DNA of 64,000 nucleotides from Gilvimarinus gilvus (lineage in GTDB: Bacteria; Pseudomonadota; Gammaproteobacteria; Pseudomonadales; Cellvibrionaceae): the NCBI RefSeq assembly GCF_030518155.1, contig NZ_JAULRU010000220.1:62001-126000 (forward strand), given 5' to 3'. Both the position numbers and the translations under genes were made by a program. How positions within the stretch are numbered: position 1 is the stretch's first letter; each line of letters opens with the position of its first letter. Of the stretch, positions 1-64,000 are shown one piece after another. The notes below the pieces were generated by a model, which had not been told where the DNA came from, searched no databases, and saw only the letters and a list, made by a program, of their open reading frames with translations.

Positions 1-705
1 TTTGATGACTGGCATTACCTTATCGTATTGCGTTACCTGAGCCTTCATATGCGCGGTGCGTATACGGTCACCGTAGCGGTTAATTAAATCTACCGGGTCT
101 TTACCCGCGAAATAGGCCCAACTGATATCAAGCTGGATCACGACGTCGTCACTGGTATTCTCGATCATGTATTCCCAGTAGCTGCTATCCGCGTAATCGT
201 TAAACTCGTCCTGGTGGTTGTGATAGCCGATTTTCATGCCGTGAGGCGCGAGTATTTTGGCGGTTTCATTCAGCTGTGCAACGATTTTCTCGATGCCTTC
301 GTCGCTCCAGGCGCGACCATCAGCGGGGATGATTAACCACTCGACACCTAAGGTCTTATAAAAAGCGATGGTAGCGTCAATGTTCTCTTCGGTTAGTTTG
401 TCAAAGCCAACATGCGCACCGCTAATCTCTAGGCCCAGCGAGTCGATATAGGCCTTAAATCCGGCCGCGTCATCACCAAATTCACCGAGATTGCCGGCCA
501 GTTCAACGGCGTCAAAACCCATATCGGCCAGAGACTTCAGTGTGCCTTTAACATCTTCAGTAACATTGTCCTTTACGGACCAAAGCTGTACCGAAATACC
601 GCGATAAGCGGAATCTCCGGCAAAGACCAGGGTGGACGCCATAATGGCGGTGACGGCTAACACACCTATAACGAGGCGTCTTGTCATGCGAGCTAAAGAA
701 ATCAT
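1..705 (-). CDS. Secreted sugar phosphate isomerase/epimerase-like TIM-barrel protein (partial)
   Basis: The frame is open from an ATG at 705 to the window edge (235 codons seen), so the C-terminus is missing. The first ~29 residues form a signal peptide (basic start, hydrophobic run, cleavage near VFAGD), suggesting export. The mature part begins YRGISVQLWSV and carries GFDAVELAG, GAHVGF, IGYHNHQDEF and QLDISWAYFAG, which are strand ends typical of the xylose isomerase-like TIM barrel (AP endonuclease 2 / sugar phosphate isomerase superfamily). The substrate cannot be told. A second ATG at 687 is possible but the 705 start keeps the basic N-region. A TAACCGGTTA palindrome lies about 50 bp upstream. 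The family is secure, the function open. Confidence 0.85.
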   Translation of the reverse strand, partial: MISLARMTRRLVIGVLAVTAIMASTLVFAGDSAYRGISVQLWSVKDNVTEDVKGTLKSLADMGFDAVELAGNLGEFGDDAAGFKAYIDSLGLEISGAHVGFDKLTEENIDATIAFYKTLGVEWLIIPADGRAWSDEGIEKIVAQLNETAKILAPHGMKIGYHNHQDEFNDYADSSYWEYMIENTSDDVVIQLDISWAYFAGKDPVDLINRYGDRIRTAHMKAQVTQYDKVMPVIK

Positions 706-1246
706 GGTATCTCCATGTTGGTTATTATAGGGATCAAACCCGAAGCATAGACGCTAACCGGTTACACTGACAATTCAATTTTTGAAAACGTTACTTTACA
801 AACCTGCACACTCAAGGGGCCACTCACAACTCTGTACCCTCTCTATACTCCCTGATTCCCGGTGGGTAAGTTTGCTACATAGCGCAAGCTTTCACCTGGC
901 CCGCCTCTTAAAAGCGGTTGTTAAACACCACGTTACTGTTAAAATACCGCCGCCTAAAACTACCCGCAACAACGTTGTTCTGATCGCTGTGGTACCGCGC
1001 CATTGACGAGATTGTCAGAATTCAACAGTGGCATTCTACTCAGGGGCAAATGGTACAGATCCAATCTCTAAGCCTTGCCTTTCGCAATCCTTTTTTTGAT
1101 CTGATATCACTCATAGATTGGTCCCATGTTAGTGCCTTGAACAAATTGAGACGCTTATCCACTGGCGAGTCGTCACAATGGCGCGCGAATTAAGGAAGCA
1201 AAAAACTATGACCGATAGGTCAGATAATAAAAAGAGGATATTCACC
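706..1246. other. Divergent intergenic region with palindromic sites
   Basis: Separates the minus-strand isomerase from the plus-strand glucanase. It holds the TAACCGGTTA palindrome and an AT-rich stretch near 780-960 with TTTGAAAACGTTAC. I see no convincing gene; the short plus-strand reading frame at 782-1006 has no ribosome site or recognisable domain. Both divergent promoters presumably lie here. Confidence 0.5.
755..764. promoter_or_regulatory. Perfect 10-bp palindrome, LacI-family-like operator candidate
   Basis: TAACCGGTTA is a perfect palindrome about 50 bp upstream of the isomerase start. Palindromes with a central CCGG or CG are common operators of LacI-family sugar regulators. The assignment is an inference from position and symmetry only. 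Confidence 0.35.
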
Positions 1247-3838
1247 ATGCGCCACCACACCAGGACTTTCACTTGGCTTGCGGCCGCCCTACTCAGCGCC
1301 CTATTGCTCAATGGCTGCGGATCATCCAGCAGCTCGCCGGGCACCAACAGCTCCTCCCATCAATCCAGCGAGAGCTCAAGTTCTTCTAGTTCTAGTTCTA
1401 GTTCTAGTTCTAGCTCTAGCTCTAGCTCTAGCTCTAGCTCATCCAGTATGGATGCGACCGCAATGCTCGGTACCGATGGTACGCAATGGGTCGACGCCAA
1501 TAACAATCCTGTACTACTAAAAGGCACCAACCTAGGTAACTGGTTACTGCAAGAGTTTTGGATGATGGGACAAAGTACCCAAGCCGTGAACGACCAGTGC
1601 ACACTGGAGTCGGTACTTGATGAGCGATTCGGCAACGCCGAGCGCAAACGTTTGATGACCCTGTTTCGTGATAATTGGATTACCGAACGCGACTGGAATC
1701 ACATGGCTGATTTTGGCCTTAACGTTATTAGGCTGCCGTTTATATGGAACCTGATTGAGGATGAAAACAACCCCTACACGCTGCGCGACGATGCCTGGAA
1801 ATATCTGGACCTCGCCATAGCCGAGGCGGCCGAACGAGATATGTATATTATTCTCGATTTACACGGCGCCGTCGGGAGTCAGGGCTGGGAACATCACTCC
1901 GGCTGCGCTGGACGCAATTGGTACTGGGACGGCGGCAACGGTCAAGAGGCCTCCTATTACCAAGACCGCACCATATGGCTGTGGGAGCAAATCGCTGAGC
2001 GTTACAAGGACAACGAAACGGTGGCCGCCTACGGGTTGTTAAATGAACCGTGGGGTACCTCACCAGAGAATCTCGCCGATGTCATTACCACTTTATACAA
2101 CAAGGTGCGGGCCATTGATTCCAACCATGTCATCATACTGCCGGGCCACAGCGCGGGCATAGACGCCTACGGTAATCCCGCCGAGCGTGGTATGGAAAAG
2201 GTAGCGTTTGAAATGCATTTTTACCCGGGCTTTTTTGGTTGGGGCATTACAGGGTATGAGGCGCAACGCGACTGGCTAACCTGCGGCCGAACCGGAACCA
2301 TAGGGGTGTGCGAGTGGAACGAGCGCGTACGCACATTAGACACCCCCTTTTTGATCGGTGAATTTCAGCCTTGGGCCGGCCAGGGGCTTGAGCTTGGCGC
2401 TAAGATTGCGCGCGCCACTTACGATACTTACGGCGAATACGGCTGGGCTGCAACCAACTGGGCCTACAAAGTTCTGTCCAATATCGGCGGCCAAGGTGCC
2501 GGCACCTGGGGCATGGTGGCAAACGAGCCGGGCTTAGGCCTGCTTAGCAAAGCTGACACCTGGGCATGCCCCGGATGGGACAGTACATTGGCATCTGCCT
2601 GTACCACCTCAGCGCAGGAGTTCACAGTGCCCGGCGATGGCAATAAAGAGTACTACTTAGCCGTTAAAGCCGAGGCATGCTGCGCAGGTACACTCAATGT
2701 GGCGATGGACTCTCTGGACATTATTCATGTCGACAGCGGCACGTCCGTGCTGACCAACGGCGATTTTGGTGACAGTGCCAGCTGGAGCGAATGGACCATT
2801 GGCGATGCCGTCAGTGTTAACTTCAACCAAACTGACGCGGCCACACAACCGACCGGTGCCAAGGGCAGTTATCTGCACCTAACGAGTACAGGACCAAGCA
2901 ACGGCGGCCTGTACCAGAAGATCACTCTCGAAGGCGGTGCAGCGTACCAACTCGACGGAGTGTTTAAAGATAATGGCAGCACCGATGCCTGGGTGGAAAT
3001 TTACCTCGTCAGCAGCGAACCCCAGAACGGCGAGGATATTACCGGTGAATCAATACCTCAGTTGGACTTTGCAAGTGCCAGTCTCGAGCAAATCGAAGCG
3101 TTGTTCGAGCGATTTGGTACCATCAACTATGACGTCCATCAGCCCTTGCAGCAGTGGCTAACTACCAACGAATCGCCCACCCTATTTGTATTGCCCTCTC
3201 CGACAACAGGTTCGAGTTTGATGGTTACAGAATCTGGCAACCAATTATATTGGGACGCCAATCCCGATACGGTTGACGGATATTACGTTTACCGCAGCCA
3301 GTCATCCGCAAGCCTGGGCAGCGTTATTGCCACTGTAACGGACACCGAGTACCTCGACACCAATGCCGATGGCTCGACATACTACTACCGCATAAGTGCA
3401 TATCTGGGAGATGCCATCAGCTACCCCAGCAACATCCTCGCAACCGCCATTGTGCCTCGCGCCGTACCCGGAATTTTACAAGCCGAGGCTTTTATGAGCA
3501 TGCAAGGCATTCAAATCGAATCGACCAGCGACGCGGGCGGCGGTGAGAACATCGGTTACCTCGATACCGGCGACTGGCTTGAGTACCAGCTTACTAGCGC
3601 CCAAGCAGGTGAATACGATGTAACGTTCCGACTTGCCAGCCAGGGCGGCTCAGAGGGCTTTAACGTCATCATTGACGGCAAGCCCCTCACAACCATCATC
3701 GTTCCAGACACTGGCGATTGGCAAGCCTGGCAAAACGTCTCTGCGAGCGTAGAATTACCCGCTGGCGACTTTGCCCTTAGGTTGGAGGCCGTCGGGGGAG
3801 CCTGGAATATGAATTGGATTGAATTCACTCAACCGTAA
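1247..3838 (+). CDS. GH5 glucanase lipoprotein with poly-serine linker, fn3-like region and CBM6
   Basis: An 863-residue outer-membrane-anchored or secreted glycoside hydrolase. The start is the ATG at 1247, preceded by AAGAGGA; an upstream in-frame ATG at 1178 would bury the signal. A lipobox LLNGC places the lipidated Cys at residue 24. A serine linker spans ~25-67. The GH5 domain (~70-440) has the acid/base in LLNEPWG (Glu ~267) and the nucleophile in LIGEFQPW (Glu ~372); the GTNLGNWLLQEFW and DLHGAVGSQGW segments recall exo-beta-1,3-glucanase-like GH5 members, though cellulase activity is also possible. A jelly-roll-like segment (~490-610) and a fibronectin III-like segment (~640-735) precede a C-terminal CBM6 (~742-862, ILQAEAF...GYLDTGDWLEYQL). 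Serine linkers of this kind are usual in Saccharophagus and Cellvibrio hydrolases. Confidence 0.9.
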   Translation: MRHHTRTFTWLAAALLSALLLNGCGSSSSSPGTNSSSHQSSESSSSSSSSSSSSSSSSSSSSSSSSSMDATAMLGTDGTQWVDANNNPVLLKGTNLGNWLLQEFWMMGQSTQAVNDQCTLESVLDERFGNAERKRLMTLFRDNWITERDWNHMADFGLNVIRLPFIWNLIEDENNPYTLRDDAWKYLDLAIAEAAERDMYIILDLHGAVGSQGWEHHSGCAGRNWYWDGGNGQEASYYQDRTIWLWEQIAERYKDNETVAAYGLLNEPWGTSPENLADVITTLYNKVRAIDSNHVIILPGHSAGIDAYGNPAERGMEKVAFEMHFYPGFFGWGITGYEAQRDWLTCGRTGTIGVCEWNERVRTLDTPFLIGEFQPWAGQGLELGAKIARATYDTYGEYGWAATNWAYKVLSNIGGQGAGTWGMVANEPGLGLLSKADTWACPGWDSTLASACTTSAQEFTVPGDGNKEYYLAVKAEACCAGTLNVAMDSLDIIHVDSGTSVLTNGDFGDSASWSEWTIGDAVSVNFNQTDAATQPTGAKGSYLHLTSTGPSNGGLYQKITLEGGAAYQLDGVFKDNGSTDAWVEIYLVSSEPQNGEDITGESIPQLDFASASLEQIEALFERFGTINYDVHQPLQQWLTTNESPTLFVLPSPTTGSSLMVTESGNQLYWDANPDTVDGYYVYRSQSSASLGSVIATVTDTEYLDTNADGSTYYYRISAYLGDAISYPSNILATAIVPRAVPGILQAEAFMSMQGIQIESTSDAGGGENIGYLDTGDWLEYQLTSAQAGEYDVTFRLASQGGSEGFNVIIDGKPLTTIIVPDTGDWQAWQNVSASVELPAGDFALRLEAVGGAWNMNWIEFTQP
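1385..1438 (+). repeat. Hexamer microsatellite coding for poly-serine linker
   Basis: Nine tandem hexamers, four TCTAGT followed by five TCTAGC, all in frame and all coding Ser-Ser. Gain or loss of units would change linker length without a frameshift. Confidence 0.95.
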
Positions 3839-3865
3839 GTGTCGATTTAACTCTTGCTTCCCCTC

Positions 3866-3890
3866 GTTAGCGGCGCTTGGCGTCGCTAAC
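3866..3890 (+). terminator. Stem-loop downstream of the GH5 gene
   Basis: GTTAGCG pairs with CGCTAAC across an 11-nt centre that can add two more pairs, 28 bp after the GH5 stop. There is no clear T-tract, so it is only a weak intrinsic terminator candidate. Confidence 0.35.
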
Positions 3891-3971
3891 ACCTCTCTTT
3901 GCGCTCAACTGGCGCACTGCTATGATAGGCCGTATCTAAACTCTACATGTAACCGAGCGGTGGGGGCGACT

Positions 3972-4451
3972 ATGCCCAAAATTCACAAGTTTTCGATTAA
4001 CAGTTTGCAAGGTGAGGCCATCAACTTTGCCGATTTTCAGGGCAAGGTTTTGCTGCTGGTCAATACCGCGAGCAAATGCGGGCTGACGCCACAATACGAA
4101 GGCCTGCAAGAGCTGCATAAAAAATACGCTGATCAGGGATTAATTATCATTGGCTTTCCCTGCAATCAATTCGGTGAACAAGAGCCGGGCGATGCCGAGG
4201 AAATTCAAAACGGCTGCCTGTTAAATTACGGCGTAGACTTTTTAGTCAGCGAAAAAATTAACGTAAACGGCCCCGACACACACCCTATTTTTCAATACCT
4301 AAAAGAAGAGTGCCCAGGCTTAGGTGGCAATAATGTTAAGTGGAACTTCACCAAATTTTTAGTAGCGCCCGACGGCACCCCACAGCGCCGATTCGCTCCG
4401 GTTACCAAACCGGGAAAATTGGAGGGGAAAATTAAGCGGTTGCTTGGGTGA
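3972..4451 (+). CDS. Glutathione peroxidase (Cys type)
   Basis: 159 residues, the normal length of bacterial BtuE/GPx-like thiol peroxidases, which reduce hydrogen peroxide and lipid peroxides with thioredoxin or glutathione. The peroxidatic Cys is residue 36 in NTASKCGLT. The catalytic partners are the Gln in NQFGEQEPG (about 70) and the Trp-Asn of VKWNFTKF. The frame is open further upstream to 3819, inside the GH5 gene, but conserved sequence begins at MPKIHKF, so the ATG at 3972 is chosen. No signal peptide, so cytosolic. It converges on the MocR-type gene, with a repeat-rich gap between. Confidence 0.95.
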   Translation: MPKIHKFSINSLQGEAINFADFQGKVLLLVNTASKCGLTPQYEGLQELHKKYADQGLIIIGFPCNQFGEQEPGDAEEIQNGCLLNYGVDFLVSEKINVNGPDTHPIFQYLKEECPGLGGNNVKWNFTKFLVAPDGTPQRRFAPVTKPGKLEGKIKRLLG

Positions 4452-4456
4452 TTGAT

Positions 4457-4547
4457 GTCTGATGTCTGATGTCTGATAAAGCTTAATCCGCTGATCAACT
4501 TTGACTTTATTAATCTGTTTTTCTGCGTCAGACGTCCGACGTCTGAC
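4457..4547. repeat. GTCNGAY heptamer arrays between convergent genes
   Basis: Three tandem GTCTGAT units at 4457-4477 and, after a 49-bp spacer, GTCAGAC-GTCCGAC-GTCTGAC at 4527-4547. The second set is nearly the reverse complement of the first, so the transcript could fold into a long imperfect hairpin between the convergent GPx and MocR genes, acting as a two-way terminator. A related array occurs at 16520-16547. Confidence 0.8.
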
Positions 4548-4550
4548 GTT

Positions 4551-5951
4551 CTACCCCCCTACCAACCTCGCTAAATTCGCCAGCGCCCGCTCCACGCGTG
4601 CATCCCACTTTACCGCGCAGTTCAGCCGTAAACAGTTGCTAAATTTTCCGCTGTTGGAAAATAAACTACCGGGGGCGAAGCTAACGCCTTGCGCCAGCGC
4701 CGGCTCGATCAGCTGTTTGGTGTCGATATTTCCGGGCAATTCAAGCCAGAGCACAAAACCGCCGGTGGGGCGACTGACGCGGGTTTGATCCGGAAATAAC
4801 TGAGTAACACGCTCAATCATACGCGCCACCGATACCGCGTGTTCGGCTCTCGATTGTCGCATCATACGTTCGTAGCGGCTTTTTTCCAGAATATGAGCCA
4901 TCGCCAACTGCGCCGGTGTGTTCACACACACCGTGTTTATAAACTGCAGGTATTCGGCGCGCTCAATATTGTTACCGGGCACCAGCCACCCTACCCGCAA
5001 GCCCGCGGCCAGGGTTTTTGATGACGATGAGCAGTAGTACACCAGCCCCTTGGTGTCCCAACTTTTTATGGGCCGAGGTCGCGGCCCGCTCAGTGGCAAC
5101 TCGCCGTAAATATCATCCTCAACCAGCGGCACCTTGTAGCGATACAATAATTCTAATAATGCTTGTTTGCGCTCGTCCGATAAACACACGCCTAGTGGAT
5201 TAGAAAAATTCGGCACCATCACGCACGCCGCCACTGACCATTTATCCAATGCCAGCTCGAGCGCGCCGAGTGAAATACCCTGTTCCGGGTCGGTGGGTAT
5301 TTCCAGCGCCTTTAAACCTAAAGACTCCACCACCTGCAGCAGGCCGTAATAGATCGGCGACTCCAACACAACCACGTCACCGGGCCGGGTGATTTGCTTT
5401 AGCGCAATGGACACAGACTCCTGACAGCTGTTGGTAACCAGCACCTGCTCCGGGCTAACATCACACTGTAAACTCGCCAAGTGACGGGCAATTTGAGTAC
5501 GCAGCTCCGGCGCTCCGGGTGGAAACTCATAGTTAACGCAGCGGCGCCTCTGCTCGCGCCACACTTTGCGGTAAGCCTTTTCAATGGTGTGAACCGGCAG
5601 AAAGTCCGGATCCGGGATCGCGGTGCCCAGATTCACCACATCGGGATTATTGGCCGACTGAATCAATTGCAAAACCCGCTCTTGCCCCGTAACTGGCTTA
5701 GGCGTTTTACTCACCGTGCGCACCCGCGGCGGCCGGCGCTTGGCCGTTTGAGGTCGCACAAAATAACCCGAGCGCGGTCGCGCTTCCAATAAGCCGCGGC
5801 GCTCCAATTCACGGCAGGCATTAACGGCCGTCGACACACTGACCTGATGCTGCTGACTCAGGCGCCTCACGCCGGGCAAAGCGGTGCCGGGCCGATACAC
5901 CTCGTCGGTAATCAGCCCCTGCAAGCGGTTGGCTAGGTCTTGGTAAAGCAT
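4551..5951 (-). CDS. MocR-family regulator: GntR helix-turn-helix fused to PLP aminotransferase domain
   Basis: About 466 residues. A GntR-type winged helix occupies the first ~70 (YRPGTALPGVRRLSQQHQVSVSTAVNACREL), a basic linker follows, and a fold-type I aminotransferase-like domain fills the rest. The Schiff-base lysine lies in SSSSKTLAAGLRVGW. Proteins of this class bind PLP and an amino-acid ligand and act as transcription factors rather than free aminotransferases. The ATG at 5951 is preferred over the GTG at 5957 because AAGGAG is 9 nt upstream of the ATG and only 3 nt from the GTG. The regulated gene is not evident; the gal operon is tandem upstream on the same strand behind a terminator. 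Confidence 0.9.
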   Translation of the reverse strand: MLYQDLANRLQGLITDEVYRPGTALPGVRRLSQQHQVSVSTAVNACRELERRGLLEARPRSGYFVRPQTAKRRPPRVRTVSKTPKPVTGQERVLQLIQSANNPDVVNLGTAIPDPDFLPVHTIEKAYRKVWREQRRRCVNYEFPPGAPELRTQIARHLASLQCDVSPEQVLVTNSCQESVSIALKQITRPGDVVVLESPIYYGLLQVVESLGLKALEIPTDPEQGISLGALELALDKWSVAACVMVPNFSNPLGVCLSDERKQALLELLYRYKVPLVEDDIYGELPLSGPRPRPIKSWDTKGLVYYCSSSSKTLAAGLRVGWLVPGNNIERAEYLQFINTVCVNTPAQLAMAHILEKSRYERMMRQSRAEHAVSVARMIERVTQLFPDQTRVSRPTGGFVLWLELPGNIDTKQLIEPALAQGVSFAPGSLFSNSGKFSNCLRLNCAVKWDARVERALANLARLVGG

Positions 5952-6123
5952 CGCCACGGTCTCCTTGTCGTATTAGCTATAGACTAACGCAGTGAACAAA
6001 TACTGAAACGTACAGTAGGCGTCCAACAAAGCAGTACAGTTTTATAAAGCTACACCTAGAGCGGAACAGATGCAAAATAGATTACCTGTACTGTATTCGG
6101 CTAATACCTATTGAGCAGCCATA

Positions 6124-6160
6124 AAAAAAGCCGCTGCAACCCGGGCTGCAGCGGCTTTTT
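6124..6160 (-). terminator. Intrinsic terminator of the gal/symporter operon
   Basis: A 14-bp stem AAAAAGCCGCTGCA / TGCAGCGGCTTTTT with a short GC loop lies just after the symporter stop. In the minus direction it ends in a run of Ts; it would also work on the plus strand. Confidence 0.9.
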
Positions 6161-6186
6161 AAAACACTTAATTTTTCTTTAGCGGA

Positions 6187-7749
6187 TTACCACCATACAG
6201 TGTAAAACGCGATAAGCACGATACAGACCGCCACACTGGCGATATTAAAGCCTGCGGTAGTACCAAAATTAACCTCGGAAAGCTCCACCGGCTGTTCGGT
6301 TTTATGCCCTTTGCCTAAGTGCGAAACCACCAGTGCCGCAACCACACAGAGCAAGAATACCAGCCCAACCCGATCCATAAACGGAAGCGTGGGCCACAAT
6401 AAATAAAACCCGAAGCTCAGTACCGCAGAACCTATCGCCGCAACTAAACCGCCGGTCGCAGTGGTTCTTTTCCAAAACATACCCAAGACAAACAGCGCCA
6501 CGATACCCGGGGTAAAGAAGCCGGTGAACTCTTGAATGAACTGGAATGCCTGATCAAATTTACCCAGCAATGGCTTAGCCGCAATCATGGCAATAACCAG
6601 GGCAGTAACACTTACGATACGGCCAACCAATACATAGTGGTGCTGACTCTTACCCGGGCGTTTATCCGAGTAAATATCCATGGTGAAAATCGTGGAAACA
6701 CTGTTGGTCATGGAGGCCAGTGAAGACACAATCGCAGCAACTAAGGCGGCGAAAATAAGGCCCTTAATACCCACTGGCATGACATTCATTAACGATGGGT
6801 ACGCCTGATCGGGTCTCGACAGTTCTGGCACCAAAATTACAGCGGCAATACCGGGCAGTACCACAATCAGAGGCATCAGTAGTTTTAGGAAAGCGGCAAA
6901 CACAATACCTTTTTGCGCTTCCGTCACGCTCTTAGCGGCGAGGGTACGCTGAATAATGTATTGGTTAAAACCCCAATAGGACAGGTTCATAATCCACATG
7001 CCGCCGATCAATACCGATATACCGGGCAGATCCATATAGTGCTCACTGTCGGCGCTTAAGATCATATCGAACTTGCCCGGTAACTCAGTGGTCAGTGTAG
7101 TGAACCCCCGCCAAACACCATTGCCATCGGAAATTAAGTTAAGCGCGGTATAAGACAAAAACAACCCGCCAAAGACCAACAAAACCACCTGAATAATGTC
7201 CGTCATGGCCACGGCCTTGAGGCCACCGTACAAAGAGTACGCCAGTGAAAACACGCCCAGAAAGATCATGCCGTACATTAAGTCGACACCGGTAATGGTG
7301 TTAATCGCCAGCGCGCCCAACCAAAGCACGGCGGTAAGATTCACAAACACATAGACGCCCAGCCAGAAAATCGCCATAACTATCCGTACCCGGTGATCAT
7401 AGCGCTGCTCCAGAAACTGGGGCATGGTGTAGATTTTGTTCTTAAGAAAGATCGGCAAGAAGAACTTACCGACAATTATCAGCGTGATCGCTGCCATCCA
7501 CTCGTAAGAGGCAATCGCCAAACCAATTTTGTAGCCAGACCCCGACATACCAATAATCTGTTCGGCCGATATATTCGCCGCAATCAGAGAGGCACCAATA
7601 GCCCACCAAGGTAAACTGTTGCCCGCCAGAAAGTAGTCGTTGGTATTTTTTTCGTGCCCTTGTTTTTCGCGCGACACCCACCAGGCAACACCAATTAGCC
7701 CGATGACGTAAACCACAAAGACCGCCAGGTCCAGATTCGCAATAGTCAT
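6187..7749 (-). CDS. Sodium/solute symporter of the SSS family, probably galactose/glucose transporter
   Basis: 520 residues with about 14 hydrophobic segments. The N-terminal region (NDYFLAGNSLPWWAIGASLIAANISAEQIIGMSGSGY) closely resembles the Vibrio SglT and mammalian SGLT class, which couples sugar uptake to sodium. It is the last gene of galE-galT-galK-symporter, 62 bp after galK, which supports galactose as substrate and marks a complete uptake-plus-Leloir unit. The ATG at 7749 is followed directly by the first membrane helix. No strong Shine-Dalgarno is visible. A strong terminator follows. Confidence 0.9.
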   Translation of the reverse strand: MTIANLDLAVFVVYVIGLIGVAWWVSREKQGHEKNTNDYFLAGNSLPWWAIGASLIAANISAEQIIGMSGSGYKIGLAIASYEWMAAITLIIVGKFFLPIFLKNKIYTMPQFLEQRYDHRVRIVMAIFWLGVYVFVNLTAVLWLGALAINTITGVDLMYGMIFLGVFSLAYSLYGGLKAVAMTDIIQVVLLVFGGLFLSYTALNLISDGNGVWRGFTTLTTELPGKFDMILSADSEHYMDLPGISVLIGGMWIMNLSYWGFNQYIIQRTLAAKSVTEAQKGIVFAAFLKLLMPLIVVLPGIAAVILVPELSRPDQAYPSLMNVMPVGIKGLIFAALVAAIVSSLASMTNSVSTIFTMDIYSDKRPGKSQHHYVLVGRIVSVTALVIAMIAAKPLLGKFDQAFQFIQEFTGFFTPGIVALFVLGMFWKRTTATGGLVAAIGSAVLSFGFYLLWPTLPFMDRVGLVFLLCVVAALVVSHLGKGHKTEQPVELSEVNFGTTAGFNIASVAVCIVLIAFYTVWW

Positions 7750-7811
7750 AACCGCTCTCGCTCTGTATCGTTATTGTTTAATTATTTATTGTAATAGCAA
7801 CCATTATTGCC

Positions 7812-8942
7812 TTAGCCGGCAAATGCGCCGTCTTCGGCCGTACACACATAAATATCGGCAACAAGGCCCGTTTCAGCCTGATAGTGGCGTGCCACAGCGC
7901 GCTTAACAGCATCAACTTTGTCCGTGGGGCACAGCGCCACGATGCATCCACCAAAGCCACCGCCGGTCATTCGCACCCCGCCGGTATCGCCCAGTATACC
8001 GTGAACCAAATCCACCAGGTAATCAATGGCTGGCACCGTAATTTCAAAGTCATTTTTCATGGACTGATGCGAAGCGCGCATCAGTGCACTGACCTGACCG
8101 TAGTCGCCCCGGGTAAGAGCTTCGGCGAATTCCAGCGTGCGGTCGTTCTCACTGATGACATGCTTGGCCCGCCGATATTCCATTTCGGTCAATTTATGCT
8201 TCCAGTGCTTCAGTTGCACCAGAGTCGCATCGCGCAAGGCGTTTACTCCGAGGGCACGAGCGGCACCTTCGCACTGAGCACGACGATCATTGTACTCACT
8301 CTCCACTAAGCCGCGCTTAACATTAGAGTTAATAATGACTATTTGATACTCCGGCGATATGGGCGTGTATTGAGGTACCAGGGAGCGGCAATCAAGTAGC
8401 ATGGCTCGGCCTTGCTGACCCAGCGCACAAATCAACTGGTCCATAATACCGCAGGCACAGCCGACAAATTCATTCTCGGCCCTCTGACCTAACTGCGCCG
8501 CCTGTGTGCCGGTTAACGACAAACCGCAAAGGTCACTGGCCACTTTCAGCAGAGCGACTTCAAATGACGCCGAAGAACTTAAACCCGCACCTTGTGGCAC
8601 GTTACCGGTGATCAGCAAATCCATACCGCTCAATGTAAAGCCCGCCTCTTGCAGCACGTTAAACACACCGCGCGCGTAGTTGCTCCACATCATGGCGTTA
8701 TCGAATTGAATATCATCCAGCGAAAAGCGATTCCTCTGGGACTCAACATCAACGGCAACCATATTAATGATGCGATCGCTGCGCGGGGCTGCCAACACTT
8801 GCGTCGCAAAATCGATCGCCGCCGGAAACACAAACCCATCGTTGTAATCGGTATGCTCACCAATAAGATTCACCCTGCCAGGCGCTACACTGTGCGCTTC
8901 ATGGCTGCGGCCAAACGTTTTCTTAAATAATTCAGACAACAT
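7812..8942 (-). CDS. galK: Galactokinase
   Basis: 376 residues, close to the E. coli enzyme. It phosphorylates galactose at C1 with ATP, the first committed Leloir step. It shows the galactokinase signature GRVNLIGEHTDYNDGFVFP near residue 20-40, the GHMP ATP motif PQGAGLSSSAS, and the C-terminal GHMP motif VRMTGGGFGGC. The frame is open upstream into galT, but homology starts at MLSELFKKTFG, so the ATG at 8942 is used, 13 nt after the galT stop. It is co-transcribed with galE, galT and the symporter. Confidence 0.97.
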   Translation of the reverse strand: MLSELFKKTFGRSHEAHSVAPGRVNLIGEHTDYNDGFVFPAAIDFATQVLAAPRSDRIINMVAVDVESQRNRFSLDDIQFDNAMMWSNYARGVFNVLQEAGFTLSGMDLLITGNVPQGAGLSSSASFEVALLKVASDLCGLSLTGTQAAQLGQRAENEFVGCACGIMDQLICALGQQGRAMLLDCRSLVPQYTPISPEYQIVIINSNVKRGLVESEYNDRRAQCEGAARALGVNALRDATLVQLKHWKHKLTEMEYRRAKHVISENDRTLEFAEALTRGDYGQVSALMRASHQSMKNDFEITVPAIDYLVDLVHGILGDTGGVRMTGGGFGGCIVALCPTDKVDAVKRAVARHYQAETGLVADIYVCTAEDGAFAG

Positions 8943-8955
8943 CAACCATCTACTC

Positions 8956-9996
8956 TTATTGTTGTTTGTAATGCACAGCGGGTAAATCTCGCAAACGCTG
9001 CGCGGCTTGCTCGGGTGTAATATCCCGCTGAGCTTCGGCCAACATTTCATAGCCGACCATAAATTTTCTGACCGTGGCGCTGCGCAACAGCGGCGGAAAA
9101 AAGTGCGCATGCAGTTGCCACTCGGGGTGATCGCTAGCGTCATAGGGCGCGCCATGCCACCCCATAGAATAGGGAAAAGAGGTATTAAACAAATTATCGT
9201 AGCGAATCGTTAACTGTTGAATCGCATCCGCCAGACTAATCCGGGCCGCCTCTGACAGCTCAGTCATACGGCTGACTGTAAAACGCGGCAACAGCAATAC
9301 CTCAAAGGGCCACGCCGCCCAATAAGGCACCAGTGCGACCCAGTCGCTATTGCGGCACACGATCCGCTCACCCGAGCTAAGCTCGCGCTCGACGTAATCG
9401 AGCAGCATATTGCGACCGTGCGCGGCCCAGTACTCGGAAAAATTCTGCTGTTTTCTCGCCACCTGTGTCGGCAAAGAATGTTGCGCCCATATTTGCCCGT
9501 GCGGGTGTGGGTTGGAACACCCCATTACCGAGCCTTTGTTTTCAAAGACCTGCACCCACTGGTACTGCTCGCCCAGCTCGCGTGTTTGCGATTGCCAGCA
9601 ATCCACCACCGCCGCAATGTCATCACGGTTCATTTCTGGCAAGGTCTTACCGTGATCCGGGGAAAAACAAATAACCCGACTACAACCGCGCTCGGCCACA
9701 GTGGCAAATAAAGGGTCGCTATCTTCGTACTCTGGCACCTGCTCATTCAGTGCGGCAAAATCGTTTTGAAAAACAAATGTGCCGGTGTAGCTAGGGTTGA
9801 TATCACCGCTTATGCGCTTGTTGCCGGCGCACAAATAGCACTTGTCATCATAAGCGGGACGCTCGACAAGGTCCGGCGCTTCGGACTGCCCCTGCCAAGG
9901 GCGTTTAGCGCGGTGTGGTGAAACCAGTACCCACTCGCCCAGCATCGGGTTGCGACGTCTGTGCGGGTGGTCCGACGGATTAAAAGTCGATTGCAT
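8956..9996 (-). CDS. galT: Galactose-1-phosphate uridylyltransferase
   Basis: 346 residues. It swaps UMP between UDP-glucose and galactose-1-phosphate. Landmarks are the N-terminal [13 protein letters not shown] and [11 protein letters not shown], the zinc-type CYLCAGN pair, and the nucleophile motif [11 protein letters not shown] (HxHxQ). An ATG six codons upstream (10014) exists, but the known GalT N-terminus corresponds to the 9996 start and AAAGG lies about 10 nt before it. Second gene of the gal operon. Confidence 0.97.
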
Positions 9997-10136
9997 ATGT
10001 GTAGTGCCTTTCATTGCTCGTGGGCATTTCGCTTGTTGTGTCTTTGCCTTCGGTCTTGCACGCGTTCGTCGGCCGTATACTTCAGGCAGGAAACCATCAC
10101 AGCAAACACGGCTGACCGGTCACGGTCTAAGACATG

Positions 10137-11144
10137 TTAATAACCATTGGGGTTGGCCGATTGCCAGCGCCACACATCTTTTGTCATCTGCTCTATGCTG
10201 CGCTCGGCGCGCCACCCCAAGTCTTGCGCAGCCTTATGGGTGTCAGCCCAGCACTCGGCAATATCGCCATCGCGCCGCCCTTGAATATGATAAGGAATCG
10301 TTTTGCCGCAGGCTTTCTCAAACGCTTTTAGCATTTGCAGTACGCTATAGCCCTGGCCCGTTCCCAGGTTGTAGATATGCGTGCCCGCTCGGTTACACAA
10401 TTTTTCCAACGCCGCCACATGACCTTCGGCCAGATCCAATACATGAATGTAATCGCGCACACCAGTACCGTCACAGGTGGCGTAATCGTCGCCAAAAATC
10501 GCCAACTTCTCTCGCTTACCCACAGCCACCTGAGCGATGAATGGCATCAAGTTGTTGGGAATACCATTGGGGTCTTCGCCGATCAAACCACTTTCGTGAG
10601 CACCCGCCGGGTTAAAGTAACGCAGCAATACCGCGCTCAACGAATTCCGGGCTTTGGCAACATCTCCCAGTATGGTTTCCACCATCAGTTTGGAGCTGCC
10701 GTAGGGGTTAGTGGCCGACAGTGGGAAGTCCTCCCGAATTGGCACCGACTGAGGGTTACCGTAAACGGTAGCCGAGGAGCTAAAGACCAGACAATTGACA
10801 TTATGGGCGAGCATGGCCTCGGTCAAGGTGCGGCTGCCACAGACATTGACATCATAGTACTCAAGCGGTTTCTCTATGGATTCACCCACGGCTTTGAGAC
10901 CGGCAAAGTGGATCACGGCATCAAAGGCATGCTCACCGAACAGATGATTCAGGGCTGCCTTATCGCGAACATCCCCTTTTACACAGGAAATACTGACACC
11001 GCTAATCTGCTCTAACCTGTCCATTACCTCGGGTTTGCTATTGGCAAAATTATCATACACCACCACCTCATGGCCCTTAGCCACAAGCGCCAGACAAGTG
11101 TGTGAGCCAATATAGCCGGCACCCCCGGTTACCAATACTTTCAC
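10137..11144 (-). CDS. galE: UDP-glucose 4-epimerase
   Basis: 335 residues, usual length. An SDR-type enzyme interconverting UDP-galactose and UDP-glucose with bound NAD. The Rossmann motif GGAGYIGSH is at residue ~7, and the catalytic YxxxK is in [11 protein letters not shown]. The start is GTG at 11144 with AAGGGG 6 nt upstream; no ATG competes. First gene of the minus-strand gal operon, divergent from galR, with a GGTATACGTTTTCCC site about 50 bp upstream. About 140 bp separate it from galT, more than the other gaps in the operon. Confidence 0.97.
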
Positions 11145-11190
11145 AAAAAACCCCTTCGAAGTCCAAGTTAGAGTCTATCAAATACCATAA

Positions 11191-11205
11191 GGTATACGTT
11201 TTCCC
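11191..11205. promoter_or_regulatory. GalR operator candidate 1 (galE side)
   Basis: GGTATACGTTTTCCC, an imperfect palindrome around a central CG, as in LacI/GalR operators. Its reverse complement matches the galR-proximal site in GGG-AAACGTAT-ACC. Confidence 0.6.
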
Positions 11206-11305
11206 TATTAATTTAAAGTCGTTTTCACTATGACAAAAATGCACACAAAAACCACAAAAAATGGGTTACATGTGGACATTTTGTCCGATAGAATCAAAAA
11301 TCTGT

Positions 11306-11322
11306 GGGTAAACGTATATACC
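11306..11322. promoter_or_regulatory. GalR operator candidate 2 (galR side)
   Basis: GGGTAAACGTATATACC, about 18 bp before the galR start. It shares its core with the inverted site at 11191-11205. Two sites ~115 bp apart flanking a divergent control region fit repression with looping and autoregulation. A GGACA-TTT-TGTCC inverted repeat at 11274-11286 lies between them. Confidence 0.6.
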
Positions 11323-11339
11323 AATTAGGAAAATGGGTA

Positions 11340-12350
11340 ATGATCACCATCAAAGATATCGCCAACGCTGCCGGTGTTTCGCACGCCACAGTGTCGCGCG
11401 TTATCAACAATGGCCCGAAAGTCGGCGATGAGACTCGCAAGCGCGTCAAACAAGTAATGCAAGAACTGGGGTACCGACCCAACGCTAACGCCCGCGCACT
11501 GGTCACCCAAAAGCACTCAGCCCTAGGTGTGGTAGTGGCCGAATTACTCGACCCCTTTTTTGCGACCCTCGCCCACGGCATCGACTCGGTCGCCCGCCAA
11601 CAAAATATTCAGCTGCTCATGAGTGCAGGCTCGATCGAAAAAGACACCGAACTGCAGGCAATCGACACACTTATGCAGCACCGCTGCGAAGCCATGGTCG
11701 TTCACAGCAAAGCACTGGACGATGACACACTCATTGAGTTTGCCGGGCAAATACCGGGGTTTGTGCTTATTAACCGCTATATTCCGCAAATTGCCCATCG
11801 CTGTGTTTGGCTGGATAACACCGCTGGCGGTAAAGTCATGACCCAACATTTACTGGATCTTGGCCACCGAAAATTTGCCGTGATCAGCAGTCGTTATCAG
11901 ATTGATGACCCCAGCGAGCGCCTGCAAGGTATTCGCAACACACTGCATGCTGCAGGGCTGACGTTAGACGACAGCCATATTGAATACAGCTCGCCAGATC
12001 AAAAAGGCGGCGAGCACGCGATGCGCCACCTGCTCGCCCGGGGCGTAGACTTTACCGCCGTTTTGGCCTACAACGATGCCATGGCATCCGGCGCGATGAC
12101 GACGCTCAGCGATCACGGCCTGCAAGTCCCAACCGACGCCTCCATTGTCGGTTTTGACGATGTTCTGCTGGCAAAATACTGCCACCCCAAACTCACCACG
12201 CTGCACTACCCTATTGAAATGATGGCAGTAAAAGCGGCAGAGCTTGCACTGGCTTACGCCCGCGGCGAGCCCACCTCCACGACACACACGTATAAATACA
12301 CCCCCACTCTGGTCAAACGCGACTCAGCCGCGCAGGTTCACCCGCGCTAG
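11340..12350 (+). CDS. galR: GalR/GalS-like LacI-family repressor
   Basis: 336 residues. The N-terminal helix-turn-helix and hinge (ITIKDIANAAGVSHATVSRVINN...NANARAL) are followed by a periplasmic-binding-protein-like sugar domain. Segments such as QHRCEAMVVHSK, GFVLINRYIP and HRKFAVISSRY follow E. coli GalR closely. The start is the ATG at 11340; the frame extends 12 codons upstream, but the family begins MxTIKD. It is divergent from galETK-symporter and most likely represses that operon and itself until galactose binds. Confidence 0.9.
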   Translation: MITIKDIANAAGVSHATVSRVINNGPKVGDETRKRVKQVMQELGYRPNANARALVTQKHSALGVVVAELLDPFFATLAHGIDSVARQQNIQLLMSAGSIEKDTELQAIDTLMQHRCEAMVVHSKALDDDTLIEFAGQIPGFVLINRYIPQIAHRCVWLDNTAGGKVMTQHLLDLGHRKFAVISSRYQIDDPSERLQGIRNTLHAAGLTLDDSHIEYSSPDQKGGEHAMRHLLARGVDFTAVLAYNDAMASGAMTTLSDHGLQVPTDASIVGFDDVLLAKYCHPKLTTLHYPIEMMAVKAAELALAYARGEPTSTTHTYKYTPTLVKRDSAAQVHPR

Positions 12351-12523
12351 ACGCGCATACCTGCCTGGCAACCCGACACCCCAGCTCCTACAGCACAGTC
12401 GCCTCGGCACAGAGCGGTACAGTTGCCTCTTGCCGCAGACTGTATCGCCTCAATCACAATTTACTGCATCTGTAATGAAAATCGGTAGCCCCCTAGCATG
12501 GTACCTCTCACGGAGGATTCGCC

Positions 12524-13111
12524 ATGAACGACGCACTACTGACCCAACTGGGCATCATTACCGTTATGGTAGGTACACCCGGCCCCAACAACTTATTGCT
12601 GATGACCACCGGCGTGCACTTCGGCGTGCGCCAATCCTTGCCGCTGATTGCCGGCATTGTGCTGGGTTGCGCCGCAATGCTGCTCAGCACCAGCTACGGC
12701 GTGAATCACTTGTTTAGTGCCTACCCCCTCAGTAAAACGCTGTTCAGCGCTGCGAGTGCCGGCTTCCTCGCCTATTTAACGCTGGGACTGTTGCGCCAGA
12801 GCGCGAGCAACACCACCGGGCCAATGGGCAGACCCTGGAGCGTATGGCAAGGCGCTGCATTTCAGTGGTTAAACCCCAAGGCATGGCTAATGTGTATGAC
12901 CCTTGCCAGCACCGGCGAGGCGAATGCACTGTATTCTATGCTGACACTGGCGGCCATTTTTTCTCTGGTAGCTACCCCTTTGTTATTGGCCTGGAGTTGG
13001 GGTGGTTATTATTTGGCACATTGGCTCAGCCTACCGGGCAGGCTGAGCTGGTTTAACCGCGCCATGGCGGCCTGCCTGCTCGGCTGCGCCATCAGTCTAC
13101 TTTGGACGTAG
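12524..13111 (+). CDS. LysE/RhtB-family amino acid exporter
   Basis: 195 residues with about six hydrophobic segments, the normal size of LysE/RhtB efflux proteins. The signature region near the N-terminus reads TVMVGTPGPNNLLLMTTGVHFGVRQSLPLIAGI. The conserved QWLNPKAWLM lies near residue 110-120. CGGAGG sits 8 nt before the ATG. It presumably exports an amino acid or derivative across the inner membrane; the substrate is not predictable. It has no obvious operon partner. Confidence 0.9.
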   Translation: MNDALLTQLGIITVMVGTPGPNNLLLMTTGVHFGVRQSLPLIAGIVLGCAAMLLSTSYGVNHLFSAYPLSKTLFSAASAGFLAYLTLGLLRQSASNTTGPMGRPWSVWQGAAFQWLNPKAWLMCMTLASTGEANALYSMLTLAAIFSLVATPLLLAWSWGGYYLAHWLSLPGRLSWFNRAMAACLLGCAISLLWT

Positions 13112-13114
13112 TAC

Positions 13115-13181
13115 AGACGAACTTGGGCAAGGTAAAGACGGATATGGGCAAAGTAGCTAGACGCTTGGGCAAAGTGCCGAC
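13115..13181 (+). repeat. Three degenerate ~22-bp tandem repeats
   Basis: Three successive units share AGACG, a short variable part, then TGGGCAARGT (TTGGGCAAGGT, ATGGGCAAAGT, TTGGGCAAAGT). They lie directly after the LysE gene stop. No function is evident. Confidence 0.7.
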
Positions 13182-13345
13182 CGAGCCAATGGCAGATATA
13201 ACACCATAACTGGCAGCGAAAACCTCTTTACTCCCCGCCAAGTGCTATAATGTCGTCAAACTCGGCGCGTTTCACAGACACGCTCACCCTAATTTGTATA
13301 GACTGCTTGTTACCGGATCAACGATAACTCGACAAGGAAGCAGCT

Positions 13346-13963
13346 GTGAGTAGTCTCAATAAACAAAGCGCGTTCATGTTTGGCGACAGTGATTTCCCCA
13401 CCATAGAACTTTCCAGTGCCAGAGTCCGGCTCAGGCAATGGCAGGCCTGCGACTTGCCGGCCTTTGCCGAACTTAACCGCGACCCTGACGTCATGGCCTA
13501 CTTCCCGTCAACCTTGACTCAAACACAAAGCGACGAGCTGGCCAGCCGCATGCAACGGGGCATTGCCAAACGTGGTTGGGGTTTTTGGGCCGCCGAGCTG
13601 AAAACTACCGGCGAGTTAATTGGTTTTGTTGGCCTCAACAGCCCGAGCGCAGATTTGCCCTTTAGCCCCTGCATTGAAATAGGCTGGCGTTTAGCGCGCC
13701 CGTACTGGCGCCAAGGCCTTGCTACCGAAGCGGCCACCAGCGTACTCGACTTTGGCTTTAACGCCCTCGGCATGCCTGAAATTGTCGCGTTCACTCATGT
13801 GAAAAATTTCCGCTCGCGCGCCGTTATATTACGCCTTGGCATGCGCGACACGGATCAAAACTTCAAGCACCCAGATATTGCGCACGATCACCCCCTCGCC
13901 GAACATGTGCTATTCAAATTAAGGCAAAACGATTGGCAAGCCCATAAAAAAACCGCGCCGTAA
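13346..13963 (+). CDS. GNAT acetyltransferase, RimJ/RimL type
   Basis: 205 residues, starting with GTG at 13346 behind AAGGAAG. The pattern is that of the Acetyltransf_3 group: LSSARVRLRQWQACDLPAFAELNRDPDVMAYFP, GELIGFVGL, IEIGWRLARPYWRQGLATEA (acetyl-CoA pyrophosphate loop) and VKNFRSRAVILRLGM. Members acetylate protein N-termini or small amines. The target is unknown. An intrinsic terminator hairpin overlaps its stop codon. Confidence 0.9.
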   Translation: MSSLNKQSAFMFGDSDFPTIELSSARVRLRQWQACDLPAFAELNRDPDVMAYFPSTLTQTQSDELASRMQRGIAKRGWGFWAAELKTTGELIGFVGLNSPSADLPFSPCIEIGWRLARPYWRQGLATEAATSVLDFGFNALGMPEIVAFTHVKNFRSRAVILRLGMRDTDQNFKHPDIAHDHPLAEHVLFKLRQNDWQAHKKTAP

Positions 13964-13976
13964 GCGCGGTTTTTTT
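13946..13976 (+). terminator. Intrinsic terminator overlapping a stop codon
   Basis: AAAAAACCGCGC pairs with GCGCGGTTTTTT, with loop CGTAA. The TAA stop of the acetyltransferase lies in the loop. It also faces the convergent methyltransferase gene and can serve both. Confidence 0.92.
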
Positions 13977-13998
13977 AAATACAGTAGTTTCGCAATAG

Positions 13999-14823
13999 TT
14001 ACTCGGGTTTCACAAAGCGCAACGTCATACGATCGCTCTCGCCAATGGCCTCATATTTCTCACGATCGGTATCACCCATACGATAGGAGGGTGGCAAGGT
14101 CCAAACACCTTTTTCGTAATCGGCCGTATCTTTCGGGTTGGCGTTGATGTCAGATTCGGCTTCCAGCTCAAAGCCCGCCGCCTGGGCCGCTTTCACTACG
14201 GTACTTTTCTTAATGTAACCGCTTAGGTCCTGCGCTTCATCAGCGTAGCTTTCCGGCAATTGGTGATCCACCACACCCAGCACACCGCCGGGCTTTAGCG
14301 CTGTGTAAAAGGCATCAAAGGCAAGCGCAAGATTCTCTTCACCGCCGCCACGCATGTACCAGTTGTGCACATTGCGGAAGGTCAACACCATATCAGCGCT
14401 GCCCTCGGGGGCGATATCCAGCTTGCTGGGCATTTCGAACAAAGAGATCTTAACTTGGTCGTAAAGCTCGGGGCTCGCCGCGACTTTTTTATCGAAGCCT
14501 GCGCGCGAGTTTTTGTAGTAACCCACACTTGAGTTGGCGTCGAAGTGCGCCGCATAAAAAGTGCCGCTATCGCGCAGGTAAGGCGCCAGAATTTCGGTAT
14601 ACCAACCGCCACCCGGGGCAATTTCAACCACGGTCATGTCGGGCTTAATGCCAAAAAAAGCTAAGGTTTCTGCCGGGTTGCGAAACTCATCGCGGCTGCT
14701 GCTCTCAGCGCGGTGATCGGCGGAGATGACATCTTGCAATTTTTTATCTTCGGCGGCAGCCCAACTGCTGGCCGTTACCGTTAATACCGCCAGAGCGGTT
14801 TTCAATCCAGTAAAGATGGTCAT
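13999..14823 (-). CDS. Predicted exported class I SAM-dependent methyltransferase
   Basis: 274 residues. An N-terminal signal peptide (TIFTGLKTALAVLTVTASSWAAAED) precedes a class I methyltransferase fold. The SAM glycine loop is VVEIAPGGGWYTEILAP, followed by FRNVHNWYMRGG and a LKPGGVLGVVDHQLPE post-motif. Known relatives form a family of predicted periplasmic methyltransferases, odd because SAM is cytosolic. Function is unknown. It is convergent with the acetyltransferase and followed 98 bp upstream by a second, unrelated cytosolic methyltransferase on the same strand. Confidence 0.85.
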   Translation of the reverse strand: MTIFTGLKTALAVLTVTASSWAAAEDKKLQDVISADHRAESSSRDEFRNPAETLAFFGIKPDMTVVEIAPGGGWYTEILAPYLRDSGTFYAAHFDANSSVGYYKNSRAGFDKKVAASPELYDQVKISLFEMPSKLDIAPEGSADMVLTFRNVHNWYMRGGGEENLALAFDAFYTALKPGGVLGVVDHQLPESYADEAQDLSGYIKKSTVVKAAQAAGFELEAESDINANPKDTADYEKGVWTLPPSYRMGDTDREKYEAIGESDRMTLRFVKPE

Positions 14824-14921
14824 GCGGTGTCCCTCTATGGTCGTTTTTGGGTATCGTTAATCGCCACCTCTTATCATGGAGGCAATTATCTGAGTCTCAA
14901 GGGTCAAGCTACCACATCACT

Positions 14922-15797
14922 CTACGTGGTCGAACGCTTTTTAAGTGAATAAAAGTTAATGGGGATTTCATCGCGGTGCTGCAACAACTCAAAGCCTGCC
15001 TCGGCAAACATAGCGGGCTTATTCTGCTTGTGCCAAGCCATCACAAAAGGCTCGTACACCCGGCTGGCCAGTGACTTGAAATACCAGTGGCGCCAGCCTT
15101 TTGCCGTGAGCAAACTGGCAAGTTTTACCGGCAGCAGCTGGTTTTCTGAAGGCTCGGCAATCAGCAAACAGCCGCCCGGGCGCAGCACCCGGTGCGCTTC
15201 GGCAAGTGCCTGTTTAACGTATTTGGGGGGCATTTCGTGGAACAGAAAACTCACCACCACGGCATCAAAGCGCTGGTCAGTAAAGGGCAAATCCTCGGCC
15301 GGAGCCTGAATAAAACTAACACCTGGGTTATCGGTGGCCGCATGCTTAAGCAAATAAGGGGATACATCCGCCCCCCAGACATCGGCCACTCCCACAGATT
15401 GCACAGCGGCGGCCAATTTGCCGCCCCCGGTGCCGATATCCAACACCGCTTTCGCGTCGGTTACGCGCTCGGCAATCTCCTGGCGAATACGGTGCATACT
15501 ACCCAGCATGGCGCGGTCAAAACCGGTGATATAGCCACGCGCAATGCGACTGGAATAATTGCCATTGGGCAGGTTGTGAAACTCCTGCAGCGCGTACTTA
15601 GGGATCGCCCGAAACAGGTCGTGCCCGGCATCGACCACCACTTGGCGACGCTGGCCAAATATCGACCGCAAAAAGCGCCACAGCCCGCTTGGCCTCGCCA
15701 AATCCAGTTCATCCGCCCAGGTTTTGCTTAACTCCAGCGCCTGCCAGTCGGGCACGCGAGGGTCGCGAGAAGTCATCTGATTACAATCTGCGTTCAT
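14922..15797 (-). CDS. Class I SAM-dependent methyltransferase (UbiE/Methyltransf_11 type)
   Basis: About 291 residues without signal peptide. It carries AVLDIGTGGGKLAAAVQSVG (SAM loop), VWGADVSPYLLKHA, APAEDLPFTDQRFDAVVVSFLFHEMP and HRVLRPGGCLLIAEPSE, the typical order for small-molecule or quinone-type methyltransferases. The N-terminal ~100 residues are specific to this protein. The ATG at 15797 is used; a GTG two codons upstream (15803) is equally possible. No clear ribosome site is seen. The substrate is unknown. Confidence 0.88.
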   Translation of the reverse strand: MNADCNQMTSRDPRVPDWQALELSKTWADELDLARPSGLWRFLRSIFGQRRQVVVDAGHDLFRAIPKYALQEFHNLPNGNYSSRIARGYITGFDRAMLGSMHRIRQEIAERVTDAKAVLDIGTGGGKLAAAVQSVGVADVWGADVSPYLLKHAATDNPGVSFIQAPAEDLPFTDQRFDAVVVSFLFHEMPPKYVKQALAEAHRVLRPGGCLLIAEPSENQLLPVKLASLLTAKGWRHWYFKSLASRVYEPFVMAWHKQNKPAMFAEAGFELLQHRDEIPINFYSLKKRSTT

Positions 15798-15927
15798 GGT
15801 CACAATGAGCTAGTTATTCTGAAGTCGCAGAATAAAAGCCTGCAAATGAAAAATCCAGCCGTTATACTCGATTTAGCCCGAACAAAACTCTTTGCATTCA
15901 CTCTATTTGCCAGAGAAGGATACTCCA

Positions 15928-16497
15928 ATGAAAGTTATTGCAATCACCACACTAGCCTGTGCCTTGACCCTACCGGCCGCGAGCTTAGCGGACGAGGTCA
16001 CCGACGCCGTCGACGAGGCCATAAGCGCCTATAAAGACGGCCAACTCACCGAGGCGGTAAGCCAGCTCGATTACGCCGCAGGCCTGATCCGCCAGCAAAA
16101 GGCAGAAGGTATTCTGGCGGTATTCCCAGACCCACTGAGCGGCTGGAGCGCCGAGGACGCCGAGAGCCAATCCGCCGGTGGCATGATGATGGGCGGCGGC
16201 ATTACCGCCAACCGCACCTACAACAAGGGCAATATGAACATCAGCATAGAACTGGTAACCGACTCGCCCCTGTTGCAATCGATGATGGGCATGTTCAACA
16301 ACCCCTCCCTAATCACCATGAACGGCGGCAAACTCATCAAAGTCCAAGGGCACAAAGCCATCTACAACGGCCAGCAAAACGACCCCGAGATTCTGCTGAT
16401 CGTGAACGGCAATGCCATGTTCACCCTGCGCACAAACGGCGCCAGCGGAGAAGACCTGAAAGCCTATGGTGAGGCGTTGAACTTGGATGCGCTTTGA
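15928..16497 (+). CDS. Secreted protein of unknown function
   Basis: 189 residues. The ATG at 15928 follows GAGAAGGA and opens a clean signal peptide (KVIAITTLACALTLPAASLADE). The mature protein starts with a helical segment (DAVDEAISAYKDGQLTEAVSQLDYAAGLIRQQ) that resembles a single TPR-like hairpin. A beta-rich part follows, with a Met/Gly-rich loop (GGMMMGGG) near residue 95. I do not recognise a catalytic motif. A heptamer array and the tmRNA promoter region follow. Confidence 0.85.
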   Translation: MKVIAITTLACALTLPAASLADEVTDAVDEAISAYKDGQLTEAVSQLDYAAGLIRQQKAEGILAVFPDPLSGWSAEDAESQSAGGMMMGGGITANRTYNKGNMNISIELVTDSPLLQSMMGMFNNPSLITMNGGKLIKVQGHKAIYNGQQNDPEILLIVNGNAMFTLRTNGASGEDLKAYGEALNLDAL

Positions 16498-16519
16498 TCG
16501 CAAATGCGATCATAGCGCC

Positions 16520-16547
16520 GTCGGACGTCCGATGTCGGATGTCCGAC
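16520..16547. repeat. GTCSGAY heptamer array
   Basis: Four contiguous heptamers GTCGGAC, GTCCGAT, GTCGGAT, GTCCGAC; alternate units are near reverse complements, so the array folds on itself. Loose further copies (ATCAGAC, CTCAGAC) follow to about 16600. It is related to the array at 4457-4547. Confidence 0.8.
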
Positions 16548-16604
16548 GCCTAAAACCGCATTTGCATCAGACCTCAGACTTCCGTCATCAGGCCGTTTAA
16601 TCTC

Positions 16605-16633
16605 TTGTATCCAACCTCTGCCGGCCCTACAAT
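16605..16633 (+). promoter_or_regulatory. Candidate sigma-70 promoter for ssrA
   Basis: TTGTAT and TACAAT are separated by exactly 17 bp, about 75 bp upstream of the mature tmRNA 5' end, so a leader would be removed. A GCCGGCC repeat flanks the -10 box. Assignment rests on spacing and position only. Confidence 0.45.
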
Positions 16634-16708
16634 AGCCGGCCCTGTGAACTTAGCAGTCATTGTTTTGTCATAGAGGTGAGTTTAGCGGCGCCAGCTGCAC
16701 CCAGTTTT

Positions 16709-17099
16709 GGGGGCGATTTGGATTCGACGCCGGTGGCAAAACTCAAGGTGCATGTCGTGAGGGTAGCGAATCACGTAAATCCAAAGCTGCATTTTATTAG
16801 TTGCCAACGACGACAACTACGGTGCCCAATTAGCTGCGTAAGCAGTTGATGAAGCACTTCTAACGGTACGCCGTTAGCGGTCCGTAACAAGGTGCCAGTA
16901 CCGCGTTGCAGACTGTCATACAGAACTGGATAGCTGTGTTGTTATGCCCGTGGCAACACTGCGAAACTTAAAGCGGACTCGCTCCCTACACCCTGCCCGT
17001 TGGGTCGTAGATGAGCTAAATTAATTAACGGAAACTAAGCATGTAGAGCCGCGAGCGGAGTGCCGGCGGACGGGGGTTCAACTCCCCCCGCCTCCACCA
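16709..17099 (+). ncRNA. ssrA: Transfer-messenger RNA (tmRNA)
   Basis: The 5' end GGGGGCG pairs with CGCCTCC at 17089-17095 to form the alanine-tRNA-like acceptor stem, followed by A and an encoded CCA. GATTTGGATTCGACG near the 5' end, CAAGGTGCATGTCG, and the GGTTCAA T-loop with a GC-rich T-stem are standard tmRNA landmarks. The tag frame starts at GCC 16803 and reads ANDDNYGAQLAA before TAA at 16839-16841. The RNA rescues stalled ribosomes with SmpB (not in this window). Its 3' part is duplicated about 1.1 kb downstream. Confidence 0.97.
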
Positions 17100-17167
17100 C
17101 ACAAACAAGGTCACCCAAATGGGTGGCCTTTTTTGTTTGTGGGGCGAGTAGAGAGTGTCCCCCGTAG
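17068..17167 (+). repeat. tmRNA 3'-end direct repeat, copy 1 (left boundary)
   Basis: The T-arm of ssrA (25 bp, 17068-17092) and the terminator with the following sequence (47 bp, 17121-17167) both recur, identical, at 18210-18234 and 18251-18297. The first copy carries the CCA end and ~12 bp absent from the second. Such repeats are the usual trace of integration at a tmRNA/tRNA 3' end. Confidence 0.92.
17107..17134 (+). terminator. Intrinsic terminator of ssrA
   Basis: AAGGTCACCC / GGGTGGCCTT with an AAAT loop and six Ts, embedded in outer ACAAACA...TGTTTGT complementarity. A second copy of the hairpin follows the displaced tmRNA tail at 18236-18264. Confidence 0.92.
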
Positions 17168-17539
17168 TGGGGTTGACCGCAAGGGACTGCGGAAATGCCG
17201 AAAATGCATCGCTACATGGACGTAGTTTATTAGAGCAACGCAGGAGCAGTTGCCGATGGAGCAATTTTCGGTCACAAAATGCCGGGCAGATATTTGCTCC
17301 TGCAATATCTGCATTTCCACCATCCCTGGTGGTCAAGCATTTTGCACAGCCGACCAGGCTGCTCGAAGGGGCAAGGTGAATGGCGTGAAGCGGCAGAGAA
17401 GGCGGCCTGGGCTGGGCGCACACGGAGGTGCGCCATGCACTCCCCCGCAGCCTTTTTTGTTTGTGGTGCGAGTAGAACCTGCCCCGCCTTACCGGTTAGG
17501 CCCGAAACAGCAGAACATCGGCAATCCAGACCACGCTAA
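17168..17539. other. Non-coding stretch between tmRNA and hepT
   Basis: No supported gene. It includes a third, partial copy of the tmRNA terminator tail near 17450-17480 (CCTTTTTTGTTTGTGG and GCGAGTAGA shared), suggesting an older or nested insertion. Reading frames here are short and without ribosome sites. Confidence 0.6.
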
Positions 17540-17881
17540 TCAGTCGATATCAGCCAAACTGGAAAGCTTTTCGATCAACGGTGGCAACTCGTCTTGCACA
17601 ATACTCCAAACAGTATCGTCATCAATGCCAAGATAACCATGAATTAAACGATTACGGGTCGCAATGATCATGCGCCAAGGAATATCTCGGTGAGCGGCGC
17701 GAACATCATCAGGTATATGGGTAGCAGCTTCACCGATAAGCTCAATGTTGCGTAAAGTCGCATCGTAAATCATAGCGCTTTGTATAAACTGTGACTGATC
17801 CAAACCATCGATGTACTGCAATGCTTTGTCAGCAAACCCGATCATATCGGTAATGTAAAAGCCCCATTCACGTTCAGACAT
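17540..17881 (-). CDS. hepT: HepT-like HEPN RNase toxin
   Basis: 113 residues from the ATG at 17881, which overlaps the mntA stop by 8 nt. The HEPN (DUF86) catalytic motif RNRLIHGY gives R76-x4-H81-x-Y83, the Rx4HxY form seen in HepT toxins. In studied systems this RNase is neutralised when MntA modifies the motif tyrosine with AMP. The pair lies between two copies of the tmRNA 3' end and points towards ssrA. An upstream in-frame start at 17902 would lie inside mntA. Confidence 0.92.
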   Translation of the reverse strand: MSEREWGFYITDMIGFADKALQYIDGLDQSQFIQSAMIYDATLRNIELIGEAATHIPDDVRAAHRDIPWRMIIATRNRLIHGYLGIDDDTVWSIVQDELPPLIEKLSSLADID

Positions 17882-18164
17882 GAATACGCTCTTGCTCAAC
17901 ATAGGTCAGCAGCTCTGCGCGCAAGGCCTTTTGAGTGACAAGATCTACCGAGCAGCCGAGTAAATCTTCCAAATAGAATTGCACGCCAAAATAGCGTTTG
18001 GCGGTCGCGGGCCCATTAAAGTGGACCAAAATATCTACATCGCTGTTTTCGTGAGTGTCATCACGGGCAGTAGACCCGAATAAATAGAGTTCGCTAACAC
18101 CAAATTTGCTTTGCAACTCAGCTTTACACGATGTAAGCAATTTCAAGGCTTTTTCACGGTTCAT
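17874..18164 (-). CDS. mntA: MntA-like minimal nucleotidyltransferase antitoxin
   Basis: 96 residues. The polymerase-beta nucleotidyltransferase motif GSTARDDTHENSDVD places Gly30-Ser31 and the metal-binding Asp42-x-Asp44. This is the size and motif of MntA proteins that AMPylate and silence HepT. Translation is probably coupled to hepT through the 8-nt overlap. No clear promoter is visible in the short gap to the displaced tmRNA tail at 18210. Confidence 0.92.
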   Translation of the reverse strand: MNREKALKLLTSCKAELQSKFGVSELYLFGSTARDDTHENSDVDILVHFNGPATAKRYFGVQFYLEDLLGCSVDLVTQKALRAELLTYVEQERIHV

Positions 18165-18209
18165 AGCGTAATTTCGATTACAGTCGTTAGCTCTATAGTA
18201 TTTTGAATA

Positions 18210-18297
18210 GGACGGGGGTTCAACTCCCCCCGCCCAAGGTCACCCCCACTGGGTGGCCTTTTTTGTTTGTGGGGCGAGTAGAGAGTGTCCCCCGTAG
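18210..18297 (+). repeat. tmRNA 3'-end direct repeat, copy 2 (displaced tail)
   Basis: 25 bp identical to the ssrA T-arm, then a variant terminator hairpin and a 47-bp identical stretch. It lacks the discriminator and CCA, so it is not a functional tmRNA end. With copy 1 it encloses the mntA-hepT module (repeat-to-repeat distance about 1.14 kb). Confidence 0.92.
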
Positions 18298-18562
18298 GGT
18301 GGTTGACGTGCATGGACGCACTAAGACCCAAAGCACTCGCACGCTCGCGGGCCAGCTTTGTCGCGGGCGCAGGGTGAGGCAAGTGTGTAAAATGCGCCGC
18401 CGAACGACCACGAGCTACGCTAGTGGGCCGGCCCCGAAGGACGCAGGAACGATCACAAATCTGACCGGATCAGATTTGCACACCACATTCCAAACTGGAT
18501 CTAAACCGCAATACCGATTATCGTATGCGCTTGTTTAAAACCCATAGAAAAGAGACACGATT
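18298..18562. other. Intergenic region with perfect inverted repeat
   Basis: Contains CAAATCTGA / TCAGATTTG (18456-18464 and 18470-18478, 5-nt spacer) about 85 bp before the parvulin start, a candidate operator or hairpin. No gene is supported. Confidence 0.5.
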
Positions 18563-18844
18563 ATGCCTCAAGCCGCCGCACGTCACATTCTGGTCGACAG
18601 CGAAGCCACCTGTAACGAACTGAAAGCGAAAATTGAAGCCGGTGAAGATTTCGCCAAATTAGCGCAAGATCATTCCAGCTGCCCTTCGGGCCGCAACGGC
18701 GGTGATCTGGGCACCTTCGGCCCCGGCCAAATGGTTGCCGAGTTCGACAAAGTCGTATTCAGCGCACCGGTCAACGAAGTTCAGGGCCCGGTTAAAACCC
18801 AGTTTGGTTATCACCTGCTGGAAGTCACCGAGCGTCAGGACTAA
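18563..18844 (+). CDS. ppiC: Parvulin-type peptidyl-prolyl isomerase (PpiC-like)
   Basis: 93 residues, the length of the free-standing cytosolic parvulins. It reads ARHILVDSEATCNELKAKIEAGEDFAKLAQDHSSCPSGRNGGDLGTFGPGQMVAEFDKVVFSAPVNEVQGPVKTQFGYHLLEV (quoted here only in part as family landmarks: ARHILV, SSCPSG, GDLGTFGPGQM, FGYHLLEV). The domain fills the protein and there is no signal peptide. It catalyses cis-trans isomerisation of peptidyl-proline bonds. AAAGAGA lies about 8 nt before the ATG. Single gene. Confidence 0.95.
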   Translation: MPQAAARHILVDSEATCNELKAKIEAGEDFAKLAQDHSSCPSGRNGGDLGTFGPGQMVAEFDKVVFSAPVNEVQGPVKTQFGYHLLEVTERQD

Positions 18845-18859
18845 CAGGAACTAAAAACA

Positions 18860-18892
18860 CCACGCCCGTTTCGCTACCCGAACTGGGCGTGG
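18860..18892 (+). terminator. Stem-loop after ppiC
   Basis: CCACGCCC pairs with GGGCGTGG across a 17-nt loop, 15 bp after the stop codon. No T-tract follows, so terminator function is only likely. Confidence 0.4.
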
Positions 18893-19106
18893 GGCAATTC
18901 GAGATCAATCGTACAATTGCCGCAATTACAGCGTACCTCAGGGGTACAAGAGAAAAATTACGCGAACTACTTTAAACCTTTCGCGATACCCTTCCGATAA
19001 CGGCATGGCGGCATAAAGGCAAATAATGCACGCCGCCCAACTGCGCACCTAACGATTGATGAGTCCCCGCTGCACTGACCACTCTAGCGATTGTCCACCA
19101 TGGGCG

Positions 19107-19961
19107 TTAGCGATAAGACTCTGGCGCCTTAATATGCTGGGCAAACTCTTCGGAATCGTGCTGTATCCACAATTGGGCATTGGTTTGTGCCAAAACCTCG
19201 TCGATAAATGCAAAAGATTGAATGGTAGTGGCTTTATCGTTCCACACAGGAATTCCATAGTGCTCTCTGTTCAGTGCAAAGTGATATAAATCACCCGACA
19301 AAACCACCGGCCCCGTCTCCGCCAAATCGATGTACAGGGACTGGTGACCTTGGGTGTGCCCTGGCGTCGAGAGAATGACAACCGAACCATCACCAAAGAC
19401 ATCAACATGGCCCTCAACCGGAGTGACTTTGTCTGCCGGGCGCTGATGATAATGATCGGGATGGTAACCGTAGGCGCTGGCCTGGTCGGAGTAAGCCATT
19501 GCTTTTTCCCTGCCCTGCATCAACCACTGCGCCTGCGAAAACATCGAACTGTTACCGGTGTGATCACGGTGCAAATGGGAAAACACCAGATAATCAACTG
19601 ACTCCGGCGGTATGTTTAATTCTTGCAGTTGCGCGGCTAGCGGCTTCTCGACCCAGAAACGAAAGGCACCATCCATTACCTCAATACCCTCGGGCAGCTC
19701 CGCCAAGGCATCATCAAGGCCTGTGTCCCACAATAACGTTGCCTCGGGATGGCGCACCAAAAAGCAAGGGCTCACCATTTGCAGTGGCTCGTCGTCCTGC
19801 AATAAAGGGTTAAAAAGCGACGGCTTCCGAGCTTCGAGGTGACCACAATCCAATACATAAAGGGTGATCGGTACCTCGCCTGAGGTGGACAGGCGCGGCA
19901 GCTCAGCAGCCACCGACACCTTGACCATCAATAATATGAAAAATGAGCTCAATAATCGCAT
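19107..19961 (-). CDS. Exported metallo-beta-lactamase-fold hydrolase, AHL-lactonase-like
   Basis: 284 residues with a signal peptide (first ~19, ending SVAAE). The zinc motif SHLHRDHTGN (HxHxDH), a later STPGHTQGHQ and SGDLYHF give the full metal site of the MBL superfamily. The overall arrangement (LYVLDCGHLE at the start of the mature part) resembles N-acyl-homoserine lactonases. The substrate is unproven. AGGAG sits 7 nt before the ATG. It is divergent from a LysR regulator with only 73 bp between, so that regulator probably controls it. Confidence 0.88.
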   Translation of the reverse strand: MRLLSSFFILLMVKVSVAAELPRLSTSGEVPITLYVLDCGHLEARKPSLFNPLLQDDEPLQMVSPCFLVRHPEATLLWDTGLDDALAELPEGIEVMDGAFRFWVEKPLAAQLQELNIPPESVDYLVFSHLHRDHTGNSSMFSQAQWLMQGREKAMAYSDQASAYGYHPDHYHQRPADKVTPVEGHVDVFGDGSVVILSTPGHTQGHQSLYIDLAETGPVVLSGDLYHFALNREHYGIPVWNDKATTIQSFAFIDEVLAQTNAQLWIQHDSEEFAQHIKAPESYR

Positions 19962-20034
19962 GCTTATCTCCTGTGATTTATAAAGGTAAACATGCTAACG
20001 TTTCATTTACAGGATAATAATAGGCATATTTGCA

Positions 20035-20952
20035 ATGGATCATCCCACCAATGAACATAAAGGCCATCACCTGGACGACACGCTCATCGCCATTGAGGTT
20101 CTGCGACGGGGCAGCTTCGCCGCCGCAGCCAAGCGTCTGAATATGCCTACCAGCACAGTAAGCCGCCGGATAACCAACCTAGAGGCCGCGCTGGGTGTCA
20201 GATTGCTCGACCGGACATCTCGCAAAGTCCGGCATACTGAGCAAGGTAAACTACTATTGAGCTTATGCGAAAACGCAATCGACGAGATTAGTGCCAATCT
20301 CAACACCGTGGTGCGCTCAAAACACACCTTGAGCGGCCCCATCCGAATTACGGCCCCAGTACTGTTAGGGAACGAACTTTTCTCAGGCTGGTTCAGTGAA
20401 TTTATGCGGGAATACCCTGACGTCACGCTGGATGTCTTGCTCAGCAACCGTAATGAAGATTTACTGACCAAAGACATCGATCTTGCCATACGCCTCGGGC
20501 CGCTACCGGATTCCGGTTTTATCGGTCAACGGCTGTTTACCACCCACTCCGTACTCTGCGCGTCCCCGCACCTGTGGGACGCGCAACGGCAAGTAACCCT
20601 CACCCAACTGCAGGAACTACCTTTCTTACTGATGAACTCCCAGCGCGACGGCATTATGTTCGAGACCGAGCGCTCAGGGGTTAGCAATTTCCGCCCGAGT
20701 AAAATTGCTCTCGTATCCAATGACCTCGCTCTAATACGCGAAGCGACGCTTGCAGGCTCCGGCGTGGCCTGTCTGCCTAAAGAAGTTATCGCCTCAGCGT
20801 TGCAACAGGGAACACTGATTAACATCGCCCCCTATGCCAAAATCAATACACCGCGACACATTTATGCATTCTATCCAAGCCGACGTTATATGCCGGAAAA
20901 AGTGCAAAGGTTTCTCGAATTCATTAGCAAAAAATGCGAACAGTACAGCTAG
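20035..20952 (+). CDS. LysR-family transcriptional regulator
   Basis: 305 residues. The N-terminal helix-turn-helix (RRGSFAAAAKRLNMPTSTVSRRITNLEAALGVRLLDRTSRKV) is followed by a substrate-binding domain. The closest style is the DsdC/AaeR-like one-domain group with SGPIRITAPVLLG. It is divergent from the MBL-fold gene at 19107, a typical LysR-target arrangement. Its TAG stop falls in the CTAGCA start of a dispersed repeat. Confidence 0.92.
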   Translation: MDHPTNEHKGHHLDDTLIAIEVLRRGSFAAAAKRLNMPTSTVSRRITNLEAALGVRLLDRTSRKVRHTEQGKLLLSLCENAIDEISANLNTVVRSKHTLSGPIRITAPVLLGNELFSGWFSEFMREYPDVTLDVLLSNRNEDLLTKDIDLAIRLGPLPDSGFIGQRLFTTHSVLCASPHLWDAQRQVTLTQLQELPFLLMNSQRDGIMFETERSGVSNFRPSKIALVSNDLALIREATLAGSGVACLPKEVIASALQQGTLINIAPYAKINTPRHIYAFYPSRRYMPEKVQRFLEFISKKCEQYS

Positions 20953-20985
20953 CAAGGCTGTAGAAAACCCCTTGCATGCTCAGCG
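20949..20985 (+). repeat. Dispersed CTAGCAAGGCTGTTGAAAA-type repeat, copy 1
   Basis: Begins at the LysR stop codon (CTAGCAAGGCTGTAGAAAA) and continues CCCCTTGCATGCTCAGCG. Related copies are at 45162-45199, 57864-57896 and, inverted, 58094-58131. Confidence 0.8.
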
Positions 20986-21254
20986 TGGCCTGAGTGGGTG
21001 AAAAGGACACCCGCGGCTACGTTGGCTAACGAACGTGCCTTTTTAATCACTCAACACCAAGAAAATGACACCTTGAAGCTTCAACAAGCGTGTTGAATTG
21101 AATAAAGTATACTGACTACAAAGCCCACTACGCGCGATAAGCCGTGACTGCCACTTTCTTGGATAATCCAAGCAATTGCATACGGGCTTCTAAGTCGTGC
21201 AATCAACGGCGCGTTCGGTGCGTCTTACGGAAATAACAACGGTAGGGAAAGGCC
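20986..21254. other. Intergenic region upstream of the DUF418 gene
   Basis: Holds the second dispersed repeat (21078-21115) and the presumed DUF418 promoter. No gene seen. Confidence 0.5.
21078..21115 (+). repeat. Dispersed TTCAACAAGC-type repeat, copy A
   Basis: About 38 bp, sharing TTCAACAAGC, GTTGAA, TGAAT and AAGTA with 27624-27661 (roughly 80% identical by eye). Looser relatives ending AAGTAAACTGTCCCC and AAGTAGACCGTCCCC occur near 40640 and 26030. Confidence 0.65.
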
Positions 21255-22481
21255 ATGTATACCCAAAATAATACCTCCCGCATTCATGCAGTCGATGCTC
21301 TGCGCGGCTTTGCCTTAGCCGGCATCACCATAGCGCACATGCTCGAGCAGTTTATCGCCGCCCCTCGCCCCCAGGGTGATGCCTGGGGCGTAGCGCCCAC
21401 ATTACTGGATCAAGCAATACAGGCCGTGGGCTTTTTGTTGATCAGCGGCAAGTTCTTTTCCATCTTCTCGCTGCTGTTTGGTATCAGCTTCGCCATTATG
21501 ATGGCCAATGCCGAAAAGCGCGGCCAGGCCTTTAGCGGCCGTTTTCTCTGGCGGTTAATTCTGCTGTTTGCCATTGGGCTGGTGCATACGATGTTTTATC
21601 GCGGCGACATTCTCACGGTTTATACCGTGATTGGGCTCAGCCTGCCGCTGTTTTACCGTTTGCCGGATAAGGTGCTCTGGGTTATTGCCCTGGTTTTGTT
21701 TGCGGGGTTTGGTCGCGCGGTCTTCTTCCTTATTACCGGCTCGGACACGCTCTTACCCTTTGCCTGGACGCCTGAATCGCCCGTGCTGGCCGAATATATC
21801 CAGACGATTAAAAACGGCTCTTTGCTGGACGTGTTCGCCCTCAACCTAACACAGGGGCTGGCCACCAAATACGACTATCAGGTCGCTGTGGGTGGTCGCG
21901 GCTACTTAACGCTGGCCTATTTCCTGGTCGGTATTTGGCTGGTACGCAGCGGTATCGTAAGTGACATTGCCAACCGCATGGCCGATGTTAAAAAAAGCTT
22001 CTTTTACTCCCTAGGCGCCGCGCTGGTGTTCCTGCTGCTTACCATTGGCAGCTTCGTGACCTTGCCGCAACCACTGGATATGACTAGCTGGCATTTCGTG
22101 CTGGGTATGACCGCTTACGACCTACTGGGCATAGCGCTTACCGTTACCCTGATATGTGCCTTTTTGTGGCTCTACCTGAAAAAGCCCGACGGTAAACTGA
22201 ACGCCCTCGCGCCCTATGGCCGCCTGGCGTTAAGCAATTATTTGCTGCAAACCTTAATAGGCACGTTTATTTTCTTCGGTTGGGGCCTGGGCCTGGTGGG
22301 CAGCCTGCACGAGTGGCAAACCCTACTGATTGCTCTGCTGATAATTTACCTGCAAATTAAAATCAGCGCCTGGTGGCTGTCTCGCTACCGCTATGGCCCG
22401 CTGGAATGGGCATGGCGTTGTGGTACTTATTTTAAAGGAATGCCGTTTAAGGTTGAACGGAGTGCGAGCAGCGGTGAATGA
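21255..22481 (+). CDS. DUF418 / YeiB-like multi-spanning membrane protein
   Basis: 408 residues with about ten hydrophobic segments. The N-terminus (RIHAVDALRGFALAGITIAHM) and the C-terminal DUF418 domain (APYGRLALSNYLLQTLIG...GPLEWAWRCGTY) are diagnostic. The biochemical role of the family is not known; it belongs to the wider acyltransferase-3-like membrane fold. GGGAAAGG precedes the ATG. The last 261 bp recur as tails at 24086-24352 and the last ~108 bp again at 25798-25905, so this gene end has been an insertion point for the two following modules. Confidence 0.92.
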   Translation: MYTQNNTSRIHAVDALRGFALAGITIAHMLEQFIAAPRPQGDAWGVAPTLLDQAIQAVGFLLISGKFFSIFSLLFGISFAIMMANAEKRGQAFSGRFLWRLILLFAIGLVHTMFYRGDILTVYTVIGLSLPLFYRLPDKVLWVIALVLFAGFGRAVFFLITGSDTLLPFAWTPESPVLAEYIQTIKNGSLLDVFALNLTQGLATKYDYQVAVGGRGYLTLAYFLVGIWLVRSGIVSDIANRMADVKKSFFYSLGAALVFLLLTIGSFVTLPQPLDMTSWHFVLGMTAYDLLGIALTVTLICAFLWLYLKKPDGKLNALAPYGRLALSNYLLQTLIGTFIFFGWGLGLVGSLHEWQTLLIALLIIYLQIKISAWWLSRYRYGPLEWAWRCGTYFKGMPFKVERSASSGE

Positions 22482-22680
22482 TCGTTGGCCGTCGAATATC
22501 AAAGCTATAGCGACACCGTCATTGGGCAGGTTCAGGGTAAGTGTTTTGTAAGTGAGCTGAATCCAACCCAAATGTGCTCAAGACCTGGCCCTCATTCTGC
22601 CCCAACCAGTTCGCCCAGCGGGTGGCCTTGTTTGTATTGACGAAAAAGAACGCGCTAATCAGAAACTGTGGTGACAACTT

Positions 22681-23379
22681 TTAGAACCAGGATGCCATTA
22701 CTCTCAACATATCCGTTACAACGGCTGGAGAGTGTCTGTCGTCTATCACTAAACCCGGCAACACATTCAGAAATTCGTCGTTGAATAAACTTGTCGCCTG
22801 AGCGGACAAATACTGCTTTACGTCTTCTGGGGCTGCCTCTAGTTCTCTAATGAGTCCACTGCGGTTTTCCAGCACAAAAACAATGTCTTCCAGATCGTGA
22901 CTGTAGAAATTGCCTTCTCCACGATCTAAAAACGCCTCAAATTTAGTTGCCAGAAAATACACCGGTGACACCACTTGTATCTCTAAATCGTTAGCCACGT
23001 TATGTGGTTGGGTGTGATCAAGCGCTTGCTTATACCATTTATTGGTGAAACCCATTGCTCGCGAATCAGAAGACATAACATCCAGCGTTACCCGAGCACC
23101 GCGACTGTTATATAACCAGCTGCAAATGGGGCCTGAAACATCTTCCACAAACCCTCGTTCGCGCAACGCGGCACTAAAAGCTTGATACTCAAAATAGGTA
23201 GCCAGATCGACGATTACATCCACGTCCTCGGTCTGCCGGACGCCCGAATAGGCCACTTCATCCACCAGCAAAACCGTAGTACACCCGCCCACAAAGACCA
23301 CTCGATGCAGCAAATCGCCCAGCCCTTGCGCTATTAATACCAACTGCCGCCGGTTAAAGTCATACCGGGCCATATTCAT
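22681..23379 (-). CDS. AbiEii-like nucleotidyltransferase (toxin candidate)
   Basis: 232 residues. The N-terminal part has the nucleotidyltransferase pattern FVGGCTTVLL...QTEDVDVIVDL (G-G and D-x-D metal residues), followed by a LATKFEAFLDRG...SHDLEDIVFVL segment typical of the AbiEii/AbiGii nucleotidyltransferase group. In such systems the enzyme is the toxin and a winged-helix protein the antitoxin and repressor. It starts 3 bp after the upstream gene's stop, so the two form an operon. It runs tail-to-tail with the DUF418 gene and lies between two copies of that gene's 3' end. ATG at 23373 is an alternative start. Confidence 0.82.
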   Translation of the reverse strand: MNMARYDFNRRQLVLIAQGLGDLLHRVVFVGGCTTVLLVDEVAYSGVRQTEDVDVIVDLATYFEYQAFSAALRERGFVEDVSGPICSWLYNSRGARVTLDVMSSDSRAMGFTNKWYKQALDHTQPHNVANDLEIQVVSPVYFLATKFEAFLDRGEGNFYSHDLEDIVFVLENRSGLIRELEAAPEDVKQYLSAQATSLFNDEFLNVLPGLVIDDRHSPAVVTDMLRVMASWF

Positions 23380-23382
23380 GCG

Positions 23383-23907
23383 TCATGACTCCCTTCCCGT
23401 TAATAAACGCTTCAAACCCGCACGCGCTATGGCCAACTCCCGCGGTCTACCTAAACGAATAGCATCCACCAGCGCGAGGGCCTTATAAAGTAAAGCGTCT
23501 TGCGAGGCGGCAACGGGAACTCCTTTATAAATAGGCTCAACAATAACACCCTCCTGCATACCGCCTGGCACCGCCCATATGACACCGGGACTGGGTGGAA
23601 CCATTTCGGTTCTTACTAACTCACAGCTCCAGCCCGTGCCCATACCACGGCCGTACCCTTTCTCTTGAACAGCATAAGCATAGCGAACCCCAAAGCTCAG
23701 CCATTCCGTGAGCGCATTCACCTCAGCGTAGTAGCCCCCCTCGCGCGAGACAAGAAGCCTTGCAACGAGTAAGCGCCTGGCACCTTTACTCACCTCACTC
23801 GCACTCATATCCAGTGCAGCGGCCAAGTCGCGCACAGGCAAATGCAGCCCACTGGACTGCAGAGCCCAGTATTTAAGTGCTAAAAGTGTATCTTGAGGTT
23901 TAAGCAT
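23383..23907 (-). CDS. Winged-helix protein, probable antitoxin/repressor of the nucleotidyltransferase
   Basis: 174 residues from the ATG at 23907; an open frame to 24000 would read through the operator. The N-terminal winged helix (LALKYWALQSSGLHLPVRDLAAALDMSASEVSKGARRLLVARLL) is followed by a ~100-residue domain of unknown type. It is the first gene of a two-gene operon with the nucleotidyltransferase. A perfect 12-bp inverted repeat lies 6 bp upstream of its start, which fits autorepression. The functional pairing is inferred from gene order. Confidence 0.78.
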   Translation of the reverse strand: MLKPQDTLLALKYWALQSSGLHLPVRDLAAALDMSASEVSKGARRLLVARLLVSREGGYYAEVNALTEWLSFGVRYAYAVQEKGYGRGMGTGWSCELVRTEMVPPSPGVIWAVPGGMQEGVIVEPIYKGVPVAASQDALLYKALALVDAIRLGRPRELAIARAGLKRLLTGRES

Positions 23908-23913
23908 TACTTT

Positions 23914-23947
23914 AACCTGTTTCCTATTTTGAAACAGGAAACAGGTT
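23914..23947. promoter_or_regulatory. Perfect 12-bp inverted repeat, probable autoregulatory operator
   Basis: AACCTGTTTCCT and AGGAAACAGGTT with a 10-nt spacer that itself holds a further GAAACAG. It covers the space directly before the winged-helix start, where a repressor would block transcription. Confidence 0.8.
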
Positions 23948-24085
23948 ATGCTAAATATGAATATGCTGTCAAGAGCAACTAGCCAGCGGTTTCTAAGCAC
24001 CGGAACCAGATGCTGCCAGTCCCTTCGGCGACAATGGCCAACCTACACTATCGCCCCAAGTACACCCCCGCCTCAGCAACTGCTC

Positions 24086-24352
24086 CGCCTGGCGTTAAGC
24101 AATTATTTGCTGCAAACCTTAATAGGCACGTCTATTTTCTTCGGTTGGGGCCTGGGCCTGGGCCTGGTGGGCAGCCTGCACGAGTGGCAAACCCTACTGA
24201 TTGCTCTGTTAATAATTTACCTGCAAATTAAAATCAGCGCCTGGTGGCTGTCGCGCTACCGCTATGGCCCGCTGGAGTGGGCGTGGCGTTGTGGCACCTA
24301 TTTTAAAGGAATACCGTTTAAGGTTGAACGGAGTGCGGGCAGCGGGAAATGA
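24086..24352 (+). pseudogene. DUF418 gene tail, displaced copy 2
   Basis: 267 bp nearly identical to the last 261 bp of the DUF418 gene, from CGCCTGGCGTTAAGC to the TGA stop, with a 6-bp GGGCCT duplication keeping the frame. Similarity starts abruptly at 24086 and ends within 1-2 bp of the stop. No start or ribosome site of its own, so not a gene. Confidence 0.93.
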
Positions 24353-24731
24353 TTGAACAAGCCATGAGGAAATCCCTGACGGTTAAAAAATAAGCGGAAC
24401 CACTCTAGTCCCTGCCAGGAAGCATCACGGATATTGGCAGCAACTTCGATTTGCGATGAAATAGAAAATATTAATAATATCAAAAGCTTATAAAACCTTG
24501 CTGCCAAACTAACGCTCTATAATGAAATAGGTCGGACATTGCCGATTCGCGCAGGAGTTTTTAGCAATCGAGCCCAATTATCCGCCCATGGCCGTAGTTT
24601 TTACGGCAAACTTGGCACCATACGGTACTGACTGATTTTTTTGATACTCTAAAACCAATAAACCCCAGCTAGAGAGCTGGGGCTTATTAAGAGATTCGGC
24701 AAGTTTTGCGGTATGATTGCGCCTAAAAAGC
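24353..24731. other. Non-coding spacer before the zeta module
   Basis: AT-richer than its neighbours; carries the terminator of the zeta operon and no supported gene. Confidence 0.5.
24657..24688 (-). terminator. Intrinsic terminator of the zeta-toxin operon
   Basis: CCCCAGCT / AGCTGGGG with AGAG loop, extended by AATAA / TTATT, and followed on the minus strand by a TTGGTTTT run. Confidence 0.8.
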
Positions 24732-24917
24732 CTATTCAGGGCTGTTTTGACGCTGCTCAATCTTGGCCTTAGCCTGATCCAAAATCGCCTGTTGGCGAGC
24801 TGTGGCGCGCTTTAGCACCCGGCTATAGACTTTTTTCTTCTCGCGCGAAGACGCATTTCGGAAAAAGTCCGAAAATGACGTCGATTTAAGCGGTTTGTTT
24901 TGGCCAAAAGTAATCAT
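24732..24917 (-). CDS. Small basic protein paired with zeta toxin
   Basis: 61 residues, Lys/Arg-rich and predicted helical (SREKKKVYSRVLKRATARQQAILDQAKAKIEQRQ). It starts 15 bp after the zeta stop and precedes the operon terminator, so it is co-transcribed. I do not recognise a family. Position and size suggest an antitoxin or accessory factor, but classical epsilon antitoxins lie upstream of zeta and are larger, so this is an inference. Confidence 0.6.
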   Translation of the reverse strand: MITFGQNKPLKSTSFSDFFRNASSREKKKVYSRVLKRATARQQAILDQAKAKIEQRQNSPE

Positions 24918-24932
24918 AAGACAGATTATAGC

Positions 24933-25652
24933 TCAACTCGTAAGCAGTTTCTCTAAGTCGGTCGGAGTATATTTTTCAGGCACATGGTTGTCAACAACAT
25001 CGATATTCGCCTCATAGGCTCGACGGCCGTTGTTAACGTCCTTCAACACCAAATCCACGGCAATTTCTTTTCCAAACTCACGCTTCAGGCAATTCACATT
25101 CTCCCGCGCCGCAAAATACTGCTCGATAAAATGCGCCAATAAGATGCGGCGGCCCTCTGCCTGCTCCCGGGCCTGAACAAACGCCCACGCCAAACAAGGG
25201 TCTTGGTAGACATAGAGAATATGCACTGCCCGCCCCTTGCCGAGCGAACGCCTGATATTCACCCGGGCTTTGTCCAAATTCGACAAGGTGCCATCGAGAA
25301 GGAAACTTTGCTTTTGTTTGAGCGCCAAATCATGAGTTTTTTCTACTAAAACCGACACGCCCTTTTGAAACAAATAGCTATTATTGCCATCGTACTGTGC
25401 AAACTCGCGGCGCAGCTCGTCCGGGTCGATGCGTATTACTTGATTTTCACCCTGCGCCAAATCGTCTAAAAGCTCTAACGACACCTCGGTTTTACCCGCC
25501 CCTGGAGAGCCGGCCATAAACACCGATACCGGCTCCTCCTCCGAAGGATAAACCGCCTTGTCTGTTAAGCGCTTGGCAATCGGCTTTTTGTGGGCTTTTG
25601 CAAACGCAAGCGCCGCCGTTTCTATTGCCACCTCTTCCTTAGACAAATTCAT
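24933..25652 (-). CDS. Zeta-toxin family kinase
   Basis: 239 residues. Walker A is MAGSPGAGKTE (Lys54-Thr55), followed by IRIDPDELRREF, and LLDGTLSN, the order found in zeta toxins, which phosphorylate UDP-N-acetylglucosamine-type peptidoglycan precursors. A 45-residue helical N-terminal extension (NLSKEEVAIETAALAFAKAHKKPIAKR...) precedes the kinase core; some chromosomal zeta proteins use such an extension for self-inhibition. No epsilon gene lies upstream. The module sits between DUF418 tails 2 and 3 and is tail-to-tail with them. Confidence 0.88.
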   Translation of the reverse strand: MNLSKEEVAIETAALAFAKAHKKPIAKRLTDKAVYPSEEEPVSVFMAGSPGAGKTEVSLELLDDLAQGENQVIRIDPDELRREFAQYDGNNSYLFQKGVSVLVEKTHDLALKQKQSFLLDGTLSNLDKARVNIRRSLGKGRAVHILYVYQDPCLAWAFVQAREQAEGRRILLAHFIEQYFAARENVNCLKREFGKEIAVDLVLKDVNNGRRAYEANIDVVDNHVPEKYTPTDLEKLLTS

Positions 25653-25797
25653 ATAGCGACCTTAGTTTCTATAAATACTGACACCGAACAACCACCACAC
25701 TCGGCCCCCAGCACCCAGCCACCATGTGGCGAACAACCTCATCCTGAAAAATCCGTTCTCTTGTCGCGTCTTGCGCTCTTTGCTTTGTTGGTGTTGC

Positions 25798-25905
25798 TGG
25801 CTGTCTCGCTACCGCTATGGCCCGCTGGAATGGGCGTGGCGTTGTGGCACCTATTTTAAAGGAATGCCGTTTAAGGTTGAACGGCGTGCGGGCAACGGTG
25901 AATGA
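25798..25905 (+). pseudogene. DUF418 gene tail, displaced copy 3
   Basis: 108 bp closely matching the last part of the DUF418 gene, from TGGCTGTCTCGC to the TGA stop, again ending at the stop codon. With copies 1 and 2 it brackets the zeta module. Confidence 0.93.
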
Positions 25906-26128
25906 GCGCTACATATCGGCGATAGAGCGTCACAGGATTAGCAAAATCCCAAATTGAACCAAACTAAAATAGCGCCACCCACTAATTTAAGTTGGAGGTT
26001 AAGTTAAAATAAGCGAATGTGTGGATGCCCTAAACGAAGTTAAGTAGACCGTCCCCTCACAAACTTGACACCAATATATCGGTGTCCTCGGTCTGTGCGA
26101 TCCGTGTCTCATAAATCGTTGCCCATTT

Positions 26129-27313
26129 TTACTGCATACGATCCCGCAGCAGGTCCATCAATTTTCCGTCGCGTGGCAGTGAGTCACCTTTGCCTTGTTC
26201 CATCAGCCAATAAAATCGGCCCGGCGCAACACGCGTGGGGAGTTCGTAATCCATGCCTTCCCACTCATCCTCGCGAAATGAATAAAAGGCCCAATGACCA
26301 CCACGTGACTCGACAGCGTCGAGCACATCGTTCAAGTAAGTCCCGCAATCTGGCCAGCGCCGCATACAACCGAACTCGGCGGCGACTATGCGTGTGGGCG
26401 GTAAATTGTGTTCCTCCGCCCAATCAAAGGCGGCACCGATATGGTCGGCTACCGCCTTGCGGTTCCAGCTCACCTGACGGCCGGCATATTCAGTGCTAAC
26501 GCCGGGGTATCGCCGGGGAGTATCACGCCTCATATTCGCTGCACTTGTGGCGGCATAAGGTTCGTACATATGGAAGGCATACAGCATCCGATTATCCGGC
26601 AGCGCCTTTGGCCACGCCGCCAGCGAGCGGGGATTGGCGTACCACCCACCATCCACCATAATCGGTGTGACCGGGTCCACCTTGCGAATGGCGGCAATGA
26701 CCTTGGCATAGAAGCGCGTCAAGTCACGTGTACCCCCAGACTGGGCCTTTTGCCAGTCGCGCAATTGTTCCTCCGATCCATTTTCGATACCGCCCGAAGC
26801 CTTTTCCGGTGCAGGTTCGTTCAGAATGTTGTAGGCCGCAATATTTGGGTGATCCTTCAGTGCTGCCGCCAGATCTACCCAGAACTGCGTCGCTTGATTC
26901 TGAAAGGCAGGGTCTGACCAGAGCCGGTCATCGAACTTGCCGCCGTTTTGCTGGGACCAGCGCGCACCGGGAAGAGTCAACGGAGCGACAACAACTTTCA
27001 ATCCGGCGCTAGCGGCAGCGTCAATTTCCGCGCGTAGCACGGCTAAGTCTTCGGGAATCAGGCCACGATAGCTATCCGCGTTGCCCATCAGAAAGTCACG
27101 CTGCTGCCCCTCCCATTTACTGAAAGTCAGCCGCACCCAGCTCGCACCGGTATCCGCCAGCGCCTGGAAATAGGCTTCGTTTTTTGGCTCGGCATTGAAA
27201 ACATTACCGCCTTTCGCCGGCTGATCCCAAAACGCGATCAAATCGGCCGCCACAGCCGATTGCACCAACGTGGCGAAAACAGCCGCCGTACAGAACATTT
27301 TTATCAATTTCAT
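26129..27313 (-). CDS. Secreted GH5 glycoside hydrolase (endoglucanase-like)
   Basis: 394 residues with a signal peptide (KLIKMFCTAAVFATLVQSAVAAD). One GH5 domain without linker or binding module. The acid/base is in YNILNEPAPE, the nucleophile in VAAEFGCMRR, with HMYEPYA between, the usual GH5 order. Substrate probably a beta-glucan or beta-mannan; it cannot be fixed from motifs. It lies just outside the DUF418-tail array, unlinked to the first GH5. Confidence 0.9.
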   Translation of the reverse strand: MKLIKMFCTAAVFATLVQSAVAADLIAFWDQPAKGGNVFNAEPKNEAYFQALADTGASWVRLTFSKWEGQQRDFLMGNADSYRGLIPEDLAVLRAEIDAAASAGLKVVVAPLTLPGARWSQQNGGKFDDRLWSDPAFQNQATQFWVDLAAALKDHPNIAAYNILNEPAPEKASGGIENGSEEQLRDWQKAQSGGTRDLTRFYAKVIAAIRKVDPVTPIMVDGGWYANPRSLAAWPKALPDNRMLYAFHMYEPYAATSAANMRRDTPRRYPGVSTEYAGRQVSWNRKAVADHIGAAFDWAEEHNLPPTRIVAAEFGCMRRWPDCGTYLNDVLDAVESRGGHWAFYSFREDEWEGMDYELPTRVAPGRFYWLMEQGKGDSLPRDGKLMDLLRDRMQ

Positions 27314-28207
27314 CGGGGCCTCTCTAAAAACAAAAGCGCGAATTATTTCTTAACTCAAGACGCGTCCAATGTCGAGAGATTATGAGATATAGCGGGTCAG
27401 ATACCCTCATCATATTCAAATCCAGAAAGTGTGCACAACTCAAGAGATCTTTCCCCGTCTCGCCGGCTTGGGGTTGGGGCCCGGGGGATCACTAACCGGC
27501 CATTAAACACACCTGCACATTAGAGGGATAAGCCCTCGTGGCAGCGCATTCACGGGGACTTGCGACTGCGTAGCAACTAGGTGTGTACTTAGCCAACCGA
27601 TGCTAAGAAAACTAAATGCTGGAGGTTCAACAAGCAAGTTGAACTGAATTAAGTAAACTGGCCTAGGAGTTCGGGCAAGTATGGTTGCTGATCCTGGGGA
27701 CTACGTTTGGCCTAGCTATCAGTGTAACAACTTGGGGAGAACTTCCGAGCTATGTTCACCTCATGCTGAATATTTGCCACTTAGTAAAGAGACCGAAGAG
27801 CTCGCCCTGCAAAACCGGGGAGGCCGGCATCAACATAAAGATATTAGCGCCAAAAGCTTCACCTTCCCCCACTAATATTGAGCTACGACTTCGGCTCAAA
27901 AATTGCGCATGCATCCTCGATCACCATTAGAACTGTAGCTTTTTAGGACGCGTTTGACAGGTTGCACTGCAGGACTAGGCATTCTGCTGGAGGTGTTAAG
28001 GCTCAAAGTATCTGTCGCCTATAAAGTCGTGAAAAACCTCATAATTCGATAGCTTAGTTTCCCTTTTATTGCACTTGAGCGAAAATGAGCCCCATTTATT
28101 ATATTTTTGTTAACTAAAGCAACGTATTTATTAACCCAGTACTGAATAAATACGCAATAAAATAACAGCCAGGTTAAATATCACCAATAAAAGGATTATA
28201 GCGAATT
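27314..28207. other. Long intergenic region with dispersed repeats
   Basis: About 0.9 kb without a supported gene. It includes the dispersed repeat at 27624-27661, in which GTTCAAC-AAGCAA-GTTGAAC (27625-27644) is an inverted repeat. The last 130 bp are very AT-rich and end in AAAGGATTATAGCGAATT before the ATG at 28208, the likely promoter and ribosome site of the next gene. Confidence 0.6.
27624..27661 (+). repeat. Dispersed TTCAACAAGC-type repeat, copy B
   Basis: Matches copy A (21078-21115). The 3' part reads AAGTAAACTG, as in the looser copy near 40640. Confidence 0.65.
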
Positions 28208-31200
28208 ATGTCAAGTGCATTACAGTTCCTTCCAATTAGCCGTCAACTTACCCAAGATTTTTATGAAGCCGATCAGATTACTGAAGGACTTAGCTCTGTT
28301 GCGGGTGCCACAGGCGGTAGCGGTGAAATTTACACCTTGATCGGATTAAAAGATGAAAGTCCTCGCTTTATAAAGTGTAATCAAGGAATATCAATTACGT
28401 CTGAGTCTTTACCCATAGCACAGAGAGATCTCGAAAGAAAATTATCTCAAGTGGCTACAGCGTCAACGACGAGCGGCACATTGTTTTTGGCACTGGAACA
28501 TTCTCAAAGCGGTGAGTCAGGCCTGTTATGGTGTCTATATGACGGCGAGAAAGACGAGGAGCTTAGATTCAGTGAATACAGTTCGCCTAGAATCACAAAC
28601 ATCTCAGGTGTTAGGGCTCAAACGATATCATCAAGTTCTGATACTGAGTACGTTTTAATATTTATCGAATCCAGTAATGAAGTGTTGATTTTTGATCTTA
28701 ATGGCAAGGATTTTAGTCTCCTTTCATTTGATAGCCGCTCATTAACAGGTTGCCGACTGCTGTCAGCGGTTAAACTTAATGGCGGTCTTTATTTTCTCGG
28801 TCTTAGTGAGAGAGGTTTCTTTTATACAATTGCCACGCTCGATGACAATAGTATTCCAATTAGCGCCAGCCCGCCGATTGATGGGTCAATTAACGGCTAT
28901 AATCCTGGAGTGATGGCGACGGTGATGACTGACACCGCTTCGCCCTGGACGGTATGTGCGGATGAATATGGCTGTTATAAATGGTATCAGCCGGATGATT
29001 CGAATATCTGGACATCAAGAGGCACTTTATTTACGAATACCCCTCTTGATGGTCTCGCTGTTCTTTCAATCGAATCGACAATAGATAATGATGAATTCAC
29101 ACTTTATATTTTAACGGCAGATAAAACATTATGGATTGCAACGGGTAGCGGTGACCCGTCTTCGGGTATTAGTTCCCCACTGCCTCTTATCGATAGTGTT
29201 GAATATGCATCGTCAGTAGTGGGCACAACTAGTATTAATATTTTTTCACCACAGGGTTTGTCGTTATTCGCTAGAAATCAGAAAAATGAGAATTGGGCGG
29301 CAACGCCTATTATAGCGCCTTCTCTTAATATTTATGAACGATACACTTTTCGCACGCAAGTTCGCGTTGCTGACGGTAGCAATATACCGGCAAGTCAAAA
29401 GGCGGTAAATATTTGGAGTGACCACAATGCCGTGGTCGAGGTCAATGGAAAACCATTCTATGTATCATCTGACCCCAGTTCCCCCTGCCAAGTGGAGAGT
29501 GACTCCAGTGGTTTGTTGACGATTGTCAGTGATGCCGATAGCATATATTCCAAGCAATTTTATATAGCAGAAACAGATTCTGGCTTTAATAACGCAACGT
29601 GTATATCACCGGATGGTCCCGTTATTGAAAGGCTGCAAAATCTCCAAGCCAGTGATTTAATGGCGGCTGAGAATCAAGTTACAAATAGCCCTTTGTTTTC
29701 CAACCCCAGCATTCCTATTGATGATGTTGCAAGCGCCATCCAAAGCTTAGCCAACACTCAGATAAAAAACAACCAAACAGCCGCACTTAGGCGTATCTCG
29801 AAGCGATTAAGCCGAGCAAATAACAACTCCTGTGACGGACACTGGAGTTTTGGTGCTCAGCCGGCATCCTTTCGGCAGCCGCGTTCATTATCCGAGTTTG
29901 ACTGGGGGGGTGTTTGGCAATCGATTGTGAGCGGTGTAACTAGCTCTCTGGGCGTCATTATTAATATTTCAGAGGGTGTAATCAACGCGACCGTTAGTTT
30001 TGTGATTAATGAAATCCAATATAACTTTAGTGGCGTTATTGAGTTTTTCGAGGATGCAGTGCAACTTATTCAATCTATTTTTCACTCGATTGGCGCCACT
30101 ATTGATAGTGTCATTAGCTGGTTAGGAACCGTCTTTAACTGGGGCGATATAAAACTAACAGCTCAGGCTATTTCCAACAACATTCAAAGCATTATAGAAC
30201 ACAAACAAACTGACATAGGAGGTTTCATTGAAGCCACAATAACCCAGCTCGATGAAATTCAAGGCACCTTGGATAACAGTTTTTCATCGATGATAACGAA
30301 TGCATTGGGCAGTAGTGACTGGCAATCAGAATGCCAGTCAGCAGCGTCAGAAGGTGACAACCCAGAAAATCTAATGCTCACAAAGCTCACTCAAAACTCC
30401 AACAACATCAATATAACGAATAATAACTTGGTGCAAGGTTCGAGTGACCTAGGAGATATTCTTCAAAATTTTTATGATGATGTATCTGACAACTTTGACG
30501 ATAACTTTAGAAATGAATTTTTGGCCATCTTGGACTCTGATGACGACTTCTTGAGCCAGTTAACGTCGGCTATTGCACTTGTTATTCAGGCATTTTCAGA
30601 CACTGCAATATCGGCAACAAAAACACTGCTACAAGCTATTTACGTCATATTTGATCAAATCATTACGACAATGCAAGACATTTTGAATTATGTATTTGAT
30701 ATACCTTTATTAAGCACACTCTTTAAAAATAAAACTCAGCTAGACTTAACTTTAGGCAATTTAATTTCACTATTACTCGCTATTCCAGCAACAATTATTT
30801 ATAAAGCGGCAACGGGCTTCGCCCCCTTTCAAAACCAGCAAGATATACAGAATTTCGGTAACATCTTAAACAACCCAGACCGCCATAACACAAGGGCTTT
30901 AATTGGTGATAGTCAGTCTTTCAACTACCAAAGTTTTTCAGTGGCCTGCGATTCCGCGACTGTTGGCATTACCGCATTCACAGAAACCATAATCGATGCA
31001 GCCGTTGCTGCGAAGGCGACTAACACGTCGGTATCTTTACTGGGCATCACTGTTAGCTTTCTAGAGATCATCAATTTGGCCATAGGTTCGCCTTATATTG
31101 ATGGCGACCAAAATCAGAATCCAAGTGGCCTTGAACAAACACTTTTTTTTACTGAAATTTTATGCCGTGTCTTTGATGTTGCTTGGACAGCTTATTCCAT

Positions 31201-31516
31201 ATCCGTCAAAAGCAATTCGCCAGCGATACGTTATGCGCCGAGAATTGGGGCTATTATTGCCTATGCTGAAGGATCATTAAAAGCAGGACTAATTGCCGGA
31301 ATTATGACTGACTCACCACCGACTACGTCTAGAGAACGACGTTTATATGCCGCCGCTATTTTAGGAATAGTTTCGGATTTTACAAAGGTGGGACTTATTG
31401 AGAGTGTAACAGAAGAAACAGGGGGTGCTTCTGCAGCCGCGACAATGGCTCTTGATATGTTTACTCTAGCGTCGGCGTCGGCCTTACTCGCATGGTCTGT
31501 TGCTGACTTTGACTAA
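28208..31516 (+). CDS. Large AT-rich orphan protein: beta-propeller-like N-half, helical C-half
   Basis: 1102 residues without signal peptide. Residues ~1-390 contain repeated short beta-strand segments (LYILTADKTLWIATGS, GGLYFLGLSERGFFYTIA, PWTVCADEYGCYKWY) suggesting a tectonin- or propeller-like domain. Residues ~395-480 form a beta module (VRVADGSNIPASQKAVNIWSD). Residues ~560-1100 are long amphipathic and hydrophobic helices (VTSSLGVIINISEGVINAT..., WLGTVFNWGDI), with coiled-coil-like stretches rich in Asn/Gln. No catalytic motif is recognised. The VFNWGDI segment reminds me of large uncharacterised proteins also found in fungi; this is memory, not a search. Low GC and isolation point to horizontal transfer. 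A toxin or adhesin role is possible but unproven. Confidence 0.85.
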   Translation: MSSALQFLPISRQLTQDFYEADQITEGLSSVAGATGGSGEIYTLIGLKDESPRFIKCNQGISITSESLPIAQRDLERKLSQVATASTTSGTLFLALEHSQSGESGLLWCLYDGEKDEELRFSEYSSPRITNISGVRAQTISSSSDTEYVLIFIESSNEVLIFDLNGKDFSLLSFDSRSLTGCRLLSAVKLNGGLYFLGLSERGFFYTIATLDDNSIPISASPPIDGSINGYNPGVMATVMTDTASPWTVCADEYGCYKWYQPDDSNIWTSRGTLFTNTPLDGLAVLSIESTIDNDEFTLYILTADKTLWIATGSGDPSSGISSPLPLIDSVEYASSVVGTTSINIFSPQGLSLFARNQKNENWAATPIIAPSLNIYERYTFRTQVRVADGSNIPASQKAVNIWSDHNAVVEVNGKPFYVSSDPSSPCQVESDSSGLLTIVSDADSIYSKQFYIAETDSGFNNATCISPDGPVIERLQNLQASDLMAAENQVTNSPLFSNPSIPIDDVASAIQSLANTQIKNNQTAALRRISKRLSRANNNSCDGHWSFGAQPASFRQPRSLSEFDWGGVWQSIVSGVTSSLGVIINISEGVINATVSFVINEIQYNFSGVIEFFEDAVQLIQSIFHSIGATIDSVISWLGTVFNWGDIKLTAQAISNNIQSIIEHKQTDIGGFIEATITQLDEIQGTLDNSFSSMITNALGSSDWQSECQSAASEGDNPENLMLTKLTQNSNNINITNNNLVQGSSDLGDILQNFYDDVSDNFDDNFRNEFLAILDSDDDFLSQLTSAIALVIQAFSDTAISATKTLLQAIYVIFDQIITTMQDILNYVFDIPLLSTLFKNKTQLDLTLGNLISLLLAIPATIIYKAATGFAPFQNQQDIQNFGNILNNPDRHNTRALIGDSQSFNYQSFSVACDSATVGITAFTETIIDAAVAAKATNTSVSLLGITVSFLEIINLAIGSPYIDGDQNQNPSGLEQTLFFTEILCRVFDVAWTAYSISVKSNSPAIRYAPRIGAIIAYAEGSLKAGLIAGIMTDSPPTTSRERRLYAAAILGIVSDFTKVGLIESVTEETGGASAAATMALDMFTLASASALLAWSVADFD

Positions 31517-32011
31517 TCTTAAACTAGCGGAGTCGGCTAGACGAGGGCAGGTGACACTTTTAACGTAAAACCTATCAGGCTTTGCTTTTTTGCGGCTAGC
31601 GCTACAAGTGATAAAGCGAGGTTAATAGCGCCAAATGGGGAGAACCACTGGGGGCTATGACAACTCCATACAACGCAGCCGTCTAAAAACCCCGAATGCC
31701 CTGGCTCCGGCAAACTGTAATAGACCAGATGCACAGGGCGACAATTGATCGATTTGCCTCACCGGCCGAAAACTGAGCAGAATTTGACCAAAAATAAATA
31801 ATCGACCGGCGACCAATGACACACCAGAAATATGGGGCAGAAGCGCTTTAAGCCATTGTTAGAATTAAGTAAGCCGCCTCCGAAGCTCTCTTTTTAGGGG
31901 CTGAGCCGATAGCGCGGCGTGAGGCGACAAATTCGGCCAATTCTGGCACAATCGGCCGAATTTAGACGATTCGCCACCCCCTAACGGCGAACAGACGGAA
32001 CTCAGCCATCT
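31517..32011. other. Intergenic region upstream of the hsd operon
   Basis: No supported gene. It holds the inverted repeat at 31929-31963 and presumably the hsdM promoter. The minus-strand frame at 31537-31734 has no recognisable domain or ribosome site. Confidence 0.5.
31929..31963. promoter_or_regulatory. 10-bp perfect inverted repeat upstream of hsdM
   Basis: AAATTCGGCC and GGCCGAATTT with a 15-nt spacer, ending 49 bp before hsdM. Candidate operator controlling the restriction-modification operon. Confidence 0.55.
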
Positions 32012-33496
32012 ATGTTCGAACAAACCTTCAAAGCCATTGACGATGTTCTGTGGAAAGACGCCGGTTGCTCCAGCGAGCTGGACTACACCGAGCAAACCAG
32101 CTGGATGCTGTTCCTCAAATACCTGGACGACCTAGAGCAAGAGCGCAAGCTCGCCGCCGAGCTGGACGCGGCGGATTACCAATATATTATCGACGCCGAG
32201 CACCGCTGGAGCCGTTGGGCCGCCACCAAAGACGCCGATGGCAACTTTGACCACAACAACGCCCTTACCGGCGATGATTTGATCGACTATGTGGATGGCG
32301 AGCTCTTCCCCTACCTTAAGGGCTTTAAAAAGCGCGCCGACAACCCGGATACCATTGAATATAAAATCGGCGAAATTTTCGGCGAGATTAAAAACAAAAT
32401 CCAGAGCGGCTATTCACTGCGAGACGCCCTGGAAAAAGTGGACGAGCTGCGCTTTCGGTCTCAGGAAGAAAAGCACGAACTCAGCCACCTGTACGAAACC
32501 AAGATCAAAAACATGGGCAACGCCGGGCGCAACGGGGGTGAATACTACACCCCCCGCCCCCTGATTCGCGCCATGATCGACGTAGTACAACCGCAAATCG
32601 GCGGAACGATATACGACGGCGCCGCAGGCTCGGCGGGCTTTCTTTGCGAAGCCTACGACTACCTGCGCCAGGGCGGCCGCGGTAACAAGAAGCTCTCTAC
32701 CACGGCGTTAAAAACCCTGCAGGAGCGCACCTTCTACGCCAAAGAGAAGAAGTCCCTCGCCTACGTTATTGCCATTATGAATATGATTCTGCACGGCATT
32801 GAAACCCCCAACGTGATTCACACCAACACGCTGGCGGAAAACCTGCAGGACATACAGCCCAGCAACCAGCACGATATTATTCTCGCCAATCCACCCTTTG
32901 GCGGCAAAGAGCGCAAAGAGGTGCAGCAGAACTTCACCATTAAAACCGGTGAAACCGCCTTTTTGTTTCTGCAACACTTTATGAAGGTACTTAAACCCGG
33001 TGGCCGCGCCGCCGTGGTGATTAAAAATACCTTTTTAAGCAACACCGACAACGCGGCGATTGCACTGCGAAAAGAGCTACTGAAAAACCACAACCTGCAC
33101 ACCGTGCTCGACTGCCCCGCCAAAACCTTTCTGGGGGCCGGCGTTAAAACCGTGGTGCTGTTTTTTACCAAAGGCGAGCCCACGCAAAAAGTCTGGTACT
33201 ACCAGCTCGACCCCGGCCGCAGCCTGGGCAAAACCAACCCGCTGAACGACAAAGACTTGCGAGAGTTTGTGGAGTTGCAGACAGCTGCCATCAGTGGAAA
33301 AGGTAGCGCCAACTCAGAAAAGTCCTGGTCGCTTAATGTGGCGGACTTAGATCAAGCCATCTGGGATTTATCGGTCAAGAACCCCACGGCTAAGGAAGAG
33401 GCCGAGCTTCGCGAGCCGAAAGACATTATTGCCGAGATTATTGCACTGGATAAAGAGAGTGAGGCGATATTGGCTAAGATTCAGGAGTTGGTGTAA
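32012..33496 (+). CDS. hsdM: Type I restriction-modification methyltransferase subunit
   Basis: 494 residues. An N-terminal helical HsdM domain (WMLFLKYLDDLEQERKL) is followed by an N6-adenine methyltransferase. The SAM motif is YDGAAGSAGFL and the catalytic NPPF is at ~293-296 (IILANPPFGGK). With HsdS it methylates adenine in both half-sites. The stop overlaps the hsdS start (TAATG), so translation is coupled. No clear Shine-Dalgarno precedes the ATG. Confidence 0.96.
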   Translation: MFEQTFKAIDDVLWKDAGCSSELDYTEQTSWMLFLKYLDDLEQERKLAAELDAADYQYIIDAEHRWSRWAATKDADGNFDHNNALTGDDLIDYVDGELFPYLKGFKKRADNPDTIEYKIGEIFGEIKNKIQSGYSLRDALEKVDELRFRSQEEKHELSHLYETKIKNMGNAGRNGGEYYTPRPLIRAMIDVVQPQIGGTIYDGAAGSAGFLCEAYDYLRQGGRGNKKLSTTALKTLQERTFYAKEKKSLAYVIAIMNMILHGIETPNVIHTNTLAENLQDIQPSNQHDIILANPPFGGKERKEVQQNFTIKTGETAFLFLQHFMKVLKPGGRAAVVIKNTFLSNTDNAAIALRKELLKNHNLHTVLDCPAKTFLGAGVKTVVLFFTKGEPTQKVWYYQLDPGRSLGKTNPLNDKDLREFVELQTAAISGKGSANSEKSWSLNVADLDQAIWDLSVKNPTAKEEAELREPKDIIAEIIALDKESEAILAKIQELV

Positions 33497-34710
33497 TGGA
33501 TTGGCCTCTTATTCGGCTTGATGAGCTCTACGATATTGCTCGTGGAGGTTCACCTAGACCAATTAAAAAATTCCTCACAAATGATGCTAATGGCGTTAAT
33601 TGGATAAAGATTGGTGACGCCACAGCCAGCGAAAAATACATTTATGAGACTAAAGAGAAAATTATACCTGAAGGAATAAATAGGTCGAGATTTGTAAACA
33701 AGGGAGATTTCCTGCTTTCGAATTCAATGAGTTTTGGCCGCCCCTATATCATGGGAACTACAGGTTGCATTCACGATGGCTGGTTAGTGCTCAGCCCTAA
33801 AGATGAGCTAATAGATCAGGATTTTTTATATTACCTGCTAGGCTCACCTTTCGTGTTCCAGCAGTTTGACTCTTTGGCTGCTGGTTCGACGGTTAGAAAT
33901 TTGAATATTGATTTAGTTAGTAGTGTTAAAATTCCACTATTACCTTTAGAAGAACAAAAACGCATCGTCGCCATCCTCGACCAGGCCTTTGCCGACATCG
34001 ACAAAGCCCGCGCCTTAACCGAACAAAACCTCAAAAACGCCCGCGAACTGTTTGAAAGCTATTTGCAAAAGGTGTTTAGCCAGCGTGGGGAGGGGTGGGT
34101 TGAAAAGACCCTCGGTGATGCTGTCGTCGTCGAACGGGGTAGCTCGCCCCGACCAATCAAGAAATTCCAAACCGGGAGTGAGGATGGTGTCAATTGGGTG
34201 AAAATTGGAGATGCCAAAGAAGGGCAAAAATATATCAATAAAACCAAGGAGAAAATCACTAGGGAAGGCGCCACTAAGTCTCGGTTTGTCGACATTGGTG
34301 ACTTTATTCTATCAAATTCAATGTCATTTGGCCGTCCCTATATTATGGCTATTCAAGGTTACATTCACGATGGTTGGTTTGTGCTTCGCCTGCCCGAAGA
34401 TATTGATTCCAATTACTTTTATTACTTGCTTTCGTCTCCTTATTTAAAAAGTCAGTTTCATCATTTGGCTGCTGGCGCAATCGTTAAGAATATCAGTGGC
34501 GATTTAGTTAAAAAAGCTATCCTACCACTACCCTCAATAGATAAGCAGAAAGAAATAGCGTTAAAGCTAGATTTGATTTCACGGGAAATCGATCTTCTGG
34601 AAGACTTGTATCACCGAAAAGCTACGCAAGTTGATGAACTAAAAAAATCAATACTTCAAAAGGCCTTTTCCGGAGAGCTAACAAAAGACAGCAAAGAGGC
34701 CGCCGCCTAA
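33496..34710 (+). CDS. hsdS: Type I restriction-modification specificity subunit with two near-identical target domains
   Basis: 404 residues, normal HsdS length, with two target-recognition domains each followed by a helical spacer. TRD1 (~1-150) and TRD2 (~205-350) are unusually alike: GGSPRPIKKF / GSSPRPIKKF, NGVNWIKIGDA / DGVNWVKIGDA, LLSNSMSFGRPYIM / ILSNSMSFGRPYIM. This predicts two similar half-sites in the target. Codon use is more AT-rich in the TRDs than in the spacers and in hsdM, as expected for exchanged TRD cassettes. Starts overlap hsdM and fic stops by 1 nt. Confidence 0.95.
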   Translation: MDWPLIRLDELYDIARGGSPRPIKKFLTNDANGVNWIKIGDATASEKYIYETKEKIIPEGINRSRFVNKGDFLLSNSMSFGRPYIMGTTGCIHDGWLVLSPKDELIDQDFLYYLLGSPFVFQQFDSLAAGSTVRNLNIDLVSSVKIPLLPLEEQKRIVAILDQAFADIDKARALTEQNLKNARELFESYLQKVFSQRGEGWVEKTLGDAVVVERGSSPRPIKKFQTGSEDGVNWVKIGDAKEGQKYINKTKEKITREGATKSRFVDIGDFILSNSMSFGRPYIMAIQGYIHDGWFVLRLPEDIDSNYFYYLLSSPYLKSQFHHLAAGAIVKNISGDLVKKAILPLPSIDKQKEIALKLDLISREIDLLEDLYHRKATQVDELKKSILQKAFSGELTKDSKEAAA

Positions 34711-35861
34711 TGTCCGCCCTCGACCCCATTAAATTCGAAGAATTTAAATCCGGCCAGCGGGTGCAGCAGTATCAGTACAAAAGCTTTGACCCCACCCGCG
34801 TTAATCGCGAATGGCTGTGGGAAGACCCGCTAATTAATACCCTGCTGGAGAAAGCCTCCCGCACCTTGGCGGAGCTGGATGCCTTTACCCTGATTGTGCC
34901 GGATGTTGACCTGTTTATTCAGATGCACATTACCAAAGAGGCCAACAAATCGTCTCGCATTGAAGGCACGCAAACGCAAATGGACGAAGCGGTGCTGGAG
35001 GCGGAGCAACTGGCGCCCGAAAAGCGCGATGACTGGGCCGAGGTGCGCAACTACGTGCAGGCGATTAACGAAGCGGTGGTGGATTTGGAAACCTTGCCGC
35101 TGTCGAACCGGCTATTAAAACGAACCCATGAAATTTTAATGCAGGGCGTGCGCGGCGAGAACAAAACGCCGGGTGAGTTTCGCATCAGCCAAAACTGGAT
35201 TGGCGGCAGCGGATTAAATGACGCGGCTTTTGTACCACCCCACCAGAGTGTGGTGCCCGAATTAATGGGTGATTTGGAGCTGTTTTGGCATAACGAGCAT
35301 ATTTATGTACCCGAGCTGATCCGTATTGCCCTTAGCCACTACCAGTTTGAAACCATCCACCCATTTCTGGATGGCAACGGCCGTATTGGCCGTTTGCTGA
35401 TTACCCTGTATTTAGTCAATAAGGGGTTGCTGCGTAAGCCCTCGCTTTACTTATCTGATTTTTTCGAACGCAACCGCGGCAGTTACTACGATGCCCTAAC
35501 CCGGGTGCGCGAATCACATGATCTACTGCATTGGGTGAAATTCTTTCTGCAGGCGGTGATTGAAACGGCCAATAACGGCAAGCAAACGTTTGAGTCTATT
35601 TTAAGCTTGCGCCAAGAAATGGATACCTTATTGTTTGGCTACGGCAAGCGCGCCGAAAACGCGCAAACCTTGCTTAAACATTTGTACAGCCGCCCGGCGA
35701 TTATGGCCAACGATGCGGCCACTATGCTGGGGGTAAGCCACCAAACGGCGTCTTCGCTGTTAAAAAGGCTGGTCGCCGATGGGGTTTTAGTGGAAGTTAC
35801 CGGGTATCAAAGAAACCGGGTGTTCTTTTTTGATCGGTATCTGCGCTTATTTAACTCCTAG
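34710..35861 (+). CDS. Class II Fic protein with C-terminal helix-turn-helix, embedded in the hsd operon
   Basis: 383 residues. A helical N-domain carries the inhibitory motif SSRIEG (S81-x3-E85-G). The Fic core shows HPFLDGNGRIGR (His217), the full AMP-transfer motif. The C-terminus is a winged helix (AIMANDAATMLGVSHQTASSLLKRLVADGVLVEV). Fic enzymes AMPylate proteins; the target here is unknown. It overlaps hsdS by 1 nt and separates hsdS from hsdR, so it is expressed with the methylase half. The inverted repeats just downstream could be its DNA target. Confidence 0.93.
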   Translation: MSALDPIKFEEFKSGQRVQQYQYKSFDPTRVNREWLWEDPLINTLLEKASRTLAELDAFTLIVPDVDLFIQMHITKEANKSSRIEGTQTQMDEAVLEAEQLAPEKRDDWAEVRNYVQAINEAVVDLETLPLSNRLLKRTHEILMQGVRGENKTPGEFRISQNWIGGSGLNDAAFVPPHQSVVPELMGDLELFWHNEHIYVPELIRIALSHYQFETIHPFLDGNGRIGRLLITLYLVNKGLLRKPSLYLSDFFERNRGSYYDALTRVRESHDLLHWVKFFLQAVIETANNGKQTFESILSLRQEMDTLLFGYGKRAENAQTLLKHLYSRPAIMANDAATMLGVSHQTASSLLKRLVADGVLVEVTGYQRNRVFFFDRYLRLFNS

Positions 35862-36297
35862 GGAGCCTCTGAATAGCCCCTAAAACCAAGCGTTATATTT
35901 ACACAAGAAAACCCATATGTAAGGATTAAAGCCTAAAACTTACATATGGATTATTTTATGTAAACATTCAGCCACATGTTTACATACAAAACGCTATATT
36001 CACTTTTACGCCAACCTAAAGGTAACCGGGTGAGCTTTTATAGCGGGAGAGAGCTTGAATAATTTCTTGATTTATTTACCCGACACGTGCGCCGTGAGCA
36101 CGAAAGAACGGGAAAAGACAAGGAAAAACAATAGGTTGTAAATATGCCGTTTCTTGACCCAGTTTTGACTGGTTAAATTTTAATCATTACGGGATAACCG
36201 AACCGCCTGTATATGTAAGAATGGGCGCAATTGCATTACCTATAGACTCCCATATGTAAGGCTGAATGGATTTAAGCAACACAAGGAATACGCAATA
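35862..36297. promoter_or_regulatory. fic-hsdR intergenic region with repeated ATGTAA inverted repeats
   Basis: Two perfect 11-bp inverted repeats: CCATATGTAAG / CTTACATATGG (35913-35923, 35939-35949) and TATGTAAACAT / ATGTTTACATA (35957-35967, 35976-35986). Further single copies of TATATGTAAG (near 36210) and CCATATGTAAGG (near 36250) lie closer to hsdR. AAGGAA precedes the hsdR start. The density of related sites suggests a repressor binding region that controls hsdR separately. Confidence 0.7.
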
Positions 36298-38778
36298 ATG
36301 ACCATGAATGAGGCGGATACCAGAGCTAACCTGATTGACCCCAAGCTGGTCGAGGCGGGCTGGGGGCAGGTGGACGAGAGCCATATCCGCCGCGAGGTCG
36401 GTATTACCCTGGGTCGTATTCTTCCAACCGGGGGCAAAGGCGGCGGCAAGCGCGCCGCCAGCCTGAGCAGCGATTACGTTCTGGAATACCGGGGCCGCAA
36501 GCTGGCCGCCATAGAGGCCAAAAAAGAAAGCCTGAGCTATACCGAGGGGGTGCGCCAGGCCAAGGACTACGCCCAGCGCCTGCAGTGCCGTTTTGGCTAC
36601 GCGACCAATGGCCACGATATTTACCAGATAGACATGCTCACCGGCGAAGAAAATCTAGTGAAAGGGTTTTTAGGCCCGGATGAGCTGTGGCAGCTGACCT
36701 TTGACCCAGACTTTAGGCCCGGCGCCCTGCCCGAGCCCGACTTTGCCGCCGTGTGGCGCGAGCGCTTTGCCCAAATTCCCTTTGAGTGCAAAGGCGACTG
36801 GCAACCCCGCTACTACCAGGAAAATGCCATCAACAACGCGCTGGAGGCCATCGCCCAGGGTAGCCAGCGCATTCTGCTAACCCTGGCCACCGGCACCGGC
36901 AAAACCTGCATTGCCTTCCAAACCGCCTGGAAGCTGTTCCACAGCCGCTGGAGCCTGCACGCGCAAACCAACCCCGCCGCCGCTAAAAAGCGCCCCCGTA
37001 TTCTGTTTTTGGCGGACCGCAACGTACTGGCCAATCAGGCCTTTAATGATTTTGGCCCCTTTGGTGAAGATGCCATTGTGCGCATTGAACCGGGCGAGGT
37101 TAAAAAGCTGGGCGCGGTGCCCAAGAATGCCAGCGTGTTTTTTACCATTTTCCAGACTTTTATGAGCGGGCCGGAGGACGAGCACGGCAACAAAACGCCC
37201 TACTTCGGCCAATACCCACAAGACTTTTTCGACTTTATTGTGATCGACGAGTGTCACCGGGGCGGCGCCAACGACGAAAGCAGCTGGCGCGAGATTCTTA
37301 ACTACTTCGCCCCCGCTGTACAGCTGGGCCTGACCGCAACCCCCAAGCGCTCGGTAAATGCCGATACCTACGGCTACTTTGGTGACCCTGTCTACAGCTA
37401 CGCCCTGAAAGACGGCATTAACGACGGCTTTTTAACCCCGTTTAAGGTGCTGCCCATCGTTGGCACCATGGACGAGTATATTTATACCCCCGGCGATGGC
37501 GTGGTGGTAAAAGGCGAGCCGGAACCGGGCCGGGTTTACAAAGAGGCGGACTTTAACCGTATTATCACCATCCCCGAGCGCGAGAAAATGCGGGTGCGCT
37601 ACTGGATGGACCGCTTTAACCCCCATGAAAAAACCATCGTATTCTGCGCCACACAGGAACACGCGGGCATGGTGCGGGATTTTATTAACCAGTATGCCGT
37701 CACAAAGGGCTGGACCACCAATCCGGGCTATTGCGTGCGCGTCACCGCCAACGACGGCAGCGCCGGTGAGAACGACCTGAAGGTATTTCAGGACAACGAA
37801 AAAACCATTCCAACTATTCTTACCACCTCGCGCAAGCTCTCTACCGGCGTGGACGCCCGCAACGTGCGCAATATTGTTTTGATGCGCCCGTGCAACAATA
37901 TGATTGAATTCAAACAAATTATTGGTCGCGGCACCCGCCTGTACGACGGTAAGGATTACTTCACCATCTACGACTTCGTCAAAGCCCACTACAACTTCGC
38001 CGACCCAGAGTGGGATGGTGAACCACTGGAGCCAGAAACTTGCGCCAAATGCGGTGTAAGCCCTTGCGCCTGCGAGAACGGCGGTGATGGGACAACAGGC
38101 ACCTGCAAGGTCTGCGACAATACCCCATGCATCTGTGAAAAACCGGAACCCGAGCCCTGCCCCGACTGCGGCCAGCGCCCCTGTGCCTGCGAGAAAAAGG
38201 TGGTTATCAACCTGTCCGATGGCAAGGCCCGCGCCATTAAACACATCGCTTCCGCCCTGTACTGGAGCCCGGAAGGCAAACCCATTACCGCCAAAGAGTT
38301 TTTAGAGCGCCTGTTCGGTGAACTGCCTCATTTTTTTACCGACGAAGATCAACTGCGCGAGATCTGGAGTGACCCCACCACGCGAGAAAAACTACTGGAA
38401 GACTTGAGTGAGGCTGGCTACGGCGAAGAGCAACTCAATAGCATGAAGGATTTGATCGACGCCAAAGAAAGCGACGTTTACGATGTACTGGCTTACGTCG
38501 CTTACGCTGCTGAAACCCACACTCGCCGCGAACGAGTACAAACCGCCAAACCCGCCATCACTCTAGCCTACAACAACTACAAGCAACAAGAATTTATTAA
38601 CTTTGTGCTGAGTAAATATATCGAAGACGGCGTGACGGAATTGTCTACCACGAAGATGCGAAGCCTGATAGAGCTGAAATACAACACCATCAGCGATGCG
38701 GCCAGTGAGCTCGGCTCACCTGCGGTAATTCGGGAGACATTTGTGGGGTTTCAGAAGTACCTTTATACACCGCAGTGA
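36298..38778 (+). CDS. hsdR: Type I restriction endonuclease subunit with Cys-rich knuckle insert
   Basis: 826 residues of the EcoEI-type R family. The N-terminal nuclease domain has LAAIEAKKESLSY (E-x-K). The translocase has Walker A ATGTGKT (~197-203), DECH box VIDECH (~320) and QIIGRGTRLYDGK in the second RecA lobe. A C-terminal HsdR-specific domain follows. Between them (~582-632) are three CxxCx4PCxC-type knuckles (CAKCGVSPCAC, CKVCDNTPCIC, CPDCGQRPCAC), likely zinc-binding. It cuts unmethylated DNA after ATP-driven translocation, together with HsdM and HsdS. It is separated from the operon by a repeat-rich gap, so expression can lag behind methylation. Confidence 0.95.
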   Translation: MTMNEADTRANLIDPKLVEAGWGQVDESHIRREVGITLGRILPTGGKGGGKRAASLSSDYVLEYRGRKLAAIEAKKESLSYTEGVRQAKDYAQRLQCRFGYATNGHDIYQIDMLTGEENLVKGFLGPDELWQLTFDPDFRPGALPEPDFAAVWRERFAQIPFECKGDWQPRYYQENAINNALEAIAQGSQRILLTLATGTGKTCIAFQTAWKLFHSRWSLHAQTNPAAAKKRPRILFLADRNVLANQAFNDFGPFGEDAIVRIEPGEVKKLGAVPKNASVFFTIFQTFMSGPEDEHGNKTPYFGQYPQDFFDFIVIDECHRGGANDESSWREILNYFAPAVQLGLTATPKRSVNADTYGYFGDPVYSYALKDGINDGFLTPFKVLPIVGTMDEYIYTPGDGVVVKGEPEPGRVYKEADFNRIITIPEREKMRVRYWMDRFNPHEKTIVFCATQEHAGMVRDFINQYAVTKGWTTNPGYCVRVTANDGSAGENDLKVFQDNEKTIPTILTTSRKLSTGVDARNVRNIVLMRPCNNMIEFKQIIGRGTRLYDGKDYFTIYDFVKAHYNFADPEWDGEPLEPETCAKCGVSPCACENGGDGTTGTCKVCDNTPCICEKPEPEPCPDCGQRPCACEKKVVINLSDGKARAIKHIASALYWSPEGKPITAKEFLERLFGELPHFFTDEDQLREIWSDPTTREKLLEDLSEAGYGEEQLNSMKDLIDAKESDVYDVLAYVAYAAETHTRRERVQTAKPAITLAYNNYKQQEFINFVLSKYIEDGVTELSTTKMRSLIELKYNTISDAASELGSPAVIRETFVGFQKYLYTPQ

Positions 38779-38869
38779 CTTTATGACTTATGGAATAATA
38801 CGCTAAGGTGGCGACAACAAATCCACCACTCAAGCTAAGCGGATATTGCACCCTGACACCGGTACCCAC

Positions 38870-39871
38870 ATGAACAACATCGGTCGTAACGATCCCTGCC
38901 CCTGTGGCAGCGGCAAGAAGTACAAAAAGTGTTGCCTGGAGGCTGATGTACTCACCACAGCGCAAAGCAACCCTGCGTCACAGGTTAATCAAGAACTCAG
39001 CAAAGCTTTTGCGGGGCAGCAGTTTGAATCACTGGACGATATGCAGGTATTTGCCGAGCATAAAATTCAGCAAATGAACGAGGCGCCGCGTGACGAGCTG
39101 GGCGGGTTTTCACCCAGCCAATTGCACACATTGTTGAATTACCCACTGGAAGAACAGCAGCTGATTCGCTGGCAATCTACGATTAGCAACCAGGCACTGA
39201 ATGCCGCCCCCGTTTGGGTGGTTTTTGATGCGCTGCGAACCTATTTAAGCGAGCACAACGCAAAAGCGACCGCCAAGGGGAACTTGCCTCGGGCCCTGGT
39301 TAAATTCGTACTAGACCAATATGTAGAGAGATTTGACACCGATTTTAGACTTGAGCGAGTCAACAAAGAGGAAGACTTTAGAGAGCTTAATATCACCCGC
39401 TTAGTACTTGAGCTGGCAGGGTTGATACGACTGCATAAAGGGCACTTTACGCTCACCAAGAAAGCATTGTCGTTAACCGATAGCGAGCTTTTTAAACTGC
39501 TGTTGACGACTTACCAAGAAAAATACAACTGGGCTTATGAAGACCTTTACCCCGAGCTGAATTTTATCCAATCTGCAGGTTGGTACTCGCTGGTGGCGCT
39601 GCACCGATTAAATGGCCAAGCTATTAATAAAATGGCATTTGCCGAAGATTTTGTAAGAGTATTCCCAATGTTGTTGGACGAGGCAGAAGGCAATGCCTAT
39701 AAAAGCCCACAGGACTGCATCACTAACAGCTACAGCATTCGCACGATTGAGCGCTTTTGGGAGTTCTTTGGATTTGTGAGGCTGGAAGGCGAAATATTCA
39801 CCCAAGGCTACAGAAAAACCATGGTGACAATGCCATTATTGCATCAAATATTTGTATTCCCTCAGGAGTAA
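38870..39871 (+). CDS. SEC-C motif protein of unknown function
   Basis: 333 residues from the ATG at 38870. The N-terminus is a SEC-C zinc finger (RNDPCPCGSGKKYKKCC). The remaining ~300 residues are mostly helical, with no domain I recognise. SEC-C proteins often accompany nucleic-acid or defence enzymes. It lies 91 bp after hsdR on the same strand and probably belongs to the same defence island; a direct role in restriction is not shown. Confidence 0.85.
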   Translation: MNNIGRNDPCPCGSGKKYKKCCLEADVLTTAQSNPASQVNQELSKAFAGQQFESLDDMQVFAEHKIQQMNEAPRDELGGFSPSQLHTLLNYPLEEQQLIRWQSTISNQALNAAPVWVVFDALRTYLSEHNAKATAKGNLPRALVKFVLDQYVERFDTDFRLERVNKEEDFRELNITRLVLELAGLIRLHKGHFTLTKKALSLTDSELFKLLLTTYQEKYNWAYEDLYPELNFIQSAGWYSLVALHRLNGQAINKMAFAEDFVRVFPMLLDEAEGNAYKSPQDCITNSYSIRTIERFWEFFGFVRLEGEIFTQGYRKTMVTMPLLHQIFVFPQE

Positions 39872-39892
39872 TTTGGAGCATACCTCGTGCTC

Positions 39893-40591
39893 CTACCCCC
39901 ACGGCAACTTCTTCAAACAGCCCTTCTCCAGCAAATCCGCCAAATCCCGCGTAGCGGTAGGTTTACTGACTTTGGCCAGCGACTGGTACTTTCGGGCATT
40001 GATGCCCTGCGAAAATTCCTCGCCAGCGTTATCCAACAAGCGATTGAGCACTTTTATCTGCCGCTCACTGAGCACGGTGCTGGCGTGGCGTTGCCAGAAA
40101 CGTGTTTTATCCAATACCCGGTCTATTCGGTTTAAGGCTTGTTGCAAGGCCGCCTCTAATGTGGATAAAAACCAGGCAAGCCAAGTTGTAACGTCCAGCT
40201 CGCCCTTTTGGGTATTCTCCAGGTGATCGTAATAGGCTTGGCGGTCGGCCATGATGGCGGCGCTGAGTGAATAGAAACGCACCGATTGCCCCTCAGCCTG
40301 CGCCAAAGCTCTGTCAGTTACGGCGCGGGTGACGCGGCCATTACCATCATCAAACGAGTGTAGGGTAACTAGCCATAAATGAGCTACACCTGCGCGCACT
40401 AAAGCGTCTAACTTATTAGGTGGTTGGTTAAACCATTGAAGGAAGTGTTCGAGCTCTTGCTCCAACCCTTGGCGTGGTGGTGTATAAATCTGGGACAGCC
40501 GTACATTTACTTGCTCCAACCCTTGGCGTGGTGGTGTATAAATCTGGGACAGCCGTACATTTATTGCTTGTTTAATATGGAGCCATAAGTT
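39893..40591 (-). pseudogene. 5'-truncated fic gene
   Basis: The frame encodes the C-terminal ~220 residues of a Fic protein of the DUF4172 type, including the core motif HSFDDGNGRVTR and the winged-helix tail (YQSLAKVSKPTATRDLADLLEKG). The N-terminal domain (about 150 residues) is missing, no ATG starts the frame, and an in-frame TGA at 40592-40594 closes it upstream. A 54-bp in-frame tandem duplication sits at its 5' end. It is convergent with the SEC-C gene. Confidence 0.85.
40456..40563. repeat. 54-bp perfect tandem duplication in the broken fic gene
   Basis: Units 40456-40509 and 40510-40563 are identical, starting CTTGCTCCAACCC. The length is 18 codons, so the frame is kept and VRLSQIYTPPRQGLEQ occurs twice. 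Confidence 0.97.
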
Positions 40592-40603
40592 TCATCTAAC
40601 CCC
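40582..40603 (-). repeat. 22-bp inverted repeat, left copy
   Basis: On the minus strand reads GGGGTTAGATGAAACTT then ATGGC. The plus-strand partner at 43934-43955 differs at two positions. Together they flank the cyclase gene. Confidence 0.85.
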
Positions 40604-40852
40604 AGCAGCCCCCGTTGATCAGCAACGACTGAGTTGATTCTAATGAAGTAAACTGTCCCCGCCCGCCTCACCTATCGCCAACAGTGCGCACCAACCATTT
40701 GTAGATTTGTGTGCCAAAAGCGTGACTCGGCTAACTTTTTCCTCATTCAGCCTGTGCTATGTTAGTAGGTAGTGGTTCTCTGGTTGGCAAGGCTTGCACA
40801 CCCTTGACTCCACCTGAGATCAACACAGTGCCGGAACCGGAATACAATAACA

Positions 40853-43800
40853 ATGCAACGCGATTTCCTTAAGACACTCACTCTGCTGTTACTGGTAGCA
40901 GGGTCTGCCGTGACAGCCGAGACGAAAAACCCGGCATCCGCCGCACCCACTATTCGGTTCGATAACCCTTTTGACCAAAGCGATGCCGGCAGTCACCTGT
41001 TAGGTGGGGTGATTGATATTATCCAGGATGAGAAAGGGTTTATTTGGCTGGGGGGCGAGAATGGCCTCGGGCGCTATGACGGCCGCGACCTGAAACTCTA
41101 CCAAGCTGACTCCTCCTCGGAGCGCAGCCTCAGTGGCAATTATGTCTGGAGTCTGGCGCTCGATAAAGACGGGGTACTTTGGCAGGCCACCGGCGGTGGC
41201 CTTAGCCGTTACAACGAACGGACTGAAGATTTTACCCAATACCTACAATTCGGTGACACCCGCTTTATCTCTGGCAGTTTATCATCGCTTGCGGTGGGTG
41301 AAGATAATACCCTCTACGTGGGCGGCATTCGCTCGCTATATGCCATCAATCCCACTCGCACGGCCATGAGCATCTACCAACCCGCCCCGCCTATCTCAAG
41401 GGGCCCCAATGTCGGTCAGGTACAGGATTTATCGATCGATTCCGATGGGCGGGTATGGATGGCCATGGCCGGCATGGGGGTAGCAATTTTTGACCCGGCC
41501 ACTGCAAGCTTTGAGTATTTGCTGCACAACCCTAATGATGCCAACTCAATCGCTTACAATCATGTGCGGGTCATTGTCCACGACAAGCAGGGCCGCACCT
41601 GGTTGGGTACCTATGGCAACGGCATCAGTCTGCTGGATCATGCCACCGGCAAGTTTACTCACTACGCCCATGATCCAGATGACCCCTTTTCACTGGAAGT
41701 TAACATCATTTGGGATATTACCCTGGACAGCGAGGGGGTGGTATGGGTTGCCCTGGATCAAGGCGGGCTTGCGCGCTTTGACGAAACGACACAGTCGTTT
41801 CATCATTATCACAATGCACCCTACGATTCCCACAGCTTGATCTCCGACCAGGTACGTGTTGTCTATGAAGACAATAACAGCGATTTGTGGATTGGGGCTT
41901 TTCCGGCTGGGGTGAGCTTTTACAACCGCAGCACCCAAGTGTTTCGACACCACACCTCCCGCCCCAATGACCCCAGTAGCCTTAGCAACAACGCCATTCT
42001 CGCAATGCTGGAAAGCGAGGACGGCACCATTTGGGTAGGCACCGAGAACGGCCTGAATGCACTCGATAGCCGCAACGACAGAGTGCGGCGCTATATGAGT
42101 GACCCCGACAGTCCTTATGGGCTCAAGGCCAATCCGGTGCTGGCTCTGGAGGAAGATACGAATGGTCAACTCTGGGTAGGCACTTGGGCCGGTGGTTTGC
42201 ATCGCTTCGACCCCGATACCGGCCGCTTTTATAACTACTCTAACCAAAGCGATAACCCCGGCTCAATCAATGATGATTTTATCTGGAGCCTGCTGTTAAG
42301 TCGCGACCAAACGTTGTGGGTTGGCACCGAAAACGGCGGGCTTAATCGCTACCACCGAGACACCGATAGCTTTAGCCACTATATAAACCAAGAGGGTCAA
42401 GACAATACGATCTCCGGCAACTATTTACCTGCCCTGCTTGAAGATCAGAGCGGCCGACTGTGGATTGGCACCTACCCTGGGCTCGATCTGTTTGACCCCG
42501 ACACCGAAACTTTCACCCCAGCGACACAAGCCAGCGTTACCAGCCAGCCAGGCGACGATCTCAATATTCGCTCACTGCATGAAGACAATCAAGGACGCAT
42601 CTGGATTGGCACCGACCAGGGGGTAAATATCTACCACCCGAATACAGGTGAGGTTCGCCATATAAATGTGCAAGAAGGGCTGCCTTCATCCAGTGTTTCC
42701 AGCATTCTTGAAGATGAGCGAGGTGATATTTGGCTCGCCACCACGAACGGCTTGGCACGCATAGGCTCAGACCTAACAGTGATCGCAACTTACAGCCGCG
42801 ACAATGGCCTAGCGGGCAGTAACTACAATCGCGATGCCAGCCTAAAAGATAGCCAAGGCCTGTTGTATTTTGGCAGTACCGAGGGGATTACGGTATTCAA
42901 TCCCGAGGATTTGAATAAACATGGCGCCAACTTTCCCGTGGTTATTACAAATCTGCGAATTCTCAACCGGGCTGCGCCTATTGGCGTGAAAGGTTCGCCG
43001 CTTAGCACGTCTATTTTAACGACCGACGAGCTCACCTTGACGCACGAAGACACCATGTTCTCGTTCGATTTAGCAGCGTTAAATTTTCGCCAGAATAATA
43101 CTATGCGCTATAGCTATCAGCTGGAAGGCTTTGACCGCGGCTGGAATAATATTGGCCGCAACACCAGCGCTACCTATACCAATATTAACTCCGGGGAATA
43201 TCGGTTTCGTACCCGCGCCTCCGTTAATGGCGAAAACTGGGTAGAGGGTCAGACGATTGCGATTACCATCCTGCCGCCGCCCTGGCGCAGCTGGTGGGCC
43301 TATTGTATTTACCTAGCCATTTTGGCGGTGTTGTTATGGTTCGCGCATAAATATATCACCTTGCAGGTGCGCGCCGAGGCCTACCGCAGCAAATCCATGA
43401 CTGACCCACTAACACAGCTGTATAATCGCGCCGGTATAGCTCAGGTCTCGGAAGGCATATTCGCCAACCCTACGACCAAAAAGGGCATGTGTTTAATGAT
43501 TATGGATATCGATCATTTTAAACGGGTGAACGACCGCCGCGGCCACGATGCCGGCGACCGTATATTGTGTGATGTCAGCCGAATTGTGCGGGACTGTCTG
43601 CGTACCAGCGATCACTTTGGTCGCTGGGGGGGCGAAGAATTTATACTAATGTGCCCGACACACGGGCACGCCAGCAGCCACTATTTAGCAGAAAAAGTGC
43701 GCAAGACAGTAGAGGCCCATACCTACGAGCAACACTCGCGTAAGCCCATTCACCTCAGTGTGAGTATTGGCCTGGTCGATATTGAACCCGAAGACAGCTT

Positions 43801-43882
43801 TGAAAGCGCCCTCAAGCGTGCCGACAACGCGCTCTATAAGGCCAAAGAACTGGGCCGCAATTGTGTGGTAATGGCGGATTAA
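40853..43882 (+). CDS. Periplasmic propeller sensor with GGDEF diguanylate cyclase
   Basis: 1009 residues. A signal peptide (to ~22) leads into two seven-bladed Reg_prop propellers (~50-700) with many WLGTENGL / WIGTYGNGL-type repeats. A Y_Y_Y domain (~720-805) and one membrane helix (~812-835) follow, then a GGDEF domain (~850-1009) with active site WGGEEF (~926) and an intact inhibitory RxxD (RTSD five residues before it). The architecture is like hybrid two-component sensors of polysaccharide use, but with c-di-GMP synthesis as output. The ligand is likely an oligosaccharide (inference). The gene lies between inverted 22-bp repeats and fic fragments. Confidence 0.93.
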   Translation: MQRDFLKTLTLLLLVAGSAVTAETKNPASAAPTIRFDNPFDQSDAGSHLLGGVIDIIQDEKGFIWLGGENGLGRYDGRDLKLYQADSSSERSLSGNYVWSLALDKDGVLWQATGGGLSRYNERTEDFTQYLQFGDTRFISGSLSSLAVGEDNTLYVGGIRSLYAINPTRTAMSIYQPAPPISRGPNVGQVQDLSIDSDGRVWMAMAGMGVAIFDPATASFEYLLHNPNDANSIAYNHVRVIVHDKQGRTWLGTYGNGISLLDHATGKFTHYAHDPDDPFSLEVNIIWDITLDSEGVVWVALDQGGLARFDETTQSFHHYHNAPYDSHSLISDQVRVVYEDNNSDLWIGAFPAGVSFYNRSTQVFRHHTSRPNDPSSLSNNAILAMLESEDGTIWVGTENGLNALDSRNDRVRRYMSDPDSPYGLKANPVLALEEDTNGQLWVGTWAGGLHRFDPDTGRFYNYSNQSDNPGSINDDFIWSLLLSRDQTLWVGTENGGLNRYHRDTDSFSHYINQEGQDNTISGNYLPALLEDQSGRLWIGTYPGLDLFDPDTETFTPATQASVTSQPGDDLNIRSLHEDNQGRIWIGTDQGVNIYHPNTGEVRHINVQEGLPSSSVSSILEDERGDIWLATTNGLARIGSDLTVIATYSRDNGLAGSNYNRDASLKDSQGLLYFGSTEGITVFNPEDLNKHGANFPVVITNLRILNRAAPIGVKGSPLSTSILTTDELTLTHEDTMFSFDLAALNFRQNNTMRYSYQLEGFDRGWNNIGRNTSATYTNINSGEYRFRTRASVNGENWVEGQTIAITILPPPWRSWWAYCIYLAILAVLLWFAHKYITLQVRAEAYRSKSMTDPLTQLYNRAGIAQVSEGIFANPTTKKGMCLMIMDIDHFKRVNDRRGHDAGDRILCDVSRIVRDCLRTSDHFGRWGGEEFILMCPTHGHASSHYLAEKVRKTVEAHTYEQHSRKPIHLSVSIGLVDIEPEDSFESALKRADNALYKAKELGRNCVVMAD

Positions 43883-43933
43883 AATCGTGCGCAACAAAAA
43901 AACGTATGGGTGTTCCGGAGCGCAGTAATTGAC

Positions 43934-43955
43934 GGGGTCAGATGAAACTTTTGGC
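43934..43955 (+). repeat. 22-bp inverted repeat, right copy
   Basis: GGGGTCAGATGAAACTT then TTGGC, inverted relative to 40582-40603 (20 of 22 positions equal). Confidence 0.85.
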
Positions 43956-43974
43956 ATAAAACTCTTCACACCTT

Positions 43975-44135
43975 TCACCAATCCGGGCGCAACCCAGCAC
44001 TCAAATGCGAACCCCATACCTCGTATCCCCCGGTAACTTCCGTAAACACCCTCTTTTCCAACACGCTAGCCAATCCCGCGTCGCGGTGGGTTTACTGACT
44101 TTGGCCAGCGACTGGTACTTGTGAGCATTGATGCC
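43975..44135 (-). pseudogene. Fragment of a second fic gene tail
   Basis: Translating the minus strand gives QGINAHKYQSLAKVSKPTATRD, matching QGINARKYQSLAKVSKPTATRD of the fic pseudogene at 39893. After a one-base frameshift it continues LASVLEKRVFTEVTGG to a TGA at 43975-43977. Everything upstream of this tail is absent. Confidence 0.85.
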
Positions 44136-44226
44136 CTGCTCAACCCCCAGCTCGGCAACCCCCATCAGGTATTACCGTTTGTGCCCTAACCCTGTAAGAT
44201 TAGCCAAAACACTACAGGGAATGATC

Positions 44227-45165
44227 ATGTCTAACGCACGTGTTATTGGTCAGGTGGCTATTGCGACTTCGGTCAGTTTATTGGCCGGGGCCATTTTCTA
44301 TTTTGGTATGTCTTTAAGTCGTATTGCCGATAACCTTCCGCAAACCGCTGCAAGCGTGACGGAAATTACCGGGGCAGTGACGCCGATTGTCGATTTAATT
44401 CCTGCCATTTTGCAGGAGTCTGAGGATATACGCCTACAGACCGACGTAATTGTTAAGCAAAGCCAGCAGATTATTGACGTGTTGCCGGGTATTTTGCAGC
44501 GCGTTGATAACGTGGTTGCCACGGTGGAGAATGTACGCGCTGACAGCACCGATATTCTGGCCGAATCTGCGGCGATTCGTACCGAGGTGGCGCAGGTGCG
44601 CGAGGAGGTGGAGCTGGTGCGTGGTGATTTGCCGGCTATTCTGGCAGAGCTGGAAGCCTACCGCACGGAATTAAACGGTTACCGCGAGCTTGCGCCACAG
44701 TTTTTGGCGGAATCCCAGGCGATACGCGACACCATTGACCCGACCATAAACCGGGTGGAAGCACTTGTTGCACACATAGATGAAACGGCGAGCACAGCGG
44801 GAGAAAGCGCCGTTTCTGGTTTTTTTACCGGTATTATCAAGGCGCCCTTCAGTTTAGTGTCTGACATTACCTCGGTGGTAACACCTTCTGGTAAGCCCTT
44901 AACCGAAGAACAAAGAAATTACCTGCGCTCAACCCTGCAAGGTTTTATCGGTACTGCCGAAGTCGGTGAAAAGTATGCCTTTCAAATGCCGCGCAGTGAG
45001 TTTGCCGGCGAAGTGGAATTGCGGTCGGAATCGGCCAAAGGTGGCCTAGCCTGCCGCCAGATTCGCATTGTTACCTACGCAACCGACAACCGAAAAAAAT
45101 CAACGACCAATAACTTTAATGTTTGCCGCGATAAAAATGGCCAATGGTCTGTTAAGCAACGCTAG
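44227..45165 (+). CDS. Membrane-anchored coiled-coil protein
   Basis: 312 residues. The ATG at 44227 is preferred over 44221 because AGGGA lies 7 nt before it. One N-terminal membrane helix (VIGQVAIATSVSLLAGAIFYFGM) is followed by ~150 residues of coiled coil (VTEITGAVTPIVDLIPAILQ..., EVAQVREEVELVRGDLPAILAELEAY). The C-terminal ~85 residues (LRSTLQGFIGTAEVGEKYAFQMP...CRQIRIVTY...CRDKNGQWSVKQR) resemble the small surface-antigen-type beta domain with two Cys. Function unknown; probably an inner-membrane protein with periplasmic rod. Its TAG stop begins a dispersed repeat. Confidence 0.82.
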   Translation: MSNARVIGQVAIATSVSLLAGAIFYFGMSLSRIADNLPQTAASVTEITGAVTPIVDLIPAILQESEDIRLQTDVIVKQSQQIIDVLPGILQRVDNVVATVENVRADSTDILAESAAIRTEVAQVREEVELVRGDLPAILAELEAYRTELNGYRELAPQFLAESQAIRDTIDPTINRVEALVAHIDETASTAGESAVSGFFTGIIKAPFSLVSDITSVVTPSGKPLTEEQRNYLRSTLQGFIGTAEVGEKYAFQMPRSEFAGEVELRSESAKGGLACRQIRIVTYATDNRKKSTTNNFNVCRDKNGQWSVKQR

Positions 45166-45199
45166 CAGGCTGTTGATAAAAACCCATGTATGCTCAGCG
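45162..45199 (+). repeat. Dispersed CTAGCA...GCTGTTGA repeat, copy 2
   Basis: Starts at the stop codon of the preceding gene (CTAGCAGGCTGTTGATAAA) and ends ATGCTCAGCG, as in copy 1. Confidence 0.8.
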
Positions 45200-45222
45200 C
45201 CATGGCTGATTAGCCACAACAC

Positions 45223-45252
45223 AAAAAGGCCGCGAACGTTCGCGGCCTTTTT
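45223..45252. terminator. Bidirectional intrinsic terminator, 30-bp perfect palindrome
   Basis: AAAAAGGCCGCGAACGTTCG plus its complement forms a perfect palindrome with terminal A and T runs, between convergent genes. Confidence 0.95.
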
Positions 45253-45269
45253 GTATTTGTCGTTCGGTA

Positions 45270-46502
45270 TTAACTCTGAACCACCTGCACTTTGCCCTTG
45301 GTGCGTGCAAGCAAACGCTCCTTACGCTGGCCATTGAGTACGGCGCCAATAAACGTAGACCTAACAAAAAGATCGTAGAGCACAAGCGAGACACCAATGG
45401 TAATGCCACTGATCAGTGCTAGCTTGATCCCCCAATGCAAGTCCACTTCGGCAAAGGCTATTTGCAACCAAATAACAATGGGTAAATGCAACAGATACAA
45501 CCAGTAAGACGAGTCGGCAATATAGCGCACGGTTCTGCTCGGGCGATCGAGAAACCGGCGGAACAAACCAATGGTGATCGCTACCAAAGACCACATCATC
45601 AGGGTATAACTGCACTTAAAGGCCAGCTTCAGGTAGAAATAATTCGGGTGACCCGACTGACCTTCATAGCCCGACAAGATAACCGATGCCACTATCGCAA
45701 CGATTGCGAGCACAACTTTGTGCCAACTTAACCGGCTGAACTCGCGCATTAAATCGCTCTGGCGATGCATCAACCAGCCAAACACAAAGAAGCCGCCGTA
45801 AATTAAAAATACCGGCATATGCGGCGTTAATGCTTTATCGGGAGTGTCCATGCCCCACTGCCCCATAAACCACAAGCAACCCGCCGTCGGTAGCGCTAAG
45901 GCAAGCAACGCCAGCGGTGAGCGACAAAGCCAGCGCATCAGGGCATCCGCCGTTTTGGTCAGAACGCTTTGCAGTGGGCTGATGCAGCTGATAAATGCGC
46001 GAAGCAAAAGCAGGCTTGCCGTAACCAGCAACAGGTAATATAAAAACCACAAGTGGGTGCCGGTAAAGGGCGCATTGAAAAAACCAAGCAGCGAGACAAA
46101 ACCTTCGCGCAACGCGGGCAAAATACTGACCTCACCGCGCATACTCTGCATACCCATAACCCAACCGGACACGAGCAAAGGCCTAAGTAAAAACCAACCC
46201 ACCACAAATGGAATGGCGATACGCACTAACCGAGATTTTAAAAACAGTGCGGCGCCCTTTTTGTGATAGGTCATATGGCTAAAGAACCCGGCCACCAGAA
46301 AAAACAGCTCCATACGAAAAGAGTGGCTAATCAGCATAAAGGTGCCGACAATCGGGCTGGTGTGAATATCCATCACTGCCCAGCCAATGAAAATCGGTAA
46401 AAACGATAAACTGGCGTGAAAGACAATGCCGAGTAACAGCGCAAAGGCTCGCACTGCATCGAGATAATCCAATCGACTGTTCACTGGTATGGGAGTATTC
46501 AT
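45270..46502 (-). CDS. Acyltransferase-3 family membrane protein (OpgC-like)
   Basis: 410 residues from the ATG at 46502, with about ten membrane helices. RLDYLDAVRAFALLLGIVFHAS with the conserved His, then FRMELFFLVAGFF and FLKSRLVRIAIPF, and a C-terminal YWLYLLHLPIV mark the acyltransferase-3 family, closest in layout to OpgC/MdoC, which succinylates periplasmic glucans. It transfers an acyl group to a sugar across the inner membrane; the substrate is inferred only. It follows a CIA30-like gene on the same strand. Confidence 0.9.
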   Translation of the reverse strand: MNTPIPVNSRLDYLDAVRAFALLLGIVFHASLSFLPIFIGWAVMDIHTSPIVGTFMLISHSFRMELFFLVAGFFSHMTYHKKGAALFLKSRLVRIAIPFVVGWFLLRPLLVSGWVMGMQSMRGEVSILPALREGFVSLLGFFNAPFTGTHLWFLYYLLLVTASLLLLRAFISCISPLQSVLTKTADALMRWLCRSPLALLALALPTAGCLWFMGQWGMDTPDKALTPHMPVFLIYGGFFVFGWLMHRQSDLMREFSRLSWHKVVLAIVAIVASVILSGYEGQSGHPNYFYLKLAFKCSYTLMMWSLVAITIGLFRRFLDRPSRTVRYIADSSYWLYLLHLPIVIWLQIAFAEVDLHWGIKLALISGITIGVSLVLYDLFVRSTFIGAVLNGQRKERLLARTKGKVQVVQS

Positions 46503-46543
46503 GGTTTTGTTCCGGGCATTGGTGGAGTAAAAGTACATAGTAT

Positions 46544-46566
46544 GAGGCAGCCATTGGGCTGCCCCT
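46544..46566 (-). terminator. Stem-loop between CIA30-like gene and acyltransferase gene
   Basis: GAGGCAGCC / GGGCTGCCCCTC with an ATT loop, 12 bp after the CIA30-like stop. No T-run; may only reduce read-through into the acyltransferase gene. Confidence 0.4.
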
Positions 46567-46577
46567 CCCTGCTGGAC

Positions 46578-47177
46578 TTAGTAAAAGCTGACTTCATCTA
46601 AAACGAAGTTAAAGCTTTCGGGTTGAACACCGTAAGCGACAATGCTAATCGCATTAACGGTGGCAGCGTTTAATGGTGTTTGCTCAGACCAGGCACGCTT
46701 GAGCGAATCGAAAGGTACTTTCACTTCGTGAAATTCGCCGTCGTTGGTCACGGTAACGGGCGATGCGTGGAAGTCGAAGTTGGTCACCTCAGTGCTGTTC
46801 ACCGAAACCGACAAGTTACCTTTGTTTAACTTGACCTTGAGCAGTACACCTTCGTAGGCGTCTGCGTCTTGCGGCTGGCCCTGACCGTCGAGCGGCAAGA
46901 CAAAGCTAGCCCAGCCCAGCTGGCCACGCGCTGGGGTGATATCGCCTTTTACGACGACTACACCAGCATCTACACTGTGGGTAGCGGTAGATTGCCCACC
47001 GGCCACGCTGTCTGTCATAAGCTGGCGTGGCAAACCCAGATCGTTATTGGTGGCGTCATCAAAACTGTCAACCAGTGGTGGCAGTGCGTCGGCAAAAACC
47101 GAACCCGACAGAACCAACGCGGTGGCCAGGGCAACAGATTTAAGGGCAACAAAGCTAAGAGGTTTAGGTGATTTCAT
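46578..47177 (-). CDS. Secreted CIA30-like / carbohydrate-binding-like protein
   Basis: 199 residues with a signal peptide (ending SVFADALP). The mature jelly-roll-like domain shows LVDSFDDATNNDLGLPRQLMTDSVAGGQS, GVLLKVKLN and FNFVLDEVSFY, the pattern of the complex I intermediate-associated protein 30 (CIA30) / CBM11-like family. In secreted bacterial forms the role is unknown, perhaps glycan binding. It is divergent from the sigma-factor gene across a gap with nested inverted repeats. Confidence 0.85.
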   Translation of the reverse strand: MKSPKPLSFVALKSVALATALVLSGSVFADALPPLVDSFDDATNNDLGLPRQLMTDSVAGGQSTATHSVDAGVVVVKGDITPARGQLGWASFVLPLDGQGQPQDADAYEGVLLKVKLNKGNLSVSVNSTEVTNFDFHASPVTVTNDGEFHEVKVPFDSLKRAWSEQTPLNAATVNAISIVAYGVQPESFNFVLDEVSFY

Positions 47178-47269
47178 GGTACTTTTTCCTTTTGGGTCAA
47201 TTGTTCATTAATGGTTTTACGTATCAGTCAATGCAAACGTGTCGCTGTCTAAGTACCAAGCCGGGCGTG

Positions 47270-47333
47270 AAAGGTGACAAGATTTTTAATAAAAAGTGAT
47301 TAAAAAATTTATTTCACTTTTTTTGTCACCTTT
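47270..47333. promoter_or_regulatory. Nested inverted repeats in a divergent promoter region
   Basis: Outer arms AAAGGTGACAA / TTGTCACCTTT (11 bp, perfect) enclose inner arms AAAAAGTGA / TCACTTTTT (9 bp). The site is midway between the CIA30-like and sigma-factor starts and could serve both, either as operator or as a stable hairpin. Confidence 0.6.
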
Positions 47334-47385
47334 TGGTCAGCCGGTGGCACTTATGGGTATACAGCCGAAATAACGGAACCAATGA

Positions 47386-48996
47386 ATGAACCTGTTTAAG
47401 AAGCGTGTGCACTATAAAGAGTCTGCCGATGCCAATCTGGTACTCGCCTCTATTGGCGGGGACCGCGATGCCTTTGGAGAGATTGTCGGGCGCTATCAGA
47501 GCCTGCTGTGCTCATTGGCGTATTCGTCGGTGGGGGATTTAAAGCACAGTGAAGATATCGCCCAAGAGGCCTTTGTGGAGGCCTGGCGCAAGCTGGAAAC
47601 GCTGAGTGACCCGGAAAAGCTGAAAGCATGGCTGTGTGGCATATTGCGTTTTAAAATCAGCCGCTATCGCCGCAAGGAAACTCGCCATGCCGCCAACGAT
47701 GCCTCGGCACTGGATGAACAAGTAGCTGATCAAGCCCCTATTGATGATGCCGTTATCCAAGAGCAGGAGCAGGCACTGCTATGGAAAACGCTGGAGCAGC
47801 TGCCGGAGACCTACCGCGAGCCCTTAATACTGTTCTACCGCGAGCAGCGCTCAGTGGAGAATGTGGCACAAGAGCTGGATTTAACCGAGGATACGGTTAA
47901 ACAGCGACTATCGCGCGGGCGCAAAGCCTTACAAACCGCCATGGTCACCTTCGTTGAAGATAATCTCAGCAAAAGTAAGCCGGGCGCGTCCTTTACCATG
48001 GCGGTGCTGCTGGCTATTAGTACAATTTCTGCGCCAAAGGCGAAGGCCTCTGTTTTAGGGATGGGCGCGGGTAGCGCGTTTAAATGGGCTGGGCTGTTAA
48101 CTGTGCTGGCCTCTTTCTCGGGGGTAATAGCGGCGTTCTTTAGCGTTAAGGCGAGCTTGGCACAATCGCGCACATACAGTGAAAAACGCCATACCGTTAA
48201 AATCGTCGGCCTGTTTTTTGGCGTGGCGATTATCTATACCGCCGGTTTGTTCGTGTTTAAGTATCTGGCGATTAACAGCCCTCAGTACGCATTAACCTAC
48301 ACACTGCTTGCGCAGGGTTTGGTATTTGGCTTTTGTGCGGCGTACCTAGTATTACTCACCTACATGCTGCGTGCTCAGCCGCGCATACGCGCTCAGGCCC
48401 GGCTGGATAACCCTGCGGCTTTTATCAATGAATACGATAAGGCCGGTTCCAAGCGCCGGAACGTAATCAGTCGCATTACCTTAATGGGCGTACCGCTGTA
48501 TCACTTTAAGCTGGGCATTACCGAACACGGCGAAAAGCCCGCCTTTGGTTGGCTGGCCGGTGGCGACCGAGCCTATGGTTTGCTGTTTGCCTGGGGCGGC
48601 TTGGCGGTTGCCCCCGTAAGCGTAGGCATTGTATCGGTGGGGGTTGTTAGTATCGGCGCTTTAAGTGTTGGCCTGCTGGTGACGGGAACGGTTGCCATAG
48701 GTGCGCTGGGTTTTGGCGTGTCAGCCATAGCCTATAAAGCCTACGGTTCCATGACCGCGCTGGGCTGGGAAAGTGCCTTTAGCGGCGGTTTTGCGGCGGC
48801 ATTTGAGGCTGCCCTTGCACCCATTGCCTTTGCCGGCGTTACCAATAACGAGCAAGCGGCCCAAATCGTTAATTTATCCGCGTTAAACCAAAGTTACCTG
48901 TGGGTACTGGGCATTATCAGCGTGGCGGTTATTGTGCCGGCTGTATTGCACGCCAAGAAAGTGCAACAGCGAATGCAGCCTCAAGCTGAAAAATAA
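47386..48996 (+). CDS. ECF sigma factor fused to a multi-spanning membrane domain
   Basis: 536 residues. The first ~190 form a complete ECF sigma-70: region 2 (AFGEIVGRYQSLLCSLAYSSVGD...DIAQEAFVEAWRKLETL) and region 4 (LPETYREPLILFYREQRSVENVAQELDLTEDTVKQRLSRGR). The remaining ~340 carry about eight hydrophobic segments, including a Gly/Val repeat (PVSVGIVSVGVVSIGALSVG). No separate anti-sigma gene is adjacent, so the membrane part may tether and sense. Known ECF classes with C-terminal membrane extensions exist, but the signal here is unknown. Confidence 0.9.
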   Translation: MNLFKKRVHYKESADANLVLASIGGDRDAFGEIVGRYQSLLCSLAYSSVGDLKHSEDIAQEAFVEAWRKLETLSDPEKLKAWLCGILRFKISRYRRKETRHAANDASALDEQVADQAPIDDAVIQEQEQALLWKTLEQLPETYREPLILFYREQRSVENVAQELDLTEDTVKQRLSRGRKALQTAMVTFVEDNLSKSKPGASFTMAVLLAISTISAPKAKASVLGMGAGSAFKWAGLLTVLASFSGVIAAFFSVKASLAQSRTYSEKRHTVKIVGLFFGVAIIYTAGLFVFKYLAINSPQYALTYTLLAQGLVFGFCAAYLVLLTYMLRAQPRIRAQARLDNPAAFINEYDKAGSKRRNVISRITLMGVPLYHFKLGITEHGEKPAFGWLAGGDRAYGLLFAWGGLAVAPVSVGIVSVGVVSIGALSVGLLVTGTVAIGALGFGVSAIAYKAYGSMTALGWESAFSGGFAAAFEAALAPIAFAGVTNNEQAAQIVNLSALNQSYLWVLGIISVAVIVPAVLHAKKVQQRMQPQAEK

Positions 48997-49012
48997 AGAG
49001 GGGAAAGACCAA

Positions 49013-49032
49013 AGGGCTGCGAGCGCAGCCCT
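49013..49032. terminator. Hairpin between convergent sigma-factor and lipoprotein genes
   Basis: AGGGCTGCG / CGCAGCCCT with a 2-nt loop, 17 bp after one stop and 10 bp before the other. No T-run. Confidence 0.55.
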
Positions 49033-49041
49033 AACGTAGCG

Positions 49042-49716
49042 TTACTCCTGTTCGGCGTGTACCACACCAACAGCCATTGCCGTCGAGTGGGTGGCGATAA
49101 GCGCATCGCCCACGTTCGCCGACTTAAGGTTTTCCGGGTTTTGAGCGGTAAACTGACGCACTACGCCGTCGGCATTGCGCAGTTTAAAGGTGTTATCTTC
49201 CATGTCGATGGCTTCCACCATAAATACATGAACCTCGACTGATTCGGTAACAATACCGGGTAGATCACCCTCTTTGGCTCGCGCCGCAAGCTCTACGAAG
49301 GCGTCTTCGGCCTCAAGACCTTCGCCGTCTACAATTTCGATGCTCAACTGGTCCATATACTCGGCCACCACGGTATCGCCGGCATTAACCTGATCCAGAT
49401 TACGTACCTCTTCGCCCACCACAAAACTCAGCTCACCGCTCTCGCCCGCCAGTGTTACCTCGCGGGTTTCATGGTTTATGGCAATGACGGTGGCGGTAAC
49501 TTCATCCACTTCGGTAAAAACCACAAACGGCTTTTGCTCGGCGGCAGGGGCTTCGCTGTGCATTTGTTCGGTGGCGGGCGCCGGTACGACCGCTGCGGCT
49601 TGGGTGGCGACGGGCTCGGCCGCAGGTGCCTCAGCTTTAGTCTCAGACTCCTCTGCGCAAGCGGTACCTAAGACGAGTACGGCCATTAAACTGCTCATTA
49701 AGGGTAAGTGTTTCAT
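49042..49716 (-). CDS. Acidic, Ala/Glu-rich lipoprotein of unknown function
   Basis: 224 residues from the ATG at 49716, behind GGAGAGGA. A lipoprotein-type signal (SLMAVLVLGTACAEE) is followed by an Ala/Pro/Glu-rich linker (~20-60). Two related beta-type segments of ~75 residues (VTATVIAINHETREVTLAGESGELSFVVGEEVRNLDQVNAGDTV and VHVFMVEAIDMEDNTFKLRNADGVVRQFTAQNPENLKSANVGDAL) suggest an internal duplication. No enzyme motif. Probably periplasmic or outer-membrane attached. Confidence 0.85.
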   Translation of the reverse strand: MKHLPLMSSLMAVLVLGTACAEESETKAEAPAAEPVATQAAAVVPAPATEQMHSEAPAAEQKPFVVFTEVDEVTATVIAINHETREVTLAGESGELSFVVGEEVRNLDQVNAGDTVVAEYMDQLSIEIVDGEGLEAEDAFVELAARAKEGDLPGIVTESVEVHVFMVEAIDMEDNTFKLRNADGVVRQFTAQNPENLKSANVGDALIATHSTAMAVGVVHAEQE

Positions 49717-49895
49717 ACATTCCTCTCCGTTGGACTTGCTGAAAAAACTAGGGTTGCCATATAAACAAATGGTTGAACAGTATAATAGAATCACTGTTAC
49801 TGTAATAAGTAAACACGCTATAGTGTGATTAGTTTAACTATAACGCTGTATTCGCTGTCACTTTGGACTTAAGGCAAAAAGGAAGCAAACTCATC

Positions 49896-50447
49896 ATGAC
49901 CCAGTTTCGCACGGTAAAGTCTTCACAGGTTGTACTCAAAGAACTGATGATTCCGTCGTATTCCAACTTTGGCGGCAAGGTTCACGGCGGGGTTATATTG
50001 TCGCTGATGGACAAAATTGCCTATACGGCGGCAGCCAGCCACTCGCGGCAATATTGCGTCACCGCATCGGTCGATTCTGTGAATTTTGTCAACCCGGTTG
50101 AGGTAGGTGAGCTGGTCACACTGATGGCGTCGGTAAACTACGTGGGTCGCTCTTCCATGGAAGTGGGCATTAAGGTGTATTCGGAAGACTTCAAGCACGG
50201 CATCAACAAGCACACCAATACCTCCTATTTTACGATGGTTGCGATTGACGAACACACTCGCAAACCGGCCACGGTGCCCGGTTTGATTTTAGAAGAAGAC
50301 ATTGAAGTGCAGCGGTTTATTTGGGGTAAGTTTCGCAAGCGCTTTAAAGGCGAATACCGGGAACAATTCAAAGCGCTGCATCACGATTTAGACATCACCT
50401 CAGAAACTGAAAACCTGAGAGACGAAAACTGTCAAATCTCCCTGTAA
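49896..50447 (+). CDS. Acyl-CoA thioesterase, hotdog fold
   Basis: 183 residues from the ATG at 49896. The hotdog landmarks FGGKVHGGVILSLMDKIAYTAAASHS (with HGG and the catalytic Asp) and VTASVDSVNFVNPVEVGELVTLMASVNYVG match the YciA/BACH-type acyl-CoA hydrolases. A C-terminal extension of ~35 residues (GKFRKRFKGEYREQFKALHHDL) is basic and helical. It hydrolyses acyl-CoA to free acid; chain length unknown. Single gene, convergent with the efflux operon. Confidence 0.92.
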   Translation: MTQFRTVKSSQVVLKELMIPSYSNFGGKVHGGVILSLMDKIAYTAAASHSRQYCVTASVDSVNFVNPVEVGELVTLMASVNYVGRSSMEVGIKVYSEDFKHGINKHTNTSYFTMVAIDEHTRKPATVPGLILEEDIEVQRFIWGKFRKRFKGEYREQFKALHHDLDITSETENLRDENCQISL

Positions 50448-50459
50448 CCGACAGGTGGG

Positions 50460-50891
50460 CTAGCGGCGCGCCTCTGGCATGTGCTCTTTTAATACCTCGG
50501 CAAAGGCGCGCGACAGCGCGGCGGTTGAAACACCGATCATAAGTGCGCCATTCAGCGCCTCCAGGGGGCCCAGCAGTTTGTGCGCTTCAGACATTACAAT
50601 GTCGCCATACCCTAGCGTGGCGAAGTTAACGGCTGAGTGATAAATGGCTTCGGGCAGGCTGGCAAACTCTCCCAAGCCAAAAAACAGAGTACCCCAGGCC
50701 ACTACCTGCGCGACGTTTCCTACAATCAGTATCAACATCATGCCTGCGGTGACACGCATAGCGGCACCAAACGCCGAGTGTAGTTTGTGCATTCGCTTAA
50801 CCGAATAGTGCAGCGCGAATAGAACCAGCGCCCCTTGCAGGAACAGGCAAAACGCCATCATCGCTAAACCTAATATAAAATTGACCAGCAT
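50460..50891 (-). CDS. Two-helix potassium-channel-like protein
   Basis: 143 residues with two to three membrane helices and the selectivity filter NFATLGYGDIVM before the last helix (Ion_trans_2 type). No cytosolic ligand domain, so probably a minimal tetrameric channel. It is the last gene of the minus-strand efflux operon, 28 bp after the DUF2955 gene, an uncommon partner for an efflux pump. Confidence 0.85.
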   Translation of the reverse strand: MLVNFILGLAMMAFCLFLQGALVLFALHYSVKRMHKLHSAFGAAMRVTAGMMLILIVGNVAQVVAWGTLFFGLGEFASLPEAIYHSAVNFATLGYGDIVMSEAHKLLGPLEALNGALMIGVSTAALSRAFAEVLKEHMPEARR

Positions 50892-50919
50892 TTATTACTC
50901 CTACAATGTTGTGCCGTCG

Positions 50920-51963
50920 CTATGTTTTTATGCGTCTGTTGCGCCACTTTTCCAATAAAGACATCGCCAAGGCTGCGTATACGGCAATAGCCATAAAAAG
51001 CAGCATGCGGACAAAAAAAGCTTGATAGACATCCTTACCATTGGCGCTGTCCTGCACCGCGGCGCCCAGTAAGATAATCATGGTGGTTAAGGTGGCAGTC
51101 CAAAAAGTGGGCTTAAATTTCGTTTTCATAACCCCGTAAACACCACTGGCTAAAACAATTGATATTACTAACACCCAGGCGAAATAAAACCACAGCGATA
51201 CCGACAAGCTCAAGCACCCCCATACCAGTACAGCGCAGAGCCCGCCCAAAAATGTAGAACCTATCAATTCGCGGTTGGCATCTTGCAATTGCAGTTGCGA
51301 CGCCTCGCGCCCAAGCAAAATGCTTTTTACTGTGAGTGGCAAATACATCGCCGGGTTAATCAGGGTAATGAGAAAAGCCGGTACCACAATCAAGGTAGCG
51401 CGCCATGACAGCCAGCTAACATCCTGCGCAGGCGGGGGAACTTCTGGCTTAACCATGGTGTTATCTTCAGGGAAGAATGGGTACACAATCCACTGGCCTA
51501 TGACTGCCACGGCGATTCCCATCACCAGCGCCGCAATAAGCATCGACGCCAAAGCCGAGCTTATACTACTGGCCGCCGACACCACGGTTAACCCCAAGGC
51601 CAGTAAGGTACCGATGGCAACTTTGCCTTGGGCGATCACCAGGCGGTTACTCGCGTACAAGCCGCCCACAATGATAATCAGCGCCGCAACCGGTGATTTT
51701 TGTAGCAAGGGCCCAAGCAGCAGCCCAACGCCCAAACTTACGGCAACGGCGATCAGGAGTATGAATAATTGCTTGGGCCCCGGTGGCGGCGCGGGCTTAG
51801 CCATGAGAATGACGACAAATAAAGGGGCTAAAAATGGAATGCCAATATTCAAGCCGTAAGCGGCAGCCAGCACCAGGCTTAGCGTTATAGCCATTCGATA
51901 GCTGCGCCGCGCCGCCAGCGGCATACGCTCACGACGAAACTTAGCGGCTAGCTGAGTGAGCAT
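50920..51963 (-). CDS. DUF2955 / FUSC-like inner-membrane transporter
   Basis: 347 residues with about ten helices in two similar halves (SYRMAITLSLVLAAAYGLNIGIPFLAPLFVVILMA...; STFLGGLCAVLVWG...), the layout of DUF2955 proteins related to the aromatic-acid exporter/fusaric-acid resistance group. The ATG at 51963 is used. It lies 29 bp after an EmrA-like adaptor and in a row with an outer-membrane factor, so it is the pump of a tripartite efflux system. Likely exports aromatic acids or similar compounds (inference). Confidence 0.85.
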   Translation of the reverse strand: MLTQLAAKFRRERMPLAARRSYRMAITLSLVLAAAYGLNIGIPFLAPLFVVILMAKPAPPPGPKQLFILLIAVAVSLGVGLLLGPLLQKSPVAALIIIVGGLYASNRLVIAQGKVAIGTLLALGLTVVSAASSISSALASMLIAALVMGIAVAVIGQWIVYPFFPEDNTMVKPEVPPPAQDVSWLSWRATLIVVPAFLITLINPAMYLPLTVKSILLGREASQLQLQDANRELIGSTFLGGLCAVLVWGCLSLSVSLWFYFAWVLVISIVLASGVYGVMKTKFKPTFWTATLTTMIILLGAAVQDSANGKDVYQAFFVRMLLFMAIAVYAALAMSLLEKWRNRRIKT

Positions 51964-51992
51964 AAACAAAACCTAGACCCGCTCATTGGCCA

Positions 51993-53117
51993 CTAATACG
52001 CGTATGTCAAAAGGCTGAGCAAACGAATATAGAGTTTGCCGATCAGAGCGAGCAAACCATGTCCTTCGGTATAGGCAATAACCGATGCTTGCCCGCCAAT
52101 ACGCAGCTGCGACTTAACCTCAGCCCGAACCGGTTCACTCAGGGCGATTTGCACCGGAAACCGTTGCGCCTGACGCAGCCAATCGCGGTTATTTTGCACA
52201 CTGGGCAGCGCACCCGCTGGCACCGACTGCCCACTGCTCACACCCACACCAATGCTTCGCACCGTGCCCTTAAGCACTTGCCCCGGCAGTGAATCCAGCA
52301 AAATTTCTACGGCTGTCCCTGGCTTTAAATGCCCGAGATTGTTTTCGGTATAGTCGGCCGTAATCCAAATAGACTCCATGGCCACCAGTGTTAACACCGG
52401 GCTTCCGGTACCGGCAAACTGCCCTACTTCGGCCCTTAAGTCTGTTACCACCCCGTCTGATTGCGCAACGACCGTGGTATTGCTGAGATCCAAATTTGCC
52501 TTTTCTACGGCGGATTGCGCGGTTTGCAGTAAGGTATTTTCCTCGCCTGTGTCACCGCCTTTTTGCTCAATCGCGCGCTGAATTTCCGCCTCGGCCACGG
52601 CTACTTGCGCCCGGGCTTGCTCCAGACTTGCCTCAGACATTTCCAGGCGCCGCTCTGAGACGGTGCCCGGGTCGTCCTGGCGCAGGCGTTTCAGCCGGCT
52701 GTAATCCTGCTCGGCCTTGAGGCGTCCGGCTTTTGCCGCACGCAAGCTTGCACGCGCTTTGGTCACTCCGGCATCGCCGGCTTCAACTTGCTTTTCGGTG
52801 TTTCTTAAGTTTGATTCTGCCTGCTGCAAAGCAATTTGATACTGTGATTGGTCAATACCAAATAACTTTTGCCCGGCTTTAACGTATTCGTTGTTACCTA
52901 CCCACACATCGGTGACCACACCCGCGACCTTGGGGGCGACACCGACAACATAGCCCTGAACTCTGGCCTGCGATGTGTAAGGCGTAAAACGATCCGCCAG
53001 CAACGACCACAGCAAGGTCACAATAACCACCACAAAAATCACAAGGCCACCACGAGAGACGGATTTACCTGCAGGTGTGGCCGCGGGTTTTTCGTCGGAG
53101 AGTGTTTGCTCGCTCAT
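51993..53117 (-). CDS. HlyD/EmrA-type membrane fusion protein
   Basis: 374 residues. An N-terminal membrane helix (GGLVIFVVVIVTLLWSLLA) is followed by lipoyl half-motifs (VQGYVVGVAPKVAGVVTDVWVGNNEYVKAGQKLFGID and VVAQSDGVVTDLRAEVGQFAG) around a long coiled-coil hairpin, then a beta-barrel (GTAVEILLDSLPGQVLKGTVRSIGVGV). It bridges the inner-membrane pump and the outer-membrane factor. Its ATG overlaps the outer-membrane factor stop (ATGA). Confidence 0.95.
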   Translation of the reverse strand: MSEQTLSDEKPAATPAGKSVSRGGLVIFVVVIVTLLWSLLADRFTPYTSQARVQGYVVGVAPKVAGVVTDVWVGNNEYVKAGQKLFGIDQSQYQIALQQAESNLRNTEKQVEAGDAGVTKARASLRAAKAGRLKAEQDYSRLKRLRQDDPGTVSERRLEMSEASLEQARAQVAVAEAEIQRAIEQKGGDTGEENTLLQTAQSAVEKANLDLSNTTVVAQSDGVVTDLRAEVGQFAGTGSPVLTLVAMESIWITADYTENNLGHLKPGTAVEILLDSLPGQVLKGTVRSIGVGVSSGQSVPAGALPSVQNNRDWLRQAQRFPVQIALSEPVRAEVKSQLRIGGQASVIAYTEGHGLLALIGKLYIRLLSLLTYAY

Positions 53118-54676
53118 GGGTTGTTTCCTTGTTCTGGCGCTGTCGATGGCGAAGTGGTGGTTGATGAAGTATCGGTTGGTGCGTGCAGAGGCTCTTCCAG
53201 TAAATTACCCCAGTCGGTGCGCTCGGCCATTAATTCGCGAAGGCTTTGCGGAATAACGTTGTCAATTTCCGCTTCTTGCCAACCGCCACCGAGAGCCTGA
53301 TACAGGCTAATAATGGCGGCAATATGATCACCTCGATTGGTAATCGCATGGTCCGATTGTCGAAATGTAGTGGCCTGAGCATCCAGTACCCGCTGAAAAT
53401 CTGAATAACCCTCTTGATAACGCCGTGTAGCGATCTCTAAGGAGCGCTCCGCCGCCTCTACTGCGTCGTCTAAAATTTGCTGGCTGGCCTGAGTTTGCGC
53501 CACTCGACTGGCGGCATCGTCAATTTCGCGCGCGGCATTTAACACCGTCATTTGGTAGGCCTCCAATGCCTGTTGTAAGCGGGCATCTTGGGTGCGCACA
53601 TTGTTTTTCAACCTGCCGTAATTAAATATGTCCCAACTTACCGAGGGCCCGGCCGCCACACTCACCACATCGTTGGTGGCTTTCAGGCTGTTGCCCGACC
53701 AGCCAATGGTGCCGAACAGGGAAATCGATGGGTATAAGTCGGCTTTTGCGATACCAATTTGCGCTGACTGCGCCGCCGTTTGCCAGTAAGCCGTGCGCAC
53801 ATCGGGCCGGCGCAACAACAGATTAGTCGGAATGTCTTTAATGCTCACGGCGTCGAGCTGCGGCAATTTACTGTCAATATCGGCAAGCTCGGGCAGATCG
53901 TTTGGCGCTCGCCCCAACAACACGCCCAAAGCATTGCGCTGCTGTTGCAAAGCCAGCTTTAACCCCGGAATACTGGCTTGGGTGGACAAATACTGCGCCT
54001 TGGCCTGCTGTAAATCCAGCTCCGAGTCCTGGCCCTGGGTAAACAGCTGCTCGGTAATCTCATAACTACGCCGCTGCAAAGCCAAATTGCTTTGTGCAAT
54101 TTCTATGCGTTGCAGCGTTGTTTTAATCGCAAAGTAAAGATTGGCTACTTGCGCTGAAAGTAAGACCTGAACATCGCGATGATTGGCGAGCGAGGCAAAG
54201 TAGGCGGCATCTGCCGATTCTACGCTGCGGCGAAAACGACCCCAGAAATCCATTTCCCAGCCCAGATTGAAAGCCGCATCACTGGAGGTGAAATCCCGGT
54301 AGGTACCGCCACCGCGCTTTTGCCCCACATAGGCGCCACTGGCACTGACTTGCTGCACCTGAGGATAGTACAAACCAGAAGCAACGCCGAGTACCGCCCG
54401 GCTTTCCAGAATACGCAGGCCCGCTACGCGCATGGTAGGGCTTTCGAGCCGCGCTTTTAACATCAAATTGTTGAGTAGCGGATCGTTAAGACGCGTCCAC
54501 CACTGACTTAGATTGAGCGCTGCCGGGTCTTGCTGCAACTGGCCATAAAGCTCAGGCTCCCACTCGGCAAGCCAATCGGTATCTGGCGCTTTAAAATCAG
54601 GACCAAGCGGAGCGCAGCCGGCCAACAAAAACGCGGCCGCTGCACAGGTAATTTTGACTGTTTTGCAAAGGTTCAA
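53114..54676 (-). CDS. Outer-membrane efflux lipoprotein, NodT/OprM type
   Basis: 520 residues. A lipobox (AFLLAGC) near residue 21 is followed by GPDFKAPD and two OEP repeats, with LNLSQWW, TLQRIEIAQSNLALQRRSYEITEQLFTQGQDSELDLQQAKAQ and LLLRRPDVRTAYWQ as landmarks. A TTG at 54676 is the only start before the lipobox, because the in-frame TAG of the upstream gene lies 12 nt before it. The C-terminus has a Thr/Ser/Pro tail. Forms the TolC-like exit duct for the pump encoded downstream. Confidence 0.93.
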   Translation of the reverse strand: MNLCKTVKITCAAAAFLLAGCAPLGPDFKAPDTDWLAEWEPELYGQLQQDPAALNLSQWWTRLNDPLLNNLMLKARLESPTMRVAGLRILESRAVLGVASGLYYPQVQQVSASGAYVGQKRGGGTYRDFTSSDAAFNLGWEMDFWGRFRRSVESADAAYFASLANHRDVQVLLSAQVANLYFAIKTTLQRIEIAQSNLALQRRSYEITEQLFTQGQDSELDLQQAKAQYLSTQASIPGLKLALQQQRNALGVLLGRAPNDLPELADIDSKLPQLDAVSIKDIPTNLLLRRPDVRTAYWQTAAQSAQIGIAKADLYPSISLFGTIGWSGNSLKATNDVVSVAAGPSVSWDIFNYGRLKNNVRTQDARLQQALEAYQMTVLNAAREIDDAASRVAQTQASQQILDDAVEAAERSLEIATRRYQEGYSDFQRVLDAQATTFRQSDHAITNRGDHIAAIISLYQALGGGWQEAEIDNVIPQSLRELMAERTDWGNLLEEPLHAPTDTSSTTTSPSTAPEQGNNP

Positions 54677-54688
54677 CGGAATATCAAC

Positions 54689-55804
54689 CTATGGCGTGGG
54701 CGCATCCACAGGAGCAGCCTCTGCATCCTCTGGCATACCTTCATTGACCCAGGCCATAAAGACTTGATAGCTCACCGCCAGCACTACCGCCCCGACAAAC
54801 AATCCAATCAAACCGCTGACAAACATACCGCCTAGTGCGCCCAACAAAATAACGGGCATAGGGGCTGCCACACCGCGGCTCAAAAAGATGGGCTTAAGAA
54901 TATTATCGGCAAGTCCGGCGGCAATAAGATAAACAGTCAGAAGAATATTCACCACCAGTGAACCGTCCCCGGACATCCACAGCCAGGCGACAACCGGAAT
55001 CACAAATATCGCGGCGGGCAACTGGACGATACCAAACACCAACACAGCCAGCGCCAACAGTCCGGCGGCCGGTATACCTGCCAATAAAAAGCCTACACCG
55101 AGTAACAAAGCTTGAATAAACGCCACACCGACGACACCAACGGCGACCGAACGCACTGTTGCCACACTCAAGGTATGCAACTCGTCGCCCACTTTGGCAC
55201 CGCAAATACGCCTAAAAATCTTGCTGGTACTTTCGGCGCCGGGCTTGGAATAGGACAGCATGATGCCGGCAACGATAAACGCCGCCAGAAACGCTAGTAA
55301 TGTGGTAACGGCACTGCCCAACACGGATACGGCCTTGCGGGCATAATTGCGCACCTGCTCATGATGCTCCACCATAAAGCCCTGCAGGTTAACCGACGCC
55401 TCGCGCCACATCGCATCAACTCGCTCGCCTATAAGCGGCCAGCCGGCCACGCTGTCGGAGGGCCGCGGCACTTGTAGCGAACCATCCATTAACTGCTTAT
55501 AGATATCAAGCATATGATCGACAAACGAAATGCTTAACAAAACAGTGGGCACGCCAATAATCAGAACAACAGTTGATACAAACAGGGTCGCAGCGCGGCT
55601 TTGGCTGCCGCCTACTTTACTGGTTATTTTGGCGTGCAACGGATAGAGCGCAATGGCCAGGATCATTGCCCACAGCAGGAGGCTGAGAAACGGAGACAGG
55701 ATCGCCATGGAAAGGTATACCAAAAAGACAATCAGCCCCAGGCGAACAGATGTATCAACAATAGTAGGAGGAAATTTCATGGCAGTGTGCGCTTCCGTTT
55801 TCAT
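54689..55804 (-). CDS. AI-2E/PerM-family transporter
   Basis: 371 residues from the ATG at 55804 with AAGGGA before it. About eight membrane helices with the family layout: SMAILSPFLSLLLWAMILAIALYPLH at the N-terminus, a helical periplasmic-type domain, and VYLIAAGLADNILKPIFLSRG...PVILLGALGGMFVSGLIGLFVGAVVLAVSY at the C-terminus. The family includes TqsA (autoinducer export) and sodium/proton antiporters, so the substrate is open. First gene of the efflux operon, 12 bp before the outer-membrane factor. Confidence 0.9.
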   Translation of the reverse strand: MKTEAHTAMKFPPTIVDTSVRLGLIVFLVYLSMAILSPFLSLLLWAMILAIALYPLHAKITSKVGGSQSRAATLFVSTVVLIIGVPTVLLSISFVDHMLDIYKQLMDGSLQVPRPSDSVAGWPLIGERVDAMWREASVNLQGFMVEHHEQVRNYARKAVSVLGSAVTTLLAFLAAFIVAGIMLSYSKPGAESTSKIFRRICGAKVGDELHTLSVATVRSVAVGVVGVAFIQALLLGVGFLLAGIPAAGLLALAVLVFGIVQLPAAIFVIPVVAWLWMSGDGSLVVNILLTVYLIAAGLADNILKPIFLSRGVAAPMPVILLGALGGMFVSGLIGLFVGAVVLAVSYQVFMAWVNEGMPEDAEAAPVDAPTP

Positions 55805-55984
55805 TAATGTGTCCCTTACAAATACTCTCAACTCTATGCCGTAATCAAACATTGCGCCCGCAAGAGCACATTGGCTCTCTCGGGAAAATATCAGAGCAAA
55901 GTATTTATACCAATGGGCTTATAGCTAAGTGACAAGGATACTTGAAACCCCTTAGCTTGCGCCACCTTTATAGCCTGTGTGGTG

Positions 55985-57697
55985 CTACGACGGGTTTACA
56001 TTATCCGTTAAGAGTTGCGCAACGCAATTGCGCCCTTGCGCCTTGGCACGGTATAGAGCCTGGTCTGCATTGTGTAACAAGGTATCGATTCCCTCGCCGG
56101 GCTTGGCATAGTAAATACCGATACTTACCGTCAGCGGTGTGCCAGTATGCTTGCTTTCGCGGGCAATGGTTTCACGTATCCGCTCGGCTGTGGCTTCGGC
56201 GCTGCCGTCTTCGCAGGGCGACATTAACACCACGAACTCATCGCCACCCCAGCGTCCGACTTGCTCGTATGGCCGCACCGCGGCCCGCAACCAAAGGGCT
56301 ACTCGGTTCAGTACATCGTCGCCGGTTTGGTGGCCAAAATCGTCGTTAATGGCCTTGAAGTGATCCACATCCAGCCACAACAACGCAAAACTTATGGGTT
56401 CGCGCTCAGCGCGGGCAATGAGTTCATGCATGGACTCATCCAGACCGCGCCGATTTTTAAGGCTGGTGAGCGAATCGGTACGCGCTTGCAGGTGCAACTG
56501 CTCGGTGCGCTGCGCTACCCGGCCTTCCAGCTCTTCGGTATGGCGGCGCACGCGATCGGTCATTTTCTCAAAGTGGTCCGCCAGGCGGCCGATTTCGTTG
56601 TCGGGTTTAGGAAGATAAGGTAAATCATAGCGGCCTTCGCGCACCCGGTGCACGGCTTCTTCGAGACAGGTAACGGGTTTTAGTACACGCGATTGCAAAA
56701 TCCAGTGAAATATCGCGAGCGTTGTCAGTAGAGCAACAAGAAATACCAGCCCCAGCGGCCAAAAATAACTTTTGGGCACCAGCACACTTAAATCCAGCAG
56801 AGTCACCTCAAACCAGCCGATGGACGACAAGTAAGCAACCCCGGCTAAATGTTTTTTGCCGTTGACCGTGACAAATCCACTCTCGACAACGCCAGGGGCC
56901 GCGCCCTGCTTTTTCAGCAGTGCCAACATACCCAGTATTTGTTGCTTGTCTTGCTGGTCATCCACTAACAAGTCGACCGTTTTTTTCTGCCCTTCGGGCT
57001 TAATAATGCTGCCAAAATCGATGTAGTTGCGGTCGCGATACAGCTGAATGGCGCCATTGTAATCGGCAAACAGAGTCGTAATTCCCTTTTGCCCGATATC
57101 GACAATATCTTGTAGAAAGCGATCCAGGTTCAGGCCTGTACCCACCATGGCCACTATTTCGCCCTCCTCGGAGCGCACTAAGACGTCTATCCAGAGCTTA
57201 GTAACGCCTAAATTGACATCGGGGTTTACATTGAGGTGGAAGTCACGTCCCTCTTCGACCAGCTGAAAAAACCAGGCGTCGTCGGGGCTATCCGCTTTGA
57301 GCACATACCGAAACTGATTGTCGGCATACTCATTTTGGGCATTATTGAAGTAGTAGTGATTATTCTTGGTCAGTGCGACAAAGTAGCTTTTGTCGCCGAA
57401 GCCTGATCGAAAATTCTCCAACTCGCTTAACGCCTTGGCCTGCAACGCCTCATCTTCAGGTGTATTGGCCCACGCAAGCAGGCTGGGAGCACGGGCCAGT
57501 TGACGCGCCAATGCAATTTCACGCTCAAGTGAACTCAACAGGCGCGCACTGTCATAGCGCACCTGAATTTCAGTGACCTGGCGCCCCCAACTCTCAATAA
57601 TGGACTCGCTTAACGATTGATACGCCAGCCAAGAGGCGGAGCCGGCCACCAGAATCAGCAGCGCCATTAAGGTAAGAAAGCGGGTTTTAAGGCTCAC
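55985..57697 (-). CDS. Cache-HAMP-GGDEF diguanylate cyclase
   Basis: 570 residues. The GTG at 57697 is chosen because AAGGA is 7 nt upstream; a TTG two codons earlier is too close. Two membrane helices (~8-28 and ~325-345) enclose a periplasmic dCache sensor (~40-310). A HAMP domain (~348-395), short coiled coil and GGDEF domain (~410-570) follow, with active site WGGDEF. The inhibitory RxxD position reads RPYE, so product feedback at that site is probably lost. Synthesises c-di-GMP in response to an outside ligand, unlike the propeller-type cyclase at 40853. Confidence 0.93.
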   Translation of the reverse strand: MSLKTRFLTLMALLILVAGSASWLAYQSLSESIIESWGRQVTEIQVRYDSARLLSSLEREIALARQLARAPSLLAWANTPEDEALQAKALSELENFRSGFGDKSYFVALTKNNHYYFNNAQNEYADNQFRYVLKADSPDDAWFFQLVEEGRDFHLNVNPDVNLGVTKLWIDVLVRSEEGEIVAMVGTGLNLDRFLQDIVDIGQKGITTLFADYNGAIQLYRDRNYIDFGSIIKPEGQKKTVDLLVDDQQDKQQILGMLALLKKQGAAPGVVESGFVTVNGKKHLAGVAYLSSIGWFEVTLLDLSVLVPKSYFWPLGLVFLVALLTTLAIFHWILQSRVLKPVTCLEEAVHRVREGRYDLPYLPKPDNEIGRLADHFEKMTDRVRRHTEELEGRVAQRTEQLHLQARTDSLTSLKNRRGLDESMHELIARAEREPISFALLWLDVDHFKAINDDFGHQTGDDVLNRVALWLRAAVRPYEQVGRWGGDEFVVLMSPCEDGSAEATAERIRETIARESKHTGTPLTVSIGIYYAKPGEGIDTLLHNADQALYRAKAQGRNCVAQLLTDNVNPS

Positions 57698-58133
57698 AAA
57701 CAATTCCTTGGATTAATCACCATGTTGCATGAGGCGCCATTACACCAAAGTGTGGGCTGCGCGTCTATGATCAGAACGCTCATTAAAACAGTATAGAAGA
57801 ATGCAATGCAAAAGATGATTAACACGCCACAAAATTGCGAATAACCCGCCCGTGCGGGAACCTGCAAGGCTGTTGAAAAACCTCTTACGTACTCAGACTC
57901 TCAGGCTGGTTCGTAATCTAGGCGCCTCTTTGACGGTGTGTGCTCCCATCGAAAAGTGGCAACGACGAGTATGGGCCAGCCTGGAAGTCCCGCAGGGCGA
58001 GGCCTGAAGAGCACATCTGCCGCACCTTGCCTCTAGCAAAGGGAGCCACCCTGTCCGTCGAGACAAGGCACGACATCTGCACGCTTCGGGCCTCGCTGAG
58101 CATGCAAGGGGGTTTTCAACAGCGTGCTAGAGC
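57698..58133. mobile_element. Intergenic MITE-like element with inverted ends
   Basis: GCTGTTGAAAAACC at 57869-57882 faces GGTTTTCAACAGC at 58111-58123, giving a ~260-bp unit with no coding capacity (whole repeat-bearing part about 57864-58131). The ends belong to the dispersed CTAGCA...GCTGTTGAAAA family and continue with CTTGCATGCTCAGCG-like sequence. The right end abuts the crp-like gene stop. Confidence 0.65.
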
Positions 58134-58670
58134 TCAGGAGCCTCTTTTTTTGATACGGCTCAATGCCACAGGCGTTACCCCTAAATAACGGGCTATATCG
58201 TTTTGGGTGACCCGCTTTAACAACTCCGGCGAGGTTTGCCGCAGACGCACAAAGCGTTGCTCAGCGCTAAGGCTTAAAAGCTCATATTCGCGCTGCTCTT
58301 TTTTCATCGCCAAGGCCAGCAAATGCTGAATGACTTCACCGGCTAAAGTGTGCGATTGTGCAGCGGCCTCCACTAGAGTGGCAAATGGCAAACCCAACAA
58401 CTGCGATGGCTCCAGCGCCACTAGATTAAACGAACAGCCGCCCTGACCGAGCGCAGCATTTAAGCTACCGATAATACTGCCCGCTTCAATAAACGACTTA
58501 ATACTCTCCTTGCCGTCTGCTGACAAGTAGTACGCCTTCAGCAACCCCGATTGTACAAAGTAAACACGCGCATCGTGATCGCCCTGATAAAACACATGCG
58601 TTTGCTTTGCCAAGACCTTTGGTTGACCGTGTGTTTGTAGCAAGCCTGCCACACTCTGCTCTTTAGTCAT
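58134..58670 (-). CDS. Crp/Fnr-family regulator
   Basis: 178 residues, somewhat short for the family. A cyclic-nucleotide-binding-like beta-roll (KQTHVFYQGDHDARVYFVQSGLLKAYYLSADGKESIKSFIEAGSIIGSLNAAL) is joined by a long helix to a small helix-turn-helix (RVTQNDIARYLGVTPVALSRIKKR). No Fnr-type Cys cluster. The family members of this shape often respond to redox or unknown small ligands. It is divergent from an SDR gene, 81 bp apart, which may be its target. Confidence 0.88.
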   Translation of the reverse strand: MTKEQSVAGLLQTHGQPKVLAKQTHVFYQGDHDARVYFVQSGLLKAYYLSADGKESIKSFIEAGSIIGSLNAALGQGGCSFNLVALEPSQLLGLPFATLVEAAAQSHTLAGEVIQHLLALAMKKEQREYELLSLSAEQRFVRLRQTSPELLKRVTQNDIARYLGVTPVALSRIKKRGS

Positions 58671-58751
58671 TTTTAACCTAAGTTAATGCACTGATTCAGT
58701 CCGGGCGTTAGCCTAGCGCTTTATTCAGTATGCCATGAAGGCGCTTAGAAT

Positions 58752-59501
58752 ATGCCCCAAATCGTGTTCCCGTTACAACACAAAACGGTCGTCGTAACCG
58801 GCGGCACTTCCGGAATAGGTTACGAGTTGGTCAAACAGCTGACATTGAATAACCGGGTGGTCGTGATTGCCAGGCCCGGCCCGAAACTGGACGCGCTGGC
58901 CGCCGAATTCGGTCAGGTCAGCGTATACGCGGCAGACTTGAGCAACCTGCACGAATGCGAAGGCGTGGCCAATTGGCTGCTTAAACAGTACCCGAACATT
59001 GACGTATTGCTCAATAATGCGGCCGTACAGTATCCGGCCACCATGCTTGACGATCAGTTTAACTTTGAATCGATAGACTATGAAATCAATCTAAACCTTA
59101 CCTGCGTTTGTGCGCTTACTTATCTACTGTTGCCTGCTCTGCAGGAGGCGGCAACGAAAAGTTACATCGTTAACATGAACTCCGCTTTGGCGTTGGCCCC
59201 CAAAACTGGCTCGGCGGTTTACTGCGCCACCAAAGCGGCAGTGAACAGTTTTTCACAGAGCTTGGGTTACCAGCTTGCAGGCACCACGATAAAAGTCACT
59301 CAGGTATTTTTACCACTGGTTGATACCCCTATGACAGAAGGAAGGGGCCGTAACAAAATCAGCGCAGCTCAGGCCGCCACACAGACGATTAAGGGTATTG
59401 AGCTCGGGCGAACTACCATTAATATTGGCAAGGTAAAATTACTGCGCGTATTATTCGCGCTCGCCCCCTTGCTTGCGCGTCGAATACTCAGAGCCGGCTG
59501 A
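58752..59501 (+). CDS. Short-chain dehydrogenase/reductase (DltE-like)
   Basis: 249 residues. Cofactor loop VVTGGTSGIGYEL, LLNNAAV, active site with Ser in NMNSALAL and YCATKAA (YxxxK). This is the classical SDR layout, closest to the DltE/YdfG-like oxidoreductases. NAD(P)-dependent; substrate unknown. Probably co-transcribed with the TVP38-type gene 29 bp downstream. Confidence 0.9.
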   Translation: MPQIVFPLQHKTVVVTGGTSGIGYELVKQLTLNNRVVVIARPGPKLDALAAEFGQVSVYAADLSNLHECEGVANWLLKQYPNIDVLLNNAAVQYPATMLDDQFNFESIDYEINLNLTCVCALTYLLLPALQEAATKSYIVNMNSALALAPKTGSAVYCATKAAVNSFSQSLGYQLAGTTIKVTQVFLPLVDTPMTEGRGRNKISAAQAATQTIKGIELGRTTINIGKVKLLRVLFALAPLLARRILRAG

Positions 59502-59530
59502 TAACCTTAGGCCATTTGTACAGGACGAAA

Positions 59531-60208
59531 ATGAAACCACTGCTAAAAGTTATGATGGTGCTGGCGCTGGTATTTGCCAGTACATTTGCACTGCTTACGC
59601 TAACCGGTATTGTCACGGTTGAGAAAATACAACTGTGGCTTGAGGCGGCACGGGCCATTAACCCTTGGTTGCTAATGCTATTGGTTGCGGGTCTGCTGTT
59701 AGCCGACCTCGTGATATCGGTACCCACCTTGTCGGTGATGATTTTGGCGGGCTATTTACTGGGGGCAGTGCTGGGCACAATAGCGGGCACAGTCGGGCTG
59801 CTACTGGCGGGGGTATTGGGGTATTTAATAAGCGCGCGCTACGGCAATCATCTTTTCTTTGCTCTGGTGAAAGAACCTGAGCAAAGAACAAGTGCAATTG
59901 AAACCTTCGCTCGCCACGGCCCGGTGGTTATTTTACTGTCGCGAGCCATGCCCATGTTGCCGGAGGTTTCCGCTTGCCTGGCCGGGCTTACTGGCATGAA
60001 GTTTTGGCGATTTCTCGTGCTTTGGCTAGCGAGCATTTTGCCCTACGCAGCTATTACCAACTACGCGGGTTCAGTGAGCAGTCTGGAAAACCCTATGCCA
60101 GCGGTCTATACCGCGCTCGGATTATGCGGCTTTTTCTGGAGTTGTTGGTTCTTCTTCCACAGGTCACACAAACGCGCCAGCCTCAATACAAAGATGTCTG
60201 AGCAATAA
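59531..60208 (+). CDS. TVP38/TMEM64 (DedA-like) membrane protein
   Basis: 225 residues from the ATG at 59531 behind AGGA. Five to six helices with the VTT-domain landmarks: LVISVPTLSVMILAGYLLGAVLGTIAGTVGLLLAGVLGYLISARYG, FARHGPVVILLSRAMPMLPEVSACLAGLTGMKFWRFL (Arg-Pro-type reentrant loop). DedA/TVP38 proteins move lipids across the membrane or affect membrane energetics. Follows the SDR gene. Confidence 0.9.
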   Translation: MKPLLKVMMVLALVFASTFALLTLTGIVTVEKIQLWLEAARAINPWLLMLLVAGLLLADLVISVPTLSVMILAGYLLGAVLGTIAGTVGLLLAGVLGYLISARYGNHLFFALVKEPEQRTSAIETFARHGPVVILLSRAMPMLPEVSACLAGLTGMKFWRFLVLWLASILPYAAITNYAGSVSSLENPMPAVYTALGLCGFFWSCWFFFHRSHKRASLNTKMSEQ

Positions 60209-60211
60209 CTC

Positions 60212-60964
60212 TTATGGCGATAAGTCGGCCATAATTTCGTTGTAACGGCCGGATTCCCGTAGCTGACGCAAACCTGAGTCCAGTGCTTGACTATAAATTT
60301 CAGCCTTTTTATTGCTAGCATTAAAGGCAATATAAATCTCACTCGTATAAAAACTGTGGCCCTGCCGATAATCTTCCGGATTTAGCTGCAGCGATGCAAT
60401 ATGAGACTCAAACACTTTATCGAACATCAATACAACGTCGAAGCGGCGGGCGTTGAGCATATAGAGCAGACTTTTTTGAGTAGAGACTGAAACCAGATCA
60501 AACCGATGCTTGTGCTGTTCAAACTCATCCCCGTACTCGTAGTCGATAATAACCCCTACTTGAGTGCCGTCGGGTATTTCAGCAAAACTGGTGTAATGTA
60601 AAGCGGTGCCAGCCCGATAGTAAAATGAAATATCAGCTTTTAATAAGGGTTCCTCCCCAAAATGATAGCGAGCTTCGGTATTGGCCTGCCGGGTAACGTT
60701 CCAACAGCCATCAAGTAATCCCTGCTCCACTTGTCTTAGGGCGCGAGCGTATGGAACAACCGAAATTTCAAGCCGGTAATTTGAATAGGCAAAGGCCGCT
60801 TCAGCGATTTTTTTTGACAGCCCCTGACCGTTGCGGTCAGAAAATGGCGGCCAACTGTCCTCCGCGGCAATTCGGACTACATGATTGTCAACGTCGGCGT
60901 TTACTGTCACTCCCCAAAACACAGAGACCAGTACCAACACCTTGCCTAATTCGGCTAACCGCAT
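60212..60964 (-). CDS. Periplasmic solute-binding protein, family 3 type
   Basis: 250 residues with a signal peptide (KVLVLVSVFWGVTVNAD). The mature protein begins VRIAAEDSWPPFSDRNGQGLSKKIAEAAF, typical of bacterial extracellular solute-binding family 3, with YARALRQVEQGLLDGCWNVT and a late MLFDKVFESHI segment. There is no ABC permease or ATPase nearby, so it may act as an orphan sensor or degenerate receptor. AAAGGAA precedes the ATG. Convergent with the TVP38-type gene, only 3 bp apart. Confidence 0.88.
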   Translation of the reverse strand: MRLAELGKVLVLVSVFWGVTVNADVDNHVVRIAAEDSWPPFSDRNGQGLSKKIAEAAFAYSNYRLEISVVPYARALRQVEQGLLDGCWNVTRQANTEARYHFGEEPLLKADISFYYRAGTALHYTSFAEIPDGTQVGVIIDYEYGDEFEQHKHRFDLVSVSTQKSLLYMLNARRFDVVLMFDKVFESHIASLQLNPEDYRQGHSFYTSEIYIAFNASNKKAEIYSQALDSGLRQLRESGRYNEIMADLSP

Positions 60965-61103
60965 GGCAGTTTCCTTTTAACACGACTTCGCCTCAAAGTG
61001 AGGATAACGACTAATGTATTGTGCCCAGAAGTTCTGGTTATACTATAGCAGAGACAGCTAATATAACAGCGCTGACAACAATGGCAGAGCATGCCGCGCG
61101 GGC

Positions 61104-62249
61104 TTAGCGAATGGCGTGAACGATAAATTGTTGCACATCATCTACCGCGACCGGCCTTGCTACGGCTGGACTGATATATTTTGGTTGCTGCAACACTCCT
61201 TTGCCAATAAGACGCGTGATTTTGTCCAGATGCTCAATCGACAACTTGCCACACATCAGGTTGTTAAAATCTTTTCGGGTTTCAAAGGCGTTTATCACTT
61301 GATGGAACCCCTTAAGGTACAGGCAGTCTTTGGTAAAGCCGCCACCTCGATAGACCCGAGCGGTAATGGTAAAGGCAAGTTCGTCCGGCACACCATATTG
61401 CTCTTTAAGCAATGCAAACGTCGATTTGAAACTGCGCTCTTTAACCAGCGACTGCACCGCCACAACCCTGAGTGCCAATACCTTTAATCTGTCCACTGTT
61501 AAACTGCCAGACAAATACTCGCACAATATGGCCAAACCTTCCTGCGCGGTGGTGTTAACCGGTGAGCCAAGTTGCAAAACCCGCAAGCGCTGGTCTCGCG
61601 CATTCAATGTCGTCACTAAGTGTACGCCCAGCTCGTGGTGAGCAAGCGCTGAGATCTCTGTTTGAGTTACCCTAACCGATGCATTAATTTTAACTTGAGT
61701 GCCACTGACAAGCGCCTTCGCAATCATGCTGTCATCCAGCACGAGCTGAAAATCGTAGCCCTCTTGCAACGCAAATTGTCGCAGTGCTTCAACCAAAACA
61801 GGGCTTTCATGCTGTTGTTCCGGCTCAGCCGTCAGCCGCTCGGGCAAATGTAACAGAAATTCGGCATTGCGGATGTCCTTTTCTGTAGGCTCACCATAGT
61901 AGCGCAACGACTCGTATAGAAAATCCGGCGTCCCAATGGCGTTCAGCTGACCCAATTTGTCGGCGTAAGACCCGACCACATCAATGTAGAGTTCAGCCAG
62001 ATCCGTATCATCAATATTCTCAATGGGTAAGGCATAGAGCGCTCGCCGCTTCTGGAACGTGTCAATACTGACGCTACGATAGGCAAATTCGGGATTGACG
62101 CTAAACCCGGAATTGAAAAACCGCAGCTTTTGCTCTTTGTAGTTTACCGGGGCAATGGCATCGAGAATATCGGTTCCCTTTACAACGTCGAATAAAGCCG
62201 CATCCAGACTGCGCCAAGTGGCTGGCATAGGTTCAATGTCAATATTCAT
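61104..62249 (-). CDS. DUF1704 / QEGLA-motif metallopeptidase-like protein
   Basis: 381 residues. The hallmark motifs are ALAHHELGVHLVTTLN (HExxxH, ~202) and AQEGLAILCEYLSG (QEGLA, ~233), which define the DUF1704 'QEGLA' family, related to the eukaryotic MATCAP tyrosine carboxypeptidases. Its bacterial substrate is not known. It is the second gene of a two-gene operon, 11 bp after a 2OG oxygenase gene. Confidence 0.9.
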   Translation of the reverse strand: MNIDIEPMPATWRSLDAALFDVVKGTDILDAIAPVNYKEQKLRFFNSGFSVNPEFAYRSVSIDTFQKRRALYALPIENIDDTDLAELYIDVVGSYADKLGQLNAIGTPDFLYESLRYYGEPTEKDIRNAEFLLHLPERLTAEPEQQHESPVLVEALRQFALQEGYDFQLVLDDSMIAKALVSGTQVKINASVRVTQTEISALAHHELGVHLVTTLNARDQRLRVLQLGSPVNTTAQEGLAILCEYLSGSLTVDRLKVLALRVVAVQSLVKERSFKSTFALLKEQYGVPDELAFTITARVYRGGGFTKDCLYLKGFHQVINAFETRKDFNNLMCGKLSIEHLDKITRLIGKGVLQQPKYISPAVARPVAVDDVQQFIVHAIR

Positions 62250-62260
62250 GATTACTGTCC

Positions 62261-62929
62261 CTATCGGGGAGGATCAATACGCTGCGTGGTACTGGTATTG
62301 GTACGAAACCAGCCGGCTATGGCAAAACGATCACGCCGGGCTGGCAAGACTTCGTGAGGAAAATCCTCACTGAGAAAGACCACTAACGTACCACCTTGCG
62401 GCGATACTTTCACGTAGCTCCCAGCTGCATCGGTATAGAGCACCAACTCGCCACCGTCATCATCGCCCCAATCAGGGTTTAGGTAGGCCACTACCGAAAG
62501 TACTCGATTTCGCTCGCCCTTAAATGCGTCCAGATGACGCTTATAGTAAGCACCGGGAGCATAGTGAGAATAATGGCTTTCGAAAGAAAACATGCCTAAC
62601 AGGAGTTGTCGGTTAAGCGTTGTCTGCAGTTTATTGGCCCACTGGCACCATAAAGCCCCCGAGATTGTATCCCCGGTGATCCAGACAATTTCATCGGTTC
62701 TAACTCGTTGCTCATGAAGGTAATTATGGCGCCGGCCAATGCCTGCGACGGAAAATTCATCCGCCGGCAGCGTATTGACTTGCCCAAGCAGCTGGCGAAT
62801 CAAAAGTTCCGGTAGCGCATTTGGCAATATACTGTAGCCTGTATCGCGGATATCGTCTGCAATTTGACCAAATAAAGTCTCAGACTGTAGGGTGGTTTGG
62901 CCAATAGCGGTTTCGAAACCTGCACTCAT
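62261..62929 (-). CDS. 2-oxoglutarate/Fe(II)-dependent oxygenase (SM-20/EGLN-like)
   Basis: 222 residues. The iron ligands are in YYKRHLDAF (HxD) and EDFPHEVLPARRDRFAIAGWFR (distal His, then Arg for 2-oxoglutarate). The N-terminal ~60 residues include GYSILPNALPELLIRQLL. This is the prolyl-hydroxylase-like group. It shares an operon with the QEGLA peptidase-like gene and may modify a protein side chain (inference). Confidence 0.92.
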   Translation of the reverse strand: MSAGFETAIGQTTLQSETLFGQIADDIRDTGYSILPNALPELLIRQLLGQVNTLPADEFSVAGIGRRHNYLHEQRVRTDEIVWITGDTISGALWCQWANKLQTTLNRQLLLGMFSFESHYSHYAPGAYYKRHLDAFKGERNRVLSVVAYLNPDWGDDDGGELVLYTDAAGSYVKVSPQGGTLVVFLSEDFPHEVLPARRDRFAIAGWFRTNTSTTQRIDPPR

Positions 62930-63180
62930 CGCGTTGCCTCAGATATATGACCGCCCTGCGATCTGTTGTCGGCATCAATGCAAGCCTGCCAGCCATGTAG
63001 AGCCTGCTATTTATAGGAGTTTTTTGGCTTTAGCAAGAAAAAACAAGAAAAAAGTTTTTTTTGTTCTGACTTTCACCTCACTGTGTCTAACTGGTGGGGT
63101 AACTGGCAAGCATGTACAATTTTTAGCGCAGAGCGCTTGTTTATTCAGGCGCACCCGATTCCCGATACGAGTTATAGGTT

Positions 63181-63948
63181 ATGTTAGGCATACAGCGCTT
63201 TTTTCTGAACAACCCGCTGCGCAACTACAACTACGTCATTCGCAATCCACAGGGCGCAGCGCTGATTATTGACCCTACCCAGGCCGACCTGACGATTCAT
63301 TATGTTGAGCGCCAAGGGCTAACCCCGGACGCCATTTGGATTACCCATGAAGATCAGGATCATATCGGCGGTGCGGTTGAGGTCAGCGCATATTTCAATG
63401 TCCCTATATTTGCCCCAAAAGCCTTTAGCCACCTCCTTAAAGGTGCAGCCGGCTTTAGCGAAAGCGACATATTAAGCTTTGCCGGCGCGCGCTTTACCAC
63501 CAAGCACTTGCCCGGACATACGCCACATCACCATGTATTTTATTGCCGGGCACAAAAATTGCTAATCTCTGGCGATATGCTGTTTAACTACGGTATTGGC
63601 AAGGTACGGCACGCTCAACACGAAAACATGTATAAATCCATTCGGTGGCTGGCCGGGTTACCCGATGATACAACCTTCTTAACCGCGCACGATTATGACC
63701 TTATCGGCTTGCGTTTCGCCCTGTCGCTGCAACCTGACAACGAAGAACTCAACACCAAGCTTAGCCAGCTGGAGCCACTAAAACCTGAGCAGCGGCCACT
63801 ATCGACTATTGGCGAGCAGCGCAAGCTCTGCCCCTACTTTCAATTAGACAATGCTGCCATTATTCGCGCGCTACAAAAAAAAGGCATGCCCGTAGACACA
63901 CCTTTCGCTGTTTTTAAATCTATTCGTTTGCTACGCGATGAGTTTTAA
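63181..63948 (+). CDS. Metallo-beta-lactamase-fold hydrolase with atypical zinc motif
   Basis: 255 residues, glyoxalase II-like layout: FFLNNPLRNYNYVIRNPQGAALIIDPTQ, then WITHEDQDHIGG, LPGHTPHHHVFY, LLISGDMLFNYGIGK and TAHDYDLIGL. The first motif is HxDxDH where HxHxDH is usual, so one zinc site may be altered. The C-terminal ~80 residues resemble the hydroxyacylglutathione hydrolase tail. Substrate open. No clear Shine-Dalgarno; the frame begins at ATG 63181. Confidence 0.88.
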   Translation: MLGIQRFFLNNPLRNYNYVIRNPQGAALIIDPTQADLTIHYVERQGLTPDAIWITHEDQDHIGGAVEVSAYFNVPIFAPKAFSHLLKGAAGFSESDILSFAGARFTTKHLPGHTPHHHVFYCRAQKLLISGDMLFNYGIGKVRHAQHENMYKSIRWLAGLPDDTTFLTAHDYDLIGLRFALSLQPDNEELNTKLSQLEPLKPEQRPLSTIGEQRKLCPYFQLDNAAIIRALQKKGMPVDTPFAVFKSIRLLRDEF

Positions 63949-64000
63949 ATGTCCAACGACGTCGAGGCACCGCGCCGCAGCTCTGCTACCGACACACCGC
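63949..64000 (+). CDS. Start of a further gene (partial)
   Basis: An ATG follows the preceding stop directly (TAAATG), and the frame MSNDVEAPRRSSATD is open to the window edge. Too short to recognise; included because the spacing suggests operon organisation. Confidence 0.4.
   Translation, partial: MSNDVEAPRRSSATDTP

Follow-up and report, generated by a model that had tools for sequence, protein, structure and literature searches.

Toxin-antitoxin pairs bracketed by displaced gene 3' ends in a Gilvimarinus genome: possible integrase-less islets behind tmRNA and protein genes

Introduction

How lone toxin-antitoxin (TA) pairs move is, to our knowledge, mostly unexplained. In a stretch of 64,000 nucleotides from a marine Gilvimarinus species (the window), three two-gene toxin modules lie behind gene ends, and each is followed by a displaced copy of the end that precedes it. 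TA modules have been called exceptionally mobile, and recent insertions and deletions of HEPN-MNT pairs between close relatives were remarked on in 2009 (PMC2701414); the main text of that paper does not contain the words "integrase" and "direct repeat". The preliminary description of the window held that its modules follow a single rule, which looked like a general mode of insertion.

Results

The first module lies between two copies of the tmRNA 3' end. Its features are listed with window coordinates and strand.

16709..17099, plus: tmRNA (ssrA), host gene of the first islet (ARAGORN; Rfam RF00023, E 9e-78)
17068..17177, plus: tmRNA 3' end and terminator, copy 1 (repeat with 18210-18307)
17450..17476, plus: short third piece, tmRNA terminator (27 bp, 96%)
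17540..17902, minus: HepT-like HEPN toxin (PF01934, E 4e-27)
17874..18164, minus: MNT antitoxin, adenylyltransferase-like (PF01909, E 3e-18; PADLOC PDC-S09; NCBIfam MntA below cut-off)
18210..18307, plus: displaced tmRNA 3' end, from the T arm and without the last 7 bases, and terminator

The last 32 bases of the tmRNA and its terminator (17068-17177) are repeated at 18210-18307 with 84% identity over 111 aligned columns, and in the displaced copy a 13-base gap spans the last 7 bases of the tmRNA. The two protein genes are adjacent and lie between these copies (window open reading frames, Pfam). Both proteins fall under the NCBIfam equivalog cut-offs; as in the HEPN/MNT toxin-antitoxin system, the pair consists of a HepT-like and an MNT protein.

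The second and third modules share a protein-coding host gene and form a series with the order DUF418 gene (tail 1), AbiE-like pair, tail 2, zeta pair, tail 3.

21255..22481, plus: DUF418 membrane protein, host gene of islets 2 and 3 (PF04235)
22220..22482, plus: DUF418 tail copy 1, the end of the intact gene
22681..23379, minus: AbiEii-like nucleotidyltransferase (PF08843, E 3e-7; PADLOC PDC-M21B, E 5e-57)
23383..24000, minus: AbiEi-like partner (PADLOC PDC-M21A, E 5e-29; no Pfam match)
24085..24353, plus: DUF418 tail copy 2, displaced (93.3% to copy 1 over 269 columns)
24732..24917, minus: 61-aa zeta partner (adjoins zeta in homologous loci)
24933..25652, minus: zeta toxin (PF06414, E 1e-42)
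25795..25908, plus: DUF418 tail copy 3, displaced, the last 114 bases (93.0% to copy 1)

Across the whole genome, a DNA search located the DUF418 tail in these three places only. The two joints, at 262 and 114 bp before the stop, are different crossover points in one gene. Gilvimarinus algae is the only one of seven congeners with a close homologue of the DUF418 protein (88% at the amino acid level). In the AbiE-like pair the AbiEii protein is above the Pfam cut-off and its partner is recognized by PADLOC PDC-M21A alone. Both proteins match the PADLOC candidates PDC-M21A/B, while no PDC-M21C, a component of locus L198 in another genome, turned up in the window module. The 61-aa protein has no match in Pfam, NCBIfam, PHROGs or PADLOC, and an open reading frame of this kind stands next to zeta in seven of seven homologous loci (six by tblastn, one by eye). 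The pair does not fit an epsilon/zeta assignment: zeta is present, but no database matches its partner to epsilon. Segment 24348-25691, which carries zeta, matches a portion of the tmRNA region in sister genome G006 at 92% identity. The start of this segment, as in G006, and the DUF418 stop share a 5-bp match, AATGA.

No recombinase, integrase or transfer gene was found inside the window islets (open reading frames, Pfam). The three two-gene modules bracketed by displaced gene ends, without a recombinase, are real, as first described. Bracketing by 3' ends is common to all three. The single rule is otherwise looser than proposed, since RNA-gene and protein-gene ends are both used and tail lengths differ. 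Two of the three supposedly separate insertions have DUF418 as host, and the third has an RNA gene.

All three modules lie within one variable hotspot behind the tmRNA, whose right edge is taken to be an acyltransferase gene.

45270..46538, minus: acyltransferase (PF01757)

A homologue of this acyltransferase is downstream of the tmRNA in five of seven sister genomes (G001, G002, G004, G005 and G006) and was not found in the stretches of G003 and G007 examined (tblastn). Directly behind the tmRNA of G006 and G003 there is a tyrosine integrase (PF00589 and PF13356). PF00589 has no match anywhere on the window's contig, and none of the DUF418 ends yielded an integrase. The displaced tmRNA 3' end with its terminator lies about 23 kb away in G006, about 37 kb in G007, and about 0.16 kb in G002 and G004; G005 has an extra tmRNA end without a terminator, and a right end of the G003 integrase element was looked for and not found. 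Homologues of zeta and MNT are present in sister tmRNA regions. Zeta in G006, MNT in G003 and an AbiE-like pair in G002 are unbracketed; the repeats that bracket MNT in G004 consist of intergenic DNA. Neither the 95-bp repeats flanking an AAA_21 ATPase pair in G005 nor the G006 tandem array proved to be gene tails. A search of viral contigs and phage records for a donor of the DUF418 tail gave no match.

A general mode of insertion in this genome was rejected: within 836 kb outside hotspots, displaced 3' tails came from one internally repeated gene only. A 400-kb sample of G000 gave 13 matches, of which nine were tail matches of that kind from a single gene and four were short repeats at one gene start; a 400-kb sample of G004 gave one match, at a gene start, and the 36.5 kb of the window outside the hotspot gave none. 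The 230 kb of hotspots contained 14 matches. Five are downstream tails: two of DUF418, one of the tail-2 open reading frame, one of Fic2 in G001, and a 55-bp tail of a G007 gene that adjoins displaced tmRNA ends. Four are upstream tails (tail 2, the window's Fic fragment, and two in the G006 array), and five are heads (one tmRNA repeat and four in the G006 array).

The arrangement recurs, however, at TA modules of other genomes. Seven of 60 AbiE, zeta or HepT loci are bracketed by a gene 3' tail and its displaced copy, compared to none of 180 centers in random stretches, which served as the baseline (Fisher p = 5e-5); the same test recovers all three window modules. Nine loci were bracketed at first, of which visual inspection removed two (L223 and L319) as repeats of another sort. 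The script also gave "head" labels in L198, L223, L316, L319 and L331, which were judged by eye to be antisense or chance open reading frames or the start of L316's own MNT gene. The inserts are 0.76-2.28 kb long, hold little but the TA pair and lie at unrelated genes, and no recombinase was seen in the open reading frame lists of the other-genome loci, inspected by eye. In all ten distinct host genes, RNA and protein genes alike, it is the 3' end that is used (two-sided sign test, 0.002). The opposite direction of module and host gene, seen in all three window modules, does not extend further as a rule: five of 11 cassettes are convergent (the window's three, L233 and L331), while Fic2/AbiE of G001, L194, L198, L222, L231 and L316 are co-directional.

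Several individual loci are informative. Att sites of integrases often start inside RNA genes. In L194 the displaced piece begins inside an RNA gene (the 3' part of tRNA-Asn), as the window's begins in the tmRNA T arm. The joint between manC tail and MNT start is common to two tandem copies in L316 (371 bp at 82%), so that the tail and the MNT cassette behave as one unit. The displaced maoC-like tail was found in one of 11 genomes of its genus searched, namely G249 itself.

Changes between tails are often silent. The ratio of silent to other changes is 16:2 for Fic2 of G. algae (p 6e-8), 8:4 for DUF418 copies 1 and 2 (p 0.004), which also differ by a 6-bp insertion, 11:8 for nadC (p 0.004), 16:15 for manC (p 0.003, with the expected share set by hand at 0.27) and 10:5 for lldD (p 0.004, share set at 0.3). 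The excess shows that these tails had separate histories as working genes. It is absent from DUF418 copies 1 and 3 (3:4), copies 2 and 3 (3:5), the maoC-like tail (1:1) and the ATPase tail (1:2). With changes that are mostly silent, DUF418 tails 1 and 2 are diverged alleles rather than a fresh duplication.

Discussion

The best explanation, which we hold with modest confidence, is that the modules are integrase-less islets with att-like gene ends, working like cis-mobilizable elements (CIMEs) with tail replacement of the e14/icd type, accreted in tandem and kept by addiction. A larger integrative element would enter a gene at its 3' end through site-specific recombination, bring its own allele of that end and push the native end to the far side. 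Since the element supplies its own allele, the gene would stay whole. The recombination genes may later have been lost, or may never have been carried and have acted in trans, and the TA pair would be kept because its loss is costly. If a further element then entered at that gene end, it would shift the earlier islet outward, giving the DUF418 series. We infer both an integrase as the maker of the DUF418 joints and the reason for TA persistence.

The logic of the displaced tail is not itself novel and is already seen in e14 and CIMEs (PMC6379469, PMC5704250). Prophage e14 is described as supplying the 3' codons of icd in Escherichia coli, with the 163-bp native end displaced to its other side (PMC6379469). 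Likewise, gene and displaced tail here are diverged working alleles in DUF418 copies 1 and 2 and in Fic2, the comparisons with DUF418 copy 3 not being significant. The insert here is a TA pair of 1-2 kb instead of a prophage. One fixed crossover per site characterizes the e14 type, whereas DUF418 has two, so the islets work like this type and are not filed under it.

CIMEs are described as decayed ICEs or IMEs, att-flanked remnants without integration genes, and a later element that enters the att site at the gene end produces a tandem (PMC5704250). The window islets similarly have no integrase or transfer genes, and their repeats contain the tmRNA or DUF418 3' end and are candidate att sites. 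An integrase-bearing element lies behind the tmRNA in two sisters, but none was found at DUF418, where no parent element was seen either, and the islets contain little apart from a TA pair. We claim that the islets work as such elements do, not that they belong among them. Integron gene cassettes also place small TA cassettes between repeats, but the repeats here are gene 3' ends. Overall the islets are of a known kind, and what looks new is their form as TA-only islets of 0.76-2.28 kb at ten different gene ends.

A rather doubtful alternative is homology-facilitated illegitimate recombination, for example in transformation, in which one side is joined by homologous recombination and the other illegitimately. 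A relative's gene with its cassette would recombine within the gene, and the far end would join inside the resident gene, leaving the old tail. Diverged allelic tails, the unequal tail lengths at one gene (262 and 114 bp), the AATGA match and the lack of a nearby integrase all agree with this. It predicts displaced starts as readily as ends, however, and all ten host genes are used at the 3' end, although selection for keeping the promoter could add to that bias. It also leaves unexplained the pieces that start inside RNA genes and the shared manC-MNT joint.

In a broader reading, which seems unlikely, TA pairs are a class of recombinase-free cassettes that use the target gene's 3' end as an address label, behind many RNA and protein genes, and are moved by any recombinase present. 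The tail would restore the gene, so that entry would cost the host little, and addiction would keep the cassette. More improbable still is that TA modules are themselves mobile cassettes, addressed by the target-gene tail and moved by an unknown or trans-acting recombinase. The compact inserts with little besides the pair, the ten unrelated host genes and the manC tail-MNT unit fit this proposal, but bracketing occurs at only seven of the 60 TA loci, no circle or donor element was seen, and decay of remnants gives the same anatomy. Local tandem duplication of gene end and module followed by decay is very improbable, for although in L222 the copies of the ATPase tail, together with the DNA downstream, are 99% identical, and L222, L233 and L331 escape the objection, the silent excess contradicts it for Fic2, DUF418 copies 1 and 2, nadC, manC and lldD.

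The islets are best read as integrase-less elements with att-like ends. The signature of tail, pair and displaced tail is a trace of TA arrival that can be searched for in genomes, and it makes the choice between a trans-acting integrase and homologous recombination testable. The same arrangement around some TA pairs of other bacteria points to pared-down mobile elements that settle behind genes and leave them intact.

Toxin modules between gene ends

Small toxin modules of the window lie between a gene and a displaced copy of its 3' end. The preliminary description placed three such modules in one stretch, each flanked by gene-end copies, and this was borne out by the repeats found around all three:

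Module 1: tmRNA and its terminator; HEPN/MNT pair; second tmRNA 3' end with terminator
Module 2: DUF418 gene; AbiE-like pair (22681-24000); second copy of the last 262 bp of the DUF418 gene
Module 3: the 262-bp DUF418 tail copy; zeta and a 61-aa partner (24732-24917); third tail copy, 114 bp

As a DNA query against the whole genome, the DUF418 tail matches at three places only, all in this stretch. The DUF418 protein is 88% identical to its Gilvimarinus algae homologue. Beside zeta, at 25700-25774, is a piece resembling by eye the start of HsdR, and similar DNA occurs near zeta in the sister genome G006.

The small protein beside zeta may stand in for epsilon as the partner of zeta toxins of this kind. 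It is basic, has no family match, and adjoins zeta in all seven homologous loci (L212-L218; six by tblastn, and L217, where it lies upstream, by eye). The AbiE-like pair matches PADLOC PDC-M21A/B. In another genome, locus L198 (4326-6427) has a third gene, matching PDC-M21C and weakly PP2C phosphatase, that was not seen in the window module.

Recurrence in other genomes

Displaced gene ends also bracket toxin-antitoxin (TA) genes elsewhere. The surroundings of 60 TA loci from 56 genomes were sampled, a part of all matches and mostly the best-scoring: 18 AbiE, 7 zeta, and 15 HEPN loci at the order level (293 genomes searched) and 20 HepT loci at the class level (369 genomes searched). Nine loci have direct repeats, at least 40 bp long and at least 75% identical, on either side of the TA gene, and in seven of these the repeat is read as the 3' end of an intact gene and its displaced copy.

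Host gene ends at the seven loci
L194: tRNA-Asn
L198: lldD (name by eye)
L222: ATPase; the bracket contains a PIN gene and a HepT match with a stop
L231: nadC
L233: maoC-like gene
L316: manC
L331: 157-aa protein without Pfam match, membrane-protein-like in appearance

Bracketing was found at none of 180 control centres. These were set three to a stretch in 60 random stretches of 20 kb, of which 20 came from the window's genome, 20 from the sister G004, and 20 from TA-locus genomes. For seven of 60 loci against none of 180 centres Fisher p is 5e-5, assuming an independence that is not quite true given related genomes and shared stretches. The test recovers all three window modules and the G. 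algae case, and finds nothing at the G006 zeta, the G003 MNT, or the G002 AbiE-like pair. At the G004 MNT the bracketing repeat is intergenic DNA, not a tmRNA end. Including the genus cases there are ten distinct host genes, every one used at its 3' end. Among the matches listed in literature on TA pairs, islets, att sites, and displaced gene ends, no title concerns TA pairs bracketed by displaced tails, which points weakly to novelty.

The tmRNA hotspot

Gilvimarinus genomes take up integrating elements behind tmRNA, as integrases and displaced tmRNA ends in the sister genomes indicate. All eight Gilvimarinus genomes have tmRNA, with varying downstream content, and a homologue of the acyltransferase at 45270-46538 marks the far side of the region in five of seven sisters. 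A tyrosine integrase lies directly behind tmRNA in G006 and G003; PF00589 has nine matches in the window's genome, none on the window's contig. Displaced tmRNA ends with terminator occur about 23 kb downstream in G006, about 37 kb in G007, and about 0.16 kb away in G002 and G004. G005 has an additional end without terminator, and none was found in the stretches examined of G. algae and G003.

The zeta segment (24348-25691) is 92% identical to part of the G006 tmRNA region, in a different context. MNT or its relics occur in G. algae, G003, and G004. A gene named HigA-like by eye is convergent to them in these hotspots, where the window has the HEPN/MNT pair; that of G003 is a relic about 19 kb from tmRNA. 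The window also encodes a 1102-aa protein without Pfam match (28208-31516). In the G007 hotspot (about 38495-39924) a gene terminates next to displaced tmRNA ends, and the final 55 bp of that gene recur together with them; this is perhaps the prophage's own att end.

Origin of the displaced tails

The islet anatomy resembles that of e14, a prophage that replaces the 3' end of icd and displaces the native end (PMC6379469). The cassettes may have integrated in this manner, then lost recombination genes and undergone accretion, as is described for CIMEs (cis-mobilizable elements; PMC5704250). The RNA-gene cases fit integration best, since the displaced pieces start inside the RNA gene. Two tandem copies at L316 share the manC tail-MNT start joint (371 bp at 82%), so the tail moves together with its cassette. 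The maoC-like displaced tail is found in one of 11 genomes of its genus, that of G249, which carries this case; nine compared relatives have the gene and lack a second tail in the stretch examined.

DUF418 fits integration more poorly because its two joints differ, lying 262 and 114 bp before the stop, and the zeta joint has a 5-bp match, AATGA. Both features favor a real rival at this gene, in which one end joins by homologous recombination and the other by illegitimate joining. Such a process is described in naturally competent bacteria (PMC3240628).

A fragment of the 3' end of the window's Fic gene (39893-40519) lies at 44020-44139, past a Reg_prop/GGDEF gene (40853-43882); here the tail copy lies 5' to the intact gene. 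The G006 hotspot has a tandem array of units of about 408 bp (13639-14769) with the motif GTTTCATCTGACCCC; repeats beside the G. algae Fic tails carry it too, as do those flanking an AAA_21 pair in G005. These repeats are possibly REP-like.

Sequence divergence shows that some tails have separate histories. DUF418 copies 1 and 2, numbered outward, differ by a 6-bp insertion and at 12 sites, eight silent and four not (p = 0.004); the silent excess is absent between copies 1 and 3 (3:4) and 2 and 3 (3:5). In the same hotspot of G. algae, an AbiE pair lies between a Fic gene 3' end and a displaced Fic tail, and 16 of the 18 changes between these tails are silent (p = 6e-8). Tails with this silent excess diverged in separate lineages as working gene ends and were joined later.
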